From positions 68,132,659-68,196,658 of the forward strand of contig CM049313.1 of the NCBI GenBank assembly GCA_026874595.1: a stretch of 64,000 bases of DNA, read 5' to 3'. The position numbers and the translations under genes are program-made. Below are positions 1-64,000 of this stretch, in pieces (position 1 is the first letter of the stretch; every line of letters starts with the position of its first letter). Below the pieces are notes generated by a model. It saw only the letters and a list, made by a program, of their open reading frames with translations, was not told the origin of the DNA and did not search any database. Source of the DNA: Sipunculus nudus (lineage: Eukaryota > Annelida > Sipuncula > Golfingiida > Sipunculidae).

Positions 1-2379
1 CTACCATACCAAAAATTTGGTCATTAGGACTTCGTTCCTTCGAGATATTAAGGAAAAAGAACTCCGTTTTCCATAAAAAAAGCCATTGTTACACTTCAAG
101 GCTGCCTAATATCAAAACCACTGATCTGTTTTTGATTGTATTTAGTATTCACTTTCTTTCATACATTTTCTACGAACATACCAAAAATTAGGTCAGTATT
201 GGGTCTTATTTTGAAGTTATGGGGCAAAACATAATGCAATTTTTTAAAAAAATCAGGAAATATATTTACTCACCTAACATGAGAATTGCTGAACCTAGAG
301 ACTTTTTTTCAGGAATATAACTTTATTTAATCAAGATTCAAGTGTTTACCCAAAATTAGATCTGAATTTTGCAAATTTTTCAAGTTATTAGCATAAATAA
401 AAAATCAATTCCTTAAATTTTTGTCCAACTTTGGCACTGTTGATTTAATTTTCACAGCATATATACATAAGGATTTAATATTTTAAAATCTGAAATTTCA
501 AAGAAATTGATTGGAAAAAATAGCTTTGATTCATGTTTTCATATACCATGTCAAGTGTTGTTTACATCTAGCCCACCTAGTAGTACAGCCTTCACTTGCA
601 TTATGTAACCCACCCCAGGCAGCTTGCCTTGGGTCAGCTTGGCCACTACCAGCAGGCTTCCCCTCTGCCCTGCACCCCCCCCCCCAGCAGGTGCATAAAC
701 TAGATGAATGTTATTATTTTCTGTATTTGATTCATTCTTATTCTAGGCTATGCTACATTTTAGATTTTGTATTTTACCACCAGGGTTACAGTGATTAAAG
801 TGTACATTTAATTGTGTCCACAAAGTGGTGTATTGCTATGAAAGTGTGGATGTTCATGAGATAAGTAATTCCTTACTTCAGAGGAGTACAAACTTCACCA
901 GGTGTGAAATTGAGTATTAATTCCAGTAATAAATTAAAACTGGGATAGTAATTAGCACAATGATATTGTTTGTCCCTCATTCAACCAACAGTGTGTTTAC
1001 TTTATTTGAAAAGATGTTTTATTTTATCAAATTTACTGAATCTTTTATTTTATTTTGGTGAATAAAATTAAGCATGTACTGAAAACTCCAATGTGCAAAA
1101 CTTTTTAATAGTGATTCAAGGAATATTCTTGTAGATGCCATGTTGTGGCATTATTTTCTTTTAAATTCAGTTTAAACATTTATGATTTAAAAATAATAAA
1201 ATATATGTGTATGCATAATATGACCCAATATGAGCTACACTCTGGATATATGATGATTGCAACTTTTGCAACAATTCTAATATTTTAACTTATAGTTTCA
1301 GTTTTTTACTCTGTATATATAATGATTGCAACTTTTGCAACGATTCTAATATTTTAACTTATATTTTCAGGTTTTTTTATTAAAAATTTATAAAACCTGT
1401 AAATAAAAGAATGATTCAGATATTAACTTCTTAATGGAAAAAGTGGATATGCTTAAAAAAAAATAGGATTATATATAAACTTAAATGCATTATTCCCTTG
1501 AAAGTGAAATAAAGGTATTAGTCCGTTCTGTCAACTTGCCTGTCCATCTGTAAATTTTCATATGCATCACAGTATCTCAAAACTTTTACTGTTTTTCTTT
1601 ATGACAGTCTTGTCAGAGTATTAATTGCAATCATATATTTAGAACTTTACTGTAATCAAGTAGGAGGGCCCCTTTCCTCTTAGCTTTTCATATTCTTATA
1701 TAAATTAAAAACATTACAATAGAATATTTCTACATCCACCTTCGTGCTGCCCTCACTTTTCCCTTCTCCGAACCCCATCCCAAAGTCAGCCTCAGTAAGC
1801 AAGAACAAGATGAATCAGATATATTCATACTTTAATATTTTGTATAACTATTCGTCCATAGGTACCTATGTACATGCCAGAAATTATGTCAGTATTGTGT
1901 AATATGTAGACATAGTGGGCATCACAATAATGTACCTTGTCAAGACTAAAGAGATATTGTGTCATACAGTCACAAATTCATGAATCACTTCATCAGCATA
2001 GTTAATCATAACATCATATCTGTCAAATTGAAAGCTTGCAGACTACCATACACTTTAGATCCTTCAACAAATAGCCTTATCATCATTCTACTACTGCTTA
2101 TTACTGCTGTCATTGCATTCATATTTGCTCAAATATATCACAATTTTCAACCCCCTCCTAAATAAATAAAAAATAAACCACTATATTTGACTCTATTAAT
2201 CCATTAGTCAGGTAATTTCATTTATCATTTACTCACATATTACATTAAATTCCTTTATAATAGCCCAACATGTCCATAATATTCTTAAGCTTTATCGACT
2301 TGATATAGTATCACAGTGGAGAAACATTTATAGTCCAATCATGATCAGCTGAGCGCTGTGACCCATGGGTCCCTTGTTT
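1..2379 (+). mobile_element. Family A element, 3' part (5' end before window)
   Basis: It begins inside the second A monomer (ctaccatacc, ttcgttccttcgagatatt). From about 218 it parallels 31094-33226 with few differences; for example 841-900 differs from the other copy at about 2 of 60 positions. It ends with tcagctgagcgc, hairpin gacccatgggtc (2360-2371) and cccttgttt. Short ORFs such as 511-798 are present in both copies but resemble no protein. Confidence 0.85.
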
Positions 2380-4088
2380 AGCTCAGCTGACTATGAATCA
2401 TCTGAGCTATAGTTGTGGTCCATTGTCTGTCATCAGTCTGTCTGTCCGTTTGTCCGTCTGTCCTTAGATGTAGCACATTTTGAAACCATAAGACCTAGGA
2501 TTCCAAAATTCAGCATAATGTTAGATGTCCCCAAGATCTCGTTCCAAGCCGAAAACTGGGTCTTTGTGACTTTGTTCCTGTGAGAAATTAAGGGAAAACC
2601 TCAATTTTTTATTAGCTCAGCAGACTATAAGTCATCTGAGCTGTAGTCGTGGTCCATTGTCCGTCTTTCTGTCCTTCTGTCTGTCCATAGATGTGGCACG
2701 TTTTGAAACCATAAGACCTATGACTCAAAATTTGCATTATGTTAGGTGTCCCCAAGATCTCTTACCAAGCTGAAAACTGGGTCTTTGCGACTTCGTTCCT
2801 TAGAGAAATTAAGGAAAAATCTCAATTTTTTATTAAAAACCTATTATCACACTTCAGGACTGCCTAATATCAAAACCACTCATCTGTTTTTCCTCATATT
2901 TACCATAAATATTACTCTATATTGTTCCTATGTACAGAAATTAGGTATGTTTTTCATTATTTTTAAAAAGTTATGGGCCCAAACATAATGCATTTTGTAA
3001 ATAATCAGGAAAGAAATTTGATCAGTTAACACAAAACTTGTTAAAGCTTAGCACTTTTTTCCAGTAATATAACTTTATTTTCACAGCTGGGATACATGTG
3101 GATTTAATCTGTTGAATTCTGAAATTTGAAAGTAAAAGCTTAAAAATTATTCTAATTATTGAAGTTTTTCAGATGCTCTAATGTATTTGCATTTTGTATA
3201 TCCTAGACCCCACTCTTGCTCACTACAGCCTTGCTGTAAGTATATAACAAGTATATTGCAAAACATGGTTTGTTATTGCCAACTGTATTTTTCTAAATGT
3301 AAAGCTGTTTTTGATCCAATGTGCACATCTTTTCTTGAAATATTAATTAAAGAAGTAATCCAAGAGATGCCACGTTGTTCTGATGTAGCATTTTTAAGAT
3401 ATTATTTCCTTTTAAATAATTAAACAAAATATAATTTAACCCATCAGTAGGCATAATTTGATAATATATGAAACAAATCATGGATAACTAAAGGTGCAAT
3501 TTTAAATTGTGAATTCTGGAGTGTTATTTTCATATATTTATTGCATTGCAAATTTAAAAAATATATTTTATTTAAAAAAAATTAAGTATAAATGTTGATG
3601 CAATTTAGATCTGTGAATCAATTAAAATATTCAGATATATATGATATACTGTAAATATGTAGTAAAATTTATAAACTTAAAAAAATGACTCAACAAAAGA
3701 TAAAATAGGATCTTATTCAAATATTTGTTCATTATTTTCCTGTCTCAGTAGAATGGAAATCAAAATTATTTGCTTTGTTTTCAGTCTCTCTGCCTGTTTT
3801 TAAATATTTAAAAATAATTTCATTTAAATTAAATTTTATCCTTTATGTATATGCAGAGGTGCTGTAACTCCCAGCATTCCCTTGAAGCACCATTGAATTT
3901 AATTCCATACTCTGTGTTAATTTCCAAAGGTGTTGTAACTCTCCCCCCCCCCCCCCCCCCCAGTCATTGAGCCCTACAGTTCCTGAGCACTGAGGATAGT
4001 ATCTTTATTGCAACTTCAAAAAAGCTATGGTGATGCAGTTATAACTGTCACAATCAGCTGAGAGCCATGACCCATGGGTCCCTTGTTT
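2377..4088 (+). mobile_element. Family A element(s), two 5' ends and one 3' end
   Basis: A 5' end (ttagctcagctgactatg) starts directly on the T's that end the previous copy. A second 5' end (ttagctcagcagactataag) begins near 2611 in a T-run, so one A copy jumped into another, or the outer copy lost its rest. Body to 3940, an 18-bp C run (3943-3961), then atcagctgagag, hairpin gacccatgggtc (4069-4080) and ccttgttt. Confidence 0.8.
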
Positions 4089-4214
4089 CAGCTTTTGCAA
4101 CAGCCGGGCATTCATCACTAGGACGACACACGCATTATAAAAATAACCCTCATTTAAACTACTACCAATTCTCAAAAGTAGATTTGAAAAAATCCCCACT
4201 TGACCCCTTGTTCA

Positions 4215-4300
4215 CAATTTGTCTTGCATGGCGCTGTAGTATTGCATAGGACTTGGTATCACATGGTTGCTGGTTCGAGACCTGGCGAAGACCCTCATGA
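4215..4300 (+). mobile_element. tRNA-derived SINE head
   Basis: It has a B box GGTTCGAGACC (4271-4281) and, about 40 bp upstream, a possible A box in tggcgctgtag (4229-4239), the spacing of a pol III type 2 promoter. It does not fold as a complete tRNA by inspection, which favours a SINE head or tRNA relic. Tail and target duplication were not identified. Confidence 0.45.
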
Positions 4301-6031
4301 TTGAATGTTATGTGTACTAATAATTGAATTTCTCATTATAGGTTCACCACCAGATGAAGACACAGATGCACACAATAGAAATTCGAACAAGAGGCCAAAA
4401 CCAGAGAGACACAGACACCAATAATAATTTATTCCTTTACTTGCTCTTAGGAGTACAGGCCCAATTCTGAACATGCTCCAAATAGGAATAAACTGTCTCT
4501 TTTTTTTCTCATACTTACCTCCCACATATAATATTCCAGTATCATCACTACTTGTGTTACTACATGAGAGTATATGCGGTTCCCTAAAACACCCAAAACA
4601 CCATTGTTTTAGGTACCTATGACAAAACACCACAAAACACTTAAAATTTTAAGCAAAAACCGACATCAATTGATAAATTATATTCTGTAGACTATATCAT
4701 TCACTATTGTGGCTACTCTTATACTTATTAAATGATAGGTCAAATTTTGCACCCTCTACTTTCCTGTTTCATCAACCTCTTATGGCATTATGACTTTTTT
4801 TCTCGAAGCTATGTATCCAATGCCAGAAAAACAGATACAAGCCCAGCAGCAAGTGCCCAGAGCCAATGTTGTTACTTTTCATTTTGAGCTGTCAGTCAAA
4901 ACGGTACTCCTGGCTGCGCTGGTATTCATTTTCCTGGCAACAGATACATGGCTACATGATAAAATAGTTTTAATATCGTAAGAGATAAATGAAGCAGGAC
5001 AACAAAGGGAGCAAATTAAACCTTTTATTTAATAACAGTATGTTGTGGCAAAACTTTGTAAAATAAACATGCTAAGACAGTGTTTAGCTTGATAGCGACT
5101 TGTGCCACCAGGGGTACTTGTACCTGGTGAGTACATTGGGTCAAGAGCTTGGACACTGATGGGCCTTGCAAACACAACCGCCCGCCCCCCCCCCCCCCCC
5201 CCTTAGCATGATACTGACATTCCATTCTGCCTGCCATGCCCAAAGGCTTGTCCCCACTAATTGCTCAAATCTAAAGCCCACCAACGATAAATTTTTCTTC
5301 AGAGTTATGAATTACAACATGCTTTACCTTTTGGCAGTGATATCATGCTTGTCCCTAAACAAAATATTCAAATATCCCTAAAATTGTGAATGAACACAAT
5401 ACTTACACTGTCCCTCATACGTTATATGTAACAGTATGCTATTTTATGTACAATACTGAAGTGGACACCCCATAATAACGGAATAATCATTTTAGAGGGG
5501 TTTCACTGAACCCTGCATTGACCTGTTTGTTTAAAAATGATAAACCTTAAAGAAGATAAATCTAGTTGGGTTAAGATTTACTAACATATGAAGCTGTTAC
5601 GAAATGCTTGGGATCTAAGAAATAATCCTTTCCCTAAACCTCTTTTGGTCCTCAACCTGCCAAATAATGCACAGGTGTGGTATATATCTGTGCGTCAGAT
5701 GCAAGTAATCTGTTTACACACACAGCAGCACCTCAGCCTCAGGCACGTCATGGCTCATAAAAAAGCACTTAAAAACAACTAAGTAGCCATTAAAAAAGGA
5801 CGACATATTATACCAAATGCACATGATGGCTACATCTGAGTTTTATGCAACCAGAGAATGTTTCTTTAATTAGAATAAACATCAAACTGACTTGACTTTC
5901 AAAACTCCTGAATTATAGGATAAATGTAGGATGTCAGACTAATTTATGAAGTGTACTTATGATTTAAATAAAAAAAGAACTTAAAGAAGTGTGTCAGTTG
6001 TCATGACAGGCAAGAAATTTTATGATTTCAG
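4301..6031. other. Upstream region, no gene recognised
   Basis: This contains the unclassified repeat 4740-5040, a C-run at 5184-5202 and AT-rich unique-looking sequence. No promoter elements could be assigned. A 5' non-coding exon of the KIAA0825-like gene may lie here or further left. Short ORFs show no family resemblance. Confidence 0.5.
4740..5040 (+). repeat. Unclassified repeat, paired with 24446-24690
   Basis: The stretch ggcaacagatacatggctac, gataaaatagttttaat, cgtaagagataaatgaagc corresponds to ggcaacggatgcacagctac, gataaaatagtcttaaa, cataagaggtggatgaagc in intron 6. Both are followed by a run like tatttaataaca / tatttaacaag. Divergence is moderate. No termini were recognised; family unknown. 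Confidence 0.6.
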
Positions 6032-6192
6032 GTTTTCATCTGAAGAAGGATTCAAGTAACCATGGCTACAAAAAGTGTTCCTGCACTAGGTCTTTGTGTG
6101 TTGCCAATGTTACAGCATGGGGTTCCAACCTCAGCTACCATGGAAACCATGTTGCAAGATGTAGAGGATCAACTAGATGACAATGAGAAACA
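6032..6192 (+). CDS. KIAA0825: Exon 1 of the model: 5' UTR end and start codon
   Basis: An acceptor (tgatttcag) ends at 6031, so a non-coding exon probably lies upstream. ATG 6062-6064 sits in a good context (accATGG), and an in-frame TGA at 6041-6043 excludes a more upstream start within this exon. It encodes 43 codons beginning [10 protein letters not shown] and ending [11 protein letters not shown], and the donor gtaaga starts at 6193 in phase 2. The acidic helical end continues directly into exon 2. The upstream exon and promoter could not be identified. Confidence 0.75.
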
Positions 6193-6246
6193 GTAAGATT
6201 TGACTCCGTAACAAATAGTGAATGACTCAAAGATTATCCATCATTA

Positions 6247-6344
<98 letters not shown>

Positions 6345-9300
6345 GGTCAGTTTCTGCTATTTACATAGAAAATGAATATATGTTTGTGTAAGTATAAGCT
6401 TCTCATGCAGTGGTTATACACTGCAGTCATATCTTCCCTCTTTAGCTTTTTACTGCAAGGTTCTGTGGATCTTACCACCAGGGTTGGCACAGAGCAAAGT
6501 ATTGTAGTCAGACCAATGAGAGGGTGGTTTAAAATTGTGCATCCAGCTCCAAATTTTATAGGTGAGATCTGGGATGACTGCATTGTGTAATTGCTGCATT
6601 AGAAATGTAGTTGAAGTATCGTTAACATTTTGTGGATATTTTTTTTTTTTTGTCGTAAGTGAACTTCTTGTGACAAACCATGTGAGTTACCATAACATGA
6701 AGACTTGTAATAACAGTTGCAAATTCTTTTGTACCAGAGTCACTTGTATAGATATTATAGATAAAAACATCATACTAGGTGAATAATTGTTCTGATTTGA
6801 TTTTGAAAAAAAAACAAGTGGAGATCATTAGATTTAGTGTGAAGGCAAAAGTATGGTCATCGGGTAATGAACTGAGAGTTCTACATCCATGTATTGATCT
6901 GGGTTCACACTGACTGTAGTGCTTGCTTAATTGATAATAATACCATATATTGGGACAATACAAAAAATACTTGTAAAGGTACCATGTTATTCTTAATGCA
7001 AAATTTAAAGGTATTATTGAAAATAAGCTGCTAGTACTTAATTACCATTTGAAGAATCCTTGTCGGTTGTTACATCCTTACTGAAAGCTGGCAAAATTTA
7101 CATATTGCTTATGCTTTCAGGTTAGAAGAATGCATGTCAGCACTGCTGAAACTGACCAACCGGACGCAGGCAAGCACACAGTTCACTGAGCCTGCCGATG
7201 CTGTAAACTTTATAGCAGAGACGAGACTTCTGGATAAATCTGTATGCTATGATACAGAAGCCAGAGAGATCACCCGCATCCTCAGCTATGTGGTAAGAAG
7301 AAAGAAACAAACATATATCGTGGCTGGCTACATATCAGGCAAACAAATAAAAGGCATTTTTTTTTTGGAAAATGATGCAGGCTGGTGGCTTTTTATTTTA
7401 TTTTTTTACATAAAAATAGCTTAAAATATGGTAAATTATTTGATGTTATGATTAAAATGTGAGTTATATAATGAGGTATAGGTGACATTCTTATTTCTAT
7501 TACAGGAAATATAAGCATACAAAATAAACTAGAATACAGGTAGTCGACAAGCAACTATGTGTATCTGTCAAAATCAGAGTGGGACGGGTTAAGTGAGGCA
7601 TTGAGTAACAAGGGGAAATAAAGTGAGGTGGGTTACATATTAGCATGGATGTCTGCAGCCGTAATGTGTATGTAGGTTGTGCCACCTACCACAAAATCCA
7701 GAAGGCTATCAAAGTTGTATACAAATGAAAAAAGTCAAACCACTGCCGAGATATGAGTGATTTTATCCCATGGCAGACAAACAGACGGACGCTGTGCAAA
7801 AATGGTTGCAGGTGGCGCCACCAGTTTTGCGTATGATAAAGAGCAATGTGCGATCTATACACATGCACAATTTTGGTCCAATCTGCCAACCGATTCCCGA
7901 GATACGAGCTTTGATGTCTGCAGCATAAATGTGAATGTAGGTGGCGCCATCTGTCATAAAATCAAGAAAGCTGTCCAGGATGTATAAACCTGAAAAATTT
8001 TAGGCAGATAAGTCAAACCAGTGCAGAGATATAAGTGATTTTATCCCACAGCAGACAAACAGACGGACGCTGTGCAAAAATGGTTGCAGGTGGGGCCACC
8101 AGTTTTGCGTATGATAAAGAGCTATGTGAGGTCTATACACATGCCAAATTTGGGCTCAATTGGTCAAACAGTTCCCGAGATTTGAGCTTGGATGTCTGCA
8201 GCGTAAATGTGAATGTAGGTGGTGCCACCTGTCATAAAATCAAGAAAGCTGTCCAGGATGTATACACATGCAAAATTTCAGGTGGATAAGTCCAACCAAT
8301 GCAGAGATATGAGTGATTTTATCCCAAGGCAGATGAACAGATAGACGCTGTGAAAAAATGGTTGCAGGTGGCGCAACCATTTTTAGCTCAGCTGACTGAA
8401 AGTCATCTGAGCTATAGGGTTCACTCTTTGTCAGTTGTCCATCTAGCTGTCAGTCTGTCCATCCGTTAACCAGGCACGAATCTGAACCACTGGACTTGGA
8501 ATCTTGTAACCCCAAAGTACCCCCTAGAATAGTCAAAAACTTCATACAAAACTTCAATATCTCATTAACGACATCACTGATGGTCATGATTTTTTGCACA
8601 CATATTGATCATGAGATGTTTCACCATTTTCTGCAGACTGGTTGAGCCACCTGTATTTTTCGATTTTTTTACAAATTGTTTTCCCTAATTTTGAGACCTT
8701 TAAAAAATGAGAACATCTGTCAACAGGGCACAAATCTTAAATACTGGACCTAGAATCTTCGTTCTTGACACAGTGAGAGACCTATGAAAAGTCTCCATGG
8801 AAACCTGAAATTAGATCTCTGTTTCCCATATCCTTCAAGCAATAGTACTGCGAAGTATCCCTCAGAATTATGGAAAATTTGATACAAAAGCTGAAGTATC
8901 TGAACAACTAATGCAGAGATCACAGTGATTCTTTGCATGGATATTGATTATGGAGTGTTTCAACAGTCTCTGCAGACTGGTGGTGCCACTTATATTTTAT
9001 TCAATTTTTGAATTTTTTTCTCTATTTTTTAGACCTTTAAGGATGCTGTCAACTGTTAACGTGGCACAAATTGTAACAACTGGACCTTGAATCTTCATTC
9101 TTGTCCAGCAAGGAAGCCCATGAAAAGTGTATGTAGAAATCTGAACTGATGTCTCTGTTACCCATATCCTTCAAGCTATAGGGCTTCGGAGTATCCCTCA
9201 GAATGATGGAAAATTTAATATAAAAGCTGAAGTTGAACTGATGCCGAGATCACCATGATTCTTTGCATGGATATTGACCATTTAGTGTTTTTTATTAGTT

Positions 9301-12300
9301 TCTACAGACTGGTGGAGCCACCTGTATTTTTTTTTTACGCATTTAAGTTTACACATTTTTTCTCCATTTTTGAGATATATAAATACAGACACAATCTGGG
9401 CCTGTTGGTTAATCTGTTTGATGCTTCAGTTGAATGGGTTTATACTACCATTCAGATGATAAAATTTTCTTTTGCGAATCTCTTCACAGTCTGCTTAGCG
9501 TCATGACCCATGGGTCACTTGTTTATGTATGTTATAAAGCTATCCAAGGGCTACATTTGTGCATAAATTTTTTCCGGATCGGTCAAACGGTTCCTGAGAT
9601 ATGTGGGTTAATGTGTCAAAACAGATGCACAGATGGACGCACTGGAGAGAGGAAAGGTCAGAGGTCAAAACAAAATAGGGGCGCAGAAGTTCACATGTGA
9701 CCCAGACATTACCCGGGTTTCGTAAAATTCAGCCCAGGGGTTACGGAGGAGTTCTCCGGACACCTACGCGGCGGCGGTGGTGGCGGTGGGCTGAAAACAT
9801 AGTATCCACAAGACTCTGTTTTGGCGGATACAATTATATAATGCTACAAGTGTCAAAATCTCACAGAAAATAGCTTATGGCCATGACATAGGGTTCCCCC
9901 TTTGAAATGCATTATGGTCATGGGTTCTACAAAACAAGATCCGTGATTGTTTTATAAACAAATACAATAGAAATTTCTTTTAAGTCTTATATAATCTTGA
10001 TATTTCTTATTTACATTTGAATTGCAAAAAAGTATAATAAAAGTAAGTTTAAATAAAATCTGCCAATTTTATGTGATGGCAGCCATGTTTAACCTGGCCG
10101 AACTGTCAAGAAATATGAAAATATGGTCAACGCGCAAATTATTTAAATTTCGTGGGATGGATTTTACATTTGATGTCTGTCAAACCAAAATTGGAACCCA
10201 TTGCAAGTGTTTTTTAAAAATAAGTAAAAAATTAAATTACCTTGCCTATATAGATTTGTTTGTGGGTTTACATTCTTTTATAATTGTATCCGCCAAAACA
10301 GAGTTTCCAGTTGGACGCCGCCACGGCATAGGTTTCCAGAGAACTCCTCTGTATCCACTGGGAAGAATTTTTTAAATTTTGGAATTATGATTGGATCACA
10401 TGTGAACTGCTGCGCCCTCATTTTTGGTTGACCTCTGACCTTTTCTCTCTGCCCAGCTTCTACTGATTGGTGCGTCTGTTTCCACCCATAAACCCACATA
10501 TCTTTTGACTCGTTTGACCAATCAGAAAAAAAAATTTGCACAAATGTAGCCCATGTTATTACAAAAATAAAAAATGTCGGCACCATCTGCAACCATTTTT
10601 ACACAGTGTTCATCTGCCTTGGGATCAAATCACTCATATGCTGCATAATTTTATCTCAAGTCACTTTTATTAATTCTGATTGCATTTTACATGTTTTATA
10701 CATTGAATAAACTGTATATCCAAACAGGGCCCAGTGGCAGATCAGATCATCGTGTCTGAAAGGGCTACCCTGTATAAATATGTTTTAATAAATAATAAAT
10801 AAATAAATATCTCTGCAGTGAATGGACTTATCCACCTGAAATTTTGCAAGTGTATTCATCTTGGATAGCTTTTTTTGATATAATGACAGGTGGCACCACC
10901 TACATTCATGTTCGGGCTGCAGACGTCCAGGCTTATATCTCAGGACTGGTTTGACGTTTCCTCCGGAAATGTTGCATGTATATAGATCTCACATAGCTAG
11001 CTCCCTATTATCCACAAAATTGGTGGTGCCACCTGCAACCTTTTTTGTACAGCGTCCGTCTGTTTGTCTGCCATGGGATAAAATCACTCATATCTCAGCA
11101 GTGGTTTGATTTATCTGCCTAAATTTTGCAATTGTATACAAATTGGATAACTTTCTGGATTTTGTGGCAGATGCCACCACCTGCATACATATTTCGGCTG
11201 CAGACATCCAATGCTTATATGCAACACACCTCTCTCTATTTCCCCTTTCCACTCAAACCATGCCTCACTTCACCCGTCACACTCTGGTTTCTGTGGATAC
11301 ATGTGTCAAAATGTCAAAATTTTAAAATTTTACTTAGACAATTACTGATTAAAGATGTCAATATGTTTCACTAATGACATTGAGACTCGTGGCTGTATCA
11401 GCTGTCACAAGACTATGTAGAATATAAAAATTTATAATACTGGTTACTTTATTTCAGTTAATAAAATTAAACTTACCCATCTCTAGTTTCCTCCTTGTAT
11501 TATTCATAGGGTGTTCTTATCCTTGGGTTATTTTTTACACATATAATGGTTCATAGCTGAGATTACTTTAAATTTTTATCGGATACTTTTTTCAAAGATA
11601 AAAATATTGGAATATGGTAAGAATTAGATCTTAGACAAGTTCTCCTTATGATTTCTGTAATGTGATTAATTGCTATAAGACTCTTGCTGTGTCTAGTTTG
11701 TAGATTGATGTGAGAGGAATATAATAGTTTTATTTTTTAAATATAAATTAAAGCCATACAACCAGGTAATTATGATCATAATTTAAATTTGTAAATTTTG
11801 TATGTTCTAGATTCTCAAAAACTTTGGTTGGCTTAAACTGAATTAATAAAATGAAATTATTTGATTACAAATGCAGATAATTTCATGCTTTCATGAATAT
11901 ATTTGATGATATTATTTTAATAATCATTTATTTCAATTATGTAATTTAAAAAAAATTAGATGATGCTGTTTTAATTTTTAATTCAAATTATATTTGACAA
12001 TATTTATTATTAATTAATATTAAATAGTTAAACTCTTATTTTATTTGTGCGAGTGCCACTCTTGGGTAGGGATAACCTGTGATTGTATCCGCCAAAACAG
12101 AGTTTTGCGGATACTATGTTTTCAGTCAGCCGCCGCTTCCGCCACGTAGGTGTCCGGAAAACTCCTCCGTAACCGCTGGGGAGAATTTTTCAAAACCCGG
12201 GTGACTGATCAGGCTAAAAATTTTACACAAATGTAGCCCTTGGATAGCTTTATAACATACACTGAAAATGGTGGTGCCACCTGCGACCATTTTTGAACTG

Positions 12301-15300
12301 CGTCCTTCTGTTCATCTGCCTTCGAATAAAATAACTCATATCTCTGCATTGGTCGGACTTATCCACCTTAAATTCGGCATGCGTATATACATCCTAGATT
12401 GCTTTTTCGATTTTGTGACAGGTGGCGCCATCTACATTTACGTTTATGCTGCAGACATCCAAGCTCATATCTCGGGAACCGTTTGACCGATCAGGCTAAA
12501 AATTTTATACAAATGTAGCCCTTGGATAGCTTTATAACATACACCAAAATTGGTGGCGCCACCTGCAACCATTTTTGCACAGTGTCCGTCTGTTTGTCTG
12601 CCGTGGGATAAAATCACTCATATCTCGGCAGTGGTTTGACATATCCACCTAAAATTTTGCAGGTTTATACATCCTGGATAGCTTTCTCGAATTTGTGACA
12701 GGTGGCGCCACCTACATTTATGTTTACGCTGCAGACATCCAAGCTCATATCTCGGGAACTGTTTGACCGATTGGGCCAAAATTTTGTATGTGTACAGATC
12801 TCACATAGCTCTTTATCATATGCAAAACTGGTGGCGCCTCCTGCAACCATTTTTGCACAGCGTCTGTCCATTTGTCTGCCGTGGGATAAAATTACTCATT
12901 TGTCTGTAGTGGTTTGACATAACTTCCTAAAATTTTGCAGGTTTATACATCCTGGACACTTTTCTGGATTTTATGACAGGTGGCGCCACCTCCATTCTAG
13001 TTTACACTGCAGACATCCTAGCTCATATCTCAGGAACCGTATGACTTATTAGGCCAAAATTTTGCATGTGTATAGATATCACATAGCTCTTTATCATACA
13101 CAAAACTGGAGGGGCCACCTGCAACCATTTTTGCACAGCGTCTGTCTGTTTGTCTGCCGTGGGCTTAAATCATTCATATCTCTGTAGTAGTTTGACTTAT
13201 CTGCCTAAAGATTTTGCGTGTTTATACATCTTGGATTGCTTTCTCGAGTTTTTTTTGGCAGGTGGCGCCACCTACATTTATGTGACAGCTTTCTGCATTT
13301 GTGGTAGGTGGCGCAACCTACATATATATTTTGGCTGCAGACATCCATGCCAATATGCAACACACCTCACTCTATTTAGATTTTCCCTTGCCACTCAATC
13401 CATACCTCACTTCACCCGTTCCACTCTGATTTAGGCAGATACACGTAGTCGCTTATTGACTACCCATATTCTAGTTATAAAATTACAGTTAACTCATTTG
13501 TAAAAAGCATAATTAACACAACTGATTTTGACATTTTTTTCAAATACTTCTACTGCAATGTGGATAAAATTATATGGCCAAGTCAAAACCTGTGTGACAA
13601 TAGCACTCCATTTGTAAATAATATAAATGACATCAATCCTCTTCCCTGTCCACAAAGATACTTTCAAAATCTAACATAAGCTAAACACCAACAACTTATA
13701 ATACAGCTTTATTACCACACAAAACCAGCACGTGCCTCACTTCCAAATCATCTTTTGTGATCATATATAACAGCTGAGCGCCGTGACCCATGGGTCCTTT
13801 ATTTTGTTTATTTTATTTGTCAATAATTAACTTCCACTTGCTCCATGTTCCCTTTCATCATTGTCAGACTGTTAAGATTTGTGTGCATATTGAATAATTA
13901 ATATAAGAAAGGGTACATGCATGTATGTCACCATTCAATCAGATTATGAAAATTTTACCTTTGCAATCAAAACAATGATAAAGGTAAAAATTAATTTCCA
14001 CCAATATGAACGTGATAATTGTTGAATGACATGAAGGATAGTTCCCCTACTCCCATTCCAGAGCCCACACTCATACTGATTGTAGTCCATTTGGTGACAT
14101 TGACCAATTAAACACAAATAAGAAGGCATCTTAAAATAGCTACCGTAATGTCTGCATTAGTTCATATCCTGCATTACTTTGAACAGCTTTTTTTCCTCCA
14201 GAAAGATATTTTCTAAATAGTCTATATTATTTGGATCATCTCACAAACCACACAGTAAATGTTCCTCACTTATTCTTATTTTTTTTAGATTGAAAGGTTG
14301 GCGCAGAATCAAGGTGATGAAGTGGAACTCCTCCAGTCTTTACTGATGATGTCATCAAAAGAAGGTTTGTCTCTGCCAATCAGAAACACCAAACAGGGTC
14401 ACATGGATGTCTCCACCCTGTCAATTAATACAGCAACAGACAGCGCTGAACAAAACAATGAAGCATTATGGAATGAAATCTGCATCAGGTTTAGAAAGTG
14501 TTTTGTGAGGAAACTTCAGACTCTGCCTTTGAAGGCCACGTCCCACAGTAAACAGAAGCGACTCCAGTACCTTCAGAGTTTATGCACTCTTTTCACTGAC
14601 AGTGATGTCTGGACCAAATATCGTTCAATCCGTCAACATCAAGTGGACAAAATCCTCAGCAGTGGTGGCCTCCCAGGAAATCCAGAGATGACTTCGTTTG
14701 CGGTGACAAGTAAACATTTTCCTGAAGCTGTTGCTATCCTACCAGCAATGATCAGTGAAGATTTTGAAATGTTCATTGCTGGTGTATTTCCAAGCCAGCC
14801 ATCCATATTCACTGCCCTGCATGATATGTACCTGGATAAACTTTCAGATCACGTTGCTGATATGGCAGATTGCTTGCAGGATGAACTTTACTCAATGACA
14901 CGAGCAGAGAGCATGAATATGTTAAACTCCACTGGAAAATCCCACAAAGGACATTTCATGTTCAAACGTGGCATGTCGCGAAGTGCTGATAATTTAGCAA
15001 ATGAACCCTCGCCCAAAAAACAGGAGTTCACAAACCTGCACGATCTGCCATTCCCTCACATTAATGGACTGAATGCTGTGGTGAAGAGTCTTCTCACCAT
15101 TGAATCTCACATTGAGTTCCTCTTTAACTCCACAAAGTGGCAGGTATCAGGAACACTGAAAAGAAAACCTGTCCCAAGAGCACACCTGAGAAGTAAGTAC
15201 ATTTTATACCTCTGCTGGAAACACCTGTTGGAGGTGATAGGTTTTTAGCTAAGCTGACTATAAATCATCTGAGCTATAGTTATGATCCATTGTCCATTGT

Positions 15301-18300
15301 CTGTCAATCTCTCCATTTGTCTGTCCCAACAGGGTTTGGTTTTTTTGTTGTCAAAAACCTATTTTTACATTAAGGGTGTAAAATACTGTAAATAACTGTG
15401 AAAAAACTGTTATTAATGTAAAAAATACTGTAAACAAAACCATTTCCTACTGATATGTTTAGTTATTATTTAACAGTAACAAAGCGTAGCCTGTCATCAA
15501 CTTACAGATAAATTTCTGTTCTTACATCTGAATGAATTGTAAACAATTCAGTCATTCAAACACATAAATGAATTTCAATATAAAGTAATATCGGTTGACC
15601 ATATAAGAGTTCCCTCAGCAAAAAAAACCCCCAAAAAACTGCTTAAAGCCACAGTTACTCTTCTTTATTTAACTATAGATAATTATAAAAATACCCCCTG
15701 TAGGTGCAATGAAGGGTAGTCGTGATGCAATGTTAGCGAAGAAGTTCAGTCCTAAGTCAGTAGCTCAGATGAAGAAAGACCAAGCATCTCTGCAGCAGGG
15801 TCAGTCAGAGGGGGCTGACAGCACTCATGGAGGTAAGAGATTAAACTGGCTGTTTGAACCTTAAACCATATGTGTGTGTATATACAGGCATGCATAAAAT
15901 GCTTCATGTTTAATTATATATATTTTAAGCGTGAACTAGCAAGAAGTGTGTAGTTCTACTTTTGATGTGGCAGGCTGCCCCCCTAAAGGCCCTTGGCTGA
16001 TATCAGTGATGTAGTATTTGAGTCCTGACTTGGACTCAAGTCCTGGCTCTAGTCAACTTTAATAAGGACTCAGATTCGGACTTGGATTCAAGTCTAGGGT
16101 GCTGGACCCGGACTTGTACTCTGACTGGACTACATCACTGGCTAGCTGATTTTGCTGGCAATTCCTCTGTTCATGCACAATGCATACTGGAAAATCACTA
16201 CTGTAGCAATTTTTTTTTTTCATACATATATGATCATAAGACGGGTTAATGAGGCGCTCCAAATTACTTCCCAAATACTTCCTCAAATCATACCACAAGT
16301 GTTCAGAATTTACCAGAATGCATTGCTATTCAAATATAAATAAATATTTTTTTAAGAAAATATTCAGATTAACAGAACAACTCCTTGCAAGAATACTTAT
16401 AGCGTGAATGTGCTTTGTGAAAAATTTTCAGTTTTACAAAAGTATGCTTCTCAAGAGGAACGTCCCTTGTGGAACTGGCGCAACCTCTTTTCCAAGATGG
16501 CAACTGAGATTGCCAGGGGCATTGAAGTTCGCATCCGGGCAGCGGCAGAGAGGTCCATGTGCACAGTCCCAGAAAAAGTAACCGCAGGTTTGAGAGAATC
16601 GGCTGAGGTTCCAAAAGAGCTTGTAGGAGGGAGGATGGATTATCCCAAAAGCGTTTCAAAGGTTTGTAGTTTATTATTTCATTTTATTTAACAAGTCAGA
16701 CTTTTCAGCTCAGATGACTATGGTCCTTTGTCCATCCTGCTGGCCTTAAACTGGGCACAATTTGAAAATGTATGACCTATGAATCCAAAATTCAACTAAC
16801 AGTTAGATGTCCCTAAGTTCAGCTGGCTGCCCAGGCAACATGACCAGTGGCAATGGCAGAGCAGACGGGCTCTCCGTCCCCTCTTGGTTGTGTTCCGTCC
16901 AAATAAAATATACTGGGCATCTTACATGAAAGAAACCACCTCAGGCCGGCAGATAATGGACCAACGCACTGGCTGGGTAGGCTTTAGGCTGAATGGGTGC
17001 CACCACAGCCTGTGGCCTGCGAAGCAGCTGAGGGGCAGGGCTCCTTTACTGCATTTTTAGCTCAGCTGACTATAAGTCATCTGAGCTATAGTCGTGGTCC
17101 ATTGTCCATCGTCCGTCCGTCTGTCTGTCCGTCTGTCCGTCCAGATGTCCGTCCGTAAGACTGGCACGTTTCGACACCATTGGACCTACGAAACTGAAAT
17201 TTGCCATACAGTTAGATGTCCCAAAAATCTCCTACCATGCCGAAAATTGGGTCAATAGGACTTCGTTCCTTCGAAATATTAAGGAAAAACCTCATATTTT
17301 TATTAGAAATCTATTTTCAAACTTGAGGACTGCCTAATATCAAAACCACTCATCTGATTTTCTTCATATTTACCATAAATATTCCTCTATATAGTTCCTA
17401 TGTACATGCCAGAAATTAAGTCAGTATTATTTAATTTTAAAAAGTTATGGGCCCAAACATAATGGACTTTGTAAAAAAATCAGGAAAGATATTTGGTCAC
17501 TTAAGACCAAAAGTGTTAATGGTAGGGACTTTGTTTCTTTAATACAACTTTAATTGATCAAAATTTAATTGTATACCAAAAATTAGATCAAAATCTGTTA
17601 AATTTTTTTAAATATTGGCAAAAATATAAAATTTGTACCTTAAATTTTGCCCAAGTTTGACCATGGCACGTTTTTTTCCTGTAAGTACTGTGGATTTAAT
17701 TTTCACAGCATGTTTTTGTTAGCATTTTGTCTGTTAACACCAAAAATTTGAAACCAGTTGATCAAAAACTGTAGATTTTATTCAAGTTTTCAAGCACCAT
17801 GTCACATCAAGTTTACATCAAGCTAGTGTTATGCAGTTTGCTAGAGCTCAGCTCCCCAGCTTCAGCTCTAAGTTCCTTAAATTTGGCATACAGTTAGATG
17901 TCTCCAAAATCCCCTACCATGCCAAGAATTTTATCACTAGGACTTAATTCCTTCGAAATATTAATGAAAAACTTCATTTTTCCATTAAAAACCCAATGTT
18001 ACACTGTAAGACTGCCTAATATCAAAACCACTGATCTGACTTTGATCATATATAATATACATATTTTTCTATACATTCGCTATGCAAATGCCAGAAATGA
18101 TGTCAGTATTGCGTAATTGTTTTAAGTTATGGGCCCAAACATAATGCACTTTTTAAAAAATCAAGAAATATATTTACTCCCTTAACAAGAGGATTGCTGA
18201 AGCTAGAGATTTTTTTTCAGGGATGTAACATTATTTAATCAAGATTCAATTGAATACCAAAAATTAGTTCTGAATTTTTCAAATTTTATAAGTTATTAGT

Positions 18301-21300
18301 ATAAATATAAAATTAGTACCTTAAATTTTGCCCAACTTTGACCATGGCACGTTTGTTTCCTGAGAGCACTGTTGATATAATTTTCATATCATGCACACAT
18401 AAGGATTTCATCTTTTTAGTTTAGAAAGCTGAAAGAAATTGGCCAAATATTGTAGCTTTTATTTATGTTTATATGAGACCATGTCAGACCCAGGCTTAAT
18501 CCAGCCCCTCATTAGTCACCTGTATGTTGACCTTGTTGACCTTTCATCAGATTATGCATGCTTGAGCGAAGCATACACTGGGGCAGCCAGGCAGCTAATG
18601 CCCAGCCACAGTTGATCCAGGTGTCCAACCCAACTCATCTAGTAGTTGTTTTGAAAAACAACATAACAGTAACCAATAAATTAATAATTTTGTATTGGGT
18701 TTTTATAACAAATTAAAGAAAAATTAATAGAAAAGGAATTTGTTAGTTGATGAGTAACAGAAAATTAACTTGCAGTTACTGATGATGTAAGAATCTTGTA
18801 TGGATGGATAGAATGTCAATGTCAATGTTATTTCAAATAACACCATGCAGTCACCTATGGTATTTTTCAGTGAAATTTTAATGATAAAAAAATAAATCAT
18901 ATTATTCATTACTAATCATGAGGGATCATATGAAGGAAATTAATGATAGACAAAGATGCAGTTGATAATATTAATCTAGATTCCTACTGTTTCTAGTGTG
19001 TAGATTGATGTGAAAGTAGTCCAAAGTGAATATATTACATTTATTTTTTTTAATATAAATAAAAGCCATAAACCAGGTACTTATGATCATTATTTAAATT
19101 TGTGAATTTTGTATATTCTGGATTCTCAACATCTTTGTTTGGCTAAAACTGAATAAATACTAGACATGGTGTGAATGCTTTGCAAATGTATTTGAATACG
19201 AATATGAATATGTACTGCATTAAAAAATTTTATTGCATAAGAATGGGAATTCAGGTAAAAATGAAAGTATTTGAATACCAGTGCAGATACTTTAAAAATG
19301 TATTCATGAATGCATTCATGAATATATTCTATAATATTATTTCAATTATCATTTCAGTTATATTTTATTTTAAAAAATCATATGATTTTCTTATTTTTTT
19401 TTTTAATAAAAATTATATTGGCACAATATTTGTTATTAAATTTTAATAAATAGTTAAACTCTTTTATAATATGTGCTGCTTATAAGTTATATGGCCAAGT
19501 CAAAATCTGTGTGACAATAGCACTCCATTTGTTAATAAAATAAATGAAATCAATCCTCTTCCCTGTCTCCAAAGATACTTTCAAAATCATACATAAGCTA
19601 AACACCAACAACTCATAACAAAATATTTATTACCACACAAAACCAGCATGTGCCTCTTTCCCAAATCATATTTTTTATCATATATAACAGCTGAGCGCCG
19701 TGACCCATGGGTCCCTTGTTACCTCCTACTCATCAATATGAACCAATCACAACTATAAACCATGGTAAATATTACCTCTTCCTCTCAGACTTGTTTAAAC
19801 ATGCTTATCACTATTTGATATTATTAGCTCAGCTGACTATAAGTCATCTGAGCTATAGTCATGGTCCATTGTCGGTCGTCCGTCTGTCTGTCCGTCTGTC
19901 TGTCCATCCTAGGAAAAATTTGGCATTATGTTAGATTTCCAAAAGATCTCCTACCAAGCCAAAAACTGGGTCTTTGCGACTTTGTTCCTTTGAGAAATTA
20001 AGGAAAAACCTCAATTTTTAGTTCAGCTGACTGTAAATCATCTGAGCTATAGCGATCACTCTTTTTCCGTTTGGCCGTCCGGCCGTCTGTCCATTAACAA
20101 GGTAAAAATCGTAACCACTGGACCTGGAATCTTCTTACTTTACATCCAGATAGGTCCATGAAAAGTCTCCTTGGAAACCTGGAATAAGGTGTCTGGTACC
20201 CATATCCTTCAAGCTATGGGGCTCCAAAGTACCCCCCAGAGTAATGAAAAATTTGATACAAAAGCTCAAGTATCTGAACAACTAATGCTTTGATCACCAT
20301 GATTCTTTGTATGGATATTCATCATGGAGTTATTCATCAGATTGGACCTTGAATCTTATAACCTAAAATCCAGGGAGGTCTATAAAAATCTCCTTGGAAA
20401 CGTGTATTAAGGTCTCCGTTACCCATATTTTCTGAGCTATGGGGCTTATAAATATAAGCACCCCTCAGAATAATTGAAAATTTTATACCAAAGTAGGGCA
20501 CAAATCATAACCTTTGGGCCCAGAATCTTCTAACTTGACATCCTGAGAGTTCCTCAAAAGTTTTCCCAAGAAACCTGAAATTGGGTGAACAGTGAACTAT
20601 ATTCTCAGAGTTATGGGATATGTTTGAGCACCCTAGAAATAATGCAAAATACACACAATTTGCCAGATTCCTCATGAAAGGCCTGTTGGTTTGTCATCAG
20701 ATTTGTTGTGCTTATGGGTCTTGATGAATTCAAGCTAATATGCATGAACAATGATGCCACCTACATTACCTTGATTAGTTGTCTGTGCAAGGACATATTG
20801 TCAACATGTCAGTCGGCTGAGCGTTATGACCCACGGGTCACTTGTTTTATTAAAAACCTATTCTCTCATTTCAGGACTCCCTAATATCAAAACCACTCAT
20901 CTTTTTATGCCCCCGCCACTTTGTGCAATTGTGGCAATGCCGACAGATATTGGCCTGATTTTTTGTGTGTGGGCAGATATTGACCAGTTACAGATCGAGT
21001 TGGCGTTTTGTTCCAGTTGACCTACTTTTGACAGTTTTTCGGCTCCTGAACATAGAAAATTTCATGAAAAATTTTCATGACAAATACACATATAAGGACT
21101 TTTTTCCAATGCCTGCAGATACCGCCCTGATTTTTTATGTTAGGGCAGATAATGACCAGTTACAGGTGGAGTTCGCATTTCGTCCCAGTTGACCTACTTT
21201 TGATTGTTTTACAGCTCCTAAACATAGAAAATTTCATGAAAAATATAAATTTTTATGACAAATGTACATGTACAGCTGTTTTTAGCCCTCAGCTCATAGG

Positions 21301-24300
21301 CTGATGGGCTATTGTCGTCACCCAAGTTGTCTGTCGTGCCGTCCGTCTGTCCGTCCGGTGTCTGTTCGTCCGTCCGTTCCGCGTCTGTTAACTTTGTGAC
21401 AGGATATCTCTAAAAGGATTCACCGTTGGAATTTTATTTCATCAGTGAAGATGTTAATAGATAAAATCTCGGTCAAGTTCGAAGATGGGTGACCTTGACC
21501 CATTTTGTTACATTTTAGAGCTGATTATAGAAAACACTCAGATGCTTATATCTCAGGAACCATTGTGTGGATTTTCACAAAACTTATTATGATCATTGGG
21601 ACTGATGGTCTGTACGAGCTGCACAATTTTGGTAGCGCCACCTGCAATTTCTGATTTTTTAATGAATTTTTATCGGATTTTTCAATTTTGGCCTTTTGTA
21701 CAGGATATCTCCAAAGGTATTCAACACAGGAACTTCATTTCTTCAGTGCTATTGCATTATATTTACAAAATCTTGGTCAAGTTCAAAGATGGGTGATCTT
21801 GACCTACTTTTCAAGGTCACGTAGCTTAATATAGAAAAAAAACTTAGGAGCTTATCTCTCAGGAAGCATTTGGTGGATTGTTATGAAATATGGTACATAC
21901 CTCTCCAATTTAAATGTATAACTGATTATCAGCTTTTGCTAATATTCTAGTTTCACAATGCAATGCTTACAGATACTGCCTAATGTTTGGTCTGTGGGCA
22001 CATAATGACCACTTACAGATGGAGTTTGCGTTTCGTCCCAGTTAACCTTTTTTTGACCATATGACAGATCCTGAACATAGAAAATTTCATGAAAGACAGA
22101 AATTTTTATGAAAAATGCACATGTATAGACTTTTTTTCACAATGCCTGTAGATACTGTTCTGATTTTTTTTGTGTTGCTTGATAATGACCCGTTACAGAT
22201 CAAGTTTGCATTTTGCCCTTGTTGACCTACTTTTTACCATACGACACCTCCTGAACTTAAAAAAATTTACAAAATTTAACAAATGTTTCTTATTTGCCCC
22301 AGGTGGGAGCATTCGTGTCGTTCCGGCACAACTTGTTTTCCTCATATTTACTATAAATATTCCTCTATATAGTTCCTATGTACATGCCAGAAATTAGGTC
22401 TGTATTATGTAATTTAAAAAAATTATGGGCCCAAACATATTGCACTTTGTAAAAAATCAGGAAAAATATTTGGTCACTTAACACAAAAAATGTTAAAGCT
22501 TTAAGTAATGCAACTTTAATTAATCAAAATTAAATTGTATACCCAAAATTAGATCAAAATTTTTTTAAATATCAGCAATAATATAAAATTGGTACCTTAT
22601 ATTTTATCCTTTACGTATATGAAGAGGTGCTGTAACTCCCACCAGTCCGTGTAAGCACCACTGAATTTATTTCCGTATTCTGTATTTATATCCAAAGGTG
22701 TAACTCTACCCCCCCCCCAAAGTCATTGAGCCCTAGTTCCTGAGCACTGAGGATAGTATTTTTATTGCAACTTCAAAAATCTATGATGTTTCAGTTATAA
22801 CTGTTACAATCAGCTGAGCACTGTGACCCATGGGTCCCATGTTTTAGATTTTCACCTTCAAGGTCAACTTCAGCCGAGCACAGTGACGTGACCCATGGGT
22901 CCCTTGTTTTACTTTTAGAATCTTTAAATGGTTTCAGGCTACACATTTCATATACATGTTTTACACAGGGCAGATGCAATGTATACCTTGTTTAAACATG
23001 CTTATAAAGTTTATTTTATGCTCATTGAAAAATGGAAAATTTAAATTTTTTTCAGCATTTTACTTCCGGTAAGAAATGTGTATTGTTATGCTTCAGCTCA
23101 TGTCCATTATTCTTTAATTTGCAGGGTTTTGTATGTTCCCAGGGGATATATATTAACATACATATTACAGTCACTTGGTTGAAATACTGAAACTTTTACA
23201 AATACATGTTAGTGATCATAAGAGGCTCCTGCATTTTCCATCAAATCCAAAAAACTGCACACTCGACACAACCACTAGGATTTTATACAAATATTCTCAG
23301 AATTAATTGTATCCCCAGAAAAAATTAGGGGATACTATGGTCTTATGATGGTCTCGCCACTGCAACTGATAAATCTTGTTTATGTAATAACTAAAAAAAT
23401 ATTTCACAGATCTTTACCTAACTTATTATGTGCATAGATATGGGTATGAAGATGAATTTTATTTCAAATGGGGTCATTACCTTTACTTGGAGAGTGACCT
23501 TAACCTTGAATAGGTCCATTTTGGGTGAAAATCACACAAATTTTTAAACATCTCAAGAAATCTTGCATGGATTGATCCAAATCTAGTTGACCGAAGATCA
23601 TGGATAGTGTTGTCATATGTAACAGAATCTTGTGGTGCCACCTATTATCCTTTCTTTGTTTTTGAGCCTTTGATCCTTTCTTTCATATAATGCAGATACA
23701 TAGATAAAGGTTATGGGATTAGGTTTATTTATATTGGGAACATGTTCTCTCCTATGAGAGTGGCCTTGACCTTGAATATTCCCGTATTTGGTGAACAATA
23801 TTGTTTCTCAAGTTGGTAAATGGAAGAAACCATGGTCGCTTGCAGGGTGTCAGTATATGCTTCTTAAGACAATGGGCATATTCTTAAAGGGGAGGGGGTG
23901 GGGGGAGGGGGGAGATTAATAGTCTAGGGATTCTATGGCACATGCAGTGCCAAGATTTGTCTAGTTGCAACTGAGCCCCGTGACCCACAGGTCCCTTTTC
24001 CATTATAAGAATGCATATTCATTTGATAAGGCTTTGCAGTTTAGTCATCTACTTTATTTTCTTTATTCCGTAATGATAATGATAAATAAAATACGTATAA
24101 GAAAATCAGTTTTGTGGGAATTTAGAGTTAACCAACAACTTGTGTTTTAACAAAATGTTTAGCCTGCTCAGTGGAGAGGACTAGACCAGCAAACAGCAGG
24201 GCCCCTGCACCCATCTCCAGGGGCAGTGAAAGGGAAGGAGGAGACAGAGTCACAGACAATCAACATCACGGTGCTGTCTTAGGATAGATACACCCCTATC

Positions 24301-27300
24301 CAACAAACATCTGCTACCATGTCTAGAATATGATCATCATTATGATGTCATGTCAGGATGAGAGACAGTTTGTTCTTGTCATAAGCCAAGCAACTGTGGA
24401 GATCACCCATTTATGATGTCACTGTGCTTGGAAATATGTACTCTTCATGCACATGAAGAGATTCCAGACATCCCTATGGCAAAGAGCCCCATGAAAATGA
24501 GTTACCAGGCTTGTTTGCTGTCAATCAGGACTAATGTAACAACATTGGCTCTGGACACTCCTCACTGGGCTGGTATCTTTTTCTGGCAACGGATGCACAG
24601 CTACGATAAAATAGTCTTAAAGTCATAAGAGGTGGATGAAGCAGGAACTAAGTAAAAGGGGAATAATATATTATTTAACAAGAAAACATAGGAAATATAG
24701 GGAGCAAGCTGGAGTGTTGGGACATTAATGGACATGCATACTTACAAACATATGTGTATTTAAGTGTTGATAGAACTTATTTTACAGGGAATCTTGGAGC
24801 TGTTAACCAGCTTAGATGAACTTGTACCACTGATCAAAGCTGCATCACAGGGAACTCTTCTGAGTGTCAGGACCTCATTTGTGGAGACCTCTAGTGCCAT
24901 TCTCAGGAACTACCATTCAGCTCTTAACAAGGTACTGGCTGTATCTCTGGAAAATGCATTCTTTGGCTTTATTTGAAGATTTCTGTTAAATGGCTTCCAT
25001 CAGTGTACTCATGAATCAGAGTTGATATTAATGTTTTCAACATTTTTCACCTTCTGTACCTTATTAATGGATGCAAAAGGTATGATCTTTGGCATCATCA
25101 GTTATATTAACAGTAATATCTCATACAAAAAATCATTTTGTGGATTCTTTGCCTGAAAAAATCTGCATCCGTTAGGTATGTTTCCATGTGCGCATATATG
25201 CATGAAATTGCAGACTAATATTTTGGTACAATGGATCAAGCAGGCCTTCCACAAAAAGATGCTGAAGTGACATCATTTTATCATGAATCACTGAGTTCAT
25301 GCAGCAGACCCTATGGGTGAAAATTGCTCTTGTGGCGATTTTCATGCATATACTAACCCATATATGCTGAAGAGCACATGAAAACACCCCAGTTACCAAA
25401 TCATATGAGAGATTTTTCACCAATATATGCATATACATGCACATGGAAACTCCCCTACAAATTTGAATTGTGTTATGAGAATAGAAAGTAATGTGAACAG
25501 TTTCACTCCTGACCTTAAACTTCTTAATACATGTGTGGGAATAGGCTTTAGAGTGGTGATGCCATAATTATCAAATTCATAATATTTTATAAACATTTCA
25601 TTTCATGGCTTCCTGCACAGAATACCCACTATCAGTTATATATAAAGAGTATTTGAAAAGTTGGATAGAGTTAAATAATGTTTTCATAAACTTTATTTCT
25701 GCAGAGAATGCTTTGAAATTAAGTTGCCACGAATGCCTACTTGTGAACAAAGTAAAGTTACTAGAATAGTTTCCACTATGTCATGATGTGAATCACTGTC
25801 ATTTTCCCAGCTGTATGGTGGACACCGGACTTCTGTCCCTCCAAAAGACTTGCTTATGGCACTGTCAACAGCAGTCTACATCAGAAACCATATTCACTTT
25901 TACGATGGGGTGCTCAGCTCAGAGGAAAACAGGTAACATTTGTTCCTTTACATTCTTCATCAGGTACACTAAACTGCATGTGATGATTTTTTTTTGGGTT
26001 TGATGAACAGTGAATACAGGATATGACACTTATTAGGCTATTTGATAAGCTTAACTGTGAATTAACAGTTGAACCTGTCTAAGTGTCTATATTCCATTCT
26101 ACTACCCTTTTCCATCTGTTTATTTGTGATAATTTTTAGCTCAGCTGACTATAAGTCATCTGAGCTATAGTCATGGTCCATTGTCCGTCATCCGTCCGTC
26201 TGTCCGTCCGTCTGTCCGTAGATGTGGCATGTTTTGCAACCGTAAGACCTAGGAATCCAAAATTCCGCATAATGTTAGATGTCCCCAAGATCTCCTACCA
26301 AGCCGAAAACTGGGTCTTTGCGACTGCGTTCCTTTGAGAAATTAAGAAAAAACCTAAATTTTTTATTAAAAACCTATTTTCACACTTCAGGACTGCCTAA
26401 AATCAAAACCATCCATCTATTTTTTCTCACATTTACCATAAATCATCCTCTATATAGTTTCTATGTACATGCCAGAAATTAGGTCTGTATTATATAACTT
26501 AAAAAAGTTATGGGCCAAAACATAATGCATTTTGTGAATAATCAGGAAAGAAATTTGATCACTTAACACAAAACTTGTTTGGGCTAAGCACTTTTTTTCC
26601 AGTTATATTACTTTTATAAATCAAAATTAAAATGTATACCCAAAATTAGATCAAAATCTTTTAAATTTTTGTAATATTGGCAAAAATAAAAAATTTGTAC
26701 CTTAAATTTTGCCCAACTTTGACCACGTTTTTTTCCTGTAACTGCTGTGGATTTAATTTTCAAAGCATGTTTTTGTTAGCATTTCAACAGTTAACACCAA
26801 AAATTTGAAACCAGTTGATCAAAAACTGTAGATTTTATACAAATTTTCAAGCACCATGTCACATATTGTTTACATCAAGCTAGTGTTATGCAGTTTGCTA
26901 GAGCTCAGCTCCCCAGCTTCAGCTCTAAGTTCCTTAAATTTGGCATACAGTTTGATGTCTCCAAAATCCCCTATCATGCCAAGAATTTGGTCGCTTGGAC
27001 ATAATTCCTTTGAGATATTAATGAAAAACTTCATTTTTCCATTAAAAACCCATTGTTACACTTTAAGACTGCCTTATATCAAAACCACTGACCTGACTTT
27101 GATCATATATAATATACATATTTTTCTATACATTCGTTATGCACATGCCAGAAATGATGACAGTAATGCCTATTTGTATCCGCCAAAATGAAGTTTTTCG
27201 GATACTATGTTTATGACCGGGTTCCGCTGCCGCTGCCACGTTCGTTTCCGGAGAACTCCTCTGAGACTACTGGATGGATTTTTCCAAAACTTACACAAAT

Positions 27301-30300
27301 TATCAGGTCACATGTGAACTGGTGCCTAACCAAGTGGCCTTGACCTCTGACCTTTCCTCTCTGCCCAGCGTCCGTTTGTGCGTCCGTCTCACACACATAA
27401 ACCCACATATCTCGGGAACTGTTTGACCGATCAGGAAAAAATTTTTTTACACAAATGTAGCCCTTGGATAGCTTTATAACATACACAAAAAAGGGGGCGC
27501 AACCTGCAGCCATTTTTGCACAGCGTATATCTGTTTGTTTGCCTTGGGTTAAAATCACTCATATCTCTGCAGCGGTTTGACCAGATTACAGTGGAGCGCC
27601 GTTCATCCGAACATCTCGGGGGACACGGGTTTTGTTCGGATAAACGAACGTTCGGATGAACGAACATCTGTAAAATAAAATCGTTTCATCGATGTTGTCA
27701 TCCCGGTATTACTACTAAATGGTGGTACGGTGTCACGGACTTTGGTTAGCTTTCAGAGTTATAAAAACGTGAACATAACGGAATAATGTGTTATAAATAC
27801 CTTTTTACTATCAAATCAAAATTTCAATCAAGCTATTATAATATCTTTAATTACTTTATTAAGATTTTTTGTCAGTAAAGTACATGTACCAGTTAATTTT
27901 TCGCTGAAGGTGTGGATATCCGCCATGATAGATTTACCGCCCTTGGTGCCACCCCTATGTGCAGACAGTTAAACTAAATGTGCTTGTGAGACTCATTTAT
28001 TACTTGCTGCGATGTAGAAATTGACAAATATAAAAAAAAGTTTTATATGAATGCACAGTTTATTTACAACAATAGTGTGGAAATATCACACAAATATCAC
28101 ATGAAAACTGATGAACATGGGGTTCGGCGGATCACATGCATCGAGAAAGTCACATCATAAAATCAGTTAAAATAACTGCGGATATCAGACTGCCTGGAAC
28201 GATAACTGCCTGCCTGATTTCTGATGTAGCGTAGCACACTCAAATGAAGCAGGTCGGCCTTCGGTAGGCTCTCTAACCACGATAGAACACCTTCGACATG
28301 AACAAATGCCTCTGAAGCTGTGGGTGGGGGCTTCACGGGGGCTGATGTGTCTTCCTCATTATCAGATGTCTCGGGAGCAGCTTCTTGAGTGACTGACTGC
28401 ACAATCTCCTCGTTTGTCAGCATTGCAGCAGTTGGTAGATCACCATCACAGTGGAGCCAGTCAGCAACTATCAGTTCACTGTAGTCCGAGTCCACCGCCT
28501 TGGCAACTGAGCTGACCTGAATGTCTGTCGGTGATTCCACCTCATCCGCATCAGCTGGGGGCTGAGCACCAGCAGGAGATTTAAGCTCCAGAAAAAGGGA
28601 ATTCTTCCAGCACTTGTGGATTGTAGACTGTCTCAGGTCATTCCAGGCATCACCTAACAGGTTGATGGCATCACGCCAGTTGAAACCGCGCATCCGTTCT
28701 ATGATGGACAAGCTGTTGTCGACGCAGTCTGCAAGCAAGGATGACAGCAAGCGTTTACGATAATATCGTTTTGTACATTCTATGATGCCAGCATCACAGG
28801 GCTGTATCTTGCTGGTGCAGTTCTTCGGCAGGAAGATACACCATATGTTCCCGTCACTAGTCCGCAGTTCATCTTCAATGGGATGGGCGGGGCAGTTGTC
28901 CACAAGAAGTTATGCGCGTGCTGGCGTCTGCTTCAGAATCTCCCTGGCATACTGACGGACGGACCGGACGAATTCCTGGTGAAACTAATCCGTGAAGAGC
29001 TCACGGCTCATCCACGCGTTTTTCTGAGCCCGATACGCCACAGGCAGGGAGTCCATGTTCACGTGCTTGAAACACCTTGGTTTAGTTGACTTCCCGATCA
29101 CCAGGGGGCGCACTTTGTGTTCACTGGTTGCGTTGGTGCACAACAGAGCAGTAATCTGCTCTTTTGACACCTCGTGTCCAGGAGCACATTTATCAGACGC
29201 ATCAGCTAGGGTTTTGTCAGGCAAAACCTTCCAGTAGAGACCTGTCTCGTCGGCGTTGTACACTTGACAGTCTCTCAAACCTTCCCATTCTTGCAATTCA
29301 CGCACGTGGGATCGGAATTCGTCGATGTGGCTGGTGTCCGCTGACAAGGCCTCGCCCTGAATCTCAAGCTGCCGGATGCCGTGACATTCCTTGAACCGCT
29401 TGAGCCACCCACTTGACGCCAAAAATGTACTGTCAGAGCCATGCATCGACTTGCATCAGGATTGGACCGGAGATGGGGCTGCCTTTGGACCGTTCCTGTA
29501 GAAACCATGTGTATACGGCCGCATCCAGCTTGTCATCAGACGCCGTGCGCATCGTCTTTCGTCTCTTGGAAGCATAAGTGTCTGGCATCTGGCCCTTGAA
29601 ATCCTTTAGCTTCTGACCACTGTTCATGATGTCACTAATAGTAGATCTGCCAACATTGAACTCTCTGGCCAGCTCAGCTGCCTTGGTGCCTCGATCAAGT
29701 TTCTCCAGAATGCTAAGCTTGTCTTCAAGTGACAGGACATGGCGTTTGTGCTTGCGAGACCCTGACTCCATCTGACATGAAACTTGAGTGCTGTGTTGTC
29801 GTGGTGAAGATTTGCTAAATTGTGAATGAACTTGCGTGTCATGGTATAGCTTATATAGAAGATAGATTTGCCTGCACTGTTAAACTGCTCAGATGAGTAC
29901 AAGTTCGAGCGTATCAGAGTCCGACATTATCAGCTCAAAATCTACTCGCTCTCATGGCCGGATGGTTTGCAGGTGTGAACAACTCGACATTGCAGGACAC
30001 AAGGTTAATTAGGGGACTCGGCCGGTGGTAGTTTTCACATCTATAACTGCTCAAATGAGTACAAGCCCAAGCTGCGTGTGTACAACTTGGGTAATTAGGC
30101 GTTGTCACACCTGCAGAAACGAACCGGTGATGCATTCATAATTAGTCGGGACCGACCGGGAGTAAATACACAAGCCATTATCAGTTCTTCTTATTGAATA
30201 AATATTATTTTTATATTTCCAGATTTTCAAAATTACAGATAAACGGTCATAATTTCGGTTCTCCAGTTTTAATTACGGATAAACAATTTTACGGATAAAC

Positions 30301-33300
30301 GGTGTTCGGATGAACGGCCCTCCACTGTACCTGAAATTCGGCATGCGTATACATCCTGCATAGCTTTCTTGATTTTATGACAGGTGGGGCCACCTACATT
30401 CACGTTCATGCTGTAGACATCCATGCTTATATCTCCTGACTCAATCAGGAAAAAAATTTTACACAAATGTAGCCCTTGGATAGCTTTATAACATACACAC
30501 AAATGGTGGCCCCACCTGCAGCCATTTTTGCACAGCGTCCATCTGTTTGTCTGCCTTGGGTTAAATCACTCAGATCTCTGCAGTGGTTTGACTAAATTAC
30601 CTGTAATTCGGCATGCGTATACATCCTGGATAGCTTTCTTGATTTTATGACAGGTGGCAACAGCTTCATTCAAGTTCCCACTGCAGACACTAATGCTTAT
30701 ATCTCCGGACTCATTTGACCAATCAGGAAAAAAAATTTACACAAATGTAGCCCTTGCATAGCTTTATCACATACACAAAAATGGTGGCGCCACCTGCAGA
30801 AATTTTTTGCACAGCGTCCATCTGTTTGTCTGCTGTGGGATCGCTCATATCTCTGCAGTGGTTTGACTTTTCCACCTGAAATTTTGCATGTGAATACATC
30901 TTGGGTAGTTTCTCGTTCAAATAACAGGTGGCACCACCTACAATCATGTTTATGTGGCAGAGATCCATTCTAATATGTAACACAATTAACTCTATTTCCC
31001 CTTGCCACTCAATCCATGCCTCACTTCACCCGTCCCACTCTGATTTTGGCGGATACAAGTAGTCGCTTGTCGACTACCCATATTCTAGTTTTTTAAGTTA
31101 TGGGCCCAAATATAGTGCACTTTTTAAAAAATCAAGAATATATTTACTCACCTTAGATGAGAATTGCTGAAGCTGGAGACTTTTTTCAGGAATATAACTT
31201 TATTTTAATCAAGATTCAATTGTTTACCCAAAATTAGATCTGAATTTTGCAAGTTATTCAAGTTATTAGCATAAATAAAAAATCAATACCTTAAATTTTG
31301 TCCAGCTTTGGCAATGGCACGTTTTTTCCTGTTAGCACTGTTGATTAAATTTTCACAGCATATATACATAAGGATTTAATCTTTTAAAATCTGAAATTTC
31401 AAAGAAATTTCGATTGGAAAGAATAGTTTTTATTCATGTTTTCATACACCATGTCAAGTGTTGTTTACATCTAGCCCACCTAGTAGTACAGCCTTCACTT
31501 GCATTATGTAACCCACCCCAGGCAGCTTGCCTTGGGTCAGCTTGGCCACTACCAGCAGGCTTCCCCTCTGCCCTGCACTCCCCCCCCCCCCCCAGATGGT
31601 GCATAAACTAGATGAATGTTATTATTTTCTGTAATTGATTCATTCTTATTCTAGGCTATGCTACATTTTAGATTTTGTTTTGTACCACTAGGGTTACAAT
31701 GAATAAAGTGTACATTTAATTGTTTCCACAAAGTGGTGTATTGCTATGAAAGTGTGAATGTTCATGAGATAAGTAATTCCTTACTTCAGAGGAGTAAAAA
31801 CTTCACCAGGTGTGAAGTTGACTATTAATTCGAGTAATAAATTAAAACTGGGATAGTAATTAGCACAATGATATTGTTTGTCCCTCATTCAACCAACAGT
31901 GTGTATACTTTATTTGAAAAGATGTTTATCAAATTGTTTTATAAAATTTACTGAATCTTTTATTTTATTTTGGTGAATAAAATTAAGCATGTACTGAAAA
32001 CTCCAATGTGCAAAACTTTTTAATAGTGATTCAAGGAATATTCTTGTAGATGCCATATTGTAGCATTATTATCTTTTAAATTCAGTTTAAACATTTATGA
32101 TTGAAAAATAATAAAATATATGTGTATGCATAATATGACCCAATATGAGCTACACTCTGGATATATGATGATTGCAACTTTTGCAACAATTCTAATATTT
32201 TAACTTATATTTTCAGTGTTTTTAATACAAATTTATAAAACTTGTAAATAAAAAAAAAATAATCAGATAAAAACTATTTTAATGGAAAAAGTGGATATGC
32301 TTAAATAATAGGCTTATATATAAACTTAAATGAATTATTCCCTTGAAAGTGAAATAAAGGTATTAGTCCATTCTGTCCACTGGCCTGTCCGTCTGTAAAT
32401 TTTTCATATGCATCACAGTATCACAAAACTTTTACTGTTTTTCTCCATGACAGTCTTGTCAGAGTATTAGTTTGCAATCATATATTTAGAACTTTACTAT
32501 AACCAAGTAGGAGGGCCCCTTTCCTCTTAGCTTTTCATATTTTTATATAAATGAAAAACATTACAATAGAATATTTCTACATCCACCTTCGTGCTGCCCT
32601 CACTTTTCCCTTCTCTGAACCCCATCCCAAAGTCAGCCTCAGTAAGCAAGAACAAGATGAATCAGATATATACATGATACTTTAATATTTTGTATAACTA
32701 TTCGTCCATAGGTACCTATGTACATGCCAGAAATTATGTCAATATTGTGTAATATGTAGATAGTGGGCATCACAATAATGTACCTTGTCAAGACTAAAGA
32801 GATATTGTGTCATACAGTCACAAATTCATAAATCACTTCATCAGCATAGTTAATCATAACATCATATCTGTCAAATTGAAAGCTTGCAGACTACCATACA
32901 CTTTAGATCCTTAAACAAATAGCCTTATCATCATTCTACTACTGCTTATTACTGCTGTCATTGCATTCATATTTGCTCAAATATATCACAGTTTTCAACC
33001 CCTCCTAAATAAATAAAAAATAAACCACTATATTTGACTCTATTAATCCATCAGTCAGGTAATTTCATTTATCATTTACTCACATATTACATTACATTCC
33101 TTTATAATAGCCCAACATGTCCATGATATTCATAAGCTTTATCGACTCGATATAGTATCACAGTGGAGAAACATTTATAGTCCAATCACGATCAGCTGAG
33201 CGCCGTGACCAATGGGTCCCTTGTTTTTCAGCAAGCGTCCATTCAGCATATTGTACTGTCAGGGTCAGGACCTGTGTGACACCATCTCTATTGTGTATTT

Positions 33301-36300
33301 CAGCAATCATTCATTCAACATATTGTACCGCCAGTATCAGGACCTGTGTGACACTATCTCTGTTGTGAATTTCAGGAAGTATTCATTCAGCATATTGTAC
33401 TGCCAGTATCAGGACCTGTGTGACACAATTTGTTTTGTGTATTTCAGCAAGCGTTCATTCAGCATACTGTACCACCAGTATCAGGACCTGTGTGACACAA
33501 TTTGTTTTGTGTATTTCAGCAAGCGTTCATTCAGCATACTGTACTGCCAGTATCAGGACCTGTGTGACACAATTTGTTTTGTGTATTTCAGCAAGCGTTC
33601 ATTCAGCATACTGTACCGCCAGTATCAGGACCTGTGTGACACCATTTCACAGCAGATTGTACAGAGAAACATACACCTCCTGTCCACAAGTCTCCTCCAG
33701 GACCTTGAGAGTCATAATTGGCAAGACTCCAAAGATTTCTTTGAGGTAACTTCACCAATAATTGTGTGAATTTGAAAAATAAAATAACCCCCAGGCTGCC
33801 ACAAGTAAATATCATTGGTTAACAGTTATGCTTCAATGGCAACATTAAGTTGTTTGTTGTCAGATATTCAAAGAGATATTATTGATGCATCGGTTTATTG
33901 ATTTATAACCAGCTACAACATAAGTATCACAATATAATTATCATGCATCAATTTTCTGATATTTTTGTGAAACATAATTGAATTTTATTTAATGTAACAA
34001 TTAATGTTTAATTTTATTCAGGGATTGAAAATGGAGGGAAGGTTTATACAATATACCATGTTTGTTTTCTGATAGACCATGTTCATTCTGTCACATTGTC
34101 AATCTTTGTTACATTATATACAATATTTCCTGTTATAAAAAGATATGTGATCTTGTATTTTACTGTAAGACCAAACAGAAAACTTAATAATTCTATTGAT
34201 TGCCACTCTATTATTTGTGGATCAAATTTTTTTAAGACCTGGTCCTTAATAATGTTGCTAATTTGTGCTAATGCAGAAATTCCCTTTTAGAACTCTTAAA
34301 CGTATGGAAAAAGGAATGATTTTTTTATGGAGCTTATACACCATTTCTAGAATCGAGGCAAATTTTGTATTTTATAGGCTAACTGCCCAAATTCCACATT
34401 GTGTCTCAACTGGTAAAGAGATAAAATGTCCCTGCTCATGCCATCATTTTGTGGCCTATGTCTGTAAAACAATATTTTTGTTTGTGGGTGGCCATAATAA
34501 GTATAATGAAAATATTGTAAAATATGCAGCAATAAACCTTGAGCTATAACAGTATGAAAATACCTAATTAGGTAGCTATCTAGGTGGCACATAAGTATCC
34601 CTAGATTATAGTGTTGTTGTAATGTGGAATTGTAATGTGGAATTACCTGTGTTTATATCTACAGGGAGAAAGGTGCTCATTCTGCATACAGATGTGGTCG
34701 TTACATATGACAGCTCTCCAACATGACCTCTGGAGAGTAAGCCCGCCCCGTATGGCCCAGGTCATGTACAGTAACGTTCTGCAGGAATCCATGTCACTGC
34801 TGTCAGCTCGCTACTGTAAGGTGAAACCATCATACAGGAGAACGCCTCAGTTCAGGTATGTTCAGAGTATCATAAAACCAGCAAGGTTCGATAGAGATAT
34901 ATGATAATTATCAGCTAAGTCACTATATGAAGAGATTTGTTTGCAGCTCCAACCAACTTAGTATCTCTAAATGAAGCACCCCTTCTGATAGCAGTTTAAT
35001 TGGTTGTTGGTGTTGTTCAAATTTTAGCAAAATATATCTTGTTGTGCCTGTACTTTTGTGTATGTCATAAAAGTGACATATTCAGGTCAAGCAAACGTTT
35101 TCCAAATCTTATTATATCAGTTATAATATAACATAATTGCCTGTGAAACTAATGTTAATATAGATTTTACATAAAATGAGCCCAACTCATGGAGGAATTA
35201 CATTTTTCCTATATATTTTACCACTAAAAACATGAGGTTGTGTGATTTGTTCAAAAACTGTTGGCACATCTATGAGCACTGTCAATTTGGCAGGGACGTC
35301 ACACACTGGGGAATCCCTTGTGACTAAAAATTCTAGATCTCAGTAAAAGCACAGTATTTCTGCCACTGTCAGTCCTAAATTTTCAGCTAAGAATAAAAAC
35401 ATAATGCATTACTAGATCTGAGTTGTTTATAAAAATTCAGTCAGTGATGTCACATGTGTATGAATCAATCTAATCAGTGCAGGGTCTGGGTTCTGCATGA
35501 AAACCTTCACACAACAAACACGTAGATTAGGTTTACTTAACCTTCACACATTGGGTATACTAAATATTCATGAAATAGAGTGTATTCTCCTGAAGGTATT
35601 ATGGTATCCATGAATATTTTGTTCTAAATCATTTTGCTCACTCCTTTACAAAGAAGAAAAAACTGGCACCATACACAATCAGTGGCAGGAAACAAACAAA
35701 GCATATACGCCACCTTGTTGCCATGATGCACAAATTCACAAATCAAGATTTATGAAGCTATTAACTAGTATTTTAGTGTAGGCAGAAGCCAGTATTGATC
35801 ATAATAATAAATGACTGTAAACTTTTGGGAAAAATATTTGATGCGATCTTTCCAGGCTTGATATCACTACAATCCTGGTGTGTATGTCAGAGATGTTATA
35901 CCCAGCTTGTGGTGGTGTAGGCCAGTACCTGAACCCCAGCATGTCAGAGCAGCCACACTTCACTATACACAACTCCTGCTGCAGTCTCCTCATGGCCCTG
36001 GCTGTAGTGGGGGCACCATTAGATGTTCTGTACAAGTAAGTAACACAACTCCTGCTGCAGTCTCCTCATGGCCCTGGCTGTAGTGGGGGCACCTTTAGAC
36101 GTTCTGTACAAGTAAGTAACACAACTCCTGCTGCAGTCTCCTCATGGCCCTGGCTGTAGTGGGGGCACCATTAGATGTTCTGTACAAGTAAGTAACACAA
36201 CTCCTGCTGCAGTCTCCTCATGGCCCTGGCTGTAGTGGGGGCACTGTTAGACTTTCTGTACAAGTAAGTAACACAACTCCTGCTGCAGTCTCCTCATGGC

Positions 36301-39300
36301 CCTGGCTGTAGTGGGGACACCATTAGACGTTCTGTACAAGTAAGTAACACAACTCCTGCTGCAGTCTCCTCATGGCCCTGGCTGTAGTGGGGGCACCATT
36401 AGACGTTCTGTACAAGTAAGTAACACAACTCCTGCTGCAGTCTCCTCATGGCCCTGGCTGTAGTGGGGACACCGTTAAACGTTCTGTACAAGTAAGTAAC
36501 ACAACTCCTGCTGCAATCTCCTCATGGCCCTGGCTGTAGTGGGGGCACCATTAGACGTTCTCTACAAGTAAGTAACACAACTCCTGCTGCAGTCTCCTCA
36601 TGGCCCTGGCTGTAGTGGGGGCACCATTAGACGTTCTGTACAAGTAAGTAACACAACTCCTGCTGCAGTCTCCTCATGGCCCTGGCTGTAGTGGGGACAC
36701 CGTTAGACATTCTGTACAAGTAAGTAACACAACTCCTGCTGCAGTCTCCTCATGGCCCTGGCTGTAGTGGGGACACCATTAGACGTTCTGTACAAGTAAG
36801 TAACACAACTCCTGCTGCAGTCTCCTCATGGCCCTGGCTGTAGTGGGGACACCGTTAGACGTTCTGTACAAGTAAGTAACACAACTCCTGCTGCAGTCTC
36901 CTCATGGCCCTGGCTGTAGTGGGGGCACCATTAGACGTTCTGTACAAGTAAGTAACACAACTCCTGCTGCAGTCTCCTCATGGCCCTGGCTGTAGTGGGG
37001 GCACCGTTAGACGTTCTGTACAAGTAAGTAACACAACTCCTGCTGCAGTCTCCTCATGGCCCTGGCTGTAGTGGGGGCACCATTAGACGTCCTGTACAAG
37101 TAAGTAAAACAACTCCTGCTGCAGTCTCCTCATGGCCCTGGCTGTAGTGGGGACACCGTTAGACGTTCTGTACAAGTAAGTAACACAACTCCTGCTGCAG
37201 TCTCCTCATGGCCCTGGCTGTAGTGGGGGCACCATTAGACGTTCTGTACAAGTAAGTAACACAACTCCTGCTGCAGTCTCCTCATGGCCCTGGCTGTAGT
37301 GGGGGCACCATAAGACGTTCTGTACAAGTAAGTTACACAACTCCTGCTGCAGTCTCCTCATGGCCCTGGCTGTAGTGGGGGCACCATTAGACGTTCTGTA
37401 CAAGTTAGTAACACAACTCCTGCTGCAGTCTCCTCATGGCCCTGGCTGTAGTGGGGACACCGTTAGACGTTCTGTACAAGTAAGTAACACAACTCCTGCT
37501 GCAGTCTCCTCATGGCCCTGGCTGTAGTGGGGGCACCATTAGACGTTCTGTACAAGTAAGTAACACAACTCCTGCTGCAGTCTTCTCATGGCCCTGGCTG
37601 TAGTGGGGGCACCGTTAGACGTTCTGTACAAGTAAGTAACACAACTCCTGCTGCAGTCTCCTCATGGCCCTGGCTGTAGTGGGGGCACCGTTAAAAGGTT
37701 CTGTACAAGTAAGTAACACAACTCCTGCTGCAGTCTCCTAATGGCCCTGGCTGTTGTGGGGGCACCGTTAGACGTTCTGTACAAGTAAGTACCACAACTC
37801 CTGCTGCAGTCTGCTCATGGCCCTGGCTGTAGTGGGAGCACTGTTAGTTGTTTTGTACAAGAAAGTAACCAGTTATGTTAGTCATGTGCGCGGACTTGGA
37901 CTCAAGTCCTTATATTGGGACTGGGACTTGCATATGAGGAACTTTAACAATGACTTGTACTTGTAAGGACTCTATAAAACAGGCTGTGTCCATCTAGAGA
38001 CCAATATATTAAAACTGTATTTTCAAATATTATAAAGACATATATGTGCGAACTACTGACAGAATATTACAAAAGTATGTATCAAGCTTTGCTCAACATC
38101 GGGAGCTATAAATGTAATTAACCTTTATAGTAAAAGCATGTGTGAACTATAACTTAATAATATACATGATAAATAGAAATTTCCTTTTTAAATTGGTCTT
38201 GTACTTGGACTTGGGTTCCAACTGGTTCTGACTCAGATGTGGACATGAACTGGAACTTTAAGGGATCAGACTTGGACTTGAGTAGCCTGGACTCAGACTT
38301 GGACTCGAGTGGCCTGGACTCAGACTTGGACTCGAGTGGCCTGGACTCAGACTTGGACTCTAGTGGCCTGGACTCAGACTTGGACTCTAGTGGCCTGGAC
38401 TCAGACTTCAACTTGAGTGGCCTGGACTCAGACTTGGACTCTAGTGGCCTGGACTCAGACTTGGACTCTAGTGGCCTGGACTCAGACTTCGACTTGAGTG
38501 GCCTGGACTCAGACTTGGACTCGAGTGGCCTGGACTCAGACTTGGACTTGAGTGGCCTGGACTCAGACTTGGACTTGAGTGGCCTGGACTCAAACTTGGA
38601 CTCTGACTAAGATGGTGTCGACTCCACTACATCACCGTATATAACAGAAGCTACAGAGGAACACTACAGGACAGCTTAATCTTTTTAAATAATTTTATTT
38701 AATAAAATTATTTGAATAAAAAATCAAATATGTCATTGGTCAGCACATATTACCTAGAATATAAAAACCATGTTTTTGAATCTGTGCCCCCTCCCGGCAA
38801 CCAAAGAGAGCTTCACTGAGCATGGCTCAAGGGATTGTAGGACTACACTGCCGGTCATGGCTGGAGCAAAAGTATTTCACCGCTCCATTCCTCCAACAGC
38901 AAATATTTGCAGTAAATGGTAATAAAGTGTGTTAATTCTGTGCTTATAAAAACTACTGTACTCAAATCTAACAGCTTAGTTCATGACATTATGATCCAAG
39001 TTCGGAAATGGACATATTCTCTGGAAGGTTCACTCATGCTCTGTTTCACACCTTTATTTATAGATAACATGCGACCATGGGGTTTTAAACAGGGGTTACT
39101 GATGATTTCAAGGGCCTGTGGTTAAACTTAATGTTGAAGATTGCTAGTTGGGAAAAAAAAAATAGTCTCAGCGGAAAAACAATGATTTTTTATGAATTTG
39201 GTCATAAAACAAGTTATGACCTTCAGGTTATTTCTAGCAATGTGTATTGAAAACCCTCAGATTCCTGTAGTTATAACATTATTATGATCATATGGAGACC

Positions 39301-41260
39301 TATTTCCTTATTTAAGAGACTTTGCCATTAGATGGCTGTGTATATACCTTCAGTTATGAAATGATTGTTTTGACAACTTTTCTTGTTATAGTGAATGTAA
39401 GATCTCTTTTATAGTGAGTGTAAGACATCTGTGTGAACTGAAAATATATAAAAAATAGATTTTATCTGCCTCCACACTGACCATTTTAAATTAATGTTTA
39501 CTTAATTTTTTATTTAATTTTGTTTTTCAGAATATACAAGAGAGGCTTTTCTGACCCTCGGAGGTCAGATAATGCTACATTTGAAGGGGACAAGAAGGGA
39601 TACCCTGGTCACTGGTTACCATGGATACGCCCTGGTTTGTTAAAACAAGGACAACAATGGTAATTTGCATGATGCTGTATTGTGTCTGAAATATTACGAG
39701 CAGCTTCAATGAAAAAGTAAAGCTTAGGAAAATATTGTTGTTCATAAAATGATAATAAATTGTACAGATAATTAAAATTGAGCCTAAGTGGTGATTTTAT
39801 AGAAGGTTGCACATTTTATGATCACATTCCGTGAGCTATAAACCCAAATTTGCTTTGCTGAATATTTTATTCTTAAGGTAACTAAACCACTATCAGGCAA
39901 TAATTGTTGCACATATGTAAGACATATGATTCCCTAGAGGTTTGGCTATTATTTGATGCATATTGATTAGCTTCATCTGTGTTAATTGATTATGGTCTTA
40001 AATTTATATGATGTAAGAAATTTGAAAATTTACTCATAATTACCTGTAATTGTTATTATTTAGGCATTTATTGTCATCGAAACTCTAGTACACAAATGGT
40101 GAAGTTAAATATTTAAAATGGAAGGTATAAGGTTTCTTCTTTTTCAATTTATAAAGTTTTTATTTTTGCAAACCAACGTACTCCATTTAAGGTAAAAATC
40201 TTGAAAATTGAATGACTTTAAGCCAGGGTAAATATATTTGACCTTTTTCACATGGCATCTGAGGCCCAACTGTTTGAATCAATGTAGATTGCAGAAGCTG
40301 GTTTTATGTTTGCATATGGCAAATAATCCAAAATAGTTGGGGCCAAAACCTCGAATCCAAGTGCACAGAATCATACCTCAAAAATAATGACATCATATGA
40401 AATGTGATATTACTTCAATGTATACATGACATGGTAGGAGAGGTTACACCTGCTTTGACCAAAACAGATCTGATTCTGATTTTATTGCTATGTGAAAGCT
40501 AAGTCAGCATTAAAAATGGATTCAATCTACTGTTGATTATCACAGGATTGCCAAAAATTAATTTACCATAATGCACATTTGATTGCCATGTGAAAACCCA
40601 ATGCAGATTGAATATAGATTGATATCAGTATGAAATGTTTTGTACTTGCCATTTAAAAAGGGGCATTTGATTATTTGCACAATAGAGACTGTTACTTTTC
40701 TTTCAGTTTTGATGACATGCAGGCAACCAATGCTCTCTACATCCAGTTACAACTGATGGCAGCTCAGCCATGCATCAACTACGGTCTACTTCTACAAGTT
40801 AGTTCACAGTTCAGCCTCAGATCACAACAAAATAACAGTGTTGCCAGGGGTCAGGGAATTTTATTAAAAAGTCAGGAAATTATGTGATAATTAGGGGAGC
40901 TGCGAAAAAATCAAGAAATTTTTAATAGCTATTGTGATTGCAGTTGATTATCAGATTGAAAGGCCTTTAAAATCTAGGTTAATCATATAGAGCATGGATA
41001 CACAACATATACTAAAATCAATAATTGATATGCAAATTTATAAAGTTCAATATTTAGGAGAGCACTGGAAAAATTTGGTATAGTTTTAAAAAAAAAGGCT
41101 TTTCTTATCCCCCCCTTCAATATGCCAACTCTTTTCCCATTTTGTATTCAGCTATTTTTACAGCATCAGTCCTTGTGGAATGTTAGGCAGAACTTTCATT
41201 GCCCCTGTAATTGTATCCGCCAAAACGAAGTTTTGCGGATACTATGTTTTTGACCGGGTT

Positions 41261-41291
<31 letters not shown>

Positions 41292-44200
41292 GTTCGTTTC
41301 CGGAGAACTCCTCTGAGACTACTGGACAGATTTTTCCGAAACTTACACAAATTATCGGGTCACATGTGAACTGGTGCCTAACCAAGTGACCTTGACCTCT
41401 GACCTTTCGTCTCTGCCCAGCGTCCGTTTGTGCGTCTGTTTACACACATAAACCCATATATCTCGGGAACCGTTTGACCGATCCGGAAAATTTTTTTACA
41501 CAAATGTAGCCCTGGGATAGCTTTATAACATACACAACAAAAGGTGGCGCCACCTGCAACCATGTTTGCACAGTGTCCATCTGTTCATCTGCCTGGAGTT
41601 AAAATCACTCATATCTCTGCAGTGGTTTGACTAATTCACCTAAAATTTGGCATGCATATACATCCTAGATAGCTTTCTCAATTTTATGACAGGTGGCGCC
41701 ACCTACATTCACGTTAACGCTCCACACATAAACCCATATATCTCGGGAACCGTTTGACCGATCCGGAAAAAAATTTTACACAAATGTAGCCCTGGGATAG
41801 CTTTATAACATACACAACAAAAGGTGGCGCCACCTGCAACCATGTTTGCACGGTGTCCATTTGTTCATCTGCCTGGGGTTAAAATCACTCATATCTCTGC
41901 AGTGGTTTGACTAATTCACCTAAAAATCGGCATGCATATACATCCTAGATAGCTTTCTTGATTTTATGACAGGTGGCGCCACCTTCATTCACGTTAACGC
42001 TCCACACATAAACCCATATATCTCGGGAACCGTTTGACCGATCCGGAAAAAAATTTTACACAAATGTAGCCCTGGGATAGCTTTATAACATACACAACAA
42101 AAGATGGCGCCACCTGCAACCATGTTTGCACAGTGTCCATTTGTTCATCTGCCTGGGGTTAAAATCACTCATATCTCTGCAGTGGTTTGACTAATTCACC
42201 TAAAATTCGGCATGCGTATACATCCTAGATAGCTTCCTTGATTTTATGACAGGTGGCGCCACCTACATTCATGTTAACGCTGCAGACATCCAAGCTCATA
42301 TCTCGGGAACCGTTTGACCGATCCGGAAAAAAATTTAACACAAATGTAGCCCTGGGATAGCTTTATAACATACACAACAAAAGGTGGCGCCACCTGCAAC
42401 CATGTTTGCACAGCGTCCATCTGTTTGTCTGCTGTGGGATAAAATCACTCATATCTCTGCAGTGGTTTGACTTTTCCACTTGAAATTTTGCATGTGTATA
42501 TATCTTGGATAGTTTCTCGTTCAAATAACAGGTGGCGCCACCTACAATCATGTTTATGTGGCAGAGATCCAATACTAATATTTTACATATGTAACTTTAT
42601 ATCCCCTTGCCACTCAATCCATGCCTCACTTCACCCGTCCTTCTCTAATTTTGGCGGATACACGTAGTCGCTTGTCGACTACCCGTATTCTAGTTTAACT
42701 TTTAGCTTAAAAATATTTCATATTGAGGAACTGCATCTATTGTATGATTTTTGTCTTCAATATTTTTTTCTGATAAAGTGTTTGTTGGATTAAAATGATG
42801 TTTTTAAGTCCAAATATGAAATTACTGTTTAGGTTTCTCCTTGAAAAACCAACTGAAAGTCAGGGGAAGGTCGGGGATATTTTTTTAAGTGTTGGCTGCT
42901 TACAACTCTAAATAAACCTGACTGTTCTACAGAATCACCACTCCCATTTTCTTTGGTTAAATGACTCTCAGGAACATGGATACATGGTGATACAAAGTCA
43001 CTATTGTATTGTCATCATCAGATATCCCTGTATTAAAATGTTCACTTTATATGACCATTTAAGAGGAAGTCTGACATTGAGTTACAGACCTTTAGCATAA
43101 AATGATAGTTCATGTAAGACAAAACATCATTTGTCAGTAATTAGTTAATAGACATCTGATTTGATAACCGCTGCTTAATCAAACTGATTGAAAGTGTGGT
43201 TTTATAATTCATGCAGCATGGAGGCAGATTCATGAAAGGCAAACTTGAATTAAAAGAACAATGACTTTGAACTCTATAGCGTCTAATACTGCTAATATGT
43301 ATCGTATCATATCATAATTAAGTAAAGTATCATAATATGTATCATATTGTGTATCATATCATGAAGTATCATGATAAGTATTATATCATTATCATGAGTG
43401 AAGTATCATGATATGTATTGTATCATATATCATTATCATGCGTGAAGTATCATGATACGTATTGTATCATATATCATTATCATGAGTGAAGTATCATGAT
43501 ACATATTGTCTCATATATCATTATCATGAGTGAAGTATCATGATAAGTATCATATCATATATCATTATCATGAGTGAAGTATCATGATAAGTATCATATA
43601 TCATTATCATGAGTGAAGTATCATGATATGTATTGTATCATATATCATTATCATGAGCGAAGTATCATGATATGTATTGTATCATATATCATTATCATGA
43701 GTGAAGTATCATGATATGTCTTGTATCATATGTCATTATCATGAGTGAAGTTTCATGATAAGTATCATATATCATTATCATGAGTGAAGTATCATGATAT
43801 GTTTTGTATCATATATCATTATCATGAGTGAAGTATCAAGATATGTATTGTATCATATATTATTATCATGAGTGAAGTATCATGATATGTATTGTATCAT
43901 ATATCATTATCATGAGTGAAGTATCATGATATGTATTGTATCATATATCATTATCATGAGCGAAGTATCATGATATGTATTGTATCATATATCATTATCA
44001 TGAGTGAAGTATCATGATAAGTATCATATATCATTATCATGAGTGAAGTATCATGATATGTATTGTATCATATATCATTATCATGAGCGAAGTATCATGA
44101 TATGTATTGTATCATATATCATTATCATGAGTGAAGTATCATGATATGTCTTGTATCATATGTCATTATCATGAGTGAAGTTTCATGATAAGTATCATAT

Positions 44201-47200
44201 ATCATTATCATGAGTGAAGTATCATGATATGTTTTGTATCATATATCATTATCATGAGTGAAGTATCAAGATATGTATTGTATCATATATTATTATCATG
44301 AGTGAAGTATCATGATAAGTATCATATCATATATCATTATCATGAGTGAAGTATCATGATAAGTATCATATATCATTATCATGAGTGAAGTATCATGATA
44401 TGTATTGTATCATATATCATTATCATGAGTGAAGTATCATGATATGTTTTGTATCATATATCATTATCATGAGTGAAGTATCAAGATATGTATTGTATCA
44501 TATATTATTATCATGAGTGAAGTATCATGATATGTATTGTATCATATATCATTATCATGAGTGAAGTATCATGATATGTATTGTATCATATATCATTATC
44601 ATGAGCTAAGTATCATGATATGTATTGTATCATATATCATTATCATGAGTGAAGTATCATGATAAGTATCATATATCATTATCATGAGTGAAGTATCATG
44701 ATATGTATTGTATCATATATCATTATCATGAGCGAAGTATCATGATATGTATTGTATCATATATCATTATCATGAGTGAAGTATCATGATATGTCTTGTA
44801 TCATATGTCATTATCATGAGTGAAGTTTCATGATAAGTATCATATATCATTATCATGAGTGAAGTATCATGATATGTTTTGTATCATATATCATTATCAT
44901 GAGTGAAGTATCAAGATATGTATTGTATCATATATTATTATCATGAGTGAAGTATCATGATACATATTGTCTCATATATCATTATCATGAGTGAAGTATC
45001 ATGATAAGTATCATATCATATATCATTATCATGAGTGAAGTATCATGATAAGTATCATATATCATTATCATGAGTGAAGTATCATGATACATATTGTATC
45101 ATATATCATTATCATGAGTAAAGTATCATGATATGTATTGTATCATATATCATTATCATGAGTGAAGTATCATGATACGTATTGTATCATATATCATTAT
45201 CATGAGTGAAGTATCATGATACGTATTGTATCATATATCATTATCATGAGTAAAGTATCATGGTATGTATTGTATCATATATCATTATCATGAGTGGAGT
45301 ATCATGATAAATATCGTATCATATATCATATCATGAGGCAAGTATCATGATATGTATTGTATCATATATCATAATCATGAGTGAAGTATCATGATATGTA
45401 TTGTATCATATATCATTATCATAAGTGAAGTATCATGATATGTATTGTATCATATATCATTATCATGAGTTAAGTATCATGATATGTTTTGTATCATATA
45501 TCATTATCATGAGTTAAGTATCAAGATATGTATTGTATCATATATTATTATCATGAGTGAAGTATCATGATATGTATTGTATCATATATCATTATCATGA
45601 GTGAAGTATCATGATATGTATTGTATCATATATCATTATCATGAGCGAAGTATCATGATATGTATTGTATCATATATCATTATCATGAGTGAAGTATCAT
45701 GATAAGTATCATATATCATTATCATGAGTGAAGTATCATGATATGTATTGTATCATATATCATTATCATGAGCGAAGTATCATGATATGTATTGTATCAT
45801 ATATCATTATCATGAGTGAAGTATCATGATATGTCTTGTATCATATGTCATTATCATGAGTGAAGTTTCATGATAAGTATCATATATCATTATCATGAGT
45901 GAAGTATCATGATATGTTTTGTATCATATATCATTATCATGAGTGAAGTATCAAGATATGTATTGTATCATATATTATTATCATGAGTGAAGTATCATGA
46001 TACATATTGTCTCATATATCATTATCATGAGTGAAGTATCATGATAAGTATCATATCATATATCATTATCATGAGCGAAGTATCATGATATGTATTGTAT
46101 CATATATCATTATCATGAGTGAAGTATCATGATATGTATTGTATCATATATCATTATCATGAGCGAAGTATCATGATATGTATTGTATCATATATCATTA
46201 TCATGAGTGAAGTATCATGATATGTCTTGTATCATATGTCATTATCATGAGTGAAGTTTCATGATAAGTATCATATATCATTATCATGAGTGAAGTATCA
46301 TGATACGTATTGTATCATATATCATTATCATGAGTGAAGTATCATGATACATATTGTCTCATATATCATTATCATGAGTGAAGTATCATGATAAGTATCA
46401 TATCATATATCATTATCATGAGTGAAGTATCATGATAAGTATCATATATCATTATCATGAGTGAAGTATCATGATATGTATTGTATCATATATCATTATC
46501 ATGAGCGAAGTATCATGATATGTATTGTATCATATATCATTATCATGAGTGAAGTATCATGATATGTCTTGTATCATATGTCATTATCATGAGTGAAGTT
46601 TCATGATAAGTATCATATATCATTATCATGAGTGAAGTATCATGATATGTTTTGTATCATATATCATTATCATGAGTGAAGTATCAAGATATGTATTGTA
46701 TCATATATTATTATCATGAGTGAAGTATCATGATATGTATTGTATCATATATCATTATCATGAGTGAAGTATCATGATATGTATTGTATCATATATCATT
46801 ATCATGAGCGAAGTATCATGATATGTATTGTATCATATATCATTATCATGAGTGAAGTATCATGATAAGTATCATATATCATTATCATGAGTGAAGTATC
46901 ATGATATGTATTGTATCATATATCATTATCATGAGCGAAGTATCATGATATGTATTGTATCATATATCATTATCATGAGTGAAGTATCATGATATGTCTT
47001 GTATCATATGTCATTATCATGAGTGAAGTTTCATGATAAGTATCATATATCTTTATCATGAGTGAAGTATCATGATATGTTTTGTATCATATATCATTAT
47101 CATGAGTGAAGTATCAAGATATGTATTGTATCATATATTATTATCATGAGTGAAGTATCATGATACGTATTGTATCATATATCATTATCATGAGTGAAGT

Positions 47201-50200
47201 ATCATGGTATGTATTGTATCATATATCATTATCATGAGTGGAGTATCATGATAAATATCGTATCATATATCATATCATGAGGCAAGTATCATGATATGTA
47301 TTGTATCATATATCATAATCATGAGTGAAGTATCATGATATGTATTGTATCATATATCATTATCATAAGTGAAGTATCATGATATGTATTGTATCATATA
47401 TCATTATCATGAGTTAAGTATCATGATATGTTTTGTATCATATATCATTATCATGAGTTAAGTATCAAGATATGTATTGTATCATATATTATTATCATGA
47501 GTGAAGTATCATGATATGTATTGTATCATATATCATTATCATGAGTGAAGTATCATGATATGTATTGTATCATATATCATTATCATGAGCGAAGTATCAT
47601 GATATGTATTGTATCATATATCATTATCATGAGTGAAGTATCATGATAAGTATCATATATCATTATCATGAGTGAAGTATCATGATATGTATTGTATCAT
47701 ATATCATTATCATGAGCGAAGTATCATGATATGTATTGTATCATATATCATTATCATGAGTGAAGTATCATGATATGTCTTGTATCATATGTCATTATCA
47801 TGAGTGAAGTTTCATGATAAGTATCATATATCATTATCATGAGTGAAGTATCATGATATGTTTTGTATCATATATCATTATCATGAGTGAAGTATCAAGA
47901 TATGTATTGTATCATATATTATTATCATGAGTGAAGTATCATGATACATATTGTCTCATATATCATTATCATGAGTGAAGTATCATGATAAGTATCATAT
48001 CATATATCATTATCATGAGCGAAGTATCATGATATGTATTGTATCATATATCATTATCATGAGTGAAGTATCATGATATGTATTGTATCATATATCATTA
48101 TCATGAGCGAAGTATCATGATATGTATTGTATCATATATCATTATCATGAGTGAAGTATCATGATATGTCTTGTATCATATGTCATTATCATGAGTGAAG
48201 TTTCATGATAAGTATCATATATCATTATCATGAGTGAAGTATCATGATACGTATTGTATCATATATCATTATCATGAGTGAAGTATCATGATACATATTG
48301 TCTCATATATCATTATCATGAGTGAAGTATCATGATAAGTATCATATCATATATCATTATCATGAGTGAAGTATCATGATAAGTATCATATATCATTATC
48401 ATGAGTGAAGTATCATGATATGTATTGTATCATATATCATTATCATGAGCGAAGTATCATGATATGTATTGTATCATATATCATTATCATGAGTGAAGTA
48501 TCATGATATGTCTTGTATCATATGTCATTATCATGAGTGAAGTTTCATGATAAGTATCATATATCATTATCATGAGTGAAGTATCATGATATGTTTTGTA
48601 TCATATATCATTATCATGAGTGAAGTATCAAGATATGTATTGTATCATATATTATTATCATGAGTGAAGTATCATGATATGTATTGTATCATATATCATT
48701 ATCATGAGTGAAGTATCATGATATGTATTGTATCATATATCATTATCATGAGCGAAGTATCATGATATGTATTGTATCATATATCATTATCATGAGTGAA
48801 GTATCATGATAAGTATCATATATCATTATCATGAGTGAAGTATCATGATATGTATTGTATCATATATCATTATCATGAGCGAAGTATCATGATATGTATT
48901 GTATCATATATCATTATCATGAGTGAAGTATCATGATATGTCTTGTATCATATGTCATTATCATGAGTGAAGTTTCATGATAAGTATCATATATCTTTAT
49001 CATGAGTGAAGTATCATGATATGTTTTGTATCATATATCATTATCATGAGTGAAGTATCAAGATATGTATTGTATCATATATTATTATCATGAGTGAAGT
49101 ATCATGATACATATTGTCTCATATATCATTATCATGAGTGAAGTATCATGATAAGTATCATATCATATATCATTATCATGAGTGAAGTATCATGATAAGT
49201 ATCATATATCATTATCATGAGTGAAGTATCATGATATGTATTGTATCATATATCATTATCATGAGCGAAGTATCATGATATGTATTGTATCATATATCAT
49301 TATCATGAGTGAAGTATTATGATATGTCTTGTATCATATGTCATTATCATGAGTGAAGTTTCATGATAAGTATCATATATCATTATCATGAGTGAAGTAT
49401 CATGATATGTTTTGTATCATATATCATTATCATGAGTGAAGTATCAAGATATGTATTGTATCATATATTATTATCATGAGTGAAGTATCATGATATGTAT
49501 TGTATCATATATCATTATCATGAGTGAAGTATCATGATATGTATTGTATCATATATCATTATCATGAGCGAAGTATCATGATATGTATTGTATCATATAT
49601 CATTATCATGAGTGAAGTATCATGATAAGTATCATATATCATTATCATGAGTGAAGTATCATGATATGTATTGTATCATATATCATTATCATGAGCGAAG
49701 TATCATGATATGTATTGTATCATATATCATTATCATGAGTGAAGTATCATGATATGTCTTGTATCATATGTCATTATCATGAGTGAAGTTTCATGATAAG
49801 TATCATATATCATTATCATGAGTGAAGTATCATGATATGTTTTGTATCATATATCATTATCATGAGTGAAGTATCAAGATATGTATTGTATCATATATTA
49901 TTATCATGAGTGAAGTATCATGATATGTATTGTATCATATATCATTATCATGAGTGAAGTATCATGATATGTATTGTATCATATATCATTATCATGAGTG
50001 AAGTATCATGATACATATTGTATCATATATCATTATCATGAGTAAAGTATCATGATATGTATTGTATCATATATCATTATCATGAGTGAAGTATCATGAT
50101 ACGTATTGTATCATATATCATTATCATGAGTGAAGTATCATGATACGTATTGTATCATATATCATTATCATGAGTGAAGTATCATGGTATGTATTGTATC

Positions 50201-52912
50201 ATATATCATTATCATGAGTGGAGTATCATGATAAATATCGTATCATATATCATATCATGAGGCAAGTATCATGATATGTATTGTATCATATATCATAATC
50301 ATGAGTGAAGTATCATGATATGTATTGTATCATATATCATTATCATAAGTGAAGTATCATGATATGTATTGTATCATATATCATTATCATGAGTGAAGTA
50401 TCATGATATGTTTTGTATCATATATCATTATCATGAGTTAAGTATCAAGATATGTATTGTATCATATATTATTATCATGAGTGAAGTATCATGATATGTA
50501 TTGTATCATATATCATTATCATGAGTGAAGTATCATGATATGTATTGTATCATATATCATTATCATGAGCGAAGTATCATGATATGTATTGTATCATATA
50601 TCATTATCATGAGTGAAGTATCATGATAAGTATCATATATCATTATCATGAGTGAAGTATCATGATATGTATTGTATCATATATCATTATCATGAGCGAA
50701 GTATCATGATATGTATTGTATCATATATCATTATCATGAGTGAAGTATCATGATATGTCTTGTATCATATGTCATTATCATGAGTGAAGTTTCATGATAA
50801 GTATCATATATCATTATCATGAGTGAAGTATCATGATATGTTTTGTATCATATATCATTATCATGAGTGAAGTATCAAGATATGTATTGTATCATATATT
50901 ATTATCATGAGTGAAGTATCATGATACATATTGTCTCATATATCATTATCATGAGTGAAGTATCATGATAAGTATCATATCATATATCATTATCATGAGC
51001 GAAGTATCATGATATGTATTGTATCATATATCATTATCATGAGTGAAGTATCATGATATGTATTGTATCATATATCATTATCATGAGCGAAGTATCATGA
51101 TATGTATTGTATCATATATCATTATCATGAGTGAAGTATCATGATATGTCTTGTATCATATGTCATTATCATGAGTGAAGTTTCATGATAAGTATCATAT
51201 ATCATTATCATGAGTGAAGTATCATGATATGTTTTGTATCATATATCATTATCATGAGTGAAGTATCAAGATATGTATTGTATCATATATTATTATCATG
51301 AGTGAAGTATCATGATATGTATTGTATCATATATCATTATCATGAGTGAAGTATCATGATATGTATTGTATCATATATCATTATCATGAGCGAAGTATCA
51401 TGATATGTATTGTATCATATATCATTATCATGAGTGAAGTATCATGATATGTCTTGTATCATATGTCATTATCATGAGTGAAGTTTCATGATAAGTATCA
51501 TATATCATTTTCATGAGTGAAGTATCATGATATGTTTTGTATCATATATCATTATCATGAGTGAAGTATCAAGATATGTATTGTATCATATATTATTATC
51601 ATGAGTGAAGTATCATGATATGTATTGTATCATATATCATTATCATGAGTGAAGTATCATGATACATATTGTATCATATATCATTATCATGAGTAAAGTA
51701 TCATGATACGTATTGTATCATATATCATTATCATGAGTGAAGTATCATGATACGTATTGTATCATATATCATTATCATGAGTGAAGTATCATGGTATGTA
51801 TTGTATCATATATCATTATCATGAGTGGAGTATCATGATAAATATCGTATCATATATCATATCATGAGGCAAGTATCATGATATGTATTGTATCATATAT
51901 CATAATCATGAGTGAAGTATCATGATATGTATTGTATCATATATCATTATCATAAGTGAAGTATCATGATATGTATTGTATCATATATCATTATCATGAG
52001 TGAAGTATCATGATATGTTTTGTATCATATATCATTATCATGAGTGAAGTATCATGATATGTATTGTATCATATATCATTATCATAAGTGAAGTATCATG
52101 ATATGTATTGTATCATATATCATTATCATGAGTGAAGTATCATGATATGTATTGTATCATATATCATTATCAAGAGTGAAGTATCATGATATGTATTGTA
52201 TCATATATCATTATCATGAGTGAAGTATCATGATATGTATTGTATCATATATCATTAACATGAATGAAGTATCATGATACATTTTGTATTATATATCATT
52301 ATCAAGAGTGAAGTATCATGATATGTATTGTATCATATATCATTATCATGAGTGAAGTATCATGATATGTATTGTATCATATATCATTATCATGAGTGAA
52401 GTATCATGATAGGTATTGTATCATATATCATTATCATGAGTGAAGTATCATGATAAGTATCATATCATATATCATTATCATAAGTGAAGTATCATGATAT
52501 GTATTGTATCATATATCATTATCATGAGTGAAGTATCATGATATGTATTGTTTGATATATCATTATCATGAATGAAGTATCATGATACATATTGTATTAT
52601 ATATCATTATCATGAGTGTACTATCATGATATGTATCATGAAACTTCACCCCTGATATGATACATGATATGATACATATCCTTTATTCACAGATAAACTG
52701 TTTTTAACAAAGGCTTGTAAAGTCCTGGATTTGATTGTTGCTTAAAGCTGCTATTGCCTCAGTCCTTGTCAAGAATAATTTATATATATTCAGTAATGCA
52801 GTATGTTTGATCATAAGGATATCATTGAAAATGGATCAAATTCTGTATATTCACAATCACCATGTTGAGAATAATGTCACGTTTTGTATACTTTCTTAGG
52901 TTATCAAAATAA

Positions 52913-52950
<38 letters not shown>

Positions 52951-54521
52951 AAATAAATAAAATATATAAAATATATAAAATAAAACTTTCCATTTTTTGA
53001 AAATTCATCCCAAAGAACAAGAAAAAAATTGCCCACTTGCACAATATTTTTTGTCCCAGAGTCTCTAATAAAACAGTATTGTTTTTTAGCTCAGGGACCA
53101 CTGGTGGATTGTTATGAAATATGGTACATACCTCTCCAATTTAAATTTATAACTGAGACATATACTATTATACATCCATGTGAGAACAAATATTCTGTAC
53201 TTGTAACTGTTACCACCTATAAACACTGTCCTTTTGGCTGAGGGCTTTTGTCAGCTTCTGCTGATATTCAAGTTTTGATTTGTTTTATCTGACAGGGCTA
53301 GGTATGGGCTTTGAAACTTCTACAGTTTCTACTATAAGACAATAATTATTCTCCATACCAGTGCTAGCCTCTGTCTCTTTTGTGCTTGAGTGGATGATAT
53401 AATGGCCTCTGCACATCTTATGACCAGGCCATGCTTTACCTTGGAATGTTGTAAGGGGTTTTTGCACAGTTCATTCACATTGGCCCATTCTTATTTCTCT
53501 AATCCATTTCAACTTTCCAAAAGAATTTAAAGTTTCCTTGAATGGTAGTGAATGAAGTTGAAGTCTCGGGGGAAAAGATTGACCCTGATATGGATTTTCC
53601 ACCAGATTTATCAAAATTAATATATTTTCTGTCTTGTAATAGTGAAACTTGTTCTGTTATGTTCAATATAGACATCTGATTCACTCATGTCATGGGCGAT
53701 CCTTTAAATGACAAACATATTTTACAGGCATTGTTGATGAAGGATTACACTCTTCCCATCATGCTTCTGACAGAACTGGCTCAGCCTAGTGCTGCCCCCT
53801 GTGGGAGGGCATCAATGTCAAGAGAAACTCAGCTGGAAATCTTGACTTCTTTCTTTGAGGTTTTCCTGCAGTGTGACTCATTTCCAGGGGCACTGGCACA
53901 AGTCATCCTTCCTGTGATTGAGAGGTTTGTTGCAATAAATTGTTTTATTTGCTTCATATTAGCAAAGTTTGAATTTCTTTTTCAGTGTTTTGCAACAGTA
54001 CACTTTTCAAGGTCCCACCCTACAGTAAACTATGAAGGAGTATATCCCATATTTGATAAATTATTGTTATGTTGGTAAAAACATTTTATTTTCTGTTATA
54101 TTATTCTATGATTCCCGTATGGGAATATTACAATTTGAATCCCTCATGAACAAAAAGCTGACTACAGTATTTTGTCATGATTCAGTGATGATTTTCTTAA
54201 ATATTTTACTTAAATATTTTACTTAAAGTAACAAAATATTAAATTTCAATCATGCTCAGATTGACTTCTTTTAAATAGAAGCATTTTGTAAATTTCATTT
54301 GTAATTAACTATGACTAATGCCTGCCTTTAAAGAATGCTGTTTCTTTTAGGATTTTTTTTTCTCAGAAATCTGGTGTTTTTCTTATAGAAAACACAGCAG
54401 TTTAATATGCATGTCAATGTCTCTTATTACCCTGCCAGCGAATTAAAGTCTGTCATACCAGAAACAAATGGATTGTATGCCAAATTTATTTGCTGCAAAT
54501 GTTAATGTAACATGTAGAGTA

Positions 54522-54602
<81 letters not shown>

Positions 54603-57600
54603 ATGAAATTTAAACATCATGAAATGACCATTTATTAAAGGATTCATAGATGGTTTTCTAGTTTATCTTAAAAGCTTGTTCCATATAATGATCTTCTGAA
54701 AGTTATAATGTTTTAAATCTGAAGAATATTTTAAATTTTGTGTACTTTTCATTATTTGTTGATCTGTTCCTTTTCTTTTTCTAATTGTGGTCTTAATGCA
54801 CATAATATTAATATGTTGTTAAAGGTAAACCTTTTTAGAGAGTTTATAAATCAGTAAAATGTCTGATCTTCAGATCTGGAACATGGGGAGTATTCGATGC
54901 TCAGCAACACTTGGGTCCTTCAAACCAGGTAATATCACACAGTACCTGTTAAAGGGACCTATTTACATGTGAGGTGTGTTATAAATACATGCAGTTCAGT
55001 GTGTTATCCTTGAAATAATTTGGAATCTACCAATTTTCAAATGGAAATCAGCTAAAACCATGTGTAATCAGTGTTGCTCAATAAAATTTTTTTTTCCTAG
55101 CATAAAACCAGTGTTTCTTCTGTTATGTAGTCTCCTTATTAGGGTGTTCAGGATAGGACCTTGAACATGTTGGAGTAAAGAAATCCACAGTTATTTTTTA
55201 TTAATATACATAATCATTATAATCATAACAGTTGAAGTTGACATAGTTTGTCCATGTGCTGGAATGTGTAGCTCGGAAATGTTTGTATTCAGCCAAAATG
55301 AACTAATAGTTTTAGATAATATACATATTATTGCAAATTATTTGTAAGATTTTATGTAAAGGAATCAGTTTCAAGTGTTCTAGTTTCTCAGATGGATCAG
55401 AGAGAAATTTACCACTTGTGATACTTCTTTTTTAAAGATCATGATCTTATACAGTCTTAAAATTGGGAATCTTCAAAAATATACAGAATGGCTTGAAAGA
55501 ATCATTTTATAAATAAGTTGTAACATAAGTTCTTTATGTACCGTATTTATTCTAATTTGGCGACCACTTAAAAATAATTAATTTTCTCAGAGGTCGGGAC
55601 AATAGAGGATATTTGAAAATTATCTTCCTGCAGAATTTGCGGTGGTTGAGATTTAAGAGGCACGCGGTTTAATAACATTCCCTAGAGCCGCAGAGCCGCT
55701 CTGACACTCGAGCGGTCATATGAATTGAGTGATAATTTGGTCGTTTATAAGTTTGTTTTGTTAGCTCAACAGTATTTCCTACAAACTGGCTTCCAACCGT
55801 CACATGAATTACACAGTGTCTGCAAATGATTAATAAAACTGAGCTCAATCACTTTACAAAATGATCACTACTTCGCGTATAGGTACGATGACATAGACAG
55901 CAACTCATGCAACTACCAGTTGTTTCAAGTTAACCCACCAGGCGGCGATATAAAGGGACAAGCAGCTGCACCAAGATGGAAGAAGACTTTATAAAAAATA
56001 ACTGCCAATTATAAGATAAATTTTATTTGTATAATATGTAATAAATACAGGAAAGTAAAGGCACGTTAAAATATGTACGACCGGAAATGGTCCTAGCTGG
56101 CGTGCCCTCAATCGGGCAATGTTTTCTATACGCGGTCACCCATCCAAAAACTAACCGGGCTCGTTTAAACTAAACTAAGATGACAGGTCCAACTGTGTCA
56201 CAGTTGTTCCACCACGCGTGCTTCCCTGCATATGGTAAATATTATTGCTAATTATCCCACGTGAATCGCACACGAGACGCGTGCGTACCAGGAATGGTAC
56301 ACGAGTTTGCTTCGTCACAGACACCCATTTGGAACTTGAACGCTTTTATCATGTTTATATATTATGAAAAACGCATCTTTGTATCTTCAAAAATTTTATT
56401 GCAAACAAGTTTGATGTGGATGCTCAGTGTAATAAGAATCTAGTCAGATACAAACTGCGGTGCCGTTGAGAGACGGAGGCATTACACCTTAACATCGTCG
56501 ACAAAAAACATTGTCGGCAGTCGTGAAATTAGAGTCATTTTAGAAATTATGCTTTCAAAATATTTTTTTGGGGTCGAGAAATAAGAGGGATCGCCAAATT
56601 GGAATAAATACGGTAACATTGCTCATGTTAAAATACTAGACCTTACTCTAGCAGGTTCCATCACCCCTGTCCACCTGATTTTTTTTTGTGATTATCTCCA
56701 CACAAGACAAACTTGCCAAACAAAACTTACACATATGGTAGAAAGAGGAAAATGCCTATACCTGCTAACAATATAAATATTATTCCCTTTACCTGGCCTT
56801 GTTAATATGGTTCATATATATCCGTGGTTCATGGTGTCCCTAAAAAGTGACCATTGTTGTGGATATAAAGTAATGTGACATAACAGTGAAACCCGTGCAT
56901 TAGGAGAATACAAGTCTCACTGTTAACAGAGGTCAGCATCTCTTAGTTATTTGTCCCATGAAAATGGGTGCTTCTTTTACATGCCACATCTATTATGATT
57001 TCATCACTGCTCCCTGTCATATTCATTTCATAGATATGTGGCAAGATGTCACTACAGAATAGACTAGTTACTCATAAAAAGTTTAAAATGTTTACAGAAA
57101 AAAATGGCATAACCTAGGTCATTATTTCCATAATAGTTAATAACCCATTTTCCTATTTCTGTCTTAGGGACAAAAGATTTTGGCATCCATCTCCTCCCTA
57201 AAAAATAATTGCAAAAAAAACAGGTGGACAGGGTTTGTTGAATGGACTAAAGTAATGGACTATATTTTTTGTATAACCAGTGCATTTATAACCTTGAATA
57301 TGTAATCACTTTTACCTTTTTATTAGTTGATGGCACTGCCTGTTTAGGGAGGATTGACTTGACTGTTAAGAATGTTACTTTGAAGCCTGTCACTGTTTAG
57401 GTTTTTTAATTCAAGGGTGTTGACTAATCCTCAACTCATAACAATTACTTTTAGGCATTTTGGGCACTTTTGCTACTAAATCCTAGTCTGACACTTTTTC
57501 AGAGTTTGTCTTTATTACCTTTACATATGTGTAGGGTTCTTTTTCTCAAAGTTCTGTATAGAGTGACACAGAAGGTTGTCCCCACTGATTTGTAAACTAC

Positions 57601-58140
57601 ACTTGCATCTCAATGGAGATACACCACATAGGACTTAGCCATCAGTCACATAACCCATAGAAGACATGCTTTTTATACAGTCATAATTGTAAGTGTATTA
57701 GAATTTTGCACAAGTGCTGGATGTTAGAAAGTAAAAATTGCATTAGGTGATTGGTCGTTTTATTTTATGTGAGACCTTACTTGTAAGCAGTGGGTAGTTG
57801 TCAAAATGACGAACATTGGTTACTCCTCCAATTTTTTTTTAGCCCAGTTTTTTTTCGGTATGGCTTCTGCTGCCACTCAAATTGTCATTGGTTACTTTTT
57901 TTCATTTGAGGGGTAAAAATAAAAGTAGTTGCATTCTATTACCATTTCATACATGTATATAGTACCATAAATAGATATTCTTACTGACACAATTAAGTGG
58001 AATTGTCCAGATAACAAAAGTAAAAATGTTTTCTGAGGTTTTCAGGTAGCCATTTCATTTTTCATCTGTTTTATCTTTTGGCACCCAATTCAGAGTCAGG
58101 AGATCAAAGTTGTTTAGAGAATATACAAAAAACTTTATTT

Positions 58141-58172
<32 letters not shown>

Positions 58173-61100
58173 TTAAACACGAAAAAGGTCCTCTGCCTTA
58201 TACTACAGTATGGACTCAAATATTCTACCAATCAGAGCAGACCAGACCATTCACTGCAAGGATAGAAATTTATGATTGATTACACCTATGCATATTAATC
58301 AGACCCTGCGACCTTCCCTTTTTTGGTTGCTGTGCTTCATGATCATTTGAACTGTTTCTATTTACAGTGGCCTCTCTGGTTGGTCAGTCTCCAAAGAATT
58401 ATAATGAATTACCTGAGCAGGTGAGTTACTCTTGCAGTGTGTGTCCTTATATGACCAACACTTAAACTTTTTTACAGTGATGCTCTTTGTTTAGGAAAGG
58501 GATAAATTTCAAAATAGTACACATTCATCTTATGTATACTACTATAAGGGGCCCAAGGACCTAGTGCTCACCTGTAAACACTTTATATGACTACTAAAAG
58601 AAGCATAAATCAGATTTCACACATTAAGAAGCTGGAAATTTACTTATTTATTCTTACATTTTAACATTTGGAGATTTATTGTTGTAAAAATCTTTGTACC
58701 AGGTTTCAATCATCTGCCATTCTCAGCACTTGCAATTTCACCATGACTGTTATAACCAATATGGTCACTAGCCATTAAACTATGTGTGAAATATTCATAT
58801 ATAATTTTGTCTTATATTTGCAATTTACACCAGAACAGATTCACAGGCAAATATAAAACAAATAGAATCCATTATTAAAAATGAACCCATGTTCTAGCAG
58901 GGTTTATAATGGTGGTAACTTCAAATTCAGGATTTTAACAGCTTGTTTGATGTCCTGGCCTTTTCAATGTGTTTGCCTATGGATGAGCATTGATGCAGAT
59001 ATTTTGCCCCGTTCTGTCCTCATAGACAAGGACCAGGGGGACCTTAACATCAGAAATCTCACACCTTTTTCTTCATACCTTTCTTCAGGTGTTAAGGTAA
59101 TTTTTAAAGGGAAAATGCTTTAATTAGGAAATGTTAATTTTATCGAACAAAAAGGGAACTGGTCAGTTGTATAAATTTGTCAAGTCCACTGGATGTTTGG
59201 TTATATAGCTTTACTGTAGAAATAGATCAAAATGAATATTGTTGAATTGAATGTTCATTTAGAAAATTGCAGAAAAATAAAGGAAACTCCTTTTTTAATG
59301 TTAGTAATCCTATGATTTACATTACAAAATCTTAAGTAAATATTCTTGGCAGTTGCTGTGAATTTTTAGCTCAGCTGACTGTAAGTCATCTGAGCTATAG
59401 CGATCACCCTTTGTCCGTCGTCTGTCTTGCCGTCCATCTGTCCGTCCGTCTGTCCGTTAACCTGGCACAAATCGTAACCACTGAACCTCGAATTTTGTAA
59501 TTTGACATTCTGAGAGGTCCATGAAAAATCTCCTTGGAAACCAGAAATGAGGTCTCTGTTACCCATATCCTTTGAGCTATGGGGCCCCAAAGTACCCCCC
59601 CTGAATAGTAAAAAATTTCATACAAAAACTTCTATATCTCATTAACTACATCACTGATGGTCATGATTTTTGGCGTATATACTGATCATGAGATGTTCCA
59701 TCAGTTCCTGCAGACTGGTGGCGCCACCTATATTTTTGGATTTTTTACAAATTATTTTCTCTATTTTTGAGACCTTTAAAAATGTGAACATCTGTTAACA
59801 GGGCACAAATCATAAAGACTGGACCTAGAATCTTTATTCTTGACACAATGTGAGACCTATGAAAAGTCTCCATGGAAACCTGAAATTAGGTCTCTGTTAC
59901 CCATATCTTTCAAGCTATGGGGCCCCAAAATACCCCCCAAGAATAGTAAAAAATTTCATACAAAAACTTCAATATCCCATTAACTACATCACTGATGGTC
60001 ATGATTTTTGGAATACATGTTGATCATGAGATGTTCCATCAGTTCCTGCAGACTGGTAACGCCACCTGTATTTTTCGATTTTTTACGAATTTTTTTCTCT
60101 ATTTTTGAGACCTTTAAAAATGTGACCATCTGTTAACAGGGCACAAATCGTTAAGACTGGACCTAGAATCTTCATTCTTGACACAGTGAGAGACCTATGA
60201 AAAGTCTCCATGGAAACCAGAAATAAGGTCTCTGTTACCCATATCCTTTGAGCTGTTGGGCTTCTAATAACACCCCCCCCCCCCCCAGAATAATGGAAAA
60301 TTTCATAAAAAAAACTGCAACATCTCAATAACTACAACACTGATGGTCATGATTTGTGGCATACATATTGATCAAAAGGTGTTCCATCAGTTCCTGCAGA
60401 CTGGTGGCACCACTTGTATTTTTTCAAATTTTTACCATTTTTTTTTCTCTATTTTTGAGAACTTTAAGGATGCAGTTATCTGTCAACAGGGCACAAATTG
60501 TAACGACTGGACCTAGAATCTTCATTCTTGACACACAGGGAGACCCATGAAAAGTCTCCATGGAAACCTGAAATTAGGTCTCTGTTACCCATATCCTTTA
60601 AGCTGTATGGCTCAAAATACCCCCCAGAATAATGAAAAATTTGATACAAAAAACTGCAGTATCTCAATAACTACAACACTGATGTTCATTGTTTTTGGCA
60701 TACATATTGATCATGAGATGTTCCATCAGTTCCGGCAGACTGGGTGCGCCACCTATTTTTTTTCAAATTTTTATGAATTTTTTTCTCTATTTTTTTAGAC
60801 CTTTAAAGATGTTGTTATCTGTCAACAGGGTACAAATTGTAACAACTGGACCGAGATTCTTCATTCTTGTAATGCAAGGAGGCCCATGAAAAGTGTCTGT
60901 GGAAACCTGAAATTAGGTCTCTGTTTCACATATCCTTCAAGCTATTAGACTCCGAAGTATCCCTCAGAATAATGGAAAATTTGATACTAAAGATGAAGTA
61001 TCTAAACAACTAATGCAGAGATCACCATGGTTCTTTGCATGGATATTGATTATGGAGTGTTTCATCAGTTTCTGCCGACTGGTGGTGCCACCTATATTTT

Positions 61101-61796
61101 ATTCAATTTTTCAAATTTTAATCTCTATTTTTGAGACCTTTAAGGATGCTGTCATCTGTTAACGTTGCACAAATTGTAACAACTGGACCTAGAATCTTCA
61201 TTCTTGTTATGCAATGAAACCCATGAAAAGTGTCTGTGGAAACCTGAAATTAAGTCTCTGTTACCCATATCCTTCAAGCTATAGGACTCAGAAGTATCCC
61301 TCAGAATAATGGAAAATTTGAAACAAAAGCTGAAGCTTAAACAACTAATGCAGAGATCACCATGATTCTTTGCATTGATATTGACCGTGTGTTTTTATTA
61401 GTTTCTGCAGACTGGTGTAGCCATCTGTATTTTTTTTAAAGTTTACACATTTTTTCTCTATTTTTGAGATATATAAATACAGACACAATCTTGGCCTGTT
61501 GGTTAATCTGTTTGATGCTTCAGGTGAATGGGTATATACTACCATTCAGATGATAAAATTTCCTTTTACGAATCTCCTCCCAGTCAGCTGAGCGTCATGA
61601 CCCATGGGTCTCTTGTTCAGAAATGATTCAATTGAGCTTTTTTTTTGTAGAGTCCTAGAGCCAGCTGTAAGAATAATGCTGCATCCTAGTGAGCATGCGC
61701 TCAGACAGGTTGAGCCACTGTCAGCCATGCTGGATGAGCTTCCGTGTGGCTGTGAACCCCAAGCGACCACAGATGATGGTTCAGAATCAGTAATGG
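6062..61796 (+). CDS. KIAA0825: KIAA0825-like gene, 17 exons, 3' end outside window
   Basis: Exon coordinates: 6062-6192, 7121-7292, 14289-15192, 15704-15832, 16432-16661, 24163-24270, 24788-24931, 25811-25932, 33592-33745, 34665-34855, 35856-36035, 39531-39659, 40707-40797, 53728-53924, 54874-54928, 58368-58420, 61651-61796. They sum to 3136 nt (1045 codons plus 1 nt) with every splice phase compatible. Residues that recall human KIAA0825 include [11 protein letters not shown] and [13 protein letters not shown] (exon 10), [14 protein letters not shown] (exon 9) and [11 protein letters not shown] (exon 5). The human protein is about 1275 residues, so roughly the last fifth is missing here. 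No membrane segment or enzyme motif is evident; it looks like a mainly helical soluble protein. Molecular function is unknown; human variants are reported in postaxial polydactyly. Introns run from about 0.5 to 13 kb and are mostly transposon and satellite DNA. Orthology is inferred from recalled sequence. Confidence 0.85.
6248..6340. repeat. (AC)n(AT)n microsatellite
   Basis: acacacacac followed by about 80 bp of pure AT, 55 bp after the exon 1 donor. Confidence 0.97.
7121..7292 (+). CDS. KIAA0825: Exon 2, KIAA0825-like
   Basis: Acceptor atgctttcag ends at 7120 and donor gtaaga starts at 7293. The first base completes the CAG codon begun in exon 1. The product reads [16 protein letters not shown] through EITRILSYV. 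It matches the N-terminal helical region of KIAA0825, where the human protein has a similar EHCLEDLQ stretch. It ends in phase 0 and joins the [16 protein letters not shown] start of exon 3. Confidence 0.85.
7527..9835 (-). mobile_element. Family C element in reverse orientation, with B nested
   Basis: Read on the minus strand, the 5' end ttgtatccgccaaaac lies at about 9835, with the GCC-rich run at 9763-9790. The 3' hairpin and ctagtt lie at 7527-7555 (gtagtcgacaag visible on the plus strand), with slight arm decay. Core monomers at 7630-8370 repeat ggtggcgccacc with a period near 285 bp. It is interrupted at 8382-9524 by a B element. Confidence 0.85.
8382..9524 (+). mobile_element. Family B element nested in C
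   Basis: The 5' end tttagctcagctgactgaaag is followed by agtcatctgagct (a hairpin with the first arm) and ctttgtcagttgtcc. Core monomers of ~340 bp carry ctggacctagaatctt and catggaaacctgaaatta. The 3' end is gcttagcg with hairpin gacccatgggtc (9505-9516) and acttgttt. The flanking C sequence (gcaggtggcgcaacca / tgtatgttataaagc) continues across it. Confidence 0.85.
10284..11320 (+). mobile_element. Family C element, 3' end eroded
   Basis: The 5' end attgtatccgccaaaacag (10284) is followed by ggagaac-type sequence, tgacctctgacctt and monomers ending with cacccgtcacactctg (11270-11285). The expected 3' hairpin and CTAG are degraded (tctgtggatacatgtgtc, 11290-11307). A separate insertion interrupts it at about 10640-10805. 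It lies 450 bp from the 5' end of the reverse copy at 9835, forming a head-to-head pair. Confidence 0.75.
10640..10805 (+). mobile_element. Possible SINE tail inserted in a C element
   Basis: Sequence foreign to family C interrupts the monomer between ggatcaaatcactcatat and atctctgcagtg. It ends gaaagggctaccctgtata followed by (taaa)n, like the tail of a tRNA-class SINE. No A or B box was found, so only a 3' part would be present. A weak call based on the tail pattern and the broken host element. Confidence 0.4.
11680..13803 (+). mobile_element. Family A element, 3' part, split by C
   Basis: 11690-12080 and 13476-13803 correspond to consecutive parts of 18990-19720: tgtagattgatgtga, aaagccata, ggccaagtcaaaa, agcactccatttgt. 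It ends cagctgagcgcc, hairpin gacccatgggtc (13785-13796) and ctttat. No 5' end was identified; the sequence upstream (11321-11680) is AT-rich and unassigned. Confidence 0.7.
12082..13475 (+). mobile_element. Family C element nested in A-type sequence
   Basis: The 5' end attgtatccgccaaaac is at 12082. Three core monomers carry ggtggcgccacct and gcacagcgtc/tgtc motifs. The hairpin GTAGTC-GCTTATT-GACTAC is at 13445-13463, then ctagtt. The flanks before 12082 and after 13475 match consecutive parts of the A copy at 18950-19720, so C jumped into an older A-type element. The final monomer has an internal duplication (gtaggtggcgcaacctac, 13303-13320). Confidence 0.85.
14289..15192 (+). CDS. KIAA0825: Exon 3, the largest exon, KIAA0825-like
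   Basis: 904 nt, 301 codons plus 1 nt. The acceptor is a T-run ending tttttttag at 14288 and the donor gtaagt starts at 15193. It begins [19 protein letters not shown] and includes [19 protein letters not shown] and [12 protein letters not shown], which recall the human VWDDVRLHLRRFLVSKLQ and IKEDFKTLCE segments. A long internal exon is typical of this family. A basic, serine-rich stretch near [11 protein letters not shown] is probably a disordered linker. An A-family repeat fragment starts about 50 bp after the donor. Confidence 0.9.
15243..15345 (+). repeat. Family A 5' fragment in intron 3
   Basis: tttttagctaagctgactat followed by aatcatctgagctatag and gatccattgtcc; the body is not recognisable after about 15345. 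It starts about 50 bp past the exon 3 donor. Confidence 0.7.
15704..15832 (+). CDS. KIAA0825: Exon 4, KIAA0825-like (low-complexity linker)
   Basis: Acceptor ccccctgtag ends at 15703; donor gtaaga starts at 15833. Phase 1 on both sides (129 nt), so the exon could be skipped without a frameshift. It encodes a basic and Q/S-rich stretch ([17 protein letters not shown], then [14 protein letters not shown]), probably a flexible linker before the conserved block of exon 5. Human similarity is weak here; the call rests on splice signals and phase. Confidence 0.75.
16006..16140. mobile_element. Small MITE with CAGTGATGTAGT inverted ends
   Basis: Left end cagtgatgtagt (from about 16004) and right end actacatcactg (to about 16140) are inverse copies. 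The interior is made of degenerate ggactTggactCaagtcc-type palindromic words. No clear target duplication was seen. A second copy of the family lies at 37880-38630. Confidence 0.7.
16432..16661 (+). CDS. KIAA0825: Exon 5, KIAA0825-like
   Basis: Acceptor aaattttcag ends at 16431; donor gtttgt starts at 16662. Enters in phase 1 and leaves in phase 0. The sequence [18 protein letters not shown] followed by RGIEVRI recalls human VELDWRSAFKEVSLPMAHCV, a conserved helical block. The following intron (7.5 kb) is almost wholly transposon-derived. Confidence 0.88.
16706..16815 (+). repeat. Family A 5' fragment in intron 5
   Basis: tcagctcagatgactatgg, gtcctttgtccatcc and acagttagatgtccctaag follow the A order with an internal deletion. 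The following 16816-17050 is GC-richer sequence of unknown nature (cagccagcc/ggctgggtagg). Confidence 0.55.
17054..19720 (+). mobile_element. Family A element, near full length
   Basis: 5' end tttttagctcagctgactat with agtcatctgagct as hairpin partner, then (ccgtctgtctgtccgtctg). Two tandem monomers ~674 bp apart start near 17206 and 17880 (tggcatacagttagatgtc). 3' part: ggccaagtcaaaatctg, then cagctgagcgcc, hairpin gacccatgggtc (19702-19713), ccttgtt. About 2.7 kb, no long ORF. Good reference copy for this subfamily. Confidence 0.85.
20016..20847 (+). mobile_element. Family B element nested in A
   Basis: 5' end tttttagttcagctgactg; 3' end gtcggctgagcg with hairpin gacccacgggtc (20828-20839) and acttgttt. 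Removing it rejoins aaaacctcaattttt with attaaaaacctattct, which is continuous in the A copies at 2815-2840 and 26355-26375. Its core has two to three diverged monomers. Confidence 0.87.
20903..22336 (+). mobile_element. Family E element, HINE-like, with nested D
   Basis: The 5' end tttttatgcccccgcc is mirrored near the 3' end by ggtgggagcattc. A hairpin GTGTCG-TTC-CGGCAC (22314-22328) follows, then aacttgttt. The core has ~175-bp monomers (caatgc-tgcagata-tgaccagttacag, near 20937 and 21110, again 21960 and 22140). The A host reads actcatct before it and ttttcctcatatttac after it, as in uninterrupted copies. Confidence 0.8.
21282..21950 (+). mobile_element. Family D element nested in E
   Basis: 5' end tttagccctcagctcatagg then ctgatgggct, which pairs with agccctcag as a hairpin. 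A ccgtccgtctgtccgtccg microsatellite follows, then two ~300-bp monomers (gacaggatatctct near 21399, gtacaggatatctcc near 21697) and 3' gcttttgctaatattCTAG then TTT. The flanking E monomer (acatgtacagctgtttt / ttcacaatgcaatgc) is continuous in the next E monomer at 22120-22145. Confidence 0.82.
22845..22909 (+). repeat. Second 3' terminus of an A/B-type element
   Basis: Just after the A copy ending at 22844, another terminus reads ttcagccgagcac, a hairpin gacccatgggtc (22890-22901) and ccttgtttt. It suggests that the copy ending at 22844 had jumped into an older element close to its 3' end. The older element's 5' end was not found. Confidence 0.6.
23304..23999 (+). repeat. Diverged HINE-like element (possible further family)
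   Basis: The 5' part has a perfect hairpin GTATCCCC/GGGGATAC (within 23309-23335) like family C's start. The body has paired ggtcattacctttacttgg / gtgaccttaaccttg-type monomers and gtggtgccacctatta. The 3' part shows aactgagccccg and gacccacaggtccctttt, an A/B-like terminus. Mixed ends may mean two overlapping fragments. Confidence 0.45.
24163..24270 (+). CDS. KIAA0825: Exon 6, KIAA0825-like, donor ambiguous
   Basis: Acceptor aaatgtttag ends at 24162. In phase 0 it reads [16 protein letters not shown] and continues to QTINIT before an in-frame TAG at 24280. The donor is either gtgctg at 24271 (weak) or gtgaaa at 24226; both keep phase 0 into exon 7. An alternative acceptor (cctgctcag, ending 24171) is also in phase. 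The short QW motif may correspond to the human KTWQTENN stretch. This is the least certain internal exon. Confidence 0.55.
24446..24690 (+). repeat. Unclassified repeat, paired with 4740-5040
   Basis: Second copy of the sequence described at 4740-5040. It lies in intron 6, between exon 6 and exon 7. Confidence 0.6.
24788..24931 (+). CDS. KIAA0825: Exon 7, KIAA0825-like
   Basis: Acceptor tattttacag ends at 24787; donor gtactg starts at 24932; 144 nt, phase 0-0. It reads [19 protein letters not shown] and then [16 protein letters not shown]. It aligns well to the recalled human segment IIEELDTLLPLALACRDD ... IRANFVEACCKVATAVLARL: helical, with conserved spacing of L and F residues. Confidence 0.9.
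25811..25932 (+). CDS. KIAA0825: Exon 8, KIAA0825-like
   Basis: Acceptor cattttcccag ends at 25810; donor gtaaca starts at 25933. Reads [19 protein letters not shown] then [13 protein letters not shown], matching the human APLKNLYAVLATALYVYQHF region. It leaves in phase 2, which fits all six candidate acceptors of exon 9. The intron after it has been enlarged from a likely ~205 bp by a nested A/C/Tigger insertion. Confidence 0.9.
27589..30327 (-). mobile_element. Tigger/pogo-type DNA transposon with TA target duplication
   Basis: The left end CAGTGGAGCGCCGTTCATCC (27589) is matched by an inverted right end (to 30327) reading CAGTGGAGGGCCGTTCATCC on the other strand. TA flanks both ends (27587-27588 and 30328-30329). 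Removing the 2739 bp plus one TA restores a continuous family C sequence (gaccagatTAcctgaaattcggc), which proves the boundaries. It carries one decayed transposase gene on the minus strand. The GC-rich transposase region contrasts with the AT-rich surroundings. Confidence 0.93.
28163..29771 (-). pseudogene. Decayed Tigger/jerky-like DDE_1 transposase
   Basis: The start at 29771 reads [20 protein letters not shown]. Next come a CENP-B-type N-terminal HTH ([19 protein letters not shown]), a second DNA-binding region ([17 protein letters not shown]), and the catalytic domain with D in [10 protein letters not shown] (codon 29249-29251), D in LVDNCPAHP (28898-28900) and D in QPCDAGIIE (28793-28795). 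The catalytic Asp residues are present, but the gene is broken by a frameshift near 29433-29446 and by in-frame stops TAG (28985-28987) and TAA (28910-28912). This enzyme class performs cut-and-paste transposition into TA. It is non-functional here. Confidence 0.9.
33232..33663 (+). repeat. Six-copy 72-bp tandem array of acceptor plus exon 9 start
   Basis: Units start at 33232, 33304, 33376, 33448, 33520 and 33592, exactly 72 bp apart. Each has the start of exon 9 (about 55 nt) and ends in a pyrimidine-rich AG (gtgtatttcag or close). 72 nt is 24 codons, and the reading frame is open across all six. Units 4 to 6 are nearly identical, so the array expanded recently. The first unit's upstream sequence is replaced by the 3' end of an A element. 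Confidence 0.95.
33592..33745 (+). CDS. KIAA0825: Exon 9, KIAA0825-like, with six possible acceptors
   Basis: The shortest form starts at 33592 after gtgtatttcag. Its first base completes a serine codon, and it reads [19 protein letters not shown] followed by [19 protein letters not shown], then WQDSKDFFE before donor gtaact at 33746. The human counterpart is LVQQYQEFINTLQ ... SILQDAESHHWDDYKAFYE. Five further acceptors upstream (exon starts 33520, 33448, 33376, 33304, 33232) are exact 72-nt multiples and the frame stays open through all of them. Each would add 24 residues, so the mature protein could carry 0 to 5 extra repeats. Confidence 0.85.
33746..35855 (+). other. Introns 9 and 10, no repeats recognised
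   Basis: 33746-34664 and 34856-35855 are AT-rich sequence without any of the repeat families that fill the other large introns. They may approximate the ancestral intron state. Confidence 0.6.
34665..34855 (+). CDS. KIAA0825: Exon 10, KIAA0825-like, best conserved block
   Basis: Acceptor atatctacag ends at 34664; donor gtatgt starts at 34856; phase 0 in, 2 out. Reads [15 protein letters not shown], then [18 protein letters not shown], ending [11 protein letters not shown]. The recalled human sequence has GERCSFSIQMW, LRHDLWTILPPKLAQEIL and HPSYKRTPQ at the same spacing. This exon is the strongest evidence for the family assignment. Confidence 0.95.
35856..36035 (+). CDS. KIAA0825: Exon 11, KIAA0825-like, end lies in a 76-bp array
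   Basis: Acceptor cgatctttccag ends at 35855. Reads [18 protein letters not shown] ... [17 protein letters not shown] and ends VGAPLDVLY before donor gtaagt at 36036, in phase 2. Human counterpart: VTAILICTENMLW ... LFTVLVILTSPLTELYK. The last ~70 nt and the donor are the first unit of a 25-unit tandem array. Only the first donor gives the conserved junction LYK-IYKRGF with exon 12; reading past it hits TAA at once. Confidence 0.9.
35966..37870 (+). repeat. 25-unit 76-bp tandem array of exon 11 end plus splice donor
   Basis: Intact donors recur at 36036, 36112, 36188 and on to 37785 with a 76-bp period (one unit has a 1-bp insertion). The last unit has GA in place of GT at 37861. Each unit consists of tcctgctgcag, a 51-nt exon-like segment ending ctgtacaa, then gtaagt. 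The 51-nt segment is 17 codons in the phase of exon 11, while the gap between one donor and the next AG is only 25 nt. Units differ at a few positions (ggggca/ggacac, ccatt/ccgtt). Confidence 0.95.
37880..38630. mobile_element. Second copy of the CAGTGATGTAGT-type MITE, eroded left end
   Basis: The right end ccactacatcaccg (38615-38628) and interior cggacttggactcaagtcc (37900-37918) match the MITE at 16006. The left TIR is degraded (tagtcatgtgcgcgg). The interior has been enlarged by a 27-bp minisatellite. Confidence 0.55.
38265..38605 (+). repeat. 27-bp minisatellite (ggcctggactcagacttgg...)
   Basis: About 12 units of ggcctggactcagacttgg plus actc(g/t)agt. Because 27 divides by 3, the strand stays open and would spell DSDLDSSGL repeats, but there is no splice or start context. 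It lies in intron 11 within a MITE whose other copy has the same words unexpanded, so it is read as non-coding. Confidence 0.85.
39531..39659 (+). CDS. KIAA0825: Exon 12, KIAA0825-like
   Basis: Acceptor tgtttttcag ends at 39530; donor gtaatt starts at 39660; phase 2 on both sides. Joined to exon 11 it reads [19 protein letters not shown], then [18 protein letters not shown]. The human segment is ELYKTFQHGLDDSPSD ... QWLEFISHFYPSLL. The length divides by three, so skipping would keep the frame. Confidence 0.87.
40707..40797 (+). CDS. KIAA0825: Exon 13, KIAA0825-like
   Basis: Acceptor cttttctttcag ends at 40706; donor gttagt starts at 40798. Enters in phase 2 and leaves in phase 0. Reads [18 protein letters not shown] then [13 protein letters not shown], matching human LLLSQPCWNWNLLLETLL across the exon 13-14 junction ([18 protein letters not shown]). 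The next intron is 12.9 kb and carries the satellite. Confidence 0.88.
41210..42694 (+). mobile_element. Family C element, complete and lightly diverged
   Basis: The 5' hairpin tatccgccaaaac/ttttgcggata is at 41214-41242, followed by a (CCG)n run at 41261-41291. Core monomers repeat with a 280-bp period (cacacataaaccc at 41443, 41723, 42003) and are nearly identical. The 3' end has ttttggcggatacac, the perfect 7-bp hairpin GTAGTCG/CGACTAC (42664-42682), then CTAG at 42690-42693 and TTT. This is the best single copy for defining the family. No protein is encoded. Confidence 0.9.
43295..52684. repeat. 9.4-kb GATA/TATC-rich satellite with higher-order structure
   Basis: The basic monomers are 44 bp (tatcatgatatgtattg ... 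gagtgaa) and a 39-bp variant lacking 5 bp. Both contain the palindrome TATCATGATA and several TATC/GATA boxes. Marker variants recur at fixed spacings of 215, 430 and 733 bp, which equal 4x44+39, 8x44+2x39 and 14x44+3x39. Four landmarks (tcaagatatg at 45521, 45951, 46684, 47114) recur exactly 1944 bp later, marking a ~1.9-kb higher-order duplication. I estimate just over 200 monomers. It lies in intron 13; no coding potential was seen. The edges are degenerate, and the right end (52625-52684) is partly inverted. Confidence 0.97.
53088..53275 (+). mobile_element. Family D element, 3' fragment
   Basis: The segment ggtggattgttatgaaatat through acctctccaatttaaat matches 21862-21910. Its 3' end is intact: ggctgagggct (inverse of the D 5' end), a perfect hairpin TCAGC-TTCT-GCTGA (53251-53264), then atattcaag and TTTT. 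It confirms the terminal structure of family D. Confidence 0.8.
53728..53924 (+). CDS. KIAA0825: Exon 14, KIAA0825-like
   Basis: Acceptor catattttacag ends at 53727; donor gtttgt starts at 53925; phase 0 in, 2 out. Reads [19 protein letters not shown], then [19 protein letters not shown] and [11 protein letters not shown]. The human counterpart is TLLHPDALLTKILLK ... LIEAIFKILYYCNFSPKTFGHVFIEYME. It is helical and hydrophobic. Confidence 0.9.
54526..54599. repeat. (AT)n microsatellite in intron 14
   Basis: About 74 bp of uninterrupted TA repeats. A shorter one lies at 52916-52948 and a (TTA)n at 58137-58165. Confidence 0.97.
54874..54928 (+). CDS. KIAA0825: Exon 15, KIAA0825-like, short
   Basis: 55 nt. 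Acceptor ctgatcttcag ends at 54873; donor gtaata starts at 54929; phase 2 in, 0 out. Reads [19 protein letters not shown]. The W-x-x-F pattern corresponds to human EEQVWDFLYNIPV. The call depends on the phase fit between exons 14 and 16 and on this motif. Confidence 0.8.
55541..56613. mobile_element. TIR DNA element with TA flanks, non-autonomous
   Basis: The left end CCGTATTTATTCTAATTTGG (55541) is inverted at the right end as CCGTATTTATTCCAATTTGG (ending 56613), about 23 of 25 terminal positions matching. Both ends are bordered by TA (55539-55540, 56614-56615). It is 1073 bp with no transposase. It includes a 5S-rRNA-like segment on the minus strand. The superfamily is uncertain; TA flanks would fit Tc1/mariner-like mobilisation. 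Confidence 0.82.
56080..56185 (-). pseudogene. 5S rRNA-derived sequence (SINE3-like or pseudogene)
   Basis: On the minus strand it reads GAGCCCGGTTAGTTTTTGGA then TGGGTGACCGCG, closely matching the 5S rRNA internal control region and its downstream stem (GGGCCCGGTTAGTACTTGGATGGGTGACCGCC in full 5S). The 5' half of 5S is not recognisable and the sequence after the match departs from 5S. It is therefore a fragment, possibly the head of a 5S-class SINE, inside a TIR element. Confidence 0.75.
56614..58367 (+). other. 3' part of intron 15, no feature recognised
   Basis: AT-rich, with a (TTA)n run at 58137-58165. No ORF or repeat family was identified by eye. Confidence 0.6.
58368..58420 (+). CDS. 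KIAA0825: Exon 16, KIAA0825-like, short
   Basis: 53 nt. Acceptor tctatttacag ends at 58367; donor gtgagt starts at 58421. Phase 0 in, 2 out. Reads [18 protein letters not shown] and continues into exon 17 as [10 protein letters not shown], like human SEVIRCLRLALTDAIKDTVEQIV. Strong splice signals compensate for the small size. Confidence 0.82.
59364..61617 (+). mobile_element. Family B element with six tandem ~340-bp monomers
   Basis: 5' end tttagctcagctgactg at 59364, then ccgtcc/ctgtcc microsatellite. The motif gcacaaat(c/t)gt recurs at 59465, 59803, 60141, 60491, 60830 and 61167 (periods 338, 338, 350, 339, 337). 3' end: cagtcagctgagcg, hairpin gacccatgggtc (61599-61610), tcttgtt. Non-coding. 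It ends 33 bp before the exon 17 acceptor. Confidence 0.9.
61651..61796 (+). CDS. KIAA0825: Exon 17, KIAA0825-like, last exon in the window
   Basis: The acceptor is a long T-run ending ttgtag at 61650. The exon reads [19 protein letters not shown], then [14 protein letters not shown] and an acidic tail. The donor is probably gtgggt at 61797 (phase 1); gtagtc at 61801 is an alternative. Without splicing the frame stops at TAG 61802-61804, but the family continues well beyond this point, so a splice is more likely than a true C-terminus. A B-family element ends 33 bp upstream of the acceptor. Confidence 0.75.
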
Positions 61797-62182
61797 GTGG
61801 GTAGTCACTAATCCTGCCTTGTCATTCATAAGTTTTAAGAAAACTAGGACTGAAATGGATAGTAAAGTTTGAATTCCGGAATAAATGTATACATAAATCT
61901 TAATTCATTGTTCATACAATAACCTTTTACAATTGCATGTGGATGCAGAGAAGCATTTTGAAGAATACAAGAAGCATTTTGAAGCATACAAGAAGCCATA
62001 GCATAGTTTGGGCATAGTTTGAGCAATCTTTTCATAACTGATTAATGCCTGGTTGTCTATGAGCTGTCCATCATCAAATACAGTTTGTTCCATACAGATA
62101 TTGTGTCACTATTTCTAGGCTTAAACATATTGAATATACATTATCTGGTAAGATATTTAATCTACATAATCAATACTTTTTA

Positions 62183-62830
62183 TTTGCTCAGCTGACTTCA
62201 ATTCTTCTGAGATATAGTGATGATTATTGTCTGTTATAGCATCCAAATATATGTCTGTTATACTGGCATGTTTTGAAATCCTTAGACCCGCAAATCCAAA
62301 ATTGGGCATACAGTTAGTTGCCACTAAGTTCTCCTACCAAACTGAAAACTAGGTCACAGAGACTTCTTTAAAAAAATTAAGGAAAAACCTCAATCTTCCA
62401 TTGAAAACCTATTGTAACACTTCAGGACAACCTAATATCAAAACCACTTAATTGTTTTGTTCATATTTAGAATTAATATTCCTCTATACACTTCCTTAGC
62501 CTTTGCTGGAAATTAGGTCAGTATTACATAATTTTTTAAAAGTTCTGGATCAGAACATTTGGTGCCTTCTGAGTAGATTGAGAAACATTTTTTGACACTT
62601 AACATTTTTTTCAAGGATATGACTTTTTGTCGTCAAGATCAAATTGTATACCATTTATAATTTTGTAATTTTTTTAAGTAATAAGCATTAATCTAAAATC
62701 AGTACCTTAAATTTTGCCCAACTATTTTCATGGCACATTTTTCCTTTAAGCACTGTTTAATTATTTTCATAGCATGTATACATAAGATTTTAATCTTTTA
62801 AATCTAAAATTTGAAAATAAAAGCTCATTA
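62183..62830 (+). mobile_element. Family A element, diverged 5' part
   Basis: tttgctcagctgacttcaat and ttctgagatatagtg mark an eroded 5' end. Then ggcatacagttagttgccac, cctaatatcaaaaccact and tacataagattttaatctt follow the A body order. More diverged than other copies; no 3' terminus found. Confidence 0.65.
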
Positions 62831-63611
62831 ATAGGACTATTTATTGATTTTTTTTGGAGGTTCTATTATATTCACTTGCATTATCAAGATCCAGGCAGCC
62901 CATTTCTGATCTCAGGAGGATGTTAAACAGCTCTCTGTGATTAGTGCATTGGTCACTGGGGAGTGCACCTGCATTCTGTCACAGGTGTAAAGTTTGTATC
63001 ATAACACCTGTCCACACACCTGCAGCAATATACACCAGGTGTAATGCTCTTGTTTGTATTTCCTTTTATTTCCTTAAATGTTAAGCTGTTTCCACACTAA
63101 ATGTACAAAACATTTATTGAAATCATAATTAAAAGGAGTAATCCAGAAAATGCCATATTGTGGTAATGTTAAGATCTGAATAGCTCTGCTTTTGAGCAAG
63201 TTTAAGGTTATAAGGTAATACCTTTGTTTAGACTTGCCAGTTTGTATGTCCTAAATCCCAGGCTTTTGGGTGCAGTGAAGCCTGCTGGTTGTTTATCAGA
63301 TGGCCTGACAAGGACAGGATAGTAATGTAGCTTCCTGTTAAATAAATTTAACAAATTAATGTTTCAAAATATAATTAAATCTATAAGTATGTACAGTTAG
63401 GGTTCATTAATAGTTAAATTTAGAATTGTGAATTCTTAATCAAGTTATTTTTATACAAATCTCTGTGACAGGAGGTATTATATATGGTATACCGAAAGTC
63501 TGTCCATTTGTCTGTCCTGCCTTCAGGTTCTCCATTAAGTTTTAGTGTTGCCATGATAACTCACCAGGGTTTTAATGAATTTTCATAAAACTCACCGTAA
63601 CTACTTACTAA

Positions 63612-64000
63612 ATTTTTAGCTCAGCTGACTGTAAGTCATCTGAGCTATAGTCGTGGTCCATTGTCCGTTGTCCGTCCGTCTGTCTGTTTGTCCGTCTGTC
63701 CGGATGTCCATCCGTAAGACTGGCACGTTTCGACACCGTTGGACCTACGAATCTGAAATTCGGCATACAGTTAGATGTCCCCAAAATCTCCTACCATGAT
63801 GAAAATTGGGTCAATAGGACTTCGTTCTTCCGAGATATTAAGGAAAAACCTCAATTTTTTATTAGAAATTTATTTTCACACTTCAGGACTGCCTAATATC
63901 AAAACCACTCATCTGGTTTTCTTCATATTTACCATAAATATTCCTCTATATAGTTTCTATGTACATGCCCGATATTAAGTCAGTATTATATAATTTAAAA
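63612..64000 (+). mobile_element. Family A element, 5' part, runs off the window
   Basis: Starts tttttagctcagctgactg, with agtcatctgagct, gtccattgtccgttg, a ccgtctgtctgtttgtccg microsatellite, then the monomer start ggcatacagttagatgtcc. Very like the copy at 17054. Confidence 0.88.

Follow-up and report, generated by a model that had tools for sequence, protein, structure and literature searches.

Tandem copies of exon edges in a DUF4495 gene of Sipunculus nudus: two arrays probably of the mirage class

Exon–Intron Boundary Repeats in Other Genomes

Tandem duplications of exon–intron boundaries, named "mirages", have been reported from globin, Adh3, troponin C and PGBD5 genes of amphioxus (PMC3087553, PMC3902484). 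In the globin genes BflGb6 and BflGb9 the copies lie head-to-tail across the boundary (at the acceptor edge in BflGb6 and the donor edge in BflGb9), AG/GT signals are present in many units, and the interior of the cluster is homogenised while its edge is excluded; the results are said to suggest regular splicing and the mirages are proposed as a route of intron gain (PMC3087553). The Adh3 mirages of Branchiostoma floridae and B. lanceolatum (Canestro et al., 2002, via PMC3087553 and PMC3902484) consist of 10–72 bp units across exon–intron boundaries and show length and somatic instability, with splicing reported as undisturbed. Undisturbed splicing in amphioxus mirages is also reported in a study of lancelet PGBD5, where 60-bp and 108-bp repeats at neighbouring exons overlap splice sites and copy number differs between assemblies (2 vs. 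7 and 3 vs. 6); an annotated extra exon built of lancelet repeats was judged less plausible by the authors of that study (PMC3902484). In potato RdRp, a single duplication of a boundary became a true intron (PMC4974935). Human segmental duplications contain variable internal tandem repeats at exon–intron boundaries (average unit 30 bp, 4 copies), which are associated with cryptic splice sites and with new introns, often together with alternative transcripts (PMC2812944). In earthworm metallothionein, repeats lie inside an intron and exon-4 duplications were not seen in the transcript; in the portion of that report considered, no repeats across a splice site were found described (PMC12783039).

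Here, we describe two exon-edge arrays in one gene of Sipunculus nudus, within a window of 64,000 nucleotides (GCA_026874595.1, contig CM049313.1, positions 68,132,659–68,196,658; all features below are on its forward strand). Like the globin mirages, they are head-to-tail copies across a boundary, affect either exon edge, keep AG/GT signals in many units and have a homogenised interior with an excluded edge. They differ in size and number (76 bp × 25 and 72 bp × 6, while BflGb6 has units of 150–160 bp, 6 and 3 in two haplotypes, and BflGb9 a unit of 157 bp), and in that a single gene bears arrays at opposite edges (PMC3087553). The likeness to Adh3, drawn from the citing papers, lies in repeat units across exon–intron boundaries (PMC3087553, PMC3902484), and that to PGBD5 in two arrays at neighbouring exons overlapping splice sites, whereas the PGBD5 and troponin C mirages have fewer copies and are described as imperfect (PMC3902484). 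As in potato RdRp, the duplicated boundary provides ready-made splice signals, but the copies here, unlike the one there, would mostly be spliced out (PMC4974935). The human repeats are likewise minisatellite units at boundaries, but they represent differences between paralogues with transcript support (PMC2812944). Among the matches listed from open-licence literature, which include 15 of the 77 papers that name KIAA0825, neither a 25-copy donor array nor any array in a KIAA0825 gene was found.

Two Arrays in the Host Gene

Five coding exons around the arrays were delimited by splice sites and frame, and lie in a chain of joined exons that matches Pfam DUF4495 (PF14906). The first (33592–33745) begins in the last unit of the upstream array. 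The second (34665–34855) lies between the two arrays, and by BLAST its edges are copied nowhere else in the window. The third (35856–36035, within the DUF4495 match) ends in unit 1 of the downstream array and leaves in phase 2, and the fourth (39531–39659) is entered in phase 2, in frame after the first donor; these are exons 11 and 12 of the preliminary description. The DUF4495 match extends to the fifth (40707–40797). When the chain passes through the first donor of the downstream array and the last acceptor of the upstream array, it comprises 402 codons with no stop, and the joined exons match DUF4495 at positions 2–318 of 319 in a single stretch (298.4 bits, E = 7.5e-89; curated cut-off 25 bits). 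By this match, the host is a KIAA0825-like gene of the DUF4495 family, PF14906 being the KIAA0825 family. When 11 exon stretches (3 of them with only rough ends) were searched against the window, edge copies were found for these two exons alone; the remaining hits were a dispersed-repeat end beside 14310–15240 and two 26-base matches to 39531–39659.

The donor array occupies 35967–37869 (TRF: period 76, 25.0 copies, 96% matches, score 3482), in agreement with the earlier placement of 25 copies of the exon end and its donor at about 35966–37870. Each unit corresponds to the last 69 nt of exon 35856–36035 plus 7 nt of intron, an assignment also obtained by BLAST of the exon against the window. 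Reading out all 25 units gave a head-to-tail series in which 24 are 76 bp, as previously stated for the whole array, and unit 23 is 77 bp. The units carry unit-specific variants and one indel, and the most divergent is unit 25 at the far edge, with 8 changes in its first 68 nt compared with 0–3 in the other 23 scored units (unit 23 being left out for its indel). The 25-unit array is confirmed, with corrections to its earlier description.

A mirror image of the donor array, absent from the preliminary description, was detected two exons upstream by TRF, splice sites and frame, and exon-against-window BLAST. This acceptor array (33222–33647, 6 × 72 bp) has units composed of about 20 nt from the intron 3′ end followed by the initial 52 nt of the exon. 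It offers six acceptors in frame, from which the exon would begin at 33232, 33304, 33376, 33448, 33520 or 33592. Divergence amounts to 5–6 of 52 nt in the three copies most distant from the body of the exon and to 2 in the two closest to it, so that both arrays show the same polarity of divergence. We saw no sign of protein-coding use of the acceptor array: distinct changes in the extra copies are 9 non-synonymous to 4 synonymous, and stop-free copies would arise by chance alone with P = 0.23.

Splice Signals and Reading Frame of the Donor Array

Donor 1 (CAA followed by GTAAGT, 36036–36041) is the only donor of the array that keeps the reading frame open when no pseudo-exon is included. It agrees with the U1-complementary consensus at 9 of 11 positions, the highest among the eight exon donors compared (range 5–9). 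Reading past it gives TAC AAG TAA, the immediate stop noted before, and the last GT donor (unit 24), if used, would create an exon of 1929 nt.

Every unit had been described as holding an acceptor, 51 nt and GTAAGT. This largely holds: 24 of 25 units have the internal acceptor AG (unit 8 reads CAA), the acceptor-to-donor segment is 51 nt in 24 (52 nt in unit 23), GT is kept in 24 and GTAAGT in 23. The exceptions among donors are unit 19 with GTTAGT, the same hexamer as in the donor assigned to exon 40707–40797, and unit 25 with GAAAGT and hence no GT. The latent acceptor is credible by pyrimidine count (10 of 16, against 8–12 of 16 across the eight exon acceptors compared), and an AG 20 nt upstream is no argument against its use because two of these eight have a nearer AG (14 and 19 nt). 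The phase-2 arithmetic behind the claim that any number of 51-nt units could be included without frameshift is correct, but it fails in unit 23, which shifts the frame, and unit 18 has an in-frame stop within the pseudo-exon. Since units 8, 18, 23 and 25 are defective, 20 of the 24 intronic units retain both AG and GT as well as the 51-nt length and a frame without stops, and are possible in-phase pseudo-exons. Donor 1 and the unit 2 acceptor are only 25 nt apart, as had been given for adjacent units, and the next possible choice would leave an intron of 101 nt.

Among distinct changes in the 51 nt, 11 of 18 are synonymous, where 29–34% is expected (binomial tail 0.006 at 0.30 and 0.013 at 0.33), and a hand count of single-unit changes in units 2–24, with unit 23 left out, gave 6 of 10. 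This is a weak excess, not expected of an array that evolves purely neutrally; it may come in part from changes inherited from the exon and from CpG changes. Changes have also hit the splice signals (acceptor of unit 8, donor of unit 25) and the frame (units 18 and 23).

Origin of the Arrays and Possible Effects on Splicing

We consider it probable (roughly 0.8) that the donor array is an exon-edge minisatellite, or mirage, in which donor 1 is productive and the other copies are normally spliced out. A 76-bp segment, comprising the final 69 nt of the exon and the 7 intron bases next to them, would first have been duplicated in tandem, after which the repeat may have expanded and been homogenised within the intron via unequal exchange or slippage. 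Coding selection would hold the exon-side copy, while the far edge may have escaped homogenisation and drifted. At the RNA level, productive splicing would proceed from donor 1, and the remaining 24 units would leave with the 3.5-kb intron. In both arrays the tandem units span a genuine splice site and so hold exonic as well as intronic bases. The copy at one edge is the real exon of a gene that looks intact, with its open chain and one-stretch DUF4495 match, and a divergent far edge (unit 25 in the donor array) stands beside concerted evolution inside the cluster. The private variants of the units, the second array, splice signals that have not been spared and the parallels in amphioxus also support this reading. 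On the other side, 24 GT donors in near-equal exon context are not self-evidently harmless, and when equal donors compete the intron-proximal one can be favoured, as in minigene work. The latent acceptor lies within the pyrimidine range of the gene's own acceptors, the changes lean towards synonymous, and boundary repeats in human paralogues have been linked to new introns (PMC2812944).

The preliminary description had offered a donor-decoy array or a length-variable protein module. Apart from the four defective units, the anatomy behind both stands, and neither function gains positive support beyond that anatomy and the weak synonymous excess. A poison or decoy array, in which the surplus donors sequester U1 snRNP or are paired with the acceptor of the exon so that array length tunes full-length output, is unlikely; donors past the first would extend the exon beyond the TAA and lead to decay or a truncated protein. 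The 24 GT donors (23 with GTAAGT), their nearly identical upstream exon context, the stop directly after donor 1 and the leading U1 score of donor 1 would suit such a role, but unit 24 would require the 1929-nt exon, GT is lost in unit 25 and the hexamer is altered in unit 19, and splicing is reportedly undisturbed in published mirages (PMC3087553, PMC3902484). We regard as quite improbable a wider splicing rheostat, in which 24 near-equal donors, the first alone productive, would compete for U1 and the exon's acceptor, output of full-length DUF4495 protein would follow a unit number that varies between individuals or cells as in other mirages, and low-level inclusion of 17 residues together with the six upstream acceptors would add length variants.

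It is very doubtful that the array serves as a protein module, with each spliced-in 51-nt unit adding 17 residues and each upstream acceptor 24. The 20 open, in-phase units flanked by AG and GT, the pyrimidine content of the latent acceptor, the six in-frame upstream acceptors and the synonymous excess agree with it, as do the new introns and alternative transcripts reported with human boundary repeats (PMC2812944). However, the product without a pseudo-exon already fills DUF4495 in one stretch, and one inserted pseudo-exon breaks the match in two. The total is then 300.0 bits against 298.4, so the score does not decide on inclusion; we think that the repeat is probably counted in both stretches. 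Extra acceptor copies lower the match (292.2 bits in two stretches for one copy; 282.5 bits for all six joined, the best match starting at profile position 60). The 25-nt spacing of adjacent units, the stop in one and the frameshift in another, and the substitution and stop statistics of the acceptor array also argue against a module. Least probable is that copy number or the entire array was made during assembly. The figure of 25 rests on this one assembly, the draft-genome version of one amphioxus globin mirage was apparently misassembled (PMC3087553) and PGBD5 repeat numbers vary by assembly (PMC3902484), but private variants and an indel among the units and an independent second array in the same gene speak against an artefact. 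That globin mirage itself was reconstructed from trace data (PMC3087553), and the PGBD5 repeats were upheld when reads were re-examined (PMC3902484).

As exon-edge minisatellites, the arrays are a new, long member of the mirage class already described in lancelets, and a host outside lancelets would broaden the range of mirages in the literature surveyed. Duplicated splice sites are a classic test of splice-site choice. The donor array is a natural, much enlarged form of that experiment, with near-identical donors in near-identical exon context and position as nearly the sole cue, and it gives a clear readout because a stop is met on reading beyond the first donor. The acceptor array supplies the reverse test in the same gene through six acceptors, each of which keeps the frame. 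Transcripts of this gene could reveal how position governs splice-site choice, and could also tell whether such arrays seed new exons and introns.

Folding, Periodicity and Placement of the Repeats

A structured-RNA reading of the donor array was rejected: a four-unit stretch (304 nt) has a folding energy of −106.8 kcal/mol (z = −1.10), and 13 of 100 shuffles were at least as stable. In the test for higher-order repeats, odd and even lags differed weakly (p = 0.024; eight single lags p = 0.07–0.83), which is only a hint of two-unit copying. Under random placement, at least two repeat units spanning any of the 16 mapped exon edges would occur with P = 0.003, or P = 0.012 with 16 further edges added at random, in a post hoc test on 9 chosen TRF rows of 37 (periods 21–76). 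The rows dropped had periods below or above this range; those above it look transposon-derived or restate the same array. The G+C content of the window is 35.2%, and 36.8% when its 44-bp satellite is left out.

Structure of the Donor Array

The donor array, a head-to-tail series of copies of an exon end and the beginning of its intron, occupies positions 35967-37869 (period 76, 25.0 copies and 96% matches in TRF). Unit-by-unit reading, with units numbered away from the exon, showed that unit 23 is 77 bp long and the other 24 are 76 bp, and the 25 copies of a 76-bp unit in the preliminary description were confirmed by both approaches. Each unit combines 69 nt from the 3' end of the coding exon at 35856-36035 with the first 7 nt of the following intron, and the donor of unit 1 (donor 1) lies at 36036. 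GTAAGT had been assigned to every unit and was found in 23 of the 25; unit 19 carries GTTAGT, bringing units with GT to 24/25, but unit 25 reads GAAAGT and has no GT. Similarly, the latent acceptor claimed for all units is CTGCAG in 24/25 but CTGCAA in unit 8. Its description as credible is fair, because its pyrimidine count (10/16) falls within the range of the eight exon acceptors compared (8-12/16). The pseudo-exon between latent acceptor and donor keeps its length of 51 nt in 24/25 units; however, unit 18 contains an in-frame TAA, and potential in-phase pseudo-exons are found in 20 of the 24 intronic units rather than in every unit.

Adjacent pseudo-exons are separated by 25 nt, which is below workable intron size in animals. 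The earliest unit within reach of donor 1 is therefore unit 3 (101-nt intron), in agreement with the earlier statement that splicing must skip units. Reading past donor 1 gives TAC AAG TAA, the immediate stop already described. The first observation was sound and its arithmetic good. RNA of four units folded no better than shuffled sequences (z = -1.10).

Coding Use and Splice-Site Choice

The functional roles first suggested, a decoy array or a protein module, have no positive evidence behind them other than the anatomy and a weak excess of synonymous changes. Among distinct changes in the 51-nt segment (24 units, unit 23 being omitted because of its indel), 11 were synonymous, 6 non-synonymous and 1 a stop, while 29-34% were expected to be synonymous (tail 0.006 at 0.30 and 0.013 at 0.33). 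On its own this count leans toward constraint. Changes common to several units may descend from the exon, which is under selection; of the 10 changes found in just one of units 2-24, 6 were synonymous by hand count. The array also contains one stop and one frameshift. In the acceptor array, the mirror-image repeat of the same gene, 9 changes were non-synonymous and 4 synonymous, and its freedom from stops has a chance probability of 0.23. Addition of one donor-array pseudo-exon breaks the Pfam match of the host protein into two with no loss of total score (300.0 vs 298.4 bits), and acceptor-array usage lowers the score to 292.2 bits (one extra acceptor) or 282.5 bits (all six). There is no firm evidence for coding use of the copies, though the donor-array synonymous figure tends the opposite way.

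The donor array is most likely an exon-edge minisatellite that is passively tolerated. Donor 1 would be used, because an ordinary 180-nt exon is thereby completed (the last GT donor needs an exon of 1929 nt), and the remaining copies would be removed with the intron. Nevertheless, with 24 donors almost alike and in almost the same context, splice-site choice is severely tested. In minigene studies, by Reed and Maniatis in 1986 and others, position and splicing-factor levels reportedly could tip the choice in either direction. Some transcripts may therefore leak into longer products that contain a stop, or include a 51-nt unit now and then.

The Acceptor Array and Array Evolution

Two exons upstream of the donor array, the acceptor array (33222-33647) consists of six 72-bp units, each made up of an acceptor and the initial 52 nt of the exon that begins at 33592. 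The context tgtatttcag is present in 4/6 units, and 6/6 acceptors enter the exon in frame and stop-free. This opposite-edge partner in the same gene adds to the interest of the donor array. In the region 33176-33231 the left edge of the acceptor array adjoins the end of a dispersed repeat (motif TGACCNATGGGTC, at nine plus-strand places in the window), from which the pyrimidine tract of the array's first acceptor may partly derive. By eye, open frames near 471-2359 and 31372-33206 resemble two copies of one longer element.

In both arrays divergence is greatest far from the exon: the far donor-array unit shows 8 differences in 68 nt, compared with 0-3 in the 23 other scored units (unit 23 left out), and the three acceptor-array units most distant from the exon body differ at 5-6/52 nt, compared with 2 in the two nearest. 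This pattern is expected if protein selection holds the exon-side copy and the interior is homogenised with the far edge excluded. A weak two-unit periodicity (p = 0.024) would fit block-wise copying.

The phenomenon is already known. An amphioxus globin paper (PMC3087553) states that boundary-spanning repeats in Adh3, with 10-72 bp units and somatic instability, were named 'mirages', places them at further loci, and notes that cluster edges evade homogenisation. There, Adh3 data and globin RT-PCR suggest that regular splicing is undisturbed, and the copies could still be cryptic sites. Lancelet PGBD5 has 60-bp and 108-bp repeats at two adjacent exons, in a paper that also cites a troponin C case (PMC3902484). 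Both arrays match the mirage description in every sequence feature tested; the donor array is a long, tidy example, its 25 units being the highest number among compared cases with a stated copy number. For human paralogues, PMC2812944 reports that variable boundary repeats may create new introns and that 66% of the intron modifications came with alternative transcripts, which counts against a purely silent reading.

Host Gene and Other Repeats

The spliced exons point to a eukaryotic origin of the window. Joining eight exons (24788-24931, 25811-25932, 33592-33745, 34665-34855, 35856-36035, 39531-39659, 40707-40797 and 53728-53924) by way of donor 1 and the acceptor array's last acceptor gave 402 stop-free codons, matching Pfam PF14906 (DUF4495) in a single stretch (7.5e-89, profile 2-318 of 319). 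We take this to be the KIAA0825 family. Published papers link human KIAA0825 to polydactyly. More open stretches flanking the mapped exons look like additional exons; three of them, each searched alone, had no Pfam hit with E ≤ 0.001. When 11 exon stretches were searched against the window, edge copies turned up only at the exons of the two arrays.

The donor array's intron also holds a 27-bp minisatellite (region 38173-38607; TRF 38266-38603, 12.5 copies), whose period is divisible by three and which sits within a 145-codon open frame of repeats. Between two host-gene exons lies a 9.2-kb AT-rich satellite (43382-52636; ~214 copies of ~44 bp); G+C content of the window is 35.2%, and 36.8% without it, lower than in Branchiostoma floridae. 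Tandem arrays of 278-280 bp units at 7732-8384, 12265-13283 and 41443-42554, containing GGTGGCGCCACC or close variants, are seemingly part of a dispersed element, and GTCCGTCTGTCC runs occur elsewhere in the window.
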